From the NCBI RefSeq assembly GCF_036370855.1, contig NW_026991372.1, positions 186,001 to 250,000 of the forward strand: DNA of 64,000 nt, written 5' to 3'. Positions 1 to 64,000 of this stretch are shown here, in pieces; positions within the stretch are counted from its first letter, which is position 1, and each line of letters begins with the position of its first letter. The notes beneath the pieces were generated by a model. It was not told the DNA's origin. It saw nothing but the letters and a program-made list of their open reading frames with translations, and made no database searches. This DNA is from Dromaius novaehollandiae (taxonomy: Eukaryota > Chordata > Aves > Casuariiformes > Dromaiidae). The position numbers and the translations under genes are program-made.

Positions 1-405
1 TCTGGACAAAGCCCAGCGCTACGCCTGATCTTGGCAACAGATGGGTTCTCCCTGGGCAAAAAGTAGTGGCTCTTCTGGGCACATGGGTCTGGCCAAAGAG
101 ACTGCTGGAGGGCAGAATTCCTTGCCTTCTCCCAGGGCCTGCGACAAACCTGCCTGGAAAGGGACACAGCACAGCGCGGTCGCCGGCCGAGTTCAGTCAG
201 ATAAGCTGAACCTGCCCACTGCAGCCAGAGGGAGATCAAAGCGTTTATGAGGATCTGAGCAGAGTTTTGCAGAAGGGCACGTCACTCCTCGCGACCCGCC
301 TCTGCCATGAGCAGTGTGAAGCTGGCAAGGCTACGCCATGCACACCCCCACGTGTACGGGCCCTAGGAGACCAGCCCGCAGCCTGCCAGCGAACGTATTC
401 GCACG
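1..405. other. Sequence beyond the probable AUP1 3' end, no gene recognised
   Basis: This stretch lies beyond the probable AUP1 cleavage site. I see only short open frames without family resemblance and no splice pattern. In human the next gene on this side would be DQX1, but no helicase motif is visible here. Confidence 0.4.
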
Positions 406-411
406 TTTATT
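406..411 (-). terminator. AUP1: Probable AUP1 poly(A) signal
   Basis: The plus strand reads TTTATT, so the minus strand has a canonical AATAAA hexamer followed by GC-rich sequence. It is about 1 kb beyond the last recognised AUP1 coding exon, a reasonable 3' UTR distance. No other canonical signal was noticed between that exon and here. Inference from the hexamer and position only. Confidence 0.45.
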
Positions 412-1445
412 ACCGGCTGGAGTGCCTGTCTTGTCCTGCAGCAAGCAGGCCTGCTGGCAGCTTGGGCTGAAGCAAAGGCCCTGTTATCTCTACCATCTTC
501 TAAAGCACTTTCCAAGGAGCGAGTCAGGCTCACCTGGAAGACACTCGGGCACTGAGAAACCGTCATTCCTGCTAGCAGCTTATTCCACTGATTAATCAAT
601 ATCCTATTCAGAAACACCTATTTCCTGTGTAAAGTCTGTCTGCCTGCAATTTCCAACTCTTAGTTATTATTCTGCTTTTCTCTGACAGATGAAAGAGCCT
701 TTCTGTACCTCGTTCCTTCACCCATAAAGACAATTATATACAGCAAACCATCTCATTTATAGCAAGTTTAACAGACTTCACTTGCCCACAGATTTATATT
801 GTGGTTCCTCTCCAAACTTACTCTGGATTTTCAGAATATTTTCCAAGTAAAACCCAGATACCAGAACTGGACACTCTTTCCAACATTTGCCTCATCAAAG
901 CCATACACAGACGTCAAGCTCACTCCCTGCTCTCTGTTAGCATTCTCCACTCATAGAGGAAGATTAATTACACTGCCACTGCAGCCAAACATCAAGCTTC
1001 TTTTTCAAAAGGAACGTTCCATTGCATCAACACTAACTTAAAAGAAATCTATCTATAGTCCCCCAATGACTTTTATCAGTCAAATCTGTAACACCAAAGA
1101 ACAAAATCATGTTTTCTGATAAGCCCTATGGCCCCAAAGCTGCATTTCTGACAAATAGCTTCTATCCTACCTAGTCCCCAAAACTAGAAGCTTAGTGACA
1201 AAACGGGAGACAGAGCGTTTCCCAGGAATGACAAGGGGCTGCACGCTTGGGAGAAATGAAGAGGCGGCAAATATTTGTTGCCTCTTCTTCCAACCACAAC
1301 TCGCTGTTTCAGCCCCACTGTCTCGTACCAAAAGAGGAGGATGGGAGGAAACTAGGCAAAGCGAGGGCTGAGCCTCGCTTGGGGCATACCCTGATGCTGG
1401 GGGCAGGGTCTTGGGGCTCAGGCTGAGGCGCAGGTGGACTCTCAC

Positions 1446-4400
1446 CTCCTGGCATAGTCGTAGAGTGCTCGTTTCCGCTCTTGCAAGGACAGATGCCGCT
1501 CCACAGGGGACTTTGCAAATTGCTTGGTAGCTGGCTGGAAAGGAAAAGACAAAAAAATAGTCAGAAGACAGTCAAACAAAGTCAGGAGACCTCTGTATTG
1601 GCCCTGAAAGCACCCAGCAAGCCAATTCAGTCTCCACTTGAAAATTTTCAGTTCCCCTGACATCATGGCTAGCCCTGAACACAGGCCGTGCTCTGGCTGC
1701 AAGCCACCAGAGCAGGGGAGACACCACGACCACCAAGGTACCTTGGAAGAAGGCACAGCTATGGAGCCCTGGATGCCAGAAGCAGCTGCGGCCTGGGAGG
1801 TAGACGGGGCGGGCAGGTCAGTAGCAGCCTCCTTACTTTCAGGGAAGAAGGGCACTCTCCCCTCCAGCAGGTTGGCAATGGTGGTATCCACACAACTGGT
1901 CTGGGCTGTAGGACACAGAGGGTCTGTTAAAGACGGAGCTGCTGCCGTCAGGACACCCGCATCCTTGCTGCCAACATGCTCCACGGTGCAGCAGAGACCA
2001 GGCTTCTGCTTGTAGCTGGCACAGCAGCTCAGCACGGAAGGTGGTCCTGTGTCCCTGCTAAAACCCCAGGCGTGTGCTCACCCAGGTCTGTCCTGATGAC
2101 CTCCAGAGGCACGTGAGGCAGCACCTCCTTGACCCGCTGAGCCATTGCTGCGAGCTGCACATCCTCGGGAGCGAAGGACCCAGCACCAGGCAAGCTGGAA
2201 GGCACCCTGGGCCTGGCTGCCAGGGTTGAAGCTGCAGAACAGAGGGCACATAAGGGTCGCCTCAAAGCGCATGGCCTTCAAATTGCAATAACTCCACTTT
2301 CCCTAGCTCGATTTGATGCGATATGAAAGCAGGATCTCCTGCACACCGCCATCCTGTCCATGCCTGGGAGCGGTGCTCCTCTCCCCTCCGGTAGCGACAC
2401 CCCACAGCCTGGAGCGCACAGCCCAGAGCCCTGGCCCCAAAGAGCACGTCTGGGTCGGGGGACACGTCTTCTCCTCTCCTGCCATGCTTGAGTGACCGAG
2501 AGCAGACTGCAGCCTCCCCAGAGGCAAAGCACGGGTGGTTGCTCCAGAGTCAGGAAACGACCTAGGGAACATACCTGGGGCAAAGGGGAGAAGCGACGTG
2601 TGTCTCAGTCTCTTCATGTGTTCGGTTTTATCCGCGGCAGTGAGCCGTGTGGATACCACACCCAGCTCCACGGCTAAGAGCTACGAATGCAGACAAGAGA
2701 GTCACATGTACCTGACACACAACACACGCACGACCCAGGCATTCCCATCTTGCAGGGGAGTATATCAGATGTACAGGCCTGCTTGGAGCCACAGAGAGGG
2801 GAAAAGGGCTACACACTGATTTCTCCGGAGCCTCGGTGGCGCATTTCAGTGTCGCATGGAGCACAAGGGACCAGGCGTACGCAATATCATCCTGCCACAA
2901 CAGGCTGACAGGGAGATGCAAGATCTCTGGCACAGGAGCTATGAGATACCCAGCACACCAGGGAAAGGTGGAGAAACAATCACTGTTTCATTTGTAGCGT
3001 TATGAAAGGTGGGTTCTTATGGCAAAAGGTTTGAACTAGATGGGGAGAGCCTCGAGACTGTCCGAAAGGATAAATGGGGGTCGCAAACAGGCCATGGAAG
3101 AACTGAATAGTATTAAGGGACAATAAATATGGGCCAGAGTTCCCATCATACAAATACACCCATCTAGAAATGCTCTTTGCAACTCTGCTTACACCCCCCG
3201 CTCTCCTCTGTGACCATCCCAAATTGCGGTAGCCCTACACGTCCCTCTCCCACACCATCCTCCTACCTCCTGAACTCGGAGCGCAAAATCTTCACTCAGT
3301 TCTTCAGCTCGTCTGGGGACAGACGGCATCCACCTGAATGGGGACAACAGCGCTGGGCTGACTGCTTCGAGGGCTGCTGGAGGAGCCAGCCCCATCTGGG
3401 ATCAACAGCGAAGCGGCACTATCCCCACCTCGGCTCTCCCCGCTCACCCCAAATCTCTCCCTACAAGACGAGAGCCAAACCTCATCGCTGGCTTGCAAAA
3501 CTAGGGGCAAGGCATAGCTCAGAAGACAAAACCAGATCATCTGACCTTTAACAGCACTCAAGGATAACATGCAAATTATCTCCTAATGAAGTTCCCGGGG
3601 AGGCCCCAAACGAGGAGACGCTGCCATCCACAGGACAGCGGAAAACGGACCAGCAAGACTCAAGCCAGGTATGGCCGGGGAAAACTGCAGCCCAAAACTT
3701 CTCCCTGCTGAAATAGCCCAACCCCTGTATCCTCAGGGGAAAGAATTTGTGCCCACGCCCCTTCCACTGCCTACAGACCGTCATTGCACCAAAGCTGCTC
3801 AGGCAGTCTGGGCTTGCCAGGGCCCCAGGAAGGTGTCTGAACTACGTCTGCAACTCACAGGGGACTGCGGGGAGGAGACAGATGCTGGAGGACTGAGCTG
3901 CCGGCAGGGAACCACCCAGGGGATCTGAGCACCCAGGGTGAATTACGGCAGACAGGGGAACTAGCATCAAAAACACACCAGACGAACTTGAGAGAAAAGC
4001 CCCATCAGACTCTTCACCAGCTGAAAGCAGGAACTATGAGCCCTCTCCACCTCAGAAGCTGGTTGAAAGCACCTGGCTTAGACCAAATAGCGCTGACCAA
4101 AGCCACACTAAGATACCACAATGCGGGTGCACGTCACCACACACCAAAAAACCTCATATTACAAGGGAAGGGGGCAAAAACGTCAGGCCCTCTGCCCACC
4201 CTAATCCCTACCCCAAATGAGAGAGAGAGAGGGAGATAGTACCTTACTTGATAAACTGTGAAGGGAACAAAGAAGGTCCAGAGAAGCTCTGTAATCCAGG
4301 AGGAGTCGGCCACGCTCTAGGGAAGAAAGGACAATAAGACTGGGGCCCACACAGCGACAGCCAGTCCGGCCTCCACCAGGGAGACGGGCAGAACACAGCG

Positions 4401-7400
4401 AGGCCACAGCAGGGACAGATACACAGAGAGGCGGGGGATCGGGCAAGAGGGAACGACAAATCCAGAGCACAGCGAGGGCAGGCCTCAAGGCAGATTCATC
4501 TTCATGAGCTCCTCGCCAGGCAGGGCAAGAGAGTCAAAGTTTTCACTGCTTTAAGTTGCCTTTTCCTCCCATTGAGGCAGCAAAATTCTCCTTCACAGCC
4601 CCCCCGCGTTCTCCATTAGAGTGTGCCTTCAAAAAGAACTGAAAATCAGCCTTAAAGCCTACGACACTCCCTTAGCATCACGAACAGTCCTTGTTCCCCC
4701 GACCTCCCACAGCAGTGAAGTTCCATGGACTCATGAAATCTTGCTTGCTGTTGCTGTGGGAACAAGAAACTCTTACTACAAATGATTCAGATGACACCTA
4801 GCCTCAACAGAACGGCTGTTCTGATGGGAACAGCCTAGGTAAGGTCTGAACTCCCACAAACTTTCTCTCTTCATTTCCTAATAGGTTGCACTGTGAAGTT
4901 TTAAATAACTCTTCTCTTTGAAGATAAAGCATTAAAAGTGAGCCATGATTTATTACTTTCTTTCTATTTCTAAAGACTAGTAAATAACCTTTTCTCTGAG
5001 AAATATTGTGATGTCTTGCCAAGCACTGGAACGCGGCCTCACAACTTAGGGACTCCCCATCCTTCTTAACTGGACGTGGCCCTGAGCAGCCTGATCAAAC
5101 TCAAAAGCTAGCCTGACTGAGCAAAAAGCTGAACGAGAGTCCTTCTAACCTACTTTTTCCACGATTCTGATGATTTTTCTATTGGATGGTCACTGAATGG
5201 ATGGCTCTTTCTAAGATTTTTCTAATTGGTTACTTTTGTTCGGCAGGGGAGCAAACTTCCCACAAGCTGGTGAGAACCACCTCAAGACCTAGCTAGCAAT
5301 GTAGCGGCCTCAGCTCGCTTTAGAAGTGACTTCCTCCCGGACCAAAGGTGCGTGGCTCCAAGACAGGGCTCACACCTGATTTACTCAAAGGCTTGGAAAA
5401 AGGCAATATAAATGAGAAAAGCCTGGAAACCAGAGCTACCACAGGTAACACAAAAAAGCCTCATGTGCTGGATCTGAAACAGATGAGAAGCCCTAGAGAT
5501 CTAATGCCAAATGCCTTATAGTGATTCCAACAGCCAGTCCTTAAGTTACACTGACGCGTGCCACAGAATGAACGAGAGTCCACAGAATCACTGAAAAATG
5601 TGGGTTAGAAACAACTCCTGAAAAAAGCAGTTCTAGTTAGATTAGGTCATTTGAGGCTGCATCTAGTTGATATATGAATATCTCTGAGGAGGGAAATCCC
5701 ACAATTTCCCTGGGTCCCTGTCCCACTGTTTGTCCACTGTTTTGTTTGGTTTTTCTTATACACTGGTCTCCCTCCAGTTTGCTGACACCTTGCTTGCACT
5801 GGGGAGCCCCAAATCGGACACAGCACTTCAGCTGTCGTCTCACAAGCGCCAGATAGAGGGGAAGAAACACCTCCCTTGGCCTGCTGGCTACAGTCTAGCT
5901 ACTCAGCCCAGGAGGTGGTGGACCTTCATCATCACGAAGGCACACCGCTGGCTCCTGCTCACCTTGTCCATCAGGACACCCATCTCCAGGACCCTTTCTG
6001 CAAAACTCTGCTTTCTAGCCCGTCAGCGCCCAGCCCGTCCTGTTCCACGGGGTTATTCCATTCCGCACATCCAAGACTTTGCACTGCTTTTGCTGAACTT
6101 CCTGAGCTTCATGAAGTTGCATCAAGAGCTACCCCAAAGCCAAGTCTGCCTGTGCCTGGACGCTGAACTCTTGAGCTATGCCCCAAGGATTCCAGGAGGC
6201 AATGTTCAATATACAGCACGGATCGGTGAGCCTGCTGCCCCCCTTCAAGGCTCCAGTCAACTGGAGTTGGAGAAAATTCCTTCCAAAACCCAAATTTGGT
6301 GGTTTGTTCAGCACACTGTCTGCTGTATATCAGACGCATATCTAAGAAAGCCTTCTGTGAAGCACTGATTGACCATTCACAGTATCCTGTCTCCAGTCCT
6401 CAGTGATTTCTGATGATTTAGAATAACCTAAGAAATCCACCAAGATTTATTTAGCCAATCATGCACGAAGGCCAAAAAGTCCTGCTTGACTTTTGAAGGT
6501 GAAAGTCTGGGCCAAGAAGTGATTATAACCAAAAAGGTCTGCACTTAGGTGCATTCTGCTCTCTCCATCACTCATGAAGGAAAGGCTGCACAGACAAATG
6601 TAAAGATTTCCCTACAACTTGTCACATCACACTGGACTTCTCAGAGCAGCCAAAAACATATAAAGAATACAATATTCACTATAAATAGTGCAGAATGCGA
6701 CAGGTCTCCCACTTCTCTGGAGGGGTCATTCAAAAATTGAAAGTACCCTCACTACTGAGAAACTGTGCCTTAATTAAAAACTGAACTTGTGTAATATCAA
6801 CATCTAGTCTCAGCGCTTGCAAAGACCATTACGGACTTTGTCAAAAAAAAAAAAAAAGAATTCTTCACTCTTAAGCCAATATGCAACACGCTCCAACATG
6901 CAAGCAGCTATCCACAATGATCTCTCTCTCTCTTATCCCTGATAAGCTGCTTAAGCTGAGTACCTTCAAGTCTTATTCTCCAGATTCTGCATCCTGCTTA
7001 TGGCCTCCTTGAGCTCTCTCTAATATTGCCACACTTGTCTTGCAGCGGGGGCACCAGAACTTCCCATAATATTTTCGCAGTACTTTCCACCATCACAGCA
7101 CACAAAGTGAACACCATGTCCCTCGCTGTAGCAGACATTACTCGTTACGCACCCATTGATGACCCTAGACTTATAGGTAACAGCAATTCACTGGCAATTC
7201 AAGCTGAGGCTGTTACCGGTTTCTCAGTCACTCAGTCTCTAAAAGGTGCTGCTTCCTTCCTCCGTACTCTCTGCATCAGCTTGCAGCCTTGGTTCTTGAA
7301 TAGCCCCACAGCTGGGTGTACTAACATGCATTTTATTGGATTGAAACCATTTAACCAGGCAATTGAGATCACTATCAGGAATCCAGCTCATTCATTATTC

Positions 7401-10400
7401 ATTAACCCAAACTTTACCAGCAAGGATCTTAATATTGTGATCTACAGCACTGATGAAAGCACTAAATAGCACTAAGCAAAGAACTAATTCCTAACATAAT
7501 CTCCCTTTAAAAACAAAGTGATGTTTTGTGACCTGCTGGTAAGCAGCCTTAAACCTATCAAATGTGTCCTACCACCTTAAAAAGTTGCATCACAGAAAAC
7601 CAGCTAAAATGCCTGACAAATATAAAATGCAAGCTTCTTTTAATCAGCCAGATCCATAAATCACACCAAGAAGAAAAAGAAACTCAATAAAACCATATTC
7701 TGTAAATGAGCTGAAAACAATTTTATTGCAACCTCTTTAACAGTGTGCATATTATCATGAGGACCTTTGCCACTTTTCTGAATCTGCTCTTGCATCACAT
7801 TACATATCTGCACTTGGGGGACAAGAGTTCAAGTTTCTAACCTAGAAAGTCTTGCATAACTTTTGACATGTCATTCAATCTCCAAGGCAACTGGAATTAC
7901 TCTTTCAAAACCCTTCAAAAGAAGAGGAGACGTGACACAGCAATACTGTGGTGATGGAAGCCAGACGGTGTATCGTTAGACAGCCTGGCCACTAGAAAGT
8001 TTATCAAAATTGCCAGTGTAACTGAAAGAATATTGATTGAGTCAGCTGAAGTTCCCTAGGAAATGGACTTGAAAAAAGAGAAGTGTTAACCCTGGGAAGT
8101 TAGACCTTGTGATGACAGGAAAAAAGATCAGCCTGCAATAGCTATAGGCTCCAAAGCAGAAGCAAAATTAATCCTGTTACCAAGACCCTTACGCAGTGCA
8201 CGTTTCCAGAATTTCCCTTTGCTCTAAGCCCAGACTCACCACAGTGATCAAAGGTCTCTGAACTTGCAGGGCAACTGGCTGTACCATATCCATGATCGAG
8301 AATGGCCAAGAGCTGAAAAGGAGGAATTCAGCAATGAATGACCCCCAACACTAAAAAGACAACCCCACCCTAGGAACACCCATTTCTCGTACCTGAAGCG
8401 GAGCAAGCCGGCTCGGCCATTAGTGGCAGCCTCCTCTGGGAACAGCAGCAGCGGCGGGTTTCCTCGGTGAGACGAATACACCTTCAGGGAATCCACCAGC
8501 TCCGCTCGGCTCCCTGTTACTCCCAGCTCCATGAACCCCCGTGACCAGCAGATGAAGCCAGGGGCACCATTCAGCGCCGGCTGCAAGAGAAAACAAGAGC
8601 AAGCAGAGATGCCTTCTTGTCCTTTCTTCAAGGCTTACTTTCCCGGTGACAGCGGAAGAAAAGGTGCTCACTTGTCAGCAAAAACTCCTCTGGGGGCTCA
8701 GGAAGCAACCTAAATGCTAAAAACTCTAGTAGCAGAGAACTTGTTACTGTCAGGCTTCAGCAACCGCTCAGGTCCCAGCTCCCTTGGGATTTGATTCCTG
8801 ATCTTCAGTTCAGATTGTACCTTGTCTGCCTGAGAAACGGACTTCCTCCCTGCCTTGGGTTACAACAACGTTCCCCAAGTCCTCTCTAATAGCTCCTGAC
8901 GCTACATTACAGTACATTAGTTCCAAAATTTGCTTTTCTCTAGATAAGGACCAAAGCTACTGCCCTTCAGGATACAGTATCAAGTAGCACCCAGAAATAT
9001 TTGGAGTCAGTTGACTGAAGAATTCCATACATAAGGAATTCCATAAAAGCTACAGGGAAAGGTACGCACCACCGACCCAGCACAACCACCCCAGCACTAC
9101 TGCCCTGCCGTGCAGCTGCACTCACTGCTTCCTGCGCAGCTGCAGCCAGCTGCCCACACACCAAAGCAGCATCCAGCGTTACGGAAAAACCCCACAACCA
9201 ACCCTGCTTCCGATATGGTCTACTTGAAAGGCCAGAAAAAAAATACAGATGCGAGAATTTGCCTGCTCTCTTTTAACAAATTCCATTCCCACCAGAACCC
9301 TTACCTTTTTCTGTTCCTCCCCACCCTGTTTCAGTTTCTCACGGAGAACCTAAGAGCATGACGCTGAACTACAGAAAAAAGTTCAAGGCTTGTGCGATGA
9401 ACTGAAGAGGCTCAGGGCAAGAACTGAATTCTGAAGAGGCCTCTGTGCACTTCTCTGTGAAAAAGACACTCCCAGCCCCACCACGTCCCAACTCCAAGAT
9501 TAACTCACCGTATTACACGAGGTCAGAAGGTTGATGACATTGTGATCAAAGTGCGTCACGTGGTTGGCAATATACACCCTCACATTGACATCACGAAGCC
9601 GGGGATCGCTTTGCCGCACAAATAAGCCCAGCACCGAGCACATCACACGCACAATAAATCTGGGGGGGGGGAAAGGGGGTTTCCTCAAGTACTGCAGCCT
9701 GAGCCACAGCGGAATTAGATATCCAACAAACAAAAAAAAGACCCAGGAATTCAGGGGAACTGAAGAAGGACATGGTTCTACAAAGCGGGAATGAGCTGAC
9801 AGATGTCTGGGGCAGGAACTGCTAGGGGGCTGCAGCTGGGGGGCTGAAGGCTGCCTGCAGAATTGCAGCTGCAGTATGAAATACGGGGCAGCAACCCCCA
9901 CAGAGAACGTCTCAGCAGGATACCCAGCTGATCCAAGCGTTTATCGGTCCTTGAGCACTCAGAAAGCAACTGCCAGCTTTTTAGCCTTGGCAGAGAAGGC
10001 ACCTTCGCGAGTCCTGGGGACAGTCCCTACAGAGCAGCTCCCCGCGAGCCTCTGCAGGAGCCAAGGCTCCACAGCTCGCACCCCGGGGCGGCCAGGGCAG
10101 CCCTCCACCCCTGGCAGCTCTCGGGGAGCCCCTGCACACCACGTCCCCCCCAGAGCCCCGCGCCCTGGGCAGAGCCGGGCCCACGCACCGTCGCAGCACG
10201 CTGTCGGGCAGGGCGCAGCTGACCAGGAAGACGTGGACGCCGACGAAGAGGCGCAGGACGAGCAGGCAGAGCCCCACGGGCGCGTACAGCAGCAGCGCCA
10301 GCAGCAGGAACCCGTCGGTCGGAAACCTGCGGGGCCCAAGAGCAGCGCAGACAGCTGGAGCCGGCGGGACACCCGCTCCCCTCGGGCCCGGGACGCCCCG

Positions 10401-10657
10401 CGCCCCGCAGGGCCCGCGCGGGGCCTCCCCCAGACACCGCGGCCCAGCCCGCGGCTCCCCCGGGACACCCGGCCTGCCCCACGGGGCCCCGGGCCCCGGC
10501 TTCCCCCGCTGCCCGACGGCGGACACCTCGCCCCCTCCCCGAGACCCCCGCGCCTCCCTCGGGGCTCCGCGGCCCGCCCGGGTCCCCCCGTGGGCACCGG
10601 CTCTCACCGGTGCGAGTCGAAGAGCCGCTCGGGGCCCGGGGCCGGCGGAGGCTCCAT
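1446..10657 (-). CDS. AUP1: AUP1, lipid droplet-regulating VLDL assembly factor / ERAD ubiquitin-recruitment protein
   Basis: Coding exons, 5' to 3': 10657-10608, 10326-10189, 9659-9509, 8580-8393, 8312-8240, 4316-4243, 3333-3267, 2680-2575, 2231-2082, 1905-1742, 1534-1446. Phases join without a stop for 416 codons. The start [16 protein letters not shown] matches the family. Next come a hydrophobic hairpin ([17 protein letters not shown]) that embeds the protein in ER and lipid-droplet membranes, an acyltransferase-like domain with NHVTHFDHN (about residues 94-104), CWSRGFME and LLLFPEE, a CUE domain ([19 protein letters not shown] to TTIANLLEG) that binds ubiquitin, and a C-terminal [14 protein letters not shown] that matches the UBE2G2-binding region. 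Exon 11 ends with two bases of an Arg codon, so a short terminal exon remains; I could not place it. Known role: recruits UBE2G2 for ERAD and controls lipid droplets. Shares its promoter with HTRA2. Confidence 0.95.
3340..4240. other. AUP1 intron 6, no additional feature
   Basis: About 0.9 kb between exons 6 and 7. The exon 6 donor must be the second GT (after GTAAG), because only then does the junction give the family sequence [11 protein letters not shown]; the nearer CAA/GTAAGG donor would break the frame. No repeat or RNA gene is evident. Confidence 0.5.
5740..6125 (-). mobile_element. CR1 LINE fragment, antisense
   Basis: Read on the plus strand this has the typical antisense order of an amniote CR1 element: a phrase like 'cagcacttcagctgtcgtct', then 'ggggaagaaacacctccctt', 'gacacccatctccaggaccc', and an end at 'cttcctgagcttcatgaagt'. 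It is a diverged 5'-truncated fragment in the 4-kb AUP1 intron between exons 5 and 6. Recognition is from memory of CR1 consensus text, not from an alignment. Confidence 0.75.
7020..7510 (-). mobile_element. Older CR1/L3-like LINE fragment, antisense
   Basis: AT-richer than its surroundings. The plus strand resembles the antisense end of a CR1/L3 reverse transcriptase ('attcattaacccaaacttta', 'gatgaaagcactaaatagca'), the part that normally precedes the 'accgatccc' block. It is heavily diverged and interrupted. A local open frame (7026-7469) is a by-product of the element, not a gene. Confidence 0.5.
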
Positions 10658-11154
10658 CCCCGCCCGCACTCGGCGCCTCAGTGGCGCCCGCCGCCCGCCG
10701 CCATCTTCCCCTCGGCTGCCCGCCCGCCCGCGCGGGGCAGCCTGGGAGGCGGCGGCGGCCTCCCGGCGTGCACCGCGGCAGCAGGAGGCGGCGGGGGCGG
10801 CGCGGGGGCTGCTCTGGGCACGGACCCGCCCCCCGCAGCGGGACCGCTGCTCCCCGCACACCCGCGGCGGGACTACAGCTCCCAGCGCGCCCCGCGGCAG
10901 GACTACGACTCCCAGCATGCCCCGCGGCGCGCAGCTGGCAGTGGGTGTCCGCCAGCGGCGGCGGCCTGCCCCAAACCGCGGTAGAACTACAGTTCCCAGC
11001 ATGCCCCGCGGCAGGACTACGGCTCCCAGAATGCCTCGCGGCGGGACTGCGGCTCCCGGCACACCCCGCGGCGGGACGCTTGGCCCGTGAGGCCCTCGCG
11101 CCGCCCCGCGGTTCTGGTTCCGGTTCCGGTCGCGGAGCCCCGGCCCGCCGCAGC
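10658..11154. promoter_or_regulatory. Divergent AUP1/HTRA2 promoter with five ZNF143/THAP11-type motifs
   Basis: Only 497 bp separate the two start codons, and the segment is CpG-dense. It contains five near-matches to the ACTACAATTCCCAGCATGC element bound by ZNF143 and THAP11/HCF1: ACTACAGCTCCCAGCGCGCC (10872), ACTACGACTCCCAGCATGCC (10902), ACTACAGTTCCCAGCATGCC (10986), ACTACGGCTCCCAGAATGCC (11016) and a decayed ACTGCGGCTCCCGGCACACC (11045-11046). Each is preceded by a CCGCGGC block, so the units form a 30-bp repeat in two clusters. Two TTCCGG ETS-like cores lie at 11118-11130 next to the HTRA2 start. No TATA box is seen. A shared bidirectional promoter is inference from arrangement; the motif family is established knowledge. 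Confidence 0.85.
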
Positions 11155-14100
11155 ATGGCGGCGCTGGCGCGGTGGGCGCGGGCCCCGCTGGCGGTGGCGG
11201 CGCTGCGGCCGGGCGCGGCGCGTTGGTGCCGGGCGCTGTGCGGGGCCGCCGAGCCGCCGCCGCCGCCACCTCCGCCTCCTCCCCCCGCCGGGGGCCGAGC
11301 GCTGGCGGCGGCGCTGGGCGCCGGGGCGGCGGCGCTGGTGCTGCTGTGGGCCCGGGAGGGCGAGTCCCGGCGGCCCGCGCTGCCCGCGCTGCGCGCCGCC
11401 GTGCCCGCGCCGCCGCCGCCGCCCGCCTCGCCCCGCGCCGCCTTCAACTTCATCGCCGACGTGGTGGAGAAGACGGCGCCCGCGCTGGTCTACGTGGAGA
11501 TCGTGGGCAGGTACCGGCTGCGCCCCGCCGCCCCGGCCCCGCCGGGCCCCGCCCCCTCGGGGGCAGCCCCTCCCTTTCCCCGGGGGAAGTGCCCAGCCGC
11601 CCCTCGCCCCGTCCCGGCGCCCCTCGGGGGGGAGCCCGGCTCTGCCCTGCGTCCCCAGATGGCCGCGGGCAGCAGCGAGACCCCCGGCCCTGCCCGTCCC
11701 CCCGGGGCGCGGCCCGGCTCCCCCAGCCCCTCCGCGCTGCCCCGGCACGGCCTGACGGCCTCAGGGCCCGACGCCCCGCTCCGGCTGCCCCGCGGGCCGG
11801 GGGGGGGGCGGGATCCCTCCCGTCGCCCTGCCTCCTGTCCCCCTCCCTGCTCATGCAGCCGGCCCGCGGGCGGCCTTCGCCGCAGAGCCAAGCTGTTGCT
11901 GCGCCGTCACCTCGTTGCCCAGCAGGACCGTGTCTGCAGAGCCGCTTCTCAGCCCACAGCCCCAGGCCATCCTGCAGCGCAGGATCGCTCTGTCCCCCCT
12001 GCAGAGCTTTGCATTTGCCTTTGATGAGCTCCGTGCGGTTCCTGCTAGCACGTGTCTCTGGCCTGTCGAGGTCCCTCTGAGCAGCAACGCTGCCCTGCAG
12101 CACACTGGCTGCCCCCCCGGTTTGGTGTTACCTGTGCGCTTGCTGACAGCTCAGTCTGTTCCGCTGTCCAGTCCATTAATAAAGATGTTACACAGTATCA
12201 GCCCCCTCATCGGTTCGTGCGGCATGCCGCCGGTTCCTGATCACCCAACGGACTCTGCCGCAGTCTCACCTTGGAGGCCCAGTGGGCTTTCTGTTCATCC
12301 TGCCCATCCCACGTGTCACCTGTGGCTGGGATACCAGGAGGCCACGCTGAAAAGCCTTCCTAAAGTTGAGATAAACAGTATCCACTGCCCTGCCTGCACC
12401 TACACAGCTGCTCCTCTCCTCACAGTCAGGCTGGTCGGGCACAATTTGCCCTTGGTAAATCTGGGCTGGCTGCTGCCAGTCACCCTCTTGCCTGTTGGGC
12501 ACCTGGAGGTAGTTTCCAGGCGGATGCGCTCCATCAGCTTCCCAGGGACTGGGGTGAGAACAACTACCCTGCAGTTCTTAGACCCTCTTTCTTGCCCTCC
12601 TTGCAGACTGGTGTGACGTTTGCCTTTTCTCAGTCAGCAGCAGCCTCCCCTGGTCCCCGTGACCTTTTAAAGAGCATCGAGAGCAGCCTCACGATGCTGT
12701 TGGCCGTCCCCCTCGGCACCCCTGGATGCCTCCTGCCTGGTCCCGTGGACTTGTGCGTGATCCGTTGGCTTGAGTGGTCCCTCACTTGAACTTCCCCTGC
12801 TGTGGGTAGTGCTGCATTCCCACGGGCTCTGCCCCTGGGCTCGGGAGCCTGGGAAGCGTGAGGAACTAGGCAAGGACGTGCTGGGTAGCTCAGCCCTGCC
12901 TGTGTCGTGCGTCTCCAGCCCCTTGCCCCGCTCGGCAGAAGGCCCACGTTTTCCTGTTGCCCTTCCAGCGTATGTCAGTGCAGTTGAAATCCCTGTGAGT
13001 GCCAGGGTCTGCAGTCCTGAGCTTTCCTCCGCCTGTCTGAAGCAGGCTTACCCGCGAGCTCCCAGTGGGTTCGTTACCTGCTCCAGGCAAAGCTCTGTTT
13101 GTTTGAGCTGCTGTTTTGCTCAGAGCGCAGTCGCTCCTCCTCATCTTCCCTCCCTGCCCTTCCTAAAGAGCCCGCGCCGTCCATTGCAGCTCTCCAGTCA
13201 TGTGAACCGTGCCCCTGCGTCTCCGTAACCCCGGGGAGATCACGCCTCTGGGGCTGCGTGTGGACTTCGTATTCCTCCTGTTCCCCTGCTGCCTGCACAT
13301 CTGTGCAGGTGCTTGAGGCGGGCACCTTTCCCTGGGGAGGAGGAGGAGCTTCCCCATCACGCCGTTGCTCAGACACTTCTTCACTGCCCCCCACCTTCTC
13401 TTCGGGCCCACCAGCCTGTGCCACCGAGTCCGTGTGGCCTCGGCCTGCCGCCCCTGCCCCTCCAGGGTCCCCCCTGCCCCTCCAGGGTCCCCCCGCCCTC
13501 GTGACCCACGCCCATCTTGCAGGCACCCCTTTTCGGGCCGCGACGTGCCCATCTCTAACGGCTCGGGCTTTCTGGTGTCACCGGATGGGCTCATTGTGAC
13601 TAACGCGCACGTGGTGGCGAACCGGCGGCGCGTGCGGGTGAAGCTGGCCAGCGGAGAGCAGTACGACGCCGTGGTGCAGGACGTGGACCAGGTTGCGGAC
13701 ATCGCTACCATCAAGATCAAGCCTAAGGTGCCTGCTGCTGCTGCGGGGACGCCGCCTTGGTCCCCTGCCACCTGCTCACTCTCTGCTTCTCTCCCAGCAC
13801 CCGCTGCCCACCCTGCCGCTCGGGCGCTCCTCCGAGGTGCGGCAAGGGGAGTTCGTTGTGGCCATGGGCAGCCCGTTCGCCCTGCAGAACACCATCACCT
13901 CCGGCATCGTCAGCTCTGCGCAGCGGGGCAGCCGGGAGCTGGGCCTGACCGCCTCCGACATGGAGTACATCCAGACGGACGCCGCTATCGACGTAAGGGG
14001 AGCGCAGCCGGTCGGCGCCTCGTCTCTGTCCTCTGGCCTCTTTGCGGAGGGGGTCGCTGGGGAGGGGCCCGGGGCTGCAGGAGGCCAGAGGGGGCTTTAC

Positions 14101-17100
14101 GCAGGGGACAGGAGGAGGAAGGGATTCTGGTTAGTCACCGGGGCGCTGGCTGTGCTCCTCACCTCGTACCCATGTCCTCTGCCTCCTTGCTCGGGTTCTG
14201 CCGTTTGGGAATGTCGCTCACAGCCTGTTTGCTGCTCTCTCTCCTGCAGTTTGGGAACTCCGGGGGCCCCCTCGTCAACCTGGTGAGTCTCCTGCTGATG
14301 TCCCCGCTGGCCATGGCAGAGGCTCTGCGGCCCTCGGGTCTGTGCCTGCGGGTGGCCGGTCCCCCCGGGAGCCCTGCGCGGGGTGTTCGCAGCCCTCGGG
14401 AGCGGGGACTGTGACGCTCCAGGCTCCCCGCGGGAGGTGAGCAGCCCCTCAGCCCGGAGCGGGAACTCTGGGTCTGCTGCTCGGCCTCAGCCTGGCCCTG
14501 TTCAGCGTCGGCTCTGCGCGGCCGTAGCTGAGGGGACGGGCGGAGCGGAGCCGAGCCCCGCCATGGCGTGGCCAGCGTCGCGGAGGCTCGCACGGCACGG
14601 GAAGGGCTGCAGGGACTGCGGCCTGCGGGACCGTCCCTGCCCGGGGACACAGAGTGGGGCAGGCCGGGAAGGGATGGGCGTGCAGGCGGGACACAAGGTT
14701 TGCACAGTAGTTGCCCTCCTCTCCACGAAGACGCGGGCTGGCTGGTTCAGCGCCCTTTCCCTGCAGGACGGTGAGGTGATCGGGGTGAACACTATGAAGG
14801 TGACGTCGGGCATCTCTTTTGCCATCCCCTCAGACCGACTGCGGAAGTTCCTGCAAAAGGAGGAACAGCGCAAAAGTAAGTTGGGTCCCTGCTCAGGTGT
14901 TGGGGGAAGGAGGCAGGAGGAGGTTGAAAGAGGGAAACACCTGGGCTCTTGGCCCTTTTTTTGAGAGAAAGACAAGCACAGCAGGAGAAAGAGGTTTTTT
15001 GGGGGGGAGGGGGGTGTCAGAAGTTTGTCCTGTCTAGCACGAAACGGTGAGCACCTCTCTGCCAAAGAAAGCTGTGCTGCTGCTTCCATGGCCGCAGAAG
15101 CCTCACCACCTGCTAGGAGGATGCTGGTCTGCATCTGCTGCAGATAAAGACTTCCAAATTGTGTAATCCCACGTAGCTTGTGCTTAAGTCCCCAGAGAGT
15201 ATGTAGCGCATTTACTTAATGTGGATTCTTGCTATCTGTTTGTTTCTCCTATTGACACTGTGGAGTGATATTTTGAGTTGAGAAAATGACAACACAAACC
15301 AAGAAAGCAAAACAACCCAGCATTATACAGTACTGATAAAGCTCTAACTGATAAATGAAACCTAAATAAGCCGTTGGTAGGGAGTTCAGTGAATACAGTG
15401 TGTCTGTTGGAGAATATCTCTGCACATATCCTTTGAGGTGGGAGGGCTTTGTGACTCAGCTGCTTGTCCCAGTGCTGTGGAGATAGTTCTGGAGTGCAGA
15501 ACCGTCTTTTCAGCCTTGTCATTTGATGTGCTTTCCTTCGACAGGCTCTTGGTTTGGCAATGCAGAGACAAAGCGCCGCTACATAGGGGTGATGATGCTG
15601 ACTCTTACGCCAAGGTACGTGTGCTGAGACCTGGAGCCAGCGGGCTGGTCTCTTTGCGGCATGGTGACTCTGTGATGGGATCTTCTAAACTAACTGGGTG
15701 TATCTGCTTAGGCAAGGATTGTCTTCACAGCTTAAACCTGCATATTCTCCAATCTTTTTTGTACTCGTTTTGTGTTTAGACTATAGGCTGTGTCGGGGTA
15801 AATTAGAAGCTTGCAAATTTCTACACTCTGGCAGAATCTGTGAACTGATAAAAAGTCCCTAAATTCACCACACAAAATGCCACATCAGTATATCATTTTT
15901 GTTGGGAGGACTTCAACAGAACTCTTGAAACGTAGCCTGAATGCAGAGCTATGTGACAAATGAAAAAGTTGGGCAAGTTGTAGTGTCTGGGAGGAAGGGT
16001 GCACCAGGTGGAATCCACCAATTGCTGTGGTGCAGCAACTGCTCTCAGATATGGGACCTGCAGCATGTGCAAGTGTAAGTTTGCCTGCAGTAGAGCTGAC
16101 TTCCAGAGGGAGAAGGTGAGCGGGTGGGAGAGCGCGTCGTGTCGGTGCACGCAGTGTGGCTGCCACCCGAAGTGTCGGGCGAGGCCCTTGGGTGTCGGGA
16201 GGAAGCCTGGAGGGAAGTTGTCTTGGTGCTGTCCAGCAGCTCCCTGGCAGGTGGGAAGAAGACTCATGCGTCTGAGACTGCTCATCCTCACGGCTGTGAC
16301 CTGGGAAGGACGTCGTGTTGCTCTGCCCTAGGAGACGTCCTAGTCAGCAGAGGACTGCAGACAGAGCCTGTGTGGGTCTGCTGGGAGCGTTGCCTGCAGC
16401 CCTTGGTTCAGCTGGTCCCCAAGACAGGCCTGAGGCCTTGGCAGCCCCACCAAGCGTCCTGAGCAGATGCCCTGCGAGCAGGGGAAGCCGTGCTGTGCAG
16501 AGGGCCGGAGAGCCCTTGGCGTGCCTGCGCAGAGCTCCTCGGGGTGCTGTGAGCCACGGGAGGGAATCGCTGCGGGAGCCACACCTGAACGCTGCCTGCA
16601 GCCTCCTAGATGGAGGGTGTCTGTGCGGAGAGTGCTGGACCCACACGCTCACCTCGGAGCAATTCTCCTTTTCAAAGGCAACGTCTGCTCTGGTTCCTGG
16701 GCTCTTGCTGCTGTCTTTGAAGAGCTCTTTAACTGACACTTGGGTCTCAGCACGATAGTGCGGTTGGTGGTAGCAGCCTGCTTGGCAGAAACAGCTTCCG
16801 GGGCTGTGCTCGGCCGTCGCTGAGGTTCTGCTGGCTCTTGTGTGTTTGGCTAGTTTACAGACTGCCTGCTGCCCTGGACCCCCGTGCAGCCGCTGGGGAC
16901 CCTGCCTGGGACACAAAGGAGCAGCAGAGTCTCCGTTCCTCCTGAGTTGCAGGCGGGGTGGACGGTGGACAGGACTGTCGCCGTCGCCGCTGTGCCCGGC
17001 AGATGGTGCTGGTACTCGGCAAAGCTGGACGGGTGCTGCGGGGTCTGAGCCCAACCTCCTGCTGCCTCTCCTGGACAAGGGCGCGGGAGGAGGTCCGTCG

Positions 17101-20100
17101 GGGAAGGAGCGTGACATGCCTGGGACGTGACTCCTGGAAAGTGGATCCAGCCTCAACACAGCCCGCAAGCAGTCTGACAGCTGCTTGGGAAGAACGCGTC
17201 AGTAAGATACCGAAGAGCTGATAACCGCCAGATAAGGAGCCTTGCCCTCGGTTTGTAACCAATATCTGACCGCTGGGTCTTTTTGTGTCCAGTCCCTGGG
17301 CGGATGACGTTGCTTGCCTTGGAGCTGGGCAATGACGCTGTCTCAGCACGCTCTTGTGAGGGCAGAAATGTGTCCCGGGACAGGAGGGAGAGGCAGATCT
17401 GTAGCACGTCCGAGTTTCTCAGAGTGCTGGTCCTGCTACCCAGGCTGGGTCTAGCAGGCAGGAGCTTCCCAAGACACCAGGCTTTGCCCTGTGTAGAAAG
17501 CTCTGCTGCCCAGAGGGAGCGAAGGTGTTCCCATGGCTTTGGGCTCAGCTCAAGCGTGGGAAAAGAAAGGGCCCTGGCTAGCACAGGGCTCTGCAGTCGC
17601 TGAGGCCGGGATGAGGCTGGGATGCGCCATGTGTGCAGTGCCCGGTGCTGCACTGTTCTCACCTGCGCGAAGTTTCTCAGGCCCTGAGTGGGTTTGGCTT
17701 GGTTACCTCGTGTGGCTCGTCCGGGTGAGGGGCCAGGAGAGCTGAGGTCCGGGCGTTTTCCTCCGGGGTGGAGCACCGCTTCCAGGCTTGCCAGAAGCAA
17801 TGGAAAGCACGTGCCTGGGTGCTGCCGCACGAGAGCGCAGCGTGAGTGAGAGGTCTTGAATCCCCCAGGCTGGACTGAGCTAAGCAATTCCCGTGTGCAC
17901 GTTCCTCCGGAGAACACTGCAGACCCCAAAGGACTTGGCTTTGCTGCTGGCATAGCGTCCCCGCACGCAGAGGGGGGATTGCTGAGTGGAGGTGCCACTA
18001 GTGCTGGCTCCTGTCCCTGCCAACTAGGTGCCACTAGTGCTGGCTCCTGTCCCTGCCAACCTTCCAGTCCAGAACCACTGCGGGTTCCTGTCAGTTTGGG
18101 GATAAAGCTCTGGAGCCTGCAGGTGAGGGCTTAGGGGCAGAGCTGCGCTTGCGCTCTGCTGGTGCCTCGTTCCAGCAGTCCGACCTCCTCAGCACTGCTT
18201 TCAGGTGCACCGTAGTGCCAGAAGCCGTGAAAGGCGTCTGGGCGAAAGCGGGTGCCTCTGGCAGCCTGAACCAGAACCAGCAGCAGAACCAGCACGGACA
18301 CCCCACCTTCCGTGAGAAGACATTGTTAAGATTCGTATGGCTCTTTAAAGAGGAGAGAAAATCAAGAGAGCTGGGGAAAAGTCTGCTCAAATAATGACTG
18401 ATCTAGAGCTGGGGAGGGCCTGAGCTCCCCCATCCCATCTTACAGCATAGAGCTTTGGGGACCAGGTAAAGGACTTCTAAAACAACAGAGGAAAGTGATA
18501 CCGATTGTTGGGAACAGGGTCTGCATGAGACTGATGATGGGGGTGCACAGCTGGTCAGGAGGGGTTGTTACTAGAGATGCATTCAAAACAGAAGTGGGGT
18601 TGGGTCTTCGTGCGATGTATGGTAGAACTTGCTGGTATTGAGAGTTCAAAAGAGCAACTAGAAAAAACTTACTGAAGAAAAATCTGTTAGTGGCTATCAA
18701 ATACCAAGATGCAGAATTACAGCTTCTTGAGCCAGGCAGCTGGAGGCTCTGCGTATCTGGGGAGCTGTGGTATCCGCAGCTGGTGTTGAGGAGATAGTGT
18801 GCTGGCGTAGATGGACACTAGATCTGACTGACCTGGTACAGCCATTCTTAGAGACTTTGTCGCCCTCGGTCTCAGAAGCACGCATTCACTGTGTTGTACA
18901 GCGAGCTGCCTAGGGGCACGTATCGCTCAGTGTTAGTAACGAGGTGGAGGCATGAACTTGACTTAGGAAGCGCGCAGACCGCATCAAACCAAGGAGGGAG
19001 GGCAGCTTGCAAAGGTCTGTGGAAAAGTACGGCACAGTCCAGTGAGGACAGGTGCAAAGCGGGGAATCAAACTGAACAAGTAGAGGATGGGGAGAAGGGG
19101 CTGGGCAGAGCTGCTGCGGGAGTTCCTGGGCTTGCGGTGGGTCAGAGCTGGGGCGTGGTGGGTGAGTGCAGAGTCTGTCTGCGGAGACGCGCAGTCCCGC
19201 CGCGCTGGTAGGATCCAGCTGGAGTGCTGCGTCCAGCTCTGGACTCTCTCAAGTAGGGCGAGGAGCAATTGGAGAGAATCCAGAGGAGCAGTGAGAGTAA
19301 TCAGAGCTTTAGGAAACGTAATTTGAGGGAAGATTGGAGGGACTGGGATTGTTTAGTCTAGACTCCATGGAGAGATGTAGGTACACCTCTGCTTGACACA
19401 TCTGGAAAAAAGAGAAGGGAATAATTTTTGTTCCGTGTCCTACCTACATCAGTCACAGAGCAATGAAACTGCAGCAGGCGAGATGTAGGTTGACACCAGG
19501 AAAAGCTCTCCGACATGGGTCTGCTCAGACGCAGGAGGTGCAGCAGCAGCAGCTGTGATCCAGCTGGCAGCTGCCCTGGTAGTTTCCAGCTCTCCCTGGC
19601 GCAGCCAGGACCTTTGTCTGCTGGTTTTTGACAGGAAGATGGTGGTGTTTGAATGCCTGCAGGGTTTGCTGTCTGTCTGTTGCGCTTAGCAGCGTGGGGG
19701 GAGCAGGAGGAGGGGTTCTGCACCGTGTTCTCCAGCTGCGTGCCGTTGCGGCTGGGGCGGGAGCCCTGCTCTGCCTCCCTCTCCTCACTGCGATGCCCGT
19801 TTTCACTCTGCAGCATCCTGGCTGAGCTGAAGCTGCGTGACCCCAGCTTCCCCGATGTCTCCTATGGAGTGCTGATCCACAAGGTGATCATCGGCTCCCC
19901 GGCCCACCAGTAAGTGCTGCCCTGTACCTGGTGGCGTGGCATGGGGAGCAGGCGTGCAGGACGCATTTAGCAGCTGCTCTGAGCGTTTCGCTCCAGAGGA
20001 GCAGGCGTTGGGCCCCAGAGCCTAGTCTGCAGGAGCAGCAGACTGGAAGCTCTTGCCCGGGCTTGGGGTCCCTCTGGCTAAGGTGCCTGTGCTGCAGGAG

Positions 20101-20383
20101 GAACCCCTGGGACAACAGCCCAAGCTCGCTGTAGTGCCTGGCTCCTTCCTTGGAAGACGAAGCTGTGATCGTCTGCGTCCCACGCAGCGCACTCACTCAT
20201 CGTGGTCTTCCCCCCAGGGCAGGGCTGAAGGCCGGCGATGTTGTGCTGGAGATCAACGGGCAGGCTTCGCGCCGCGCAGAGGACGTGTACGACGCGGTAC
20301 GGACGCAGCAGAACCTGGCCTTGCTGGTGCGGCGAGGCTACGACACTCTGCTGGTGAGTGTCGTCCCTGAGGTCACGGAGTAG
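11155..20383 (+). CDS. HTRA2: HTRA2 (Omi), mitochondrial serine protease
   Basis: Exons: 11155-11510, 13523-13727, 13798-13992, 14250-14282, 14767-14875, 15545-15614, 19814-19909, 20218-20383; total 1230 nt, 409 aa plus stop. Order: a mitochondrial-type Ala/Arg-rich leader with an 11-Pro run (residues 34-44), a transmembrane segment (about 49-65), then AVPA at 82-85, the IAP-binding tetrapeptide exposed after maturation (AVPS in human), the conserved [19 protein letters not shown], and the trypsin-like domain with His in IVTNAHVV, Asp in VADIATIKI and Ser in [11 protein letters not shown] (a 33-nt exon of its own). The PDZ domain follows ([20 protein letters not shown]) and the end VVPEVTE is nearly identical to human. 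Established role: quality control in the intermembrane space and release during apoptosis to antagonise XIAP. Shorter than human (458 aa), mainly in the leader. Intact. Confidence 0.97.
12060..12785 (-). mobile_element. CR1 LINE fragment, antisense, in HTRA2 intron 1
   Basis: About 720 bp resembling antisense CR1 ORF2 (reverse transcriptase end). Landmarks on the plus strand in order: 'cctgtcgaggtccctctgag', 'ccattaataaagatgttaca', 'aaaagccttcctaaagttga', 'atttgcccttggtaaatctg', 'gtgacgtttgcc', 'gaccttttaaagagcatcga', 'cccgtggacttgtg'. The same order occurs in avian and other sauropsid CR1 copies. Coding capacity is lost. It is much of the 2-kb first intron. Confidence 0.88.
15620..19190. other. 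HTRA2 intron 6 (4.2 kb), mostly unique sequence
   Basis: This is the only large intron of HTRA2. It holds a short direct repeat at about 17990-18060 (two copies of 'gtgccactagtgctggctcc' and the following bases) and the CR1 piece annotated separately. No exon-like frame with family similarity and no RNA gene was noticed. Confidence 0.5.
19195..19520 (+). mobile_element. CR1 LINE 3' fragment, sense, in HTRA2 intron 6
   Basis: Starts with 'ctggagtgctgcgtccagct', a hallmark of the CR1 3' half. Then follow a decayed 'gagagaatccagaggagcag', a 'gggattgtttagtctaga' block and a 'gagatgtaggttgacaccag' block. The order matches CR1 in sense orientation. Diverged, with internal deletions; the upstream limit is uncertain and may extend to about 18780. 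Confidence 0.7.
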
Positions 20384-20570
20384 CGGAGCCGTAGCCCGGG
20401 GCACCGCGGGTGCCGGCTGGCAGCGCGGCCACGAGCCGAGGGCGCAGGACTGAGAGCAGCATCCGTGCTGGTCGGGGGAGAGACTGAGCGCTTCGGAGAG
20501 GCTGGAGGGGGCCAGGCGGAGGGCAAGGCCTGGCGCTTGGTGGACTCAGCGCAACCGTTCTCCCTACTCC

Positions 20571-20576
20571 AATAAA
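20571..20576 (+). terminator. HTRA2: HTRA2 poly(A) signal AATAAA
   Basis: Canonical AATAAA 188 nt after the HTRA2 stop, followed within 20-40 nt by a GT-rich stretch (gggccgtgtggcc). This gives a short 3' UTR of about 0.2 kb and marks the end of the gene before the convergent LOXL3. Confidence 0.85.
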
Positions 20577-21302
20577 GCACTTTTCTAGGTAGCCCCCAGG
20601 GCCGTGTGGCCTCCTTCGCACAGCCGCAGGTACCCTGTGTGCTGCCTGGGGAGGCTGGGCTGCCTGGGGCCCCGTCCCCTGCGTCGGTGCTCAGCAGAGG
20701 ACGAGCACACCGACTGCACCTCCAGTTACCTCCTCTGTTAGGACGGAGGTGTCCTGCCGTCCCCTTCACGCCTGCGCTGGGCATGACCTGACCCCTCCGT
20801 CTGCGACACGTGGGCACCAGGCCTGTGCTGCCGTCGCAGCCGCGGCTCGTGGGGCCACCTCCCCTCTGGGCGAGCTGTGCCCCCCCGGAGCTGCCCTGGC
20901 CCTGGGCTCCCGGCATAAGGGGACGTGTGTGTCCGAGCCAGGCCCTGCCCGTGAAGGGGCTCCGGAGCCTCCGCACACGCCTGTTATTTTTAGGAGATGA
21001 AAGAAGCACAGTTCCTGGGGGTGCTGCGGCGAAGGGCAGCTCAAAGCAGCTGCTCCCGCGCGCCCGCTCCTCCCACCGCGGGAGAACAGGCCTCCTTTCA
21101 GCGCCGGCCCTGGCCTCGCCGGCGGAATTTGTTTCCCCAGCGAGTCCCAGCCAGCCGGGAGGGGCGGCCGCGCGCGGGGGAAATAGCAGAGACGCCGGCC
21201 GCGTTGCTCGCATAGCTGCTCTGGCAGCGCTGACCGCAGGGCTTTCCGCGGCCCGGGGCCAGGCCTGCCGCAGCCCAGCCGCCCGCTGCCCCTCTCCTCC
21301 GC

Positions 21303-21344
21303 CCGTCCCGTCCCGTCCCGTCCCGTCCCGTCCCGTCCCGTCCC
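21303..21344. repeat. Pentamer microsatellite (CCCGT)n, about 8 copies
   Basis: Uninterrupted CCCGT units between HTRA2 and LOXL3. Intergenic; no function seen. Confidence 0.95.
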
Positions 21345-21669
21345 AGAGGAGCAGCCTGTGCTGCCCGGGGCTCGCCGTGCTCCCCAGCCGCAAGCAGGAC
21401 CAGAGCTGCTGGCTGAGGTGGGAGAGAGCTGCAGGAGCGGGGTTGTCCCTGCCCTCACCGCGGCGTCACCCTCATCGGCCGTCCCAAGTGTTGCTGGCCC
21501 CGGGCCGCCTGTGCCAGTCCGTGCGGCACTGCTCCCGCGGCGGGGGGGCCCGCGCGGCCGCAAGCCTGGGCTTCCCGCGGCTCAGCCCCAGCGGGCTGCT
21601 GGCAGGTCACGCTGCTGGGCTCCCTGCGGCAGAACAGCGGTGGCTGCCTCCGTCCAGACGGGGTTAGGG

Positions 21670-22040
21670 GGCAGCTCCCTCGCTCCGTGCGGGGGGGGGG
21701 GGGCAGCTCCCTCGCTCTGTGCAGGATGGGGGCGGGGGGGGGGCAGCTCCCTCGCTCCGTGCAGGATGGGGGCGGGGGGGGGGGCAGCTCCCTCGGGGAG
21801 CAGCTCCCTCGCTCTGTGCAGGATGGGGGCGGGGGGGGGCAGCTCCCTTGCTCTGTGCAGGATGGGGGGGGGCAGCTCCCTTGCTCTGTGCAGGATGGGG
21901 GGGGGGCAGCTCCCTCGCTCTGTGCAGGATGGGGGCGGGGGGGGGGCAGCTCCCTCGCTCTGTGCAGGATGGGGGGGGGGGCAGCTCCCTCGCTCCATGC
22001 AGGATGGGGGCGGGGGGGGGGCAGCTCCCTCGCTCTCTGC
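21670..22040. repeat. G-rich minisatellite with long G runs
   Basis: Eight or nine copies of a roughly 35-50-bp unit built from 'cagctccctcgctctgtgca', 'ggatggggg' and a variable run of 7-12 G. Copies differ mainly in run length, consistent with replication slippage. Each unit carries several G tracts, so G-quadruplex formation on the plus strand is plausible. It lies between the two convergent 3' ends. Confidence 0.9.
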
Positions 22041-22156
22041 CGGCGCGCCCTGCCCAGCCCCGCAGCCCTAGGTGCGTCGTGCCGCCCGGTCTCGCCGCGC
22101 TGCTCCTCCCACCCCAGAGAAGGGCCCGCAGCCACTGGGGAAACAGAACTGACACC

Positions 22157-22162
22157 TTTATA
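22157..22162 (-). terminator. LOXL3: Probable LOXL3 poly(A) signal (TATAAA variant)
   Basis: The plus strand reads TTTATA, so the minus strand has TATAAA, a known weaker variant hexamer, followed by GTGTC. It sits about 530 nt beyond the LOXL3 stop codon, inside the only AT-rich patch there (22150-22190). An AATAAA on the plus strand next to it (22168-22175) points the wrong way for LOXL3. Confidence 0.5.
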
Positions 22163-22688
22163 GAGAAAATAAAATTACAACTAAGAACCGGGGGTGGGGG
22201 CCCCCGCCGGGCACCGGCAGCCAGTGCCGCCGTCCCGGCCCCGGCGGGGAGGCTCCCGGCCCTGCGGAGCCGCCCGCGGGTGGGGCGCGGGGCTGGGGTC
22301 CCTGCGGGGGGGCGGCGGCGGGGCCGAGGGCAGAGCCGGGAGGGCAGCGAGGGGCTGGGCCGGGGGGGGGAGAGGAGCCGGGGCAGGCGGGGAGCGGGGA
22401 GCGGGGGGGCCATGGCGTGGGAGAGGGGCTGGGAGGGGTGCGCCGGCCCCTCCGCCCGTACCCGTGTGCTGCAGCCGGGGGGCACCGTGTCTCCGGCAGT
22501 GGTTGGGGCCGGCGGCCCCGGGCGGTGCGGTGTCACCGGGGCCGGCGGCGGGAGGGCCGCGGCGAGTCCTGGGCGGCCCCGGCGGGGCGCGGGGCTGCGG
22601 CGGTGCCGGGCTGCGGCCTCCCTGCCGGCCCCACGGCAGCTGCGAGCCACGCGCGGGGGGCGGGCGGCGCTGCCCCGCTGCCGGGGCT

Positions 22689-25600
22689 CTAGGAGATCTG
22701 GTTGTTGAGCTGCCCCGGGTACTGCTCGAGCCGCTTGCTGGCCTCCTCGCTCAGCGCGTCGCCTGCGCCAGCGCCGGGCAGCGGCTGTCGGCTCCGCCAG
22801 CCCCACAGCCTGCCCGGCCCCACTGCAGCCCCACAGCCTGCCCCAGCCCCACAGCCTGCCCGGCCCCACTGCAGCCCCACAGCCTGCCCCAGCCCCACTG
22901 CAGCCCCACAGCTCCCCACAGCCTGCCCCAGCCCCACACCTGCCCCAGCCCCACAGCCTGCCCGGCCCCACTGCAGCCCCACAGCCTGCCCGGCCCCACA
23001 GCCTGCCCGGCCCCACTGCAGCCCCACAGCTCCCCACAGCCTGCCCCAGCCCCACAGCCTGCCCGGCCCCACTGCAGCCCCACAGCTCCCCACAGCCTGC
23101 CCCAGCCCCACAGCCTGCCCCAGCCCCACAGCCTGCCCGGCCCCACTGCAGCCCCACAGCCTGCCCCAGCCCCACAGCCTGCCCGGCCCCACTGCAGCCC
23201 CACAGCTCCCCACAGCCTGCCCCAGCCCCACACCTGCCCCAGCCCCACAGCCTGCCCGGCCCCACTGCAGCCCCAGCCCCACAGCCTGCCCGGCCCCACA
23301 GCCTGCCCCAGCCCCACTGCAGCCCCACAGCTCCCCACAGCCTGCCCGGCCCCACTGCAGCCCCACAGCTCCCCACAGCCTGCCCCAGCCCCACTGCAGC
23401 CCCACAGCTCCCCACAGCCTGCCCGGCCCCACTGCAGCCCCACAGCCTGCCCGGCCCCACAGCCTGCCCGGCCCCACTGCAGCCCCACAGCTCTCCACAG
23501 CCTGCCCCAGCCCCACTGCCCTACTGCAGCCCCACAGCCTGCCTGGCCCCACTGCAGCCCCACAGCTCCCCACAGCCTGCCCCAGCCCCACAGCCTGCCC
23601 CACAGTGCCCCACACCTGCCCCAGCCCCACAGCCTGCCCACAGTGCCCCACAGCCTGCCCAGCCCCACACCCTGCCCCACAGCTCCCCACAGCCTGCTCC
23701 ACCCCCTCAACCTGCCCCAGCCCCTAACCTGCCCAGCCCCACTGCATCCCGCAGCCCCATCGTTCCCCAGCACCGCCGTCGGGACGCCCCACACCGCCCT
23801 CGCCCCAGCGCCCCCCCCGCGCCGGCCCCGGCCGTTACCGATGTGGCAGCTGTGCACCCAGATGCGGTGCCCGTCGTACTTGCAGTTGCATTTCATGGCG
23901 TTGTTGGTGAAGTCGCTCTCCGCCACCTCGAAGTTGGGGTTGATCACGACCTGTGGAGCACGGACGCTGGAGGTGGGGGGGCACAGCCCCGTGCAGCCCC
24001 ACGCCGGCTGGCCCCAGCGGAGCCCATAGCTGGGCACGGCTCCAGCGGCCCCGGCCCCACAGCACTCAGCCCTGCAGCCCGGCCGGGGTCAGGGGGAGCC
24101 CCAGGTCCGGCCAGGGCCATTCGGGACGCGGCTCTTCCCCGCCGGGAAGCCTGGCCCCGGGCCGGTGGAGGCAGCCGGCTGGGAGCCGGGGCACGGGCGC
24201 ACGGGGGGGCTGCGAGCAGGGTGGGGGCCCCGGTGGCAGCACCTGCAGGATGTAATTTCCCGGCTTGACGTCGGTGATGTCGATCCACTGGCAGTCGATG
24301 TCGTGGCGGTAGAGGTCCCAGCAGCCCACGGTGATGCCCTGCTCCCCGAAGTTGGCGCACTCGTAGCGCTTGGCCACGTCTGCGGGCGGGAGGGAGCGCG
24401 GCTCAGCGCGGCGGCACCCGGCACCCGGCACCCGGCACCCGGGCAGGGCTGCGCCCGGGGCCCCGTGGCGCCCACCTTCCTCGCACTCGGTGTCCTCGAG
24501 GCAGAAGCTGGCCTTGTGGCCCTCCGCCACCTTGGTGCCGTTGGGCGTCAGGATGTCGTAGTGGGTGAAGATGTCCATGCTGTGGTAGTGCCTGCAGGAG
24601 CCGCAGCCGCCCTGAGCCTGCTGCACCGGGGCGGCCGAGGGGGACGGGGACGGGACCCCACAGAGCCAACAGGAGACTTGTCCTGGCCTGCGGCAGGTCC
24701 CCCCAACCCGCCGCGCTCGGGGAGGGTCCCGCAGCCCCGGCCCTGGGGCGGCAGCACTGCAAGGTCGGGCAGAGCTCTGCCCTGCCCTGCGACGGGACGA
24801 GGCTGCCCCCGGCCAGCGGGACGCCCCGGCCGAGCCGGGGGGCTCATCTGCGTGGCACCGCCCGCAGACCCCTCCTGGCAGCCCCAGAGCCAGAGCCAGA
24901 GCCAGAGCCGGCCCTGAGCCGAAGCAGGCAGGACTGGGCAGCCACAGCCCCCAGGCTCAGCCGCCCCACCAGCGTCACCCTCACCGGCATCGCCCTCACC
25001 GGCATCCCCATCACCGGCATCCCCCTCACCAGCATCACCCTCACCGGCATCCCCCTCACTGGCATTAGCATCACCATCACTGGCATCCCCCTCACTGGCA
25101 TTAGCATCCCCCGCACCGGCATCCCCCGCACCGGCATCGCCCGCGCCCTCTCCCGCCCGCCGGGCCAGGCCGAGCCGCGCACGCACCGGTGGCACTCGTG
25201 CCAGACCCAGGAGTGGCGGCCGGCCTTGGGGCGGAAGTCGGCGCGGCCGTTGTTGTGGATCTGGGAGGAGAAGCGGAGCAGGCGGCGGTGCCCGTAGGGC
25301 CAGTTGGCGAGGCGGGCCGAGCTGGAGAGGCAGTTCTCCTCCGCGGCGCAGTACAGCATGTGCAGCGGCCGGTCCTCGATGTACGCCGTCTCCTGCACCA
25401 GCGGGGCGTGCAGCAGCAGGTCGGAGGCGGCTGGGGAACACAGGGCCGTTCAGGGACAGGCGGCCGCTCCGCCGGCACGGGGGACGGCAGGGATGGGCGA
25501 GCACCCTGCGGCGGCAGGACTGGGCCAGCAGCCGCCCTGCAGAGCCACGGCCGGGCGAACGCGTGCTCACCCCACCAGCGGGGCAGGAGGTGCCCCCGCA

Positions 25601-28600
25601 GCCCCCCCACCTGCAAACCCCAGTGCCCACAGCCCCATCACCTGCAAACCCCATCACCTGCAGACCCCATGGCTTGCAGCCCCCAGCCCCCATCGCCTGC
25701 AACCCCCATCGCCTGCAGCCCCATGGCCCCACCACTGCAGACCCCCCCCCCACCCGCGAACCCCCCGGCCGCTCACTCTCGGAGCAGATGACGCCGGCAG
25801 CGAAGCGCGTGCCCGTGTTCTTGCAGTTGAGGTTTGCGCCGTGGTGCTGGCAGTGGCTCAGGGCCATCTCGTGGCCCTCGCACTTCACGCCGCTAAGCAC
25901 CATCTCCGTCACGTTGCTGGCGTCCCAGTACCACGTCTCCTGGGGACGGGGGCGAGCCGGGCTGGGCAGCGGCAGGGCCCCACGGCAGCCGCCCCCCCGC
26001 ACCCCCCGGAGCCGCCAGCCCTGCCCGGGCACCCCGGTGCCCACGCCGGCCCCGTCCCGCCGGCCGCCCCGCCGGCACCTACCGTCACGGCGTGCAGGGA
26101 GTAGCCCAGCCCCAGCTGGCGACAGGCCACCATGGCCTCCTTGGTGGTCCAGCCGTCGCTGCACACCGTGCCCCACTTACTGCCTCGCTTCACCTCCACG
26201 CGGCCCTCGGACGCCGTCCTGCCGCCGGCCAGGCGGATCTGCGGGAGAGGCCTGGGGCCGTCAGCGCCCCGGCCCCGGCGTCGGCCCCATCCCGGTCCCG
26301 GCCCCATCCCGGTCCCGGTCCCGCGGCGCTGCTGGCGGCTCCTGCCCGGCCCCGCGGCCCCGCACCTACTTGCAAGCCGTGGTTAGCGAATCCCAGCCCC
26401 AGCTGGCGACAGGCCACCATCGCCTCCAGCGTGCCCCAGCCTTCGCCGCAGACCAGGCCCCAGCGGGGCTGGCCGCCGTCGGCCCCCACCGCCACCTCGA
26501 CCCGCCCCTCCGCGCGGCTCCGGCCCCCGCTCAGCCGAATCTGCGGGGAGAGCGGCGGCATCACCCGCGGGACCCAGCCCAGCCCGGCCCGCTGCTGCGG
26601 TGGGGCCCCAGGCTGCGGGGATGCCGGAGCTGCGGGGATGCCAGGGATGCCGGATGCCCGGGCCATGGGGATGCCGGGGATGCCGGAGCTGTGGGGATGC
26701 CGGAGCTGTGGGGATGCCGGATGCCCGGGCCATGGGGATGCCAGGGATGCCGGAGCCCCGGGGATGCCGGAGCTGTGGGGATGCCGGATGCCCGGGCCAT
26801 GGGGATGCCGGGGATGCCGGAGCTGTGGGGATGCCGGATGCCCAGGCCATGGGGATGCCGGGGATGCCGGAGCTGTGGGGATGCCGGATGCCCGGGCCAC
26901 GGGGATGCCAGGGATGCCAGAGCCCCAGGGATGCTGGAGCTGTGGGGATGCCGGATGCCCGGGCCATGGGGATGCCAGGGATGCCGGAGCCCCGGGGATG
27001 CTGGGCGTGAGCGGAGCTGGTGGCAGCTCCCGGGGCCCAGCGCGGTGCTGGGGCCACAGGAGCAAAGCTGCTCGCGGCTTCGTCCCTGGCTGGGGAAGCA
27101 GCGCGCTCCTCAGCGCGGTCTCGCTCCAGCAGTGACAGGCAGCGGCAAGTTCGGTACGCAGCGGGGATGAAACGCCGGGCCGGGGCAGACGGCACCGCGC
27201 TGCTCCAGGCTCCCTCATTTCATCATCAGGTTAAAAAAAAAAAAAAATCTCTCCTGGTTGGCCCACGGGGATTTTTTTTCTGATGCTTCGGCACAGGCAG
27301 AGCTGGGGGGGGGGGGGGGGGGGGCAGCTGCTGCCCCACAGCACCCCACACATAGGGACACCCAGACCCCACGGCCCCTCCTGCCCCCACCCCCCCAGGG
27401 CAGCTGGGGACACCGGCCCCCCAGGGCAGCCCTTGCCCCAAACCCGGGGAGCACGTGGGGCGCAGCGGGGCAGACACCCTGCAGCGGGCCCGGGGCCCCC
27501 CCGGCTCCGTCCCCGCCTCGCCAGGCCCCCGCGCGGCGCCCACCAGGTTCTCGTAGCCCATGTAGGGGACGTTGCAGCGAACGGCCGCGTCCTCGGCGTG
27601 CTTGCAGTCCTCCTCCGTGATGTTCTTGAAGGGGCAGCTCCAGAGGGACTGCTCGGTGCCCGCGCACTGCACCTCGCTCAGGTGGATGGGCCCCGTCCCT
27701 GCCGCGGGGAGGGCCGGGGCTCAGCGGCGCGGGGCGGCTGCAGCCCCCCTGCCGCCCCCGGGCCCCCGGCCCCTCACCTTGGCCCATGCGCGCCCCGGTG
27801 AGCGCCTCCTTGGCGCTGCCGAAGCCCAGCTCGCGGCACACCACGCTGGCCGACAGCAGGTTCCAGCGGTCGTCGCAGATGGTGCCCCACTCGCTGCTCT
27901 TGAGCACCTCGACGCGGCCCTCCCCGACCTTCGCGCCGCCCTTCAGCCGGATCCGCAGCTGCTGGGGAGCACGGGTCGGGCACGGCACGGCACGGCGTGG
28001 TGGCACGGCAAGGCACGGCGCAGCCCAGCCCGGCATGGCATGGTGCAGCCCGGCATGGCATGTGCAGCCCAACACAGCATGGCGCAGCACGGCACAGTGC
28101 AGCACGGCATGGCACGGTGCAGCCCAACATTGCATGGTGCAACTATGGCATGGTGCAGCCCAGCCCGGCATGGCACGGTGTGGCACGGCACGGCACAGCC
28201 CAGCATGGCCCAACACAGCATGGCGCAGCCCAGCCCGGCACAGTGCAGCACGGCATTGCATGGTGCAGCCCAGTATGGCACATTGCAGCCCAGCACGGCA
28301 TGGTGCAGCCCAGCGCAGCGTGGTGCAGCCCAGCACGGTGTAGCGCAGCCCAGCCCGGCACGGCACGGCGTGGCATGGCAAGGTGCAGCCCGGACGATGC
28401 TGGCCATGCCTCCAGGGATGCACAGGGCCAGGGACCGTCCCCACCCGCTGCCCCGTCACGCAGGGGCCCAGCACAGCCCGCTCCCAGCCCCTGCCCCTGC
28501 CCCTGCCCGGCTGGGCAGCGGGGCAGCCGCCAGCCCCCCAGCCGCAGCGCTCACCTGGCCCTGCTGCTGCTGCTGCTGCCGCTGCTTCTTCTTGTGGGCG

Positions 28601-31600
28601 CCGGCGGCGGCGGCGAAGAGGGGCCCGGGCAGGCAGCTGACGACGGCGGGCATGCCGGCCGCGCAGGCCGCCGAGGCGTTGCCGCGGTAGAAGTCGAAGG
28701 CGCACAGGGAGAGGTGCGCCTCCGTCCCCGCGCACGACACCGAGTGCAGGCGGTAGTTGAGCTGCTGCCGCTCCGCGAACAGCCTGCAAGGAGAGCGCGC
28801 AGCCCTGAGCGGGCCGGCGGGGCGGCCGGGAGCGGGGGGGGCCGGCGGACCCCCAGCCTGCCGCGCTCGCTGCACGCCCCGGCGGCCCCCGCGGCGTGGG
28901 ACGGGCGGCTCCGGCGGCGACGAGCGGCCTCCTGGCACTGGGCTCGCCGCCGGAGCCATTTACCTCTTCTTGGACCCTACGGCCTGCCTGTGCTTGTGTT
29001 TGGGGCCAGATTTGGAGGCCAGCCTGGAAGACAGAAAACGCCGAGGAGCCCGGGGCCCCGTGGCTGCCACCCCCACCCCCAGCCGCAGCCGCAGCCGCAG
29101 CCACAGCTCCCACTGAAAACCGGAGCTGGAAGCGATGGCCCTCCCGGGAGCCCCGTGCCGGTCCCCTTGCGTCACGCAGCAGTGCAGCGGCATCGTCTGC
29201 TGCCTGGCCATGGGCCACAGCCGCCTTTCGCAGCAGCGATGTGGTTTCCAACGTTGCCCCAGGAAACCCTGCTGGATGCAGCAGCATCCCTGCTGCCTGC
29301 TCCCGCAGCATCCCTGCCGCCTGCTCCCGCGGCATCCCTGCCACCTGCTCCCGCGGCATCCCTGCCACCTGCTCCCGCAGCATCCCTGCCGCCTGCTCCC
29401 GCGGCATCCCTGCCGCATCGTCCCGCAGCATCCCTGCCGCCTGCTCCCGCAGCATCCCTGCCGCATCATCCCGCAGCATCCCTGCCGCATCGTCCCACGG
29501 CATCCCTGCCGCCTGCTCCCGCAGCATCCCTGCCGCATCGTCCCGCAGCATCCCTGCCGCATCGTCCCACGGCATCCCTGCTGCCTGCTCCCGCAGCATC
29601 CCTGCCGCATCGTCCCGCAGCATCCCTGCCGCATCGTCCCACGGCATCCCTGCCACCTGCTCCCGCAGCATCCCTGCCGCATCGTCCCGCAGCATCCCTG
29701 CCGCATCGTCCCGCAGCATCCCTGCCGCCTGCTCCCGCAGCATCCCTGCCACATCGTCCCGCAGCATCCCTGCCGCATCGTCCCGCAGCATCCCTGCCGC
29801 ATCGTCCCGCAGCATCCCTGCCGCCTGCTCCCGCGGCATCCCTGCCACCTGCTCCCGCAGCATCCCTGCCGCATCGTCCCGCAGCATCCCTGCCGCCTGC
29901 TCCCGCAGCATCCCTGCCGCATCGTCCCGCCGCATCCCTGCCGCCTGCTCCCGCAGCAGCAGGTCGAACGTGGGCGGCAGCGACAGGCCCCTGCCCACGT
30001 CCTCCTCTGGATGCCAGACGTGGCCGGGTCATGCTCCCGCGGAGCAGGGCACCCACAAACGTGGCCCCCGCGTGCGGCAAGCACGGCAGGCGCTGTGCCC
30101 AGCACCGCTGGCCCCGGGAAGCGAGCGAGGCACCCCGGGCAGCTTGCACGGCTGTGGCGGCCAGGCGGGGAGCTGCCCAGCCCTGGTGCGGCCCCGACAT
30201 GCGGGGCGTCACCTCGCTCAGCAGGGAGGAAGGCGCTGGGCACGACCGAGGTCCCAGCGGCGGCGAGAGAAGGGCTGAGAGCTCCAAACGGGCGCAGGGA
30301 TGGCGCAAGGCACGAGCCCAGGACAAGGTAAAACTGGATGCTGCGTCCCCTTCTGTGCCCCCCAACACAAAAGACGTCAGTGCCATGGAGCGAGCGCTGC
30401 AGAGAGCCTGAGACCGTCGGGGGCTCAGCCCGAGACGAGCCCCAGCGGCAGCCGGGTTATCAGGCGATGGAGCCAGGCTCCGTGCAGCAGAGCAGGGCAC
30501 AGGGGACCGCAGGCACGAACCACAGCAAGGAGCTCAGAACGGACACGAGGGAAACCGTCCCCGTGGGGACAGCTCACCGTCGAGGAGGGGCCAGGACAGC
30601 CCCATCCCTGCAGATTCTCCAAGACCGAGGGGATAAAGCCCCGAGCCGGCTCTGCCCCCAGGGCTGACCCTGCTCGGGGCACCGGGTCGGACTGCAGACC
30701 TCGGAGGTCCCCCCGGCCTGGTCCCCCCCGGCCTGGATTAGCCCACGGTCCCCTGGCAGACAGGGCGAGGGAGCGAGTGGGGCGGAGGGCGCGCGGGGTC
30801 CTGGGAGGATGCCGCATCCAGGCACGGCCCGCCACGCCGCGCCCATCACCCCGGCATCGGGCACCCCCAGCCCTGCTCCTGCCCACGGCAGCCCTCCCCA
30901 CGGCGGGGCCCGCGGGGCCGCAGCACCGCAGCCCTCGAACCGGCGCCGGGCTGCCTCTGCCGCGGGAGAGGGGCCGCGCTCGGGGGGACCCCGCTGCAGC
31001 AGACCCCACGCGGCAAGCACGGGCACGCCGGGGCCCGCGGCTCTGCTCCGGCTGGATCTGCGCGCCGGGATCCAGCGCCACGGCAGAGCCCGGCTGGGGC
31101 CGGCCGGCCCCGCTCTGCAGCGGGCTCGGCGGACGGAGCGCCCGGCCCCTTACCTGCCGCCCGGCCCCGGGGGCCGGCCCCCGCTCCTGGCCGCGCGCTT
31201 GAACCGCCTGCAGGAGCGACACCGCGGCGGGGCGGTCAGGGCACACACGGTGCTGGGCACGTGCAGCGCCGGGCACCGCGCCGCGGGCAGCGCCCCTGCC
31301 CTGCCGGCCCTCGCCGGCACCGCGGTGCTGCGGGAGCGGGGTGCGTGCCGGCGGCCGTGGCGCCCATCCCCGCTCGGCTGGCGAGCGCCCAGGCAGGCGC
31401 CCGGTGCCGGCCCCACTCACTTGTAGAAGTTCCTGTTCACCTTCCTCTCGGCGGGGAAGCCCAGCATGCCGCAGACCACGCGGCTGTTCTTGCCGTCCCA
31501 GCCCTCGTCGCAGATCTGCGCCCAGCCGTCCTTGTAGCGCACCTCCACGATGCCCTCGGCCACCGGCAGCCGCCGCCGGGCCCCGGCCACCACCGCCCGC

Positions 31601-32738
31601 AGCCGCACCTCCTCCACGTGGCTCTGCTCCGTCTGCGGGGCACCGTCAGCCCCGGCCCCCCGGCCCCCCGGCGAGGACCGGCGCAGGCAGTGCCCCACGC
31701 CGGGCTGCCCCACGGCCGGGCTCCGGGCTGGCGGCTTCCTCACCTCGATGACGTTGGAGTCCTTGAAGCCGGGGATGCGCTCGTCCTTGCAGATGACCCC
31801 CGCGTCTTCCTCGTGGCTGCAGTCGCTGTTGCCCCAGCCCCGGTGTCTGCAGTCCCCGACGCTCTTCTCGCTCCCGCCGCAGTTGAGGTTGTCCAGCCAG
31901 ATCCGCCCTGCGAGGTGCCGGGTGAGGGGGCCGAGCCGCCGCGGCGTCCCGCGGGAACGGGGCAGCCCCGGACGCACACGGAGCAGAGCTCCAAGGGGGC
32001 AGAGCAGCGGGGGGGTGCCACCCCCCCAGAGGGCCGCTCTCCCAGGCACGACCCCCAAAATGGCCCCAAATGCGACGTGCACCCCCAGATCCGGGCAGCC
32101 TCTCCCCTGCAGCGCAGCCCGAGCCGCAGCCACCCCGCGCTGTGCCGGCACGTGTCGTCCCGCCGTGGTGCTGCATGCACAACCCCCAGCCCCCGTGTGT
32201 GCTCGGCCGCTTGCACCTACGCGCATGGCCCCCCCGGCTGCCTGGCACCCGCGTGCACCAACGCACGCGCATGCACCAATGAGGATTCATGCACCAACGC
32301 ATGCACATGCACCAACGCACCGCGTGCACACGCGCACCGCCGGCGCTCGGCCAGGGCCTGCCTGGCCCCCGCGGTGCAGCACGGCGCCGGCGCCCGCTCG
32401 CGGCTCTCACCGATGCCTTTGCCGTACTTGGCGCTGTGGGACCAGCCGGTGGCGGCCACGAAGCCGAGGTGGCGGCACAGCACGTGCGCGTTGGCCAGCG
32501 TGAAGTCGTCGTCGCAGATGGTGCCCCACTCGTCGTTGTAGAAGACCTCGATGCGGCCCTCGCTGTGCTTGCGCGGGTAGCCGGCCAGGCGGAACTGCAG
32601 CGCGGGGCCGGGGCCGCGCGTGGGGCCGGGGCCGGCCGTGGGGCCGGGGGCCGCGGGCTGGGCGCTGCCCACCCACAGCCAGGCGCCGGCCAGCAGCGCC
32701 AGGAGCTCCGGCCGTGCCCAGGCGCCGCGGCTCCCCAT
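22689..32738 (-). CDS. LOXL3: LOXL3, lysyl oxidase-like 3
   Basis: Constitutive coding exons, 5' to 3': 32738-32411 (acceptor at 32748), 31907-31744, 31632-31421, 28783-28555, 27961-27778, 27698-27544, 26540-26370 (8a), 25939-25777, 25430-25187, 24591-24476, 24379-24243, 23950-23839, 22762-22689. They total 2289 nt, 762 aa (human 753). Order: signal peptide ([17 protein letters not shown]), a Gly-Pro linker, four SRCR domains (first [17 protein letters not shown]; fourth split over exons 8 and 9), then the lysyl oxidase domain. Its copper ligands are in [14 protein letters not shown], the quinone-cofactor lysine in [14 protein letters not shown] and its tyrosine partner in ITDVKPGNY. The end [10 protein letters not shown] matches the family. 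Established role: secreted, copper-dependent oxidation of collagen/elastin lysines and fibronectin; nuclear roles are also reported. Additional symmetric exons are listed separately. Introns carry several minisatellites. Confidence 0.97.
22796..23750. repeat. Minisatellite filling the last LOXL3 intron
   Basis: About 0.95 kb built from short modules: CCCCACAGCCTGCCC, GGCCCCACTGCAG, CCCCAGCCCCACAGC and CCCCACAGCTCCCCACAG. They are shuffled into a higher-order pattern of about 60-100 bp. It occupies nearly all of the intron between exons 13 and 14 of LOXL3 and leaves the flanking splice sites intact. Open frames on both strands here are repeat artefacts. Confidence 0.93.
24955..25140. repeat. 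Short CATC-rich tandem repeat in LOXL3 intron 10
   Basis: Tandem 6/12/18-bp variants of 'accggcatcccc' and 'tcaccctcaccggcat'. In the minus-strand frame this yields artefactual Gly-Asp-Ala repeats. It ends about 45 bp before the donor of the exon at 25187. Confidence 0.9.
26083..26238 (-). CDS. LOXL3: LOXL3 exon 8b, in-frame duplicate of the SRCR4 first-half exon
   Basis: 156 nt, 52 codons. It has its own acceptor (CTCTCCCGCAG) and donor (GACG/GTAGGT), both phase 0. It encodes [16 protein letters not shown], then [20 protein letters not shown] and [12 protein letters not shown]. It is clearly paralogous to exon 8a (26540-26370, 57 codons, LRWG-type with [18 protein letters not shown] and ending ANHGLQ), which is also phase 0 at both ends. 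Either can splice to exon 9 ([14 protein letters not shown]). Mammalian LOXL3 as I remember it uses the 8a type; the 8b type resembles fish LOXL3 sequences. Including both would put two half-domains in tandem, so mutually exclusive splicing is the likely reading (inference). Confidence 0.88.
26600..27010. repeat. Minisatellite in LOXL3 intron 7
   Basis: About 66-bp higher-order units of 'ggggatgccgg' modules (ggatgccggagctgtgggg, atgccggatgcccgggccat). Copies are nearly identical, six or so. Length homogenisation suggests recent expansion. Confidence 0.93.
27305..27324. repeat. Poly(G) run of 20
   Basis: Uninterrupted run of about 20 G within LOXL3 intron 7, 220 bp from the donor of the exon at 27544. 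An A run (27234-27247) is close by. A likely source of assembly error and of G-quadruplex structure. Confidence 0.95.
27962..28395. repeat. Degenerate GCACGGCA-type repeat in LOXL3 intron 5
   Basis: About 0.43 kb of 'gcagcccagcccggcatggc', 'gcacggcacggc' and similar modules starting immediately next to the exon ending at 27961. CpG to TpG/CpA changes separate the copies, indicating an older, methylated array. Confidence 0.88.
28964..29023 (-). CDS. LOXL3: LOXL3 60-nt symmetric cassette exon encoding a basic segment
   Basis: Acceptor CTGTCTTCCAG and donor AAGAG/GTAAAT are both strong. Sixty nt, entered and left in the same phase, so inclusion adds 20 residues without changing frame. The encoded peptide includes [18 protein letters not shown], a Lys/Arg/His-rich run like a nuclear-localisation or heparin-binding patch. 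It would sit inside SRCR2 between NFYK and LFAERQQ. Skipping it gives YKLFAERQQ, which matches mammalian YRLLAQRQQ. The call rests on splice signals and phase; no transcript is available. Confidence 0.75.
29270..29960. repeat. Minisatellite in LOXL3, 21-24-bp units
   Basis: Roughly 30 copies of 'cgcagcatccctgccgc' joined to either 'atcgtcc' or 'ctgctcc', arranged as alternating unit types. It lies 250 bp upstream (in transcription) of the 60-nt cassette exon. The very long minus-strand open frame through it is a repeat artefact. Confidence 0.94.
29961..31150. other. LOXL3 intronic sequence between the two cassette exons, no further feature
   Basis: GC-rich non-repetitive DNA. I looked for more small exons with phase-compatible GT/AG ends and found none convincing. 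Confidence 0.4.
31154..31207 (-). CDS. LOXL3: LOXL3 54-nt symmetric cassette exon encoding a second basic segment
   Basis: Acceptor GTCGCTCCTGCAG and donor GGCAG/GTAAGG. The 54 nt are in the same phase as the 60-nt cassette, so inclusion adds 18 residues at exactly the same place in SRCR2, after NFYK. The encoded peptide is [18 protein letters not shown], again Arg/Lys-rich at its start. The two cassettes are not obviously similar in sequence apart from charge. Whether they are alternatives to one another or can be combined cannot be read from DNA. Confidence 0.65.
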
Positions 32739-33049
32739 GGCAGCTGCCCTGCGGGGAGACGGCGTCAGGGGCGGGCGGCCGCGCGGCAGCCCCAGCCCCG
32801 GCCCCGGCGGGATCCCGGCTCCCCGGCCCCAGACGCGTCCCTGCTCCCCGCGGCCGCCCCGGCTCCTCTCTCCCAGACCCAGGCGGGTAAAACCCCCCGG
32901 TCGCACGCAGCTCGGCTTGGCACTGCTGCGGCGCTGCTCCGCGCCCCGGACCTGCCGGCAGGGCTGCTGCAGAGCTGCCAGCGCCCGCTGCGACCTGCGT
33001 CCTGCTGCAACCCGCGTCCCGTCGCGACCCGCGTCCCGCTGTGACCCGT

Positions 33050-33530
33050 GTCCTCCACGACCCACACCAGCCTCCTCAGCACACAACAGTGGGGACGTTT
33101 CCCTATAAACCACCTTCCCACGCGCTTTACACGGGCAGGGACCTCTCAAACCCAGCGCCGGGGCCGTGGCAGCTCTGTGCAGGCAGACGGCGGCTCGGGG
33201 ACCCGGGGGGGCCGGCGCCGGGCACCCCACACCCCGGGCACCGCCCTGGGTCGCGAGAACAAAACACCCCGCGGCAGCGGCTGCACGGGGCTGACGGACG
33301 GCGGCACAGTCACCGCCGGGCTCCGCACAAACAGCCGCCGTCTGCAGCCCTTCACGGGGCCACAGGTTCGGTTAATTGGAGTAACTGTGCCGGCACAGCA
33401 GGCCGAGGCTGGAAGGCGTTCAACCCGTCCCGCACGACCTTTCAGTGAATAATTAGCACACAACAAAACCAGCGCAGCTCCCGCCAAGGGGATTAAAGCT
33501 GGTCACCTGCTGCAGCAAAAATGCGGCTGC
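33050..33530. other. Lower-GC non-coding patch in LOXL3 intron 1
   Basis: Contrasts with the GC-rich surroundings. It contains 'ggttaattggagtaactgtg', 'cagtgaataattagcacaca' and other AT-rich words, including TAATTG/TAATTA homeodomain-like cores, with no open frame or repeat. A candidate enhancer, unsupported beyond composition. Confidence 0.3.
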
Positions 33531-36200
33531 GGCCGGGGAGTCACCACCCAGCGAGCTCGGCGAGGCTCACGCGCTGCGCGACAGCGAAGCCCCGTCGCGG
33601 GGGGAGAGTCCTCCCCGGTGCCGTCTGCGGAGGCACAGACACGGGGAGCTGCAGAACCGAGATGTCCCCGTAAAACGGCGTCACGTGGCCCCCATACAGG
33701 ACCCTAACGAAAACGCAAGGCCATGCACCCAGGAAAGGGGCACCAGGAGCAGCGGGCAGCACTGGGCACCTGCAAAGCGCTCGGGTTCTGTGTCCTGACA
33801 GCAATCGCCGGAGCCGCAGGGTCTGGCGCGCTCAGCGCGAGCGGGATCGCTGAAATCACCCGCATCCGCGGGGCCGCGGCAGGCTGCTGCCGCCAGCGCT
33901 GGCACAGGCGCAGGGAAGGGTCAGGGAAGGACAGCGAGGACGCCGGGGCCATGCGAGTGCAAGCGACGGCGGGACGAGGGGGCCGGTCTGCCCCGCGCCG
34001 CGGCGGGATGCTCTGACCCCAGCCGCAGGTGACCGCGCTGCGGAGCGGCTCCGTCGCAAGTTGCCAAGCCTCCCCGGCACCGTCCTCGGGACGGGACGTC
34101 TGCGCCGGCTGCCAGCCCGGCTGCAGCGCTGCGAGAGCCACCGTCGCGCTGCCCCTGCGGAGCAGGACTCCCGCAGCTCGCCGGCACCGGCCGGGCCCCG
34201 CGCTGGGACAGCCGGCAAGCCGCGCGTTCGCTGCTCCCGGGGCGCGTGACCCAGCCGACGCCGCTGCCCTGCCGGGAGCTTTGCCGCTGGTCCCGCGTGC
34301 TGCTGCCGGGACGAGGACCCGCTCCGCAGCGCTGCGTCCTGCATCGGCCCGCGGGGCCCCGGGCCACCAGCAGCGCGGGGAGCTTCGGGAGCTCCGGTCC
34401 TGCAAGGAGGGGAAACGTGCAGGACCCGCCTGCGCCCGCCGGCCGGCACGAAACGCAGACGCAGCGCAGGGAGAGGGCTTGGGAGGACGCGCTGCCCTGA
34501 GCAAACACCGTCGCGGGAGCGGCGAGAGCAGCCCAGGTCCTCGCGGCGGCTCAGGAAACCTCAGGAATGTCCCGGCCGCTCGAGGCGCCGGGCCGTGCGC
34601 GGGGCCCCAGGCATCGCTCGCTGCCAGCGGGGCCAGCGCGGGGCCGAGCCCGTGCCGCCGGCCAGGGCGTCCCAGTGCCTGGCAGAGCCGAACCCACGGC
34701 CCGCCAGGGAAACCCCGGCGAAGGGCAGGGAGCCGGGGAAGGGACAGCTCTGCGGATGAGCTCGGCCCCTGGCAAGCTGCCGCGTCTGGACCGCGCGCGA
34801 TGCTGCCGCCAGGCGCAGGTCGTCCCTGCGGCGGGGGACGGTGTCCTCGAAAGCAGCGCCCGGGGAGCGCGGGCCACGCGGGCGCCGCGACACGTGCACA
34901 GGGACACGGAGCAAAGCGGGCACCGGCGAACCGGGAGGGCTCCGAGGAGAGCGGCACGAACGCCCGAGGCCCGGGAAACCCACCAGCGCGCGGAGGAGGA
35001 CGCTGCCTGCTTGTGCCCTCGGGGGAGGCTGAGGCAGCGCAGTCACACGCGGCCGCGCTCGGAGCGGGGAACGTCCCCGGGGAGCAGGGCCGCGTCCCGG
35101 CCTCCGGGCTCTGCCTCCCTGCCCCTGCCGCCTCCCGGTCCAGCCCTCCGGCCCCAGCAGCCCCGAGCCCTTTGGGCTGCCCGGCGTCCCCCCGCCCTGC
35201 CGTCCCCCTCCGCGCTGCCAACACCGGCTGCTCCCCGGGGCCCAGCACAGCCCTGGCCCCAGCCGGGCGCTGCCCGGGGCCCCCTGAGCTGCGGAGGGGC
35301 AGCCCCGGCGGAAACCCGCGGCAGCACGGAGAGACCCCGGGAGACGGTGCCGCCGCGGCAGCCCCCGGCTGCCCTGTCGCAGCAGCCCAGCGGCCAGGCA
35401 GCCCCAGGGGGGCGGGGGGGGCTGCTCCGCTGGGGCCCTGGTGCGGAGGGCAGCGGGTGAGCCCCGCTCAACCCCTCTGGAGAGCAGCCCGGGACAGGCA
35501 TGGCCCCGCAGCGAGGAGGGAACGCCTCCCCCCCCCCCGCCCCCCCGCCTCGTCCCTTCATCCACCCTCTCTCCCAAGGGCCACAGCAAATTCCAGCTTC
35601 AGTGGAAATCCTGAGTCTCCACCATCCTTTGCAAACCGCAGCTCGGCAAACGCCTCCCGGAGCCAGGCACTGCCCAGCACGCCCCGGCCCGCGGCGCGGC
35701 TGCCCGGCCCCCCCGGCGCCCTGCAGACCCCCCGGCTGCCGGCAGCCCCCGGGAGAGGCACCGCACGGAGCCCCCTCCCCGCGCGAGCGGGGACACGCGG
35801 CACAGCCAGCGTCACCCAACCCCTGCGGCCGCGGTGCTGCCCGCCGAGCGCACAAAGGAAGCTTTCTGCACCGAGCAGGGTCCCGCGGGGCGAAACCCCA
35901 TCCCGCCGGCACCCCGCGGGCCTGCTCCGGCGAGCGGCGGCTCTGCGCGGCCGAAAGCGCAGCCCACAAACCCAGACGGCTCAAGCCGCGACCGCAGCCG
36001 CGTCCCGTCGCAGCCCGCCGCGGACACGCGGTGCCACGCTCCGCCGGGCGTCGTGCTGCGGTGCTGCGAAGCACCTCCGACACACGGCCCCTTCCCCAGC
36101 ACCGCGCGGGGCTGCACGCGGAGCCCCTCGCACGGCGCTCTGCCCCCAGCGCAGCGCTCCCGAAGCCCCGCGCCGCGAGGAGCAGGGCCGCACAGCCCAC
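33530..36200. other. GC-rich sequence in LOXL3 intron 1, no gene recognised
   Basis: Very CpG-rich DNA with long open frames on all strands. These have no family similarity, low-complexity Ala/Arg/Pro/Gly composition and no splice logic, so I treat them as compositional artefacts. Confidence 0.5.
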
Positions 36201-36219
36201 GGCCACGCGCAGCCCCGGG

Positions 36220-36495
36220 CACGCACACCCCGCACGCACACCCCGCACGCACACCCTGCACAGCTCGTGTGCACACCCCGCACGCACACCCCGCACGCAC
36301 ACCCCGCACGCACACCCTGCACAGCTCGTGTGCACACCCCGCACGCACACCCCGCACGCACACCCCGCACACGCCACGCACACCCCGCACGCACACCCCG
36401 GGGCACGCACACCCCGGGGCACGCACACCCCGCACGCACACTCCACGCACACCCCGGGGCACACACACCCCGCACGCACACCCCGCACGCCGCCC
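36220..36495. repeat. Tandem repeat of CGCACGCACACCC type
   Basis: Ten- to thirteen-bp units ('cacgcacaccccg') with interspersed 'ctgcacagctcgtgtgcaca' and 'ggggcacgcacacc' variants. It lies just downstream (for LOXL3) of the CpG island. Confidence 0.92.
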
Positions 36496-37720
36496 CGCGC
36501 TCAGCGAGGCCACAGAGCTGCCCGGTGCCGCCCGCCGCCCCCGCAGACTCTCCCGACCGCGGCCCGGGAGGCAGCGCCAGCCGCGCGGCCCCGGCCCCGA
36601 CGCCGCGGGGAAGGGCTCGGTGCACGGCCCGGCCCGACAGCCCGGCCCGGCGCACGCGGCCCCCGCGGCCGCCCCGCGCGCTGCCCCGGGCGGCGCCGGT
36701 ACCTCTCGTCCACCCGCGCGGCTGCGGCGGCTGCGGCGGCGCCGAGCGAGCGCGTCCAGGCGAGTGCGGGCGGGGTCGGGCCGCCCCTCCCCGCCCCGGC
36801 CCGCCCCGGGGCCGCCCCCCGCCGCCGCCCGCCCCCGGCCCCGGCCCCGAACAGCCCCGCTCCCCGCGGGCTGCGCTGCCGCGGGCGGACCCGGAGCCGC
36901 CCGGGGGCCGCGGGGCTGCCCAGACCCCCCCGGCGCTGCTGGGGCCCCCCCGGCCGGAGCCCCGCCGGCCCCCGGGGGCACCGAGGGGCCCGGGGAGAAA
37001 CCCTCGGAGCCCCGTTCGCTCCCTGCGCCGCTCCCTCCCGGCGCTTTGCAGGCTGCGGCGGGGAGGCCGGGTCCCCCCGGCCCCCCCGGCCCCCCCGCAC
37101 CGCGGCGGCGGGGCAGAGCCGAGCCCCTTTGGCGGCGGCCGCCCCGGGAGCCGAGGGCCCGGCGGTCGCGGCCCGGCAGGCCCCGCCCGTTCCTCGAGCG
37201 CGGCGGGCGAGGCGGAGGCGGAGGCGTGCGGGGAGCCGCGGCGGCGGGCGGGCGCGGGGCTGCCGGGAGGAAGCGGCGCCATCCCGGCCCTTCCCCGGGA
37301 GACGGACCGCGGCCAGAGCCCAGAGAGGCCTCTAGGGCCGAGGGCAGCGCGTCTCCGGGCCGCGGCGGCGGAGCCCGGGGCCACCTCGCCGCACCGCGTG
37401 CCAGCCCGGGGCGAGCCAGCCGGGCACCACGGGGGGAGCGGGACGGGCAGCCCCCGCCACGCGCCCACGGCCTCGCGGGCGGTCACGAGCGCGAGGGGAC
37501 CGCGGGGAGCGGGGGCGCCGGGGGCAGGACGGCCACGAGCCACCGGGGTTGGCTGCTGCGCTCGGACGGCAGCCGCGCTGGAGCGGGCGCTTCGCCCCGT
37601 GCCGCCGCCCCCGAGCCCGGCTCCCGCGGTGCCGCCGCTCACGCAGGGACCGCAGCGCCCGCGTCCCCTCCTCGCGCGCGGCCCTGGCCGCCACAGCCGT
37701 CCGGGGCAGGTCCCGCCGTG
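36496..37720 (-). promoter_or_regulatory. LOXL3: CpG island and probable LOXL3 non-coding exon 1
   Basis: Dense CpG without methylation decay. On the minus strand a donor, GACGAGAG/GTACCGG, at 36703/36702 could end a 5' untranslated exon running from about 36780. The first coding exon of LOXL3 has a clear acceptor ten bases before its ATG (32749-32750), so an upstream exon must exist, and mammalian LOXL3 also begins with a non-coding exon. Exact start unknown; assignment to LOXL3 rather than to the OGA-like locus is inference from orientation. Confidence 0.45.
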
Positions 37721-38169
37721 CGCGATGCCCTTCAGCCCTTACAGCCCCCCCCCCCCGCCCCATTCCCCATCGCCAGCAGCAGCCGTTTGAACCAGCCACA
37801 GGCCAAACTGTCTTTTATGCGGCCGCGCTCTGCTCTTTGCTCGCGTCCCCGGTTCTCACTGCGTGCCACTGTATTTCCTGCGCCCGCGGGCGATGCAGCC
37901 GGTGCTGGGGGGGCTGGGCCCCCCCCGCGGCGCCGCGGGGGCTCAGAGGAGCCGCCCGAGGAGGCGGGGGCCGGGGGGGCCGCCCCAGGCCTGGGGCAGG
38001 GCCTCGAAGCCCAGCTCGTCCCAGAGCCTCGGCCGCTGCCAGTGGGCAGCACCGACCCGGCAAAACACCCCCGGGAGCCTGCGGGGAGACGGGAGCGGTC
38101 AGGGCCCGGCACCGAGACCCCGCGCCGGGGAGCAGGGCTGGGGCCGACCCTCGGGGACACGCGCGGCCG

Positions 38170-38960
38170 GGGGGTCGCAGTGGGGTCCCCTGCTCCGTGC
38201 CAGGGCAGAGCCCAGGGGGTCCCCGCTCCGCGCCAGGCACCGGGGGTCCCAGCTCCGCACCAGGCACCGGGGGTCCCCGCTCCGCACCAGGCCCCGGGGG
38301 TCCCAGCTCCGCACCAGGCCCCGGGGGTCCCCTGCTCTGCACCAGGCACCGGGGGTCCCCACTCTGCACCAGGCACCGGGGGTCCCAGCTCCGCACCAGG
38401 CACCGGGGGTCCCCTGCTCTGCACCAGGCACCGGGGGTCCCCGCTCCGCACCAGGCACCGGGGGTCCCCTGCTCTGCACCAGGCACCGGGGGTCCCCGCT
38501 CCGCGCCAGCCACCGGGGGTCCCCTGCTCTGCACCAGCCACCGGGGGTCCCCACTCTGCACCAGGCCCCGAGGGTCCCAGCTCTGCACCAGGCACCGGGG
38601 GTCCCACTCTGCACCAGGCACCGGGGTCCCCACTCTGCACCAGGCACCGGGGGTCCCAGCTCTGCACCAGGCCCCGAGGGTCCCAGCTCTGCACCAGGCA
38701 CCGGGGGTCCCACTCTGCACCAGGCACCGGGGTCCCCACTCTGCACCAGGCACCGGGGGTCCCAGCTCTGCACCAGGCCCCGAGGGTCCCAGCTCTGCAC
38801 CAGGCACCGGGGGTCCCACTCTGCACCAGGCACCGGGGTTCCCACTCTGCACCAGGCACCGGGGGTCCCAGCTCTGCACCAGGCACCGGGGGTCCCCGCT
38901 CCGCACCAGGCACCGGGGTCCCAGCTCCGCACCAGGCCCCGGGGGTCCCCGCTCCGCACC
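38170..38960. repeat. Minisatellite in the last OGA-like intron
   Basis: About 28-bp units: 'gcaccaggcaccgggggtcc' plus 'cagctcc', 'ccgctcc', 'ctgctct' or 'cactct'. Around 28 copies lie between the last two exons. Confidence 0.94.
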
Positions 38961-39203
38961 AGGCACCGGGCGCAGGGGCCGGCTGGCTCCGGGGCGGCCG
39001 GGGGGGCAGCGGGGAGGGGCCGCGCGGGCAGACGGCCAGGCTGCGGGCGGCCCCCGCGTGCAGCCCCGGCGGGGCCGTGCCCAGCTGCACCAGCGAGGGG
39101 AAGCGGCGCAGCACGGGCAGCGGCCCCGCCGGCGCCTCGGCCCGGGGGAAGCGCAGGGCTCCCGCACGGCGCCCCTCCGCCCCCCGCCCCCCGCCCCGCT
39201 CAC

Positions 39204-39420
39204 CTGCGCCGCCGCGGGGCCGCCGGGGCCCGGCTGCCGCGGGAAGCGCTGCCGCAGAGCGCTGTCCTCCGGCACGGACGCGCGGGGCCCCGGCCCAGGA
39301 AGCTGCCCAGCAGCCTGCCGCCGCGGCGGGTGCCCCTGAGCGGGGCGCGGAGCCCGGAGCCCGGAGCCCGGCCCGGGGGACCCCCAGCCCGCGGCCTCCT
39401 CCCGCCGCAGCACCCGGCAC
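39204..39420 (-). other. Possible additional OGA-like exon region
   Basis: A consensus donor (GCGCAG/GTGAGC at 39204/39203) suggests an exon just upstream in the gene. One frame reads VPEDSALRQRFPRQ and ends at the donor, but I could not match it convincingly to the OGA segment expected here ([20 protein letters not shown]). Kept as unresolved. Confidence 0.3.
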
Positions 39421-40130
39421 CGCTGGGCCGCCCCCGAGACCCCCAGCCCCCCCGAGACCCCCAGCCCCCCCGAGACCCCCAGCCCCCTGAGACCTCCAGC
39501 CCCCCGAGACCCCCAGTCCCCCGAGACCCCCAGCCCCCCCGAGACCCCCAGCCCCCCGAGACGCCCAGCCCCTCTGAGACCCCCAGCCCCACTGAGACCC
39601 CCAGCCCCACCGAGACCCCCAGTCCCCCGAGACCCCCAGCCCCCCCGACACCCCCAGCCCCCCGAGACGCCCAGCCCCACCGAGACCCCCAGCCTCACCG
39701 AGACCCCCAGTCCCCCGAGACCCCCAGCCCCCCCGAGACCCCCAGCCCCCCGAGACACCCAGCCCCCCCGAGACCCCCAGCCCCTCTGAGACCCCCAGCC
39801 CCACTGAGACCCCCAGCCCCTCTGAGACCCCCAGCCCCACTGAGACCCCCAGTCCCTCTGAGACCCCCAGTCCCTCTGAGACCCCCAACCCCCCGAGACC
39901 CCCAACCCCACTGAGACCCCCAGCCCCACTGAGACCCCCAGCCTCACCGAGACCCCCAGCCCCCCGAGACCCCCAGTCCCCCAAGACCCCCAATCCCACC
40001 GAGACCCCCAGCCCCCCGAGACCCCCAGCCCCCCGAGACGCCCAGCCCCACTGAGACCCCCAGCCCCACCGAGACCCCCAGTCCCCCCGAGATGCCCAGC
40101 CCCCCCAAGACCCCCAGCCCCCGCGGACAG
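39420..40130. repeat. Minisatellite of GAGACCCCCAGCCCC units
   Basis: Sixteen- to eighteen-bp units, about 40 copies, differing at 'cccccc/cactga/ctctga'. It lies within the OGA-like locus where the exon for the LVGGLLSLSLDYCF segment should fall; that exon is not visible. Confidence 0.95.
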
Positions 40131-40624
40131 CCTGGCAGCAGGTCCGTCCCCACCACCGCTCCCGTGGCCACCGACGGGGCACGCACCCGGCTGGGATGCG
40201 CGGGGGCATCAGGAGGGGCCGGCTGGCCACCGCCCCCCACCGCGCTCAGTGGGGAGCCCCACGGCCGCCACGTCTCACCTGTCCCCGAGCAGGTCGGGGT
40301 GGGCCGAGAGCACCTCCGCCGCACGGGGGTCACAGTCCAGACTCTCCCGGCACAGTCGGTAAAGCTCAGCCTGGAAGGGGCAGACCCAGCTCAGACCCAG
40401 CTCTGCTGGCCCTGCCCCAAGCCCTGCCCCACCGCTGCCCCCCGGCTCCCGACTCCACGGCCACGGCCCCCCCCCCCCCCCCGAGCACATGGCACCCGCA
40501 GCATCCCCCCCGCCTCCTCCGCGAGCAGGGACCCGACCAGGGCCGCAGGCTCCAGCACTGCCCAGCCCGGGGGAAGCTTGTGCTTCGGCTTTCTGGGGGT
40601 GCCGACGTCTGGGTCACGCAGCCG

Positions 40625-41065
40625 TTGTGCAACGCACGCCACGTGCAACACACACCACGTGCAACACACGCCACGTGCAACAGACGCCACGTGCAACACA
40701 CGCCACGTGCAACACGCGCCACGTGCAACACGCCATGTGCAACGCACGCCATGTGCAACACGCGCCACGTGCAACGCACGCCACATGCAACACGCCACGT
40801 GCAACGCACGCCATGTGCAATGCACACCACGTGCAACACGCGCCATGTGCAACGCACACCACGTGCAATGCACACCACGTGCAACACGCGCCATGTGCAA
40901 CACACGCCACGTGCAATGCACACCACGTGCAACACGCGCCATGTGCAACGCACGCCATGTGCAACACACGCCACGTGCAACGCACGCCACATGCAACACG
41001 CCACGTGCAACGCACGCCATGTGCAATGCACACCACGTGCAACACGCGCCATGTGCAACGCACGC
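40625..41065. repeat. 16-bp tandem array of CACGTG E-boxes
   Basis: About 27 units of ACGCCACGTGCAACAC type. About 16 contain a perfect CACGTG palindrome; most others have CATGTG or CACATG, as expected from deamination of the central CpG. It lies within an intron of the OGA-like locus. Confidence 0.95.
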
Positions 41066-41089
41066 CGTGCTGTCGTGCTGGGGCTCACT

Positions 41090-41898
41090 GCCGCGGCGCA
41101 GCAACGCTCTGAGCCAGGAATTCCCATTCCGGCCAGGCTTCCCAGGAAGCCGCGCTGGGCTCCGGGCCGGAGCATGCTCAGAGCAGCCCGGGCCGCAGGG
41201 ACCCGGGTCCCGCAGCGCGGCGTCTGCCCAGAGCAGGCGCAGAGCAGCCCCGCGAGGCGCCCGCCGCGGCTGGACGCGGTGACAGCAGCGAGGACGGCCG
41301 GGTGCGAGCGGCGCTGGGAGCAGCGGCTGCCCGGAGCACCGAGCGCGGGCAGGGCGGCCGCCGCTCAGCTCTGCGCTCACAGCCGGCCCAGCTGCCGAGC
41401 TGAAGTTTTTCTCAGCGTTTCGCTGGAGATCGACTTTCAGCTCGTTAAGGTTTGGCTGGAAAAGCTGCAATCTGACAACGAGCAGCTGAGAACAAGCTCT
41501 CCCAAAGGGAACCGCTGGCAGCGGCAGGCTGATGTTACGAGCCCTGCTCTCGCCTGCCTGCAGCCCTGCCGGGCCGTGCGCGGGCGCTGCAGCTCTGCAC
41601 CGCGGGTGCTGCGTGGCAGCCGGTGCTGTGCTGTGACCCGCCGCGCCAGCGCTGCCCCTAGACCCGCCCCGGGCGCGGGCCCCCCCGGTCCCCGGGCTGC
41701 AGCGGGCGCAGCGGGTACAGCCGGCCGGCCGGGAAGGGAAGCGGTCGCGGTGGTTCCCCACGGGCAGCAGCGCCCGCAAGCGAGGAGGGCGCGGAGGAAC
41801 GGGCCCCGGGGTCCCCGTGCTGCAGCCCCCCGGGGGGGTGGCGACGGCACCGCGGCAGCGCTGGGAGCCCCCCGCCCACGGGACGCGGCCGCTCTCAC
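41090..41898. other. OGA-like intron sequence without a recognised exon
   Basis: Unique GC-rich DNA. The OGA segment [20 protein letters not shown] to RPYFPKDE should be encoded between 40371 and 41898 but was not found. Confidence 0.4.
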
Positions 41899-42424
41899 CT
41901 GCAGCTCCCCGCAGAGGCCCCCGCGATGGGCCCAGGGCTCGGCGTCCCCCCCCGGGGACGGAGGGGCGGCGATGCTCCGGCACCCTGCGGGCAGCGGGAG
42001 ACGGGCGCGGGCGAGGTGGGCGGCGGGCCGGGACCACCAGCCGCCCCGGGAGGCAGCGCCGGGTCCCGGCCGGGCGCAGCCGGGGGTCCCGCAGTCAGGA
42101 GCTCGCGGGCCGCGGCGGTGCTCACAGCCGAAGCAGCTCCCGCGGGCGCTGGCGGGGCGAGGGTCGCGGCACAGCCGGTCGCCTGCAAGCAGGGGAGGCC
42201 GTGAGCCCGGGCGCCGCGGGGCCGGGGGGGCCGTGTGCCCAGCCACCGGACGAAGGCGGCGGCGGCGGCAGCACGTTGCGGAGGTCCCAGAGGTAGGGGT
42301 GGAGGTCGCAGAGCAGCGAGCGCCCGGTGCGGCCCACGAAGCGGCTGTGCAGGCGGCACGTCTCGGCGCAGGGCTGCTGGAAGGTTTGGGCACGGCCGCG
42401 CCTCTGCTCGCCCTGCCGCGGGCA

Positions 42425-42915
42425 CCGGCCACGGTGAGCAGGGACCGGCCCACAGGCGCATCCGCACTGCGCTGCCCCGTCCACACCGCCCTGTCCACAC
42501 GTCCCCACCCACGTCACCCCATCTGCACTGCCCCGTCCACACCGCCCTGTGCATGCCACCCCACTCACACTGCCCCATCCATGCCACCTCCTCTGCACCA
42601 CCACATCTGCACTGCCCCGTCCACACCGCCCTGTCCATGCCACCCCACTCACACTGCCCCATCCATGCCACCTCCTCTGCACCACCACATCTGCACCACC
42701 CCATCCACGCCGCCCTGTCCACGCTGCCCCATTCACACTGCCCCATCCATGCCACCTCCTCTGCACTGCCCCGTCCACACCGCCCTGTGCATGCCACCCC
42801 ACTCACACTGCCCCATCCATGCCACCTCCTCTGCACCACCCCATCCACGCCGCCCTGTCCACGCTGCCCCATTCACACTGCCCCATCCACCCCCCCCCGT
42901 CCATGCCATCCCTGG
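42425..42915. repeat. Minisatellite of CCATCCATGCCACC units
   Basis: Modules 'cactgccccatccatgccac', 'ctcctctgcaccac' and 'gtccacaccgccctgt' form higher-order units of about 57-110 bp. It begins 12 bp from the exon ending at 42412. Confidence 0.93.
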
Positions 42916-43124
42916 TGCCACGGTGCCTCACCAGGCGCCTCGGGCGCTGCGGCTGGGCTGCCCGTGCCGGGGTGGGTGGCCTGGAGCCACTGGAAGTGCC
43001 GGAGGAGACGCGGCGCCTGGGGGCCGCGCTGTAGGGGAGGGGAAGAGCTCCCCCAGCATCCGGGCCTCGGCCAGCGGCAGCGGGGCCGCGGGGCTGGGCT
43101 GGGTCACAGCCCCGCCGTGGACTG

Positions 43125-43345
43125 GCGCCGTGGGGCCAGGGCTGGTCCCAGCCCCATCGCTGAGTGGTGCCGTGGGGCCAGAGATGATCCTGACCCCACT
43201 CAGAAGCAGTGCCGTGGGGCCTGGGCTGGTCCCAGCCCCATTGCTAAGCGGTGCCGTGGGGCTGGGGCTGGTCCCAGCCCCATCGCGGAGCGGTGCCGTG
43301 GGGCCTGGGCTGGTCCCAGCCCCATCGCGGAGCGGTGCCGTGCAG
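43125..43345. repeat. 48-bp minisatellite in an OGA-like intron
   Basis: About five copies of a unit with 'gtgccgtggggcc', 'gggctggtcccagccccat' and 'cgcggagcg'. Inverted within the unit are GGGGCTGG and CCAGCCCC, so each copy can form a small hairpin. Confidence 0.92.
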
Positions 43346-43984
43346 CTGCAGACGGTCTCCGGGGCTCCTGGGGCCTTGCCGTCCTCCGCTGCGTGGGGCA
43401 GAGCAGGGGAGGGCTCATGGCTGGTGCGCGCGTCCCGGTGCAAAAACCAGGCTTGTGCCTTGCCTGACGCCTCTTCCAGAGCCACGTCGGGGCCGGCTCC
43501 CTCCTGTCCCGCCGAGCCCGTGGCTGCGGGGCAGCAGTGCGGGAGGGCAGGGAGCCGACTTCGCTGCCCCTGCTTGCAGCAACCCCCATCGCGTCACCTG
43601 CCTCCAGGCCGCCAAGCGCCATCCCGCCGCGCCCAGCCGAGCGCACGCCGCTGCGCCGGTGCTTCTGCCGGGAGCCTCCCGGCTCAGGGCCCCCGGCGCC
43701 CGTGCCGCAGCCCCAGGAGCCCCTCCACGCCGGCAGAGCAGGGCCCGTCCCGCCCCCGCGGAGCCCCTCCGGCACCCCGGGGGACAGAGGCCGCACGGCG
43801 CGAGCCCACCGCCCACCCGGCTCCAGGCGCTGCCGGTTCATCTCGGCCGCCCAGGCCCGCGCCAAGGCCTCCTGGGCGTCGCAGCTGCCCTGCTCCGGGC
43901 CCGGGAGCTCCCTTGGGGCTGCAGGCGATGCGGCCTGTGCAGCTGCTGCAGCCCGGTCCTGTCCGAGCCCTGAGACCCCCAGGG

Positions 43985-44290
43985 CTACTGCAGCGTGCGG
44001 GGGGAGCGGGGGGACCCGGGGGGAGCGGGGGGACCCGGAGGGAGCAGGGGGACCCAGGGGAAGCGGGGGGACCTGGGGGGAGCGGGGGGACCCAGGGGAA
44101 GCGGGGGGACCCGGGGGGAGCGGGGGGACCCAGGGGAAGCGGGGGGACCTGGGGGGAGCGGGGGGACCCAGGGGAAGCAGGGGGACCTGGGGGAATCAGG
44201 GGGACCCGGGGGGAGCGGGGGGACCCGGGGGGAGCGGGGGGACCCAGGGGAATCAGGGGGACCTGGGGGAGCAGGGGGACCTGGGGACCC
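43985..44290. repeat. Purine-strand repeat GGGGGGAGCGGGGGGACCC
   Basis: About 17 copies of an 18-bp, almost entirely G/A-containing unit separate the third and fourth visible OGA-like exons. It occupies the place where the human gene has the exons for the rest of the catalytic domain. Confidence 0.94.
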
Positions 44291-44319
44291 GGTGGGGACC
44301 GCGCGGCCGCGGGAGGCAC

Positions 44320-45556
44320 CTGTGGGGCAGGGGAGGAAGACGGCGGGCCGGCCCAGCTCGCGGCACAGCTCGTTGGCCAGGGAGGCCTGGGCCCGCGCCG
44401 GGGAGGGGAGGGGGTCCCCGTCGGCCCGGCACAGGCGGGGGGCCACGTCGTCCAAGAGCAGCGCCAAGCAGCGGCGCCCGGCCGCGGCCGCCTGCGGGCA
44501 CAGGGCTGGTGGGAGCCGGGAGCCGAGCGGGGCCGCGGCGGCCTGGCGCAGACCCTCGCCCCTCGTCGTGCAGCAGCTCGGGGCCGCGAGCCCTGGGGAT
44601 CGGCCCACGGTACCTGCCTGAGCTTCCGCCGCAGCAGCGGCCGATCCCCACCGCTGGAAAACACCATGTCCCGGCCCGCGGAGACGGCGAAAACGAACTC
44701 CACGCCGCGCTCCCGGGCCGCCGCGACGGGGGACCGCAGCTGGGCTGGGGCAGAGCGGAGCGGCTGCCGTGAGCGCGGGAGGAAACCGGGAGCACGGAGA
44801 GGCGGGAGAGCGTCCGGGCCGGGACAGACGGGACCCGGGTCACCGAGGCCCCGCAAGGGCCCGGGAGCCCTGCCAGGGCCTGAGCCCAGCCTGGTGCTAG
44901 ACCCCTGCGGGTCTGGTGCTGGGGGCTCCTGACACTGGGCAGGGGCTGGGGGCTCCCAGCAATAAGCAGGGTCTGGGGGGTCCCTGCAATGGGCAGGGTC
45001 TGGGGGCTCCTTGCAGCGGGCAGGGGCTGGGGGCTCCCAGCAATAAGCAGGGTCTGGGGGTCCCTGCAATGGACAGGGTCTGGGGGCTCCTTGCAGCGGG
45101 CAGGGGCTGGGGGCTCCCAGCAATAAGCAGGGTCTGGGGGTCCCTGCAATGGACAGGGTCTGGGGGCTCCTTGCAGCGGGCAGGGGCTGGGGGCTCCCAG
45201 CAATAAGCAGGGTCTGGGGGTCCCTGCAATGGACAGGGTCTGGGGGCTCCTTGCAGCGGGCAGGGGCTGGGGGCTCCCAGCAATAAGCAGGGTCTGGGGG
45301 TCCCTGCAATGGGCAGGGTCTGGGGGTCCCTGCAGCGGGCAGGGCCCTGCAGGAAGAGCGGTGCCAGTCGGGCCGAGCACGGCGGAGGTGCGGGCCGTGC
45401 ATCGCCCCCGGAGCAGGGACACCGGCAGCCCCCGCCCTGGGGCCCAGGGAGCCGCTACCTGCCTCCCGCTCGGTGCAGGGCTCCCGCCAGAGCAGCCGGT
45501 GCTTCGGCTCGTCCTTGGGCGCGTGCACGTAGCAGCCGAGCCCCCGGCGCCCCAGC
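44320..45556 (-). CDS. OGA-like catalytic-domain exons
   Basis: Three exons (45556-45459, 44744-44614, 44491-44320) join cleanly in phase. They read CYVHAPKDEPKHRLLWRE (human TYLYAPKDDYKHRMFWRE, including the substrate-binding lysine), AQLRSPVAAARERGVEFVF then AVSAGRDMVFSS (human EFIYAISPGLDITFSN), RRKLRQ, and CLALLLDDVAPRLCRADGDP with ARAQASLANELCRELGRP and LPCPT (human FALLFDDIDHNMCAADKE, AHAQVSITNEIYQYLGEP, FCPT). The two catalytic aspartates of GH84 enzymes are retained in LLLDDV. Identity with human is roughly half over this block. The alignment is from memory and by eye. Confidence 0.85.
44910..45350. repeat. About 80-bp minisatellite next to the first visible OGA-like exons
   Basis: Five to six near-identical units combine 'ggctcccagcaataagcagg', 'gtctgggggtccctgcaatg' and 'ctccttgcagcgggcagggg'. 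Very little divergence, so recent. Confidence 0.94.
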
Positions 45557-46014
45557 CTGCGCGGCGAGGACGGGGTCACGCCGGCACCCGAGGGCCCTTC
45601 GCAGGGAGGTGCTGCCGGCCCGCGGCACCCGGAGCTCCCCAGCGCCCTGGGCCCTCTCGTCCCCCCGCGCCGCACCGTCCCCGGGCCTCCCGCTCCTGCT
45701 CACGCCGGGCGCCCGGACGGCAGAGTCACGGCTGCTCCCTGCGCACGCGGCTCTGCCCTGCGCACGGTCGAAGCAAAGGCACGAATCCCGCCCGCGCTGA
45801 GCCCCACGGCTCGTGTGCAGGCAGCAGTGCCGCACACCCGGCTGCGACGGGCCCCCGCACGGGCAGGACGCTGCCCCGGGAGATGCCCCCCCGCCGCAGA
45901 GCCGCCCGCTGCAGCGCTCCGCGCGGTTCCTGGGGCCTCCTGGGGCTCTTTCGGACCCCTGCGCGTCCCCATGTCCCCTGCCCGTGACAGCGCCGGCGCC
46001 TGACGTGCTGCTGC

Positions 46015-47045
46015 GGCCCCACGGCTGCTCCCCCCCCCCGGGTCCCCACTGCGACCAGCACCAGCCCCACGGCTGCTCCCCCCCCCGGGTCCCCACTGCG
46101 ACCAGCACCAGCCCCACGGCTGCTCCCCCCCCCGGGTCCCCACTGCGACCAGCACCAGCCCCACGGCTGCTCCCCCCCCCCCCCGGGTCCCCACTGCGAC
46201 CAGCACCAGCCCCACAGCTGCTCCCCCCCCCCCCGGGTCCCCACTGCGACCAGCACCAGCCCCACGGCTGCTCCCCCCCCCCCCGGGTCCCCACTGCGAC
46301 CAGCACCAGCCCCACGGCTGCTCCCCCCCCCCCGGGTCCCCACTGCGACCAGCACCAGCCCCACGGCTGCTCCCCCCCCCCCGGGTCCCCACTGCGACCA
46401 GCACCAGCCCCACGGCTGCTCCCCCCCCCGGGTCCCCACTGCGACCAGCACCAGCCCCACGGCTGCTCCCCCCCCCGGGTCCCCACTGCGACCAGCACCA
46501 GCCCCACGGCTGCTCCCCCCCCCCCGGGTCCCCACTGCGACCAGCACCAGCCCCACGGCTGCTCCCCCCCCCGGGTCCCCACTGCGACCAGCACCAGCCC
46601 CACGGCTGCTCCCCCCCCCGGGTCCCCACTGCGACCAGCACCAGCCCCACGGCTGCTCCCCCCCCCGGGTCCCCACTGCGACCAGCACCAGCCCCACGGC
46701 TGCTCCCCCCCCCCGGGTCCCCACTGCGACCAGCACCAGCCCCACGGCTGCTCCCCCCCCCCCGGGTCCCCGCTGCGACCAGCACCAGCCCCACGGCTGC
46801 TCCCCCCCCCGGGTCCCCACTGCGACCAGCACCAGCCCCACGGCTGCTCCCCCCCCCCCGGGTCCCCACTGCGACCAGCACCAGCCCCACGGCTGCTCCC
46901 CCCCCCCCGGGTCCCCGCTGCGACCAGCACCAGCCCCACGGCTGCTCCCCCCCCCGGGTCCCCACTGCGACCAGCACCAGCCCCACGGCTGCTCCCCCCC
47001 CCCGGGTCCCCACTGCGACCAGCACCAGCCCCACGGCTGCTCCCC
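46015..47045. repeat. Approximately 48-bp minisatellite with variable C runs
   Basis: About 21 units of 'gggtccccactgcgaccagc', 'accagccccacggctgctcc' and a run of about 7-14 C. The units are almost invariant except for C-run length. It lies upstream of the OGA-like exons on the minus strand. Confidence 0.95.
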
Positions 47046-48065
47046 CCCGGGGGGGCCCACGCGGTGGTGTGGGAGCGAGGGGACCAGTCCCGCGCGGCCA
47101 AGCCCCAGCGCAGCCGGCCGGGTGGCAGGGGCGCCGGTGCAGCAGGGCTCGGGGCGCCGCCAGGACGTCGCTCCCCGGCAGGGCTGTGCCCGCTCCGGAG
47201 CCTCCCCTGCAGCGCTGCCGAGCCGGGATGCGCCGGTGCAGCAGGGCTCGGGGCGTCTGCTGGCCTCTGCGCCGGCTGGCAGCGCTGCGGCGGGGCGGCC
47301 GTGGGGCGGGAAGGTGCCGGTGACGGAGCGGGGGGGCCGGGGGGGCCGGGGGGGGTCAAGGGGCTGCGGAGCCCCGTCTGCTCCTCTTCGAGGGGAACCG
47401 CGAGCGCTCGGGAGGGGAGCGGTGCCGCGACCCTGCGGTCGGACACGGAGGGAGCAGGGACGATTCGCAGGGACGAGCCGGGACACGAGGGAAAGCGCTC
47501 CCGATGCTCCTCTGCCGCCGCAGCTGCAGGGAAGCAGGTCCAGCAGATCAGGGCCTGGCTGTTTCAGGAGGTCAGACTGCGCTGTCATGAGGGCCCTTTC
47601 TGGCCTTAAAAAGCATGAGTTCCGTCCAAAATCTCCTCGGCTCTCCACGACTCACTGCAAATTAACAGGACAGGGCAGACGCCTCCCTCGGCAGCTCTTC
47701 TGGCTCGCCGGTACGAACGCCATCTGATTTATTCATTTATTTGTATTTGTCCTCCTTCGTGGAAGATGGTTTACATTTTCCCAGGATGAACAGACGGGGA
47801 AGCACTTCACTCACCGCGTGACATAAGTGTCTCGTTTCAAAGAAAAGCGCTGATGAACATACCGTGCTCTCAGGACCGTGATTCACGGCCTCCCCACCCC
47901 GCGCCAGCACCCGGCCGCGCCGTCACCGGACCTCCTCCTTCCCGAGACACTTTAAAACATCCAGCCTTGCTTTCCCTCCCCGTCTCAGCTGCACGTTTTC
48001 CCCAGCGTTTCTAACCTATTTTTCTGTATCTGAATCTCTTGCCCCCACCATAGCTCTTACCGGCA
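47046..48065. other. Intergenic, no gene recognised
   Basis: Half GC-rich, half of moderate composition (47600-48060). I searched here for an OGA first exon (GFYGRPW) on the minus strand and did not find it. Confidence 0.45.
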
Positions 48066-48069
48066 CTTG

Positions 48070-48905
48070 TGACCACCCACACTGTCACCAGGGCACCGAG
48101 ACGCTGCCCACGCTGCCACCGGCACGTCGCCCACGCCGTCACCACCGCGCTGCCCACGCCGTCACCCACACACTGCCCACACCATGACCACCGCACTGCC
48201 CACGCCGTCACCACCGCGCTGCCCACGCCGTCACCACCGCACTGCCCACACCATGACCACCGCACTGCCCACGCCGTCACCCACACACTGCCCACGCCGT
48301 CACCACCGCGCTGCCCATGCCGTCACCACCGCACTGCCCACACCGTCACCCACACACTGCCCACGCCATGACCACCACACTGCCCGCACCATGACCACCG
48401 CACTGCCCACACCATGACCACCGCACTGCCCACGCCGTCACCCGTGCACTGCCCACACCGTCACCACCGCACTGCCCACGCCATGACCACCACACTGCCC
48501 GCACCATGACCACCGCACTGCCCACACCATGACCACCGCACTGCCCACGCCGTCACCCGCGCACTGCCCACACCATGACCACTGCACTGCCCACACCATG
48601 ACCACCGCACTGCCCACGCCGTCACCACTGCGCTGCCCACGCCGTCACCACCGCACTGCCCACACCGTCACCACCGCGCTGCCCACGCCATCACCACCGC
48701 GCTGCCCACGCCGTCACCCGCGCACTGCCCACGCCGTCACCACCGCGCTGCCCACGCCGTCACCCACACACTGCCCACGCCGTCACCACCGCACTGCCCA
48801 CACCGTCACCCGCGCACTGCCCATGCTGTCACCCGCACACTGCCCACGCCGTCACCACCGCACTGCCCACACCATCACCACCGCGCTGCCCGCACGTCAC
48901 CACCG
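48070..48905. repeat. Minisatellite of CACCGCACTGCCCACGCCGT units
   Basis: About 23-bp units in roughly 35 copies, with CpG/TpG exchange (gccgtcac versus accatgac) between copies. Confidence 0.94.
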
Positions 48906-50750
48906 CGCTGCCTGCACTGCCGTCGGCACGCGTCCGGGCGGTGAGGGCCGCGCTGCCCACGCTGGGCGCTCCGGCAGGTCGAGGCGGTGCAGCTCATCGC
49001 ACCGATGGCCGGTTGGTTGGGCACCGGCCCCCAGGAGACCGCTGTCCCTCTGCGGCAGAGACCAGCTCCACCCTAACGTGAGCCCCATAAGCAGCCAGCG
49101 ATGGGTCCTGCCCACGTCACGTCCGCTGCGGGGACGCGCGGGGACGCGCAGGGCCGGCGCCCCATGGCGCAGGGGTGCTGGGCTGTGACGAACGCAGCTG
49201 CTGAGGGACCTCGGCGCTTGCTCGGCCTGAAAGGCCACCCGCGCCCGCGAGGGAGCCGTGTGAACGTGCCGCACAGCTCGGCCTCGCAGCCGGCACGGGC
49301 CGCGGCGTTCGGCGGCACCACTGCCCGGGGCCGCGCAGCCGGCACGGCTCGCGGGGGGCGGAGGGGCAGCTCCCCCCGCCAGGGCAGCGTCCTGGGGACC
49401 GGCTTCCAGCACCTCCCTTCCCACGTGGATCGGACTTCTCGTTTGCAGCCCCGGGCCCTCCTCCTGCTCCCTGAGGCCCCTTCTGCGCACGGGCGGCTGC
49501 AGCCTGCGCCAGCCGTGCCGTGGTCCGGGCAGGGGAGCTTTCCTGGTGCCTCCGCAGGCGGCATTTCCAGGGCCCCGTAGCCCCCGCCGCCCTCTCCAGG
49601 CCTTCCCCGCTGCCGTTGCTCCTGCCACAGACCAGGCAGCCGGAGCTGATCCGTCCCCCCCAGCCCCCGCGAGTTTGCACCGTGCCGTCGTGCAGCCCCA
49701 GCCCCCTCTCCCGGGGCTCCCTCCCCTCGGGTGCCCGGCCCAGCACATCTGGCTGCAGCTGGGCTACGGCAGCATCCCAGCACGGCCCGTCCTGCCCGGC
49801 CACCCGCCCCGTCCCGGGCACGGGAGGGCCTTCCCGGCGGCCCGGGGCTGCAGGAGCGCTGCGGGAGGAGGGCCGAGCTCCGGAGCCCTGCGAGCAGCAC
49901 CCGAGGGCAGGGTCAGCTCCGGGAGGAGCCTGGGCCGCCCTTGGCCACCATCTCCCCGCGTCCGGACGCTCGGCCTGCCCGGGGGTGCCAGGGCCCGGAG
50001 CTCCCGCCGGCACACGGCAGAGGGGCTGGTGCACACGCCTGCCGTGCGGCTCGTCAGCCCGTCGGGGGCTCGTGCCTCGGGGAGCAAAACGCGGGGTACT
50101 TGCTGTTGAAAGAGAAGTTTCCTCTGCTCCATAGACCACGGTCTCCCCTAGAAACCTGCAGAAGGACAGGAAAAACGAGCCAACATGCAGTTGTCAGTAA
50201 CTCCTTAAAACAGTGTGTCTCCGACCTGTCCCCAAGCTGCTGCTCCTCACCCAGAGGTGCCCCAGCCGTTCACCTCCAGATACTCCAAACGTCTGTCACC
50301 CCACCACGATCTCGCTGGGCCACGGCATCGCAGCAGCTGGGTGTAGGACGTCCGTACTGCCACCCTTCCCGGAAAGAGGCAGCGGGAAGAAACTGCACGA
50401 GGTGGCCCGCGGCCTGGGAGGGGGAGCTTGCACAGCAGGGTCCGGGGGCGCAGGAGGCTGCTGAGGGCTGGCTGGGTCCAACCCGCCCAGCGCGGTCTTG
50501 GGCGCACCAAAGCAGGGAGCTGCGGCTCCACCACTCTCCTGCCTTCACTGCAGAGACCGGCTCTGCGGTTCTGGGTCACCTGTGCATCCCTCAGCGCCTG
50601 TGTGGCCTCAGGCTGCGTCAAGCAGCGACCGCTCCTGCAGGGGTTGTGAGAGCTGCTCTTGTCCTCAGCCGCTGCAGAGACTCAAACCGCGCCAAGGCTG
50701 CGCTGACCCAGCTCCCTCTGCCCGTGCCTGAACCGTGCAGGGCAAGTCTT
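48906..50750. other. Intergenic GC-rich unique DNA, no gene recognised
   Basis: Several overlapping open frames of 150-400 codons occur on both strands. None shows family motifs or plausible splice structure. A transcript here cannot be excluded. Confidence 0.4.
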
Positions 50751-50764
50751 TCAGGCAGCATCCC

Positions 50765-51710
50765 TGCCCCACGGCAGCCCCAGGTAAGCAGTGTGAAACC
50801 CCTGCCCCACGGCAGCCGCAGGTCAGGAGTGTGCAACCCCTGCCCCACGGCAGCCTCAGGTAAGGAGTGTGCAACCCCTGCCCCACGGCAGGCTCAGGTA
50901 AGGAGTGTGCAACCCCTGCCCCACGGCAGGCTCAGGTAAGCAGTGTGCAACCCCTGCCCCACGGCAGCCCCAGGTAAGCAGTGTGCAACCCCTGCCCCAC
51001 GGCAGCCTCAGGTAAGCAGTGTGCAACCCCTGCCCCACGGCAGCCCCAGGTAAGGAGTGTGCAACCCCTGCCCCACGGCAGCCTCAGGTAAGCAGTGTGC
51101 AGTCCCTGCCCCACGGCAGCCCCAGGTAAGCAGTGTGCAGTCCCTGCCCCACGGCAGCCTCAGGTAAGCAGTGTGCAACCCCTGCCCCACGGCAGCCCCA
51201 GGTAAGCAGTGTGCAACCCCTGCCCCACGGCAGCCACAGGTAAGCAGTGTGCAACCCCTGCCCCACGGCAGCCCCAGGTAAGCAGTGTGCAACCCCTGCC
51301 CCACGGCAGCCCCAGGTAAGGAGTGTGCAACCCCTGCCCCACGGCAGCCTCAGGTAAGCAGTGTGCAGTCCCTGCCCCACGGCAGCCCCAGGTAAGCAGT
51401 GTGCAGTCCCTGCCCCACGGCAGCCCCAGGTAAGCAGTGTGCAGTCCCTGCCCCACGGCAGCCTCAGGTAAGCAGTGTGCAGTCCCTGCCCCACGGCAGC
51501 CCCAGGTAAGCAGTGTGCAACCCCTGCCCCACGGCAGCCTCAGGTGAGGAGTGTGCAATCCCTGCCCCACGGCAGGCTCAGGTAAGCAGTGTGCAACCCC
51601 TGCCCCACGGCAGCCCCAGGTAAGCAGTGTGCAACCCCTGCCCCACGGCAGCCCCAGGTAAGCAGTGTGCAACCCCTGCCCCACGGCAGCCCCAGGTAAG
51701 CAGTGTGCAA
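50765..51710 (+). repeat. 38-bp tandem array in which nearly every unit carries CAGGTAAGC
   Basis: About 25 copies of a 38-bp unit: CAGGTAAGCAGTGTGCAA, then CCCCTGCCCCACGGCAGCC or close variants. Most copies keep CAG/GTAAG, the consensus 5' splice site, on the plus strand; a few have GTGAGG or GTCAGG. Plus-strand open frames are short, so it is not an exon array. Confidence 0.95.
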
Positions 51711-51714
51711 ACAC

Positions 51715-52435
51715 CCGGCAGGGGTTTCCCCGAACGCTGGGACAGCGACCGCTGCCCAGCACCTCGCAGGGGCCTCGTCTGCCCCCCGGACAGCCCCGAA
51801 GGCTGGTCCCTGCGCCGTGCAGGGGAGCGGCCTTGGCGTCTCTGCTGGCGGGGACGTTCACTAACGAGCACCGGGGCAAGCCAGGAGGACGTTGTCCTTC
51901 CCGAAGGTTCAGGTCAGCAAAACTGAGCGCAGGAAATGCAGAGCAGGAGTCGGCAAATGCCCTCGCGTTTCTGAGCATTGCTGCCGCTGCTGCTTGCAGG
52001 CCCGGAAGGCGGTCGGGGACCAGCGTCCGACCCAGGCTCTGGCTGCGGTGCCGGGCAGCCCATCACCCGCCCCGGGCACCCTCCTGCCACCAGAGCAGCG
52101 GGGAGCGGAGCGGTGGCGGAAACGGCACGTCCCGGCTGCCCCGGCCCTCCCCCAGCACCTGCGCCCTGCTGTGCCCCAGGCGCGTCTCAGCCCTGCACCC
52201 GGGCTGCAGCAGCTGCTGGAGACGCCGGGTCACCTGAGGGCAACGGGGGAACGGGCAGGGGAAGGCGCCCGGGGAGCTGCGGAGTTGACTCCTTACAGAG
52301 GAGTCGAGGAGACGCTGCCAGTGTTGGAGCACGGCCCTGGGGTTCAGCGAGGTCCGGCCTCCGGCCTCCCAGCCAAGTCACCGCAAGGTCTGGCAGCTGC
52401 GAGGAGCCTCGCGGAAAACACTGGGTCCTGCCCAG
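51715..52435. other. Intergenic, nothing recognised
   Basis: Unique sequence between two tandem arrays; no gene, repeat family or RNA signal seen. Confidence 0.4.
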
Positions 52436-52439
52436 CGGG

Positions 52440-52725
52440 GGCAGCCAGCCGGGGGGGCAGCTCCCCAGTTCCGGGGGGGCAGCTCCCCAGTTCCGGGGGG
52501 GCAGCCAGCCGGGGGGGCAGCCAGCCGGGGGGGCAGCTCCCCAGTTCCGGGGGGGGCAGCTCCCCAGTCCCGGGGGGGCAGCCAGCCGGGGGGGCAGCTC
52601 CCCAGTTCCGGGGGGGCAGCCAGCCGGGGGGGCAGCCAGCCGGGGGGGCAGCTCCCCAGTTCCGGGGGGGCAGCCAGCCGGGGGGGCAGCCAGCCGGGGG
52701 GGCAGCTCCCCAGTCCCGGGGGGGC
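52440..52725. repeat. GGGGGGGCAGCCAGCC / CAGCTCCCCAGTTCC tandem repeat
   Basis: Two alternating modules of about 16 and 22 bp with G7 runs, roughly 15 modules in total. Confidence 0.93.
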
Positions 52726-53179
52726 TCTGCGTCACAGGCAGCTGCCAGGTCAGGCAATGCGCGTTAGCAGACGAGCGCAGCGGGCGCGGACTCCAGTAAA
52801 GGCATGCGTTGGCTGGGCTGGGCTGGGCCCGGATCGCAACGACCCTGCTAGCCTGGCAGAAAGGCCCAGCTCTCAGCGCCGGGCACAAAGCCAGCACTGC
52901 CCAGGAAGCGGCTTCCCACAGAGCACCGGCGTGCACCCAGCTGCCCTGCCTGGGAGGGGACCCCCGCGCCCGGGGCCCCGCGGCAGGAGCCCCCCCCCAG
53001 CCCCCGGCGCTCACCTGGGGCCGCGCGGCTGCGGCCGGCTGTGCTACAGCACCCGGCGGGTGTTTGCTGCAGGCGGGTCTCTCGCCCGCTCGGACATCCC
53101 CCAGCGCCCTCCGCCCGCTTGGAAACGGCGCCCGCCGCAGCTCGGCCGTGCGCGTCCCGCCAGGCCCCAGGCTGCCGGG

Positions 53180-53330
53180 GCCGGGATGCCTTTCCCGGGA
53201 TCGGGATGCCTTTCCCGGGATCAGGGATGCCTTTCCCGGTGTCGGGGATGCCTTTCCCGGGATTGGGATGCCTTTCCCGGGATCAGGGATGCCTTTCCCG
53301 GTGTCAGGGATGCCTTTCCCTCCTCGCTCC
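53180..53330. repeat. GGGATGCCTTTCCCGGGATC tandem repeat
   Basis: Seven or eight units of about 20-22 bp, each containing the near-palindrome TTTCCCGGGAT. Confidence 0.92.
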
Positions 53331-53654
53331 CCAGAAACCTCCTCCTCCCGCCCGGAGCGGCTCTGCCGGCAGCAGCTCTGCATCCTCCCCTTTCCCAGGT
53401 CAGCTTTCCCGTGTCGATGATCCCTGTGTGACTCAGATTTCTTTTTGCGATCACCTTCCACATTCCCCCACTTTCTGCTTGGTTCGTATCTACGTGTGTA
53501 GCACGGTGCCGCCGGGAAAGGTGCTTCGCCCCAGGGTGCCAGGCCTGGCCCCGCTCCAGAGGAGCTGCGTGTGCTGCCGGCACCGGGGCCGAGCCGCCCC
53601 GCGCGGCTCCGCGAGAGCAGCATCTTCCCGGCCAGCAGCAGGCACAGCCCCGGG

Positions 53655-54425
53655 CCGGTCCCGCATCCCGGCAGGGCCAGGGCACCGTGCAGAGCCCCGG
53701 GCCGGTCCCGCATCCCGGCAGGGCCAGGGCACCGTGCAGAGCCCCGGGGCCGGTCCCGCATCCCGGGCAGGGCCAGGGCACCGTGCAGAGCCCCGGGCCG
53801 GTCCCGCATCCCGGCAGGGCCAGGGCACCGTGCAGAGCCCCGGGGCCGGTCCCGCATCCCGGCAGGGCCAGGGCACCGTGCAGAGCCCCGGGGCCGGTCC
53901 CACGTCCCGGGCAGGGCCAGGGCACCGTGCAGAGCCCCGGGGCTGGTCCCGCATCCCGGCAGGGCCAGGGCACCGTGCAGAGCCCCGGGGCCGGTCCCGC
54001 ATCCCGGCAGGGCCAGGGCACCGTGCAGAGCCCCGGGGCCGGTCCCGCATCCCGGCAGGGCCAGGGCACCGTGCAGAGCCCCGGGGCCGGTCCCACGTCC
54101 CGGGCAGGGCCAGGGCACCGTGCAGAGCCCCGGGGCTGGTCCCGCATCCCGGCAGGGCCAGGGCACCGTGCAGAGCCCCGGGGCCGGTCCCGCATCCCGG
54201 CAGGGCCAGGGCACCGTGCAGAGCCCCGGGGCCGGTCCCGCACCCCGGGCAGGGCCAGGGCACCGTGCAGAGCCCCGGGGCCGGTCCCACGTCCCGGCAG
54301 GGCCAGGGCACCGTGCAGAGCCCCGGGGCTGGTCCCACATCCCGGGCAGGGCCAGGGCACCGGGCAGGGCCCCGGGGCCGGTCCCACGTCCCGGGCAGGG
54401 CCAGGGCACCGTGCAGGGCCCGGAG
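53655..54425. repeat. About 47-bp minisatellite
   Basis: Sixteen units of 'gggccggtcccgcatcccgg', 'cagggccagggcaccgtgca' and 'gagccccg'. A subset has 'cacgtcccgggc' in place of 'cgcatcccgg'. Frames through it are open in several registers, giving the spurious 1200-codon minus-strand open frame. Confidence 0.95.
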
Positions 54426-54639
54426 CGCCGCCTCCCCGACACCCGAGGCCCCGGGCGCTGCGCCCGCCCGGCCCGGCGCCCTCTGGACGGACGGGGACGG
54501 CCCCTGCGGCGCCCGGGCGGGGGGACCGGCCCCGGCCCCGGCCCCGGCGGCACCTGCCTTCCACCACGGCGCGGAGGAAGCGCGGCCGCCCCTCCATGCC
54601 CGCGGGCCGGAGCCGCGGAGCCGGGCGCTGGGGCCGGCG

Positions 54640-54800
54640 GAGGGAGGGAGGGGCAGCAGGGTGCCCGGGGGGGCCGGGGAGGGCACGGAGGGTGCCCGGG
54701 GGGGCCGGGGAGGGCACGGGGGGACGGAGGGATGCACGGGGGGATGCACGGGGGGAGACAGGGGGCTGGATGGAAGGATGCACGGAAGGGCGGGGGGATG
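54640..54800. repeat. GGGGAGGGCACGG / GGGGGATGCACG short tandem repeats
   Basis: G-rich 13-37-bp units after the 47-bp array. Nothing else is recognised between 54430 and 55165, which is CpG-rich unique DNA. Confidence 0.85.
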
Positions 54801-55164
54801 CGCGGAGGCAGGGGGCGGCCCCGGCGGGCGGGGCGGGAGCTCGGGTACCGGGCCCGCCGGCCGCGCCGCTCCCCCGGGTGCGCACCGGGAGCGGGGTCCT
54901 CCCGGGCCGGCGGGCGGTCCGGGCCCCCCCGGCAGCGCCTCCTCCGCACCCAGCAGCCCCCGGCGCTGGAGCGGCTCCCGGGTGGCCGCGGTGCCCCGGG
55001 TCCCCCGCCCCGCCGCTGCACCGCCCCTCGCAGCCGGTGCTCCCCGCCGGGGAGCGGCCGGGGACGGGGACGGGGACGGGGGCAGGGACGGGGCGCAGGG
55101 GGACCCGGGGCCCCGCCGGGCGCTGCCCGCCCGCAGCTCCCCGGCTGCGAGCACAGGCGTGCGC

Positions 55165-55440
55165 TAGCAGGCACCTGCGTGTGCGTGTGCGTGTGTGTGC
55201 CTGTGCACCGCTGCGGCGTGTGCCAGCCCGTGTGTGTGTGTGTGTGCGTGTGTGTGTGTGTGTGCGTGTGCACGCGTGTGTGCGTGCGTGCGTGTGTGTG
55301 TGTGCACGCGTGTGTGTGTGTGTGTGTGTGCACGCGTGTGTGTGCGTGTGCACGCGTGTGTGTGCCAGCCCGTGTGTGCACGTGTGTGTGCACGTGTGTG
55401 TGCGTGTGCGTGTGTGCACGCGTGTGCGCACTCTGCACCG
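55165..55440. repeat. (TG)n / (TGCG)n microsatellite
   Basis: Long alternating purine-pyrimidine tract of TG, CG and CACG steps on the plus strand, of Z-DNA-forming type. Confidence 0.95.
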
Positions 55441-55689
55441 CGCAGGCACCGGGCACAGGCGGAGCAGCCGCACGTGTGCCGGAGGCTGCGGGCGCCGGCA
55501 GCCGCTGCCCTCGGGTGCGCTGCCCGGGGCGGGACGCAGCAGCAGAGGGGCGGTGCCGGGGCGCGGGCGGTGCCGCTGCCTGGGACACGTCACTGGGCCG
55601 CACGCAGCTCGGTGCCGCGCGGGGCCGGGGGTGCGCGGGGGCCACGGCCCGACCCCCACCTGCACGGCACCGCTGCGCGGCAGGTGCGC

Positions 55690-56220
55690 GCGCACACACA
55701 CGCATACACACGTACACACATGCACACACACGCACACATGCACACGTACACACACACACGCACATGCACACACACATGCACACACACGCACACACACATG
55801 CACACACACGCACACATGCACACACACACGCGCGCGCACGCACATGCACACACACACACACACGTACACACACACACGCACATGCACACACACATGCACA
55901 CACATGCACACACACGCACACACACATGCACACACACGCACACACACGCACACACACACACGCACACACACGCACACGCTACAGCACACAGCATGTGGTG
56001 TGCACCTATTGCGGCTGCTGGGCACGTACACACACACACACACACACAGCCAGTACGCACACGTGCACAAACGTGTGTACACACAGACATGCACATGCAC
56101 ACGCACACTGCCAGTACACACACACACGTGCACACCCACACACACACACACACGCACACGCACACACACGCACACGCACACACACACACAGAAGCGCGCA
56201 CACACACACGAGCACGAGCA
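55690..56220. repeat. (CA)n / (CACG)n microsatellite
   Basis: Alternating CA, CG and CATG steps, broken by a short unique piece at about 55980-56025. Its strand sense is opposite to the TG tract 250 bp away. It ends just before the DOK1 promoter. Confidence 0.95.
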
Positions 56221-56229
56221 CACACCCGG

Positions 56230-56428
56230 GGCTGGCTGGCCCCGCCCCCTGGCCCCGCCCCCTGGCCCCGCCCCTCCCGCGCCTGTCCCCGCTGGCCCCG
56301 CCCCGCGGCTGGCCCCGCCCCCGCCCCGCGGCCCCGCCCCGCCCCTCCCGCGGCTGGCCCCGCCCCCGCCCGGCGTTGCGGCCCCGCCCCGGCGTTGCGG
56401 CGCGGCGCGGCGGAAGCGCGCGGCCGGC
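56230..56428 (+). promoter_or_regulatory. DOK1: DOK1 promoter, GC-box array
   Basis: At least eight CCCCGCCCC-type GC boxes within 170 bp (tandem ggccccgccccct units), no TATA box, directly before the DOK1 ATG and continuing as a CpG island into intron 1. Typical of Sp/KLF-driven promoters. The transcription start is not determinable. Confidence 0.75.
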
Positions 56429-59400
56429 ATGGACCCGCCGGCCAAGGAGGGGCTGCTCTTCGTGCAGCAGAGCCACAAGTTCGGCGCCAAGGTGGGGACG
56501 GGGCCGGGGACGGGGACGGGGACGGGGGGCGGGGGTCGCGGGCCGCGCCGGGGGTCGGGCCGCCCCGGCTCCTGCCCGGCGGCGCGGCCGCGATCGGGGA
56601 AGTGGGGCCGGGGCCGCCGCCCGCCCGGGGCCCGGCGGGGCGGGGGCGGGGCGGGGGGCGCCGCGGGGGCGGGGGGCGGCGGGCCGGGGGTGCCGTCTCG
56701 CCCCGGCCCCGGCCCCGTCCCCGTCCCCGTCCCGCCGTGACGGCCGCCCCCGCAGCGGTGGAAGAAGAACTGGTTCGCGCTGTACCCCGCGAGCCAGCAC
56801 GGCGTCGCCCGCCTCGAGTTCTTCGAGTGCAAGGACCCGGCGGCGCCGCCCGAGCGCCTCGGCACCCGGCGGCTGGACAAGAAGATCGTGCGCCTGGCCG
56901 ACTGCCTCAGCGTGGCCCCCGCCGCCGAGAGCGGCCCCCGCGACGGCCCCGCCGCCTTCTGCCTGGAGACCAGCGCCAGGAGCTACCTCCTCGCCGCCGA
57001 CAAGCAGCAGAGCGAGGAGTGGGTGGCCAAGCTCTGCGAGATCGCCTTCCCGGTGAGCGCGGGCCGGGGGCCGGGGGACGCGCCCGGAGCGGGGACCCCG
57101 GCGGCGGGAGCCCATCGGATCGGCTCCGGGACCCCGGGTGCCCCCGCGGCCGTGCCGGCGGCTGGGCGGGTCGCGCTCGCCCGGTCACGGGACTCCCCGG
57201 CGTGTCCTTAGGTCACTTCTCGTTTGCAGCTCGCGCGTCGAGGCCTGGCTGCCGTCCCCCCGCCCAGCGCCTCCCCCCCGGACCCCGGCCGGCGCGGGCC
57301 GAGGGCTGGTGGTCCCATCGCCGCCGGCCGCTCTCGCTGCCGGCCCCGCTGGGGAGCACGGTCTGTCCCGCGGCTCTTCCCGCGCGCGCGTGGGCCCCCG
57401 GGAGGGCAGAGTCCTGCGGAGGCGAGTGGCCTGCGGGTGCGGCCTGTGAAGCTCCAGTCCCAGGGTCTCCCCCGAGGCCCCACGTTTGCTGAACGTGACT
57501 TGTCTTAAGCCGTTTTTGTCCCTACCTCCCTCTCTGCTGCCAAACCAGGCGCGTTTGTGCAGCGGGTGCCGGCTGGCCAGGCCGGGGAGCACGGCTAGGG
57601 CACTGGGAATCGCTCCTCGTCCGTGCCGATGGCCGTTTTTCCCTGGAAAGGGCTTGTGGGGCCGAGCTGGGAGCCCCAGGCGCACCTTCGCGGGGAGGGG
57701 GGCAGCGGCAAGGCAGGGAGCATCTGCGTGGAGCAGGAAGGCGCTCGCACGTTCCCTCTACGGCCGCTGTGAGCTGGATGCTTGCGCTCCTGGAGCACGC
57801 CGACGGCTCGGGAGGAGGTTAGCGAGACGCCGGGAGGGCGGTGTGTGCTGTAGAAAGGCCCGGCCTGCAGCAAGGGGCACGGGAGCCGCGCCTGGCCTCT
57901 CTGCAAGGGGCTGGAGGGGAGGCAGGGAGCGGGCTGTGATTTCTGATCACCAGCACGGGGAGCACGATTTTGTTGGAGATCAGTTGCAGTTCAGGCCGGG
58001 ATTAGTTTTTCTTGTGAAGACAAGGGAAGACACAGCAGCCCAAAGAGCCCCGAAGGGCCCTGGCAGACTCGCTAGCTGTCGACTTCCCGATCCCAGGCTG
58101 GAGCCCGTCTGTGTCAGATGCTTTAGCTGAACAGGAGCCCTCAGCTCTAGGACACTGGGTTTCAGCAGCCCCCGTCTGACAAGGAGGCAAACGAGAGGGC
58201 TTGTTCGGGCCTTGCGTCCTGTTAAGAAGCCCGCTCGAGCAGTTTTGAATGGAAACTGCGACAATTTGATTTCTACAAGACGCATATTCTGCTGCAGCCC
58301 CATCCCATGTGCTTTGACACTGAGACACGTTTTTCGGCTCCTGTCTGGGTACAGATCCTCATGCAGCGGTGCAAAACCTGCTGAAGCTGCTCTCGCAGGG
58401 CAGCTGCGAGTCTGATTTGCGTGGGGCTTCCCTGGAGGGGACCGTTGCTCCCCTGTGGTAGCGCGCGGGGTGCGTCCCCCGCGCAGAAGCGCCTGCTGCC
58501 GGGGCCGGGCCCTGCCCGGCGGAGTGTGCGCGCTGCACTTTCAGTTCTGCGTGCGCTAAATGCAGAAGTGCCTGCTTCCCTTCTGCAGCTGTGCACCGTG
58601 ACGCTGGCACCGTCCGCCTGCCCGGGCGCGGGGACCCTCGCGCTGCTGCTCGTCTCCCGTGGCCCCGTGCCCGCGCGGCGGGAGAGCGCAGCCGGCCCGC
58701 GCGGCGCTCCGGGGGCTGACGGTGCCTGCGCCGGAGCACGTCCGTGGGGCGGCAGAGCTGTCCTCTGCGCCCATAGCCCCCTGCTCCCCTCCTGCGCCCG
58801 GGCCGCGCGCGGGGCCGGGGTCCTGCCGGGACCCTTCGGGCACAGCCGGGCCCTGTCTGCTGGCCCTGGGCAGCCCGGGGTCTGTCCCTGGCTGCGCAAC
58901 GGGAAGGGCTCGGAGCGGCTGGAGACCGGCCGGGCTGGGCCCGTGGGGAGGGCGAGCGGAGTCGCGGTGCGGGAGGTGGCTGCGGGGGCCCTGGGGGCAG
59001 CGTGGGACAAGGAGCTGGGGCTGATCTGCTCTCCCTGGCAGGGAAACGGCCCCAGCGATGCCGGCACGGCAGCCCGGCGCGGCAGAGAGGGCGGCGGGGA
59101 GGGGCCGGCCCTGGAGATGGCCGTGAACTCCATCTACTACTCGCGGGATGAAGGTAGGGGCTGCCGCGGGGCCGGGCTCGGGCTCCCTTCCCAGGGCCGT
59201 GTCCTTGCACCGTCCCCGTGCCGGGGGCCTTGGAGGCCGGACTGGGCCTCGCCCGGAGCTGGGGGTGGTGTTTCACCTCCATCCCTCCCCTGTCCCCACA
59301 GCGAACGTCTTCTGGGTGACGGTGCAGCGGACGGAGGCTGCGGAGCGCTGCGAGCTGCGTGGCACCTACGTGCTCAAGGCTGAGCGCGACAGCCTGGTCC

Positions 59401-62380
59401 TCCAGGACCCGCAGACAAAGGAGACCCTCTACGTCTGGCCCTATCGGCTGCTTCGGAGATACGGCCGGGACAAGGTGGGTCGGGAGCCTGCGTGCCCCGG
59501 GCCGAGGCCCGTCGCCCTGCAGACTTTCCGTGGCGGCCGTGCAGCCGGCCCCGCCACGCGCTGCAGCTGCCGCAGCCCCTGGTGACTGCGGAAAGGGCAG
59601 CTCCCTTCCACAGCGGCGCCCGGGATCCTCAGCCTGCCCCCGGCTCCCAGCCTGTGGCGGCGAGTGTCCCCGTGTCACTGCGCGGGAGCGGGGGCCGGCA
59701 GGATGGCCGTCCCTGCGGAGGGCAGGCCGTGCAGAGCCCTCTGCATGCGTCCTCGCCCCGCTCCCCTCGGGACTGTTGCAGCCCCGCCTGCCCCTCTGCC
59801 AGGCACCCCGCAGCTGGGGGGTCCCCTGTTCCCCTCTGCCGGAGATCCCTGCCCCGGGCCAGGGTGCCCGTGCCCTGCTCCCGCGCTCTGCAGGCAGCTC
59901 GGCTCTCCGCAGCCCTGGCTCCCTGTGCCCCTTCTGCCCTGGCTGCAGCCCGTCTCTCCCGAAGGACGGCGATGCGAGCAGGTCGGGCTGCTTGAGACGT
60001 CAGTTATTCTAGATTCGTTTCCCTTTCTGGGTGTGCTGCTCCGCGCTCGGCCGACCCACGCAGGGCTGTCCCCTCCCCGGTGTCCTTCGGCGAGAATCCC
60101 CCGGTCCTCGTGCTGCTGCCGTGGGGGTGAGGCGCCTGCCCCGCGGGCCGCGCTGCCGGCGGAGGAAGTGGTCTCCCCGGCACTGCTTATAGAAGCAGCG
60201 GCGTCAGCTGCAGCCTCCGCGTGCTGCTTTCTGCGGCGCTGTGTGAGAACAGAAGTGGAAACTGTCTGCGCGACTCGCGGGGAGGCATCTGGCCCGTCTG
60301 CGGGGCCTGCGCTGGGGGCAGCTCAGAGCCACGTGGTGCGAGGAGCAGATGCGGTGGCTGCGCCCGCAGCGACAGCTTGCCTGAGCTTGGCTTGGGAGTG
60401 TTCAGACCCGGACCAGCTGGGAAGCAGGGAGCCAAGGTGCAGTCGGGTCCTGCCGTGGTTGCTCCTGGAAGCTGTGTCTTGGCTTTATTAGGAGCGTCTC
60501 AGAGCAAGCGGGGTGCCGCACGTGAGAGCACTAGTAAGGCAGAAAATCTCACCTGGATTCAGGGACTGAGGCTCAGGAAGGGTCTTGCCGTCTGCAGGTG
60601 GGAACCTGCTCATGGATGTGTGTCTAGGAAGCACAGCCTTGCTGTGAAACGCCTCTGTAGAGCACTGTATGCCACTAACAGAACAGTGCTTGCAAGGCAA
60701 ATTCTTTGCTCGTTGGCCTTTGGTAGCCAAGCTGCTGCTTCTGGCCTTTCTCCGTGGAAAGCCCTCTTCCTCCGGATTGCTTCCCTTCTGCCCGACTAAT
60801 GCTGACTTACCCTTCTGCCCATGAGAGTTTCTCCTGCTGAGCTGCTCCTCATCTCGTCGCCCTGCTTTGTCCCTAGCCCCAGCTGCACGTTACCTCCTAG
60901 GCGCTGGGGTGCCGGCTGCCGACCCTGCCGGGGAAGCTCAGCTAGGGCAGCTCATCGCCAGCAGGATCTGCCGCTCGGGGCCTGCAGCGTTCTGCAGCGA
61001 CGTCCCCTCCGGTGTGTCCCGCTCCTGTTTCACGGCTGTTCCAGGCTCCTGGGCAATGCAGCCCCTCCCCGCGCGGGCAGAGGGGTGCTGCGCAGCTGCA
61101 GAGCGCGCCGTGCCGTCAGCGCAGTGCTCTTCGCGGCCGCCCTCGTCGCCGAGAGCGGAGGGAGCAGCGGTGAAGCCGCCTTGCTGGACGTGCAGGGCTG
61201 CTGCTGCGGCCACCCGCTCTGCAGCAGGAAGCAGCGTCGCGCGCGAGGCGCTGGGCGGAGGGTGCCGGCGGGACGTGACCCTTGCCCTTCCCTGCAGGTG
61301 ATGTTCTCCTTCGAGGCTGGCAGGCGCTGTGATTCCGGCCCCGGGAACTTCACCTTTGAGACCAAGCAGGGCAACGAGATCTTCCGCCTGGTGGAAGCCT
61401 CCATCCGGGAGCAGAAAGCGCAGGTGGAGGAGAATCGGCAAAGCTGTGACTCGCTGGAATCGGACAGCCCCAGCGTGGCGCTGATCCGCCAGGCCCTGGC
61501 CGACTCCCTGAGCCTCGAGCTGCCCGCGGAGGGCGACAGCACCGCGGTGCCCAAAGCGGGGCTGCCGCCCAGGCCCGGCGCTGCGGCCGAGGAGAGAGAT
61601 GCCGCGGCTCTGCTGAAGACCCGGACTCTGCCGGAGCCCCCCGTGCCGCAGGCCAAGCCCGTGGTCCCGAGCACGCCCCCGCGCTCCCCTCTGCCCAAAG
61701 TGCCCCGAGCTGCGCTGCCGGCGGAGGACCCCTCCAGCGTGTACTCGGAGCCTCTGGACTCGGTGAAGGGCCTCCGGTCCTGGCCGGACCCGCTCTACTC
61801 GGACCCCGTAGACAGCAGGCCCGGGGGCAAGGCCAAGGTGCCCGGCGGAGCCCTGGAAGAGACAAAGCTCCGGGTGCCGGTGCCGCTGTACACGTACGAG
61901 CAGGTCCGGGCTGACGGGGGGAGCCAGGCGCTGGCGCAGAGGGAGCCCATCTACGACGAGCCCGAAGGCCGTGCCCCCCGCTCCCTGCCCCCCTCCGCTT
62001 CCATCTACGATGAAGCACGGCCCACGGACGAGGCCTGGCGCACCCAGGGCCACGACGGCAAGGGCGGCTACGAGTATCCCTACAACCCCAGCACGGACGA
62101 CTACTCGGTACCTGCCTTCAAGAGCAAGGGCCCCAAGCCGGTGCCTGCCCCCAAGCCCCAGGCAGCGCTTATCCTTAAAGCCGCCGAGAGAAGCGTGGAC
62201 CCCGGCAGGCGACGGGGGAGCCCCGCGCCAGAGAAGACGGTCGTCAAACCCAGCCTTAACAGCAGCAACAACAACAACGTGGAGGTGCTGTACAGCCAGG
62301 TGGTGAAGGGGCCGAAGGAGGAGCAGTCTGTGGATGAGAACAGCTTGTCACCTGTCTACGAGGACCTAGGGGAGATATAA
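56429..62380 (+). CDS. DOK1: DOK1, docking protein 1
   Basis: Exons: 56429-56491, 56756-57052, 59042-59153, 59302-59474, 61298-62380; 1728 nt, 575 aa, intact. The N-terminal PH domain ([20 protein letters not shown] to [14 protein letters not shown], about residues 8-120) binds membrane phosphoinositides. The PTB domain ([54 protein letters not shown], about residues 158-262) binds phosphotyrosine motifs of receptors. The tail carries docking tyrosines: [45 protein letters not shown]. The YSEP/YSDP/YDEP sites resemble those that recruit RASGAP and NCK once phosphorylated. Established role: adaptor that dampens Ras/ERK signalling below tyrosine kinases, inside the cell at the membrane. Longer than human (481 aa), mainly in the tail. 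The end EDLGEI differs from human. Confidence 0.97.
59475..61297. other. DOK1 intron 4, no extra feature
   Basis: 1.8 kb of unique sequence; an open frame continuous with exon 5 upstream of 61298 is excluded because the CCCTGCAG acceptor joins GRDK to VMFSFEAG exactly as in the family. Confidence 0.6.
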
Positions 62381-62820
62381 GGCGCTGCTGCTCCGCCTGC
62401 CAGGGAAGCGCTGCGGGGCCCCGACCGGCTGAGGAGCAGCCTGGGCTGCTCTCCATCCTCCACGGCTGCTGCGGGTGGGTTGGGCGTGGGGACCGTCCTG
62501 GGTGAGACGGTGCCCCTCCGGCTTACCAGCACCGCGGGCCCTTGGCACAGCTGAGAGCAGGAGAGCTGTGACTGACGCGGGTGCCAGGGCGCTTCCCTGG
62601 CTCTGGAGCCGGCTCCGTGGCCAGCTCCTGACCCAGCGGGAGGAGAGCTGCGTCTTTCCGTGCCCGCTGCTGCGGATCCACGGCCTGTGGCTCTGCTCTG
62701 GCTCCCTGTGCTGCCAGGCCGCCAGACCGGGGTGCCTGCCGCAGCGCGTGGCCTGCTCTTTGTGGAGGACTGCTCGCCGTCACCATCTCCAAAAATATTT
62801 TTATATAAAGTTATTTTGAT

Positions 62821-62826
62821 ATTAAA
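62821..62826 (+). terminator. DOK1: DOK1 poly(A) signal ATTAAA
   Basis: ATTAAA in an AT-rich patch (62790-62830) 440 nt after the stop, followed by TGTGCGTCTTGG. The commonest variant of the canonical hexamer. Confidence 0.8.
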
Positions 62827-62849
62827 ATCTGTGCGTCTTGGAATGAGAC

Positions 62850-64000
62850 GTTTGCCTGTGGCCTCTCTGGGGTGGACAGCCGTCAGGCACGTGGATGGGG
62901 AGATGCCTGCCGCGGTGTTGCTGAGTGCAGTGCCCCGGCTCGTGTCTCCGGGGGGAATCGGGGCACGTGCGTTTCTGTACCGGAGCTGCTGAGCTGGGAG
63001 GAAGCCGCAAAAAGCAGCAGATCCCGGGCCCAGCCGCAGGTGGGATGCTGCGACGCCGGGGCGTCAGAGGCGCAAGAGTCGGGCTTGCAGGGAGCTCGAC
63101 TTGCTGGTCAGAGTGAAATGCTGGGATGACCTGAAAACATGTGGGTCTCCTCTAGGCTTAAAAGCAGACTGGGCCCTGCCCTGGGAGCCAGGCTGCAGGT
63201 CTGCGCTGGAGCTCAGCGGCTGATAACGAGCTGAAGGATCTCCCCCAGCCTCATCACTGCTGAACCGCCTTCTCCCCGCAGGAGCAGCTGCCCTTGAAAG
63301 GCCTGGCATGGCCCCTCCTGTGTGGGGCTAGACCAGACACCCCAGTGTCCGCTGTCCCTGAGTTTGGCTGGGGCTACCGACTGCTCGTGCGGGTGCACAG
63401 CCTGATACGGACAGCAGCCGAGCCACAAGCTGACCAGCACCAATGCGAGGTGCCTGTGCAGAGGATTGAACATGACTTCTGCAGCCCCAGCTCAGACCCA
63501 GGGAGCTGCAAACCAGTGGGAGAGTTTGGAGGCTCAGGTTCACGTCCGCAGCCTCTGCTGAGATGGCGACGAGGTGGTGAGCTCTGACCGGGTGTCTGGC
63601 CGATGCCGGCTGGGGTGGGGACGCCTGGGTCCCTGTAGCAATGCAGCGCGGCCGACGCCGGGACCAGCCTGTGGCTGTTTGTGCTCCTGCGCTGGGTCCT
63701 CTGCCTTGCCGTGGTTTTGCTGTGGGAGGAGGGAGGAAGCCAAAGGGGCTTGGGGACCTTGGGGACCAAAGGGGCTTGGGGACCTCAGGGGAGGCTGAGG
63801 CCTGTCGCAGCCCCCGAGAAGGGGCGCACGCTTGTTCCCCGGGCGGCTGCCGGGTGACCCTGGGCTTGTGTTCCCGTGCGTGGTGGGTTCACGTCCGGCA
63901 GCTGTCCTGCCCCCCGCTCCCGAGAAAAGCTCTGGGCAGAGCTTAGCGGCGGCCCAGGCCGACCGCCCGTAATCCTTCCTCGTGGTGCCAGCCCAGGCTC
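62850..64000. other. Downstream of DOK1, no gene recognised
   Basis: Unique sequence with one tiny direct repeat (gaccttggggaccaaaggggcttgg region, 63750-63785). In human M1AP follows DOK1; I see no recognisable M1AP exon here. Confidence 0.45.

Follow-up and report, generated by a model that had tools for sequence, protein, structure and literature searches.

Accounts of O-GlcNAc cycling in vertebrates usually give it a single hydrolase gene. The described system closest to the locus presented here is 'Mgea2', which Wotton et al (2008; PMC2446394) place at the Lbx2/Tlx2 locus in both chicken and teleosts; in the part of that paper on which we draw, Htra2 and Loxl3 are its neighbours in chicken, and Table 1 enters it at teleost Lbx2 loci too. 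Orthologues of this OGA-like gene, mostly annotated 'protein O-GlcNAcase-like' by NCBI, came from 97 bird species names and the alligator among 120 listed of 163 matches, the same 120 being drawn from birds and one crocodilian only. All four tested active-site motifs are present in 112/120 of these listed proteins and, because the catalytic and sugar-binding residues of human OGA are kept, the protein of these relatives is predicted to hydrolyse O-GlcNAc. Among the literature matches listed, no other paper dealt with a second OGA gene of vertebrates, and LOXL3, MGEA5 and DOK1 are absent from PMC12954441 and PMC4290089. The second OGA of the original prediction is not new as a vertebrate gene, since 'Mgea2' already figures in the part of PMC2446394 cited here and proteins named, for the most part, 'protein O-GlcNAcase-like' are found under at least 98 species names. 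According to the portion of PMC12494797 used here, Trichoplax adhaerens likewise has two OGA genes in one animal, but it is a placozoan and both genes are described as yielding functional proteins. The part of PMC4509753 cited here describes STK33 of neognath birds; there too, a gene conserved among vertebrates has become a unitary pseudogene in one bird lineage, but with the opposite distribution, the gene being kept in palaeognaths.

We consider it very probable that the locus found in the window, the whole 64,000-nucleotide stretch of DNA that was analysed, is what remains, in decayed form and likely as a unitary pseudogene, of this second O-GlcNAcase gene, which many birds and the alligator have kept. 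The locus has HTRA2 and LOXL3 on one side and DOK1 on the other, and its features are as follows, the exons being given in coding order.

13560..20380, plus strand, HTRA2 exons, flanking gene beyond LOXL3, matched pieces without stops
23837..25428, minus strand, LOXL3 catalytic exons, flanking gene, matched pieces without stops
54558..54597, minus strand, exon 1 remnant, 13 residues and (G), GC at the conserved phase-1 donor position (sequence; spliced alignment, using O-GlcNAcase-like of rhea, ostrich and chicken)
50104..50155, minus strand, exon 2, reading GF, a stop, then GRPWSMEQRKLLFQ, with the in-frame TAG at 50150-50148 and a GC donor (tblastn 1.2e-06; codons)
45459..45556, minus strand, exon 3, LGRRGLGCYVHAPKDEPKHRLLWREPCTEREA (human OGA match, spliced alignment)
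44614..44744, minus strand, exon 4, AQLRSPVAAARERGVEFVFAVSAGRDMVFSS...LRQ (human OGA match, spliced alignment)
44320..44491, minus strand, exon 5, with the catalytic aspartate pair (LLLDDV; human OGA match, spliced alignment, residue counts)
43998..44300, no strand, tandem array of about 15 copies of a 19 bp unit, where exons 6-7 are missing (repeat; exon absence)
43818..43901, minus strand, exon 8, 3' part, GPEQGSCDAQEALARAWAAEMNRQRLEP (spliced alignment)
42932..43388, minus strand, exon 9, linker with a 14-aa repeat and the stalk start, 5' end uncertain
42239..42412, minus strand, exon 10 (stalk), DLHPYLWDLRNVL, then AAAFVRWL past the frame break
42126..42182, minus strand, extra exon (DRLCRDPRPASARGSCFG), common to most listed OGA-like proteins and not in human OGA
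41899..41984, minus strand, exon 11, CRSIAAPPSPGGDAEPWAHRGGLCGELQ (tblastn 1.3e-08)
41665..41773, minus strand, exon 12 remnant, ALLPVGNHRDR...PFPAGRLYPLRPLQPGD, 3' end approximate
40279..40370, minus strand, exon 13, AELYRLCRESLDCDPRAAEVLSAHPDLLGDR (spliced alignment, tblastn)
39204..39314, minus strand, exon 14 remnant, pseudo-acetyltransferase domain, LLGSFLG and then degenerate
39020..39156, minus strand, exon 15 remnant, PLPVLRRFPSLVQLGTAPPGLHAGAARSLAVC, ends approximate (tblastn E 0.095)
37943..38078, minus strand, last exon, homologous frame VFCRV...LGFEALPQAWGG...LLGRLL and stop (E 2.4e-05 with the rhea protein)
56741..62377, plus strand, DOK1, open reading frames with PH and IRS/PTB domains, flanking gene

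As judged from the sequence, the similarity of exons 3-5 to OGA and to the NAGidase family is far beyond chance. Joined, these exons (133 aa) match human OGA over 128 residues with no gap (E 2.5e-30); they also match the NAGidase profile of Pfam, PF07555, with an E-value of 7.9e-23 and 81.6 bits for a cutoff of 25, the locus covering only positions 25-139 of the 295 of the profile. A homologue search with exons 3-5 alone as the query produced no match at E 0.001 from 222 candidates, which is attributed to the candidate-length limit, and an Rfam search at gathering scores gave 0 matches. The GC content at exons 3-5 is 75-77%, at which open frames are cheap. The window copy has in common with canonical OGA (MGEA5, GH84) the exon order, the intron positions and phases, the aspartate pair and the remnants of the stalk and pseudo-acetyltransferase domains, but it lies at another locus and shows 38% identity to human OGA (188/500 aligned sites). 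A normal canonical OGA is found elsewhere in the same genome, on another contig (C6) between KCNIP2 and FGF8, with its frame open wherever readable and with 79-96% identity to human OGA in 13/15 matches; because of its presence, the locus is to be read as an old OGA paralogue. The avian and crocodilian 'protein O-GlcNAcase-like' (Mgea2) has the same exons as the window copy, including the extra stalk exon, whose motif occurs in 89/120 of the OGA-like proteins among the matches listed, and chicken Mgea2 has the same neighbours HTRA2 and LOXL3 in the part of PMC2446394 cited here. The original prediction that the LOXL3-DOK1 interval holds a paralogue of OGA, separate from the OGA that the species also has, is corroborated by these results: the matches to human OGA and to the NAGidase profile are significant, and the peptides that it quoted all lie on the minus strand in the order given. 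Its extent of 37943..45556 does contain exons, but the locus is longer, exons 1 and 2 lying beyond it (54597-54558 and 50155-50104 respectively), and although the order of its ten exons does follow human OGA, several are readable only by a frame change, for example HPYLWDLRN and then WLG.

The window keeps both D174 and D175, the catalytic aspartate pair of OGA, which are present in 22/22 OGA-like rows and 15/15 OGA rows. The exons carrying Y219, N280, D285, Y286 and N313, other active-site residues of OGA, were found neither in the locus nor elsewhere in the assembly, and these positions are gaps in the residue comparison. Most of the active-site and substrate-binding residues belong to exons 6-7 (human residues 218-345); tblastn of these residues against the locus gave nothing significant (best E 0.51 and 2.6), a rhea OGA-like query at E up to 1 matched the residues of exons 6-7 to canonical OGA only (51/82 candidates scored in the genome), and the spliced aligner forces this part through the tandem array. 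The term 'exon stuttering' denotes exon-derived repeats (PMC12954441). When 10 arrays were each compared with the exon end on either side, giving 20 comparisons, 8/200 shuffles equalled the best one, so that exon stuttering is without support as the origin of the arrays. We regard as possible, if rather doubtful, a broader proposition: that birds have two O-GlcNAc hydrolases, of which the field has overlooked the second, and that in this lineage the second enzyme was killed when a runaway growth of intron tandem repeats ('sequence stuttering') removed exons 6-7. This would be a natural knockout and the first instance in which stuttering destroys coding exons.

At the evolutionary level, the OGA/OGA-like pair probably derives from the genome duplications of early vertebrates. 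Its two members sit in paralogous regions, with LOXL3, HTRA2 and DOK1 by OGA-like and KCNIP2 and FGF8 by OGA, which belong to the Lbx1/Lbx2 paralogons as set out in the part of PMC2446394 cited here. In a quick tree with SH-aLRT support, the window copy groups inside OGA-like (support of 99 for the group with the palaeognaths ostrich, rhea and kiwi and of 86 for that with kiwi, the window branch being long), with a branch length of 0.49 vs 0.04 for kiwi. The AU test, which sampled 6 of the 22 OGA-like rows and all 15 OGA rows, rejected neither OGA-like with bird OGA (p 0.33) nor OGA-like with tetrapod OGA (p 0.54), and it rejected OGA-like with sauropsid OGA (p 0.003). Because the tree does not reject the grouping with bird OGA, the date rests on the synteny, which is observed directly, and on the 2008 paper. 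A duplicate of sauropsid or amniote era, for which the two unrejected groupings and the restriction of the 120 listed of 163 matches to birds and one crocodilian would speak, seems unlikely to us in view of the rejected sauropsid grouping, the position of the genes in the Lbx1 and Lbx2 paralogons and the entry of Mgea2 at teleost Lbx2 loci (PMC2446394, Table 1). The whole-genome-duplication ohnologue first suggested is therefore retained as the most likely origin, by synteny and the cited part of PMC2446394, although the protein tree by itself does not date it; its description as a gene in this genome, by contrast, finds no support.

The in-frame TAG of exon 2 stands where tyrosine occurs in 15/15 OGA rows and in the 17/17 OGA-like rows reaching this position, and no continuous open reading frame exists in the locus, on account of this stop and of frame breaks. 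Between LGELF and PPLQRGPQ, at about 43041, exon 9 goes out of frame, as does exon 10 at about 42268-42255, its conserved donor position being GC in a poor context. Exon 12 has GG in place of the acceptor AG, with an internal deletion and a frame change; no usable splice sites were seen on the flanks of the exon 15 remnant, and the conserved phase-1 acceptor of the last exon leads into a different frame. A GC donor at exon 1 or exon 10 is no decisive lesion, since intron 2 has such a donor in both paralogues. The stop codon, the broken frames and the missing exons therefore make the locus a likely dead relic. The constraint test drew on 22 OGA-like rows (hand-picked from the 120 listed matches of 163) and 15 OGA rows (14 from the 120 listed of 2521 matches, and human OGA); a column was dropped if any row was gapped there or if the palaeognath rows disagreed. 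The window differs at 27/122 (22%) of the sites invariant in these sampled proteins vs 64/257 (25%) of the variable sites (p 0.61), its residues being restricted to recognisable exons, which biases the result towards apparent conservation, and 22/22 OGA-like paralogues used as controls do show constraint (p <=0.011). In its stop, missing exons, frame breaks and lack of constraint the window copy is unlike the avian and crocodilian OGA-like genes; the orthologues of these relatives are apparently intact, and this genome holds no other copy.

It is very unlikely that the gene is alive and evolving fast, that its lesions stem from errors of assembly or consensus in a very GC-rich, repeat-rich contig, and that its exons 6-7 were lost in assembly. 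Such errors would suit the GC of 0.72-0.79 across most of the locus, the 44% of the locus taken up by tandem repeats and the tandem array sitting where exons 6-7 are missing; since one assembly only is available, any one of the lesions could come from an error in the consensus, but not the 22% change at invariant sites, which is as frequent as that at variable ones. Moreover, exon 2 with its TAG has moderate GC, the matched pieces of HTRA2 and LOXL3 on the same contig read cleanly, and exons 6-7 are found nowhere else in the assembly. A living gene was rejected on the lesions and the constraint test. Still less probable is a truncated, non-enzymatic protein made from exons 3-5 under selection. 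These exons are open and ungapped with canonical donors and acceptors, and their changes, at 12/56 invariant vs 22/64 variable sites, go in the expected direction, though not significantly (p 0.16); but 12/56 invariant sites are changed vs 0/56 in chicken, and half a barrel should not fold. The idea of a recent copy, processed or segmental, of the OGA that the species also has, with no point found in its favour, has a negligible chance and is refuted by the identity (38% vs 79-96%), the introns at OGA positions and phases, the synteny and the orthologue family in other birds.

In the decayed second O-GlcNAcase of the preferred reading, the frame runs into a stop in exon 2, the exons with most substrate-binding residues were not found in this one assembly, the downstream frames and splice sites are broken, and substitutions are equally frequent at invariant and variable sites; for these reasons no hydrolase would be made from the locus, and the canonical OGA on the other contig would probably bear the whole activity. 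What is new here is that this genome's copy looks dead, on the best reading through a loss in one palaeognath-like lineage. The locus can be taken as a caution that exon-like peptides at 75% GC need not mean a living gene, and as a case in which an ohnologue was lost from a region rich in GC and filled with repeats. The second gene, present under at least 97 bird species names and hardly mentioned in the literature searched, was lost in one palaeognath-like lineage, and this loss offers a natural comparison for the role of the second enzyme.

The exons between LOXL3 and DOK1 belong to a real and old paralogue of OGA, and this OGA-like copy is dead in the present genome. Across the window (G000:C132:186001-250000) lie, in this order, HTRA2 (+), LOXL3 (-), the OGA-like locus (-) and DOK1 (+). 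Gap-free joining of exons 3, 4 and 5 (numbered as in the gene model of canonical OGA, the main OGA gene of the species) yields a peptide of 133 residues; its E-value is 2.5e-30 against human OGA and 7.9e-23 against the NAGidase profile. The later exons are placed in order by spliced alignment, with a stop codon that ends near 37943, and two exons lie further upstream.

Upstream exons of the OGA-like locus
50155-50104, minus strand: exon 2, upstream of exons 3-5
54597-54558, minus strand: exon 1, upstream of exon 2

Intron positions and phases, where readable, are those of canonical OGA under the same modelling.

Introns agreeing between the two paralogues (human OGA residues)
phase 2 after residue 83
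phase 1 after residue 116
phase 0 after residue 160
phase 0 after residue 603
phase 1 after residue 661
phase 0 after residue 690
phase 2 after residue 753

The original prediction of OGA-homologous exons at this place is thus upheld by the match to human OGA, the profile, the introns and the neighbouring genes. Both paralogues begin intron 2 with GCAAGT, a GC donor (window 50103-50098; G000:C6:32782194) possibly retained since before the duplication. When the assembly (1.468 Gb, 271 contigs) was searched with human OGA, canonical OGA gave 15 matches at C6:32778231-32801945, 13 of them 79-96% identical and the remaining two 52% and 61%; the other five (E 1.2e-5 to 3) all fell on contig C132, within the OGA-like locus. 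Canonical OGA is flanked by KCNIP2 and FGF8, the same setting as that described for the human and chicken Lbx1 locus (PMC2446394).

The prediction of a second O-GlcNAcase gene holds for the paralogue, but not for a living gene in this genome, because of a stop codon, missing exons, frame breaks, splice-site loss and partial exons 14 and 15. In exon 2, a TAG at 50150-50148 replaces a tyrosine found in 15/15 OGA rows and in all 17 OGA-like rows reaching that position, in one alignment of 15 OGA and 22 OGA-like proteins. No significant match to human residues 218-345, the part encoded by exons 6 and 7, was obtained in the locus (best E 0.51 and 2.6), and a 19-bp tandem array at 43998-44300 occupies most of the gap; in a genome search with the rhea OGA-like protein, this part hit only canonical OGA among the 51 of 82 candidate places that were scored.

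Frame breaks in the OGA-like locus (minus strand)
about 43041: exon 9
about 42268-42255: exon 10
within exon 12

The conserved acceptor of the last exon enters a frame other than the homologous one, and GG stands at the acceptor place of exon 12. GC stands where exons 1 and 10 would have their donors, which alone is no proof of death.

Constraint was assessed in columns where the palaeognath proteins agree, those identical in all 37 other rows being counted as invariant. The window copy has changed at 27/122 invariant against 64/257 variable columns (p 0.61). Given the same treatment, each of 22 OGA-like proteins shows a far lower share of changes at invariant than at variable columns (p <= 0.011), with 0-2 of 122-124 invariant columns changed in birds and 8/130 in alligator. 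Exons 3-5, the safest alignment block, lean towards some remaining or past constraint, since 12/56 invariant against 22/64 variable columns have changed, a contrast that is not significant (p 0.16); the chicken values are 0/56 and 10/64. Set against avian substitution rates, neutral change this large suggests, as a rough estimate, that tens of millions of years have passed since the loss. As a pseudogene, the window copy is ordinary.

Two further segments were observed: 42182-42126 corresponds to an additional stalk exon of OGA-like proteins that human OGA does not have, its typical motif occurring in 89 of the 120 OGA-like proteins listed, and the linker holds, at 43074-43342, a 42-bp coding tandem repeat with a 14-residue unit, PTAPLSDGAGTSPG. 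This linker motif occurs in the OGA-like proteins of kiwi (9), rhea (2) and ostrich (3), and was not found in the chicken and alligator proteins checked. Most introns within 37943-54597 carry a tandem array of their own. Counting arrays with a period of at least 10, tandem coverage reaches 44% of the OGA-like span and 24% of 22000-37000 on the LOXL3 side, against 2% of DOK1, 1% of HTRA2 and 0.1% of canonical OGA; none of 20 comparisons traced an array to a neighbouring exon. The arrays resemble the 'sequence stuttering' reported in introns on chicken dot chromosomes, where coding regions are said to be intact (PMC12954441); here an array lies where two exons are gone. The chicken OGA-like protein among the matches listed, however, is encoded on a contig of 90.9 Mb.

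The joined window pieces retrieved 163 proteins at E <= 0.01, and the 120 matches listed, usually named 'protein O-GlcNAcase-like', carry 98 species names, of which 97 are of birds and one is Alligator mississippiensis. The four active-site motifs that were tested occur together in 112 of these 120; in the other eight at least one is missing. When 22 of them were aligned with 15 OGA proteins, all 22 OGA-like sequences had the residue of human OGA at K98, D174, D175, T250, W278, N280, D285, Y286 and N313, and 21/22 had it at Y219; these residues have functional roles in human OGA. With motifs and residues kept, these OGA-like proteins are predicted to be active O-GlcNAcases.

In a quick tree of vertebrate OGA with bird and alligator OGA-like sequences, OGA and OGA-like form two clades separated by a very long branch, and the window sequence groups with the palaeognaths, kiwi being the nearest of the three sampled. 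Two rays branch first within the OGA clade, the order expected if the split came before jawed vertebrates, though with a support of 78. The AU test rejects a grouping of OGA-like with sauropsid OGA (p 0.003), but neither one with tetrapod OGA (p 0.54) nor one with bird OGA (p 0.33). Given this support and these non-rejections, the proposal of a whole-genome-duplication ohnologue rests on the two paralogons and the teleost Mgea2 (PMC2446394).

A paralogue of OGA is already on record in birds: according to PMC2446394, chicken has 'a further Mgea gene' alongside Aup1, Htra2 and Loxl3, and for both chicken and teleosts Table 1 of that paper enters 'Mgea2' under the Lbx2/Tlx2 locus. In a full-text literature search with most subscription papers and bioRxiv outside its scope, 'Mgea2' was found only in that paper, and no paper was found for 'mgea5l' or 'O-GlcNAcase-like'. 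Where Trichoplax is described with two OGA genes, the contrast drawn is with vertebrate isoforms arising through splicing (PMC12494797). The locus has moderate interest: the literature searched says next to nothing of the second bird O-GlcNAcase gene, and the lineage with this dead OGA-like copy is likely to be a natural knockout of the second O-GlcNAcase.
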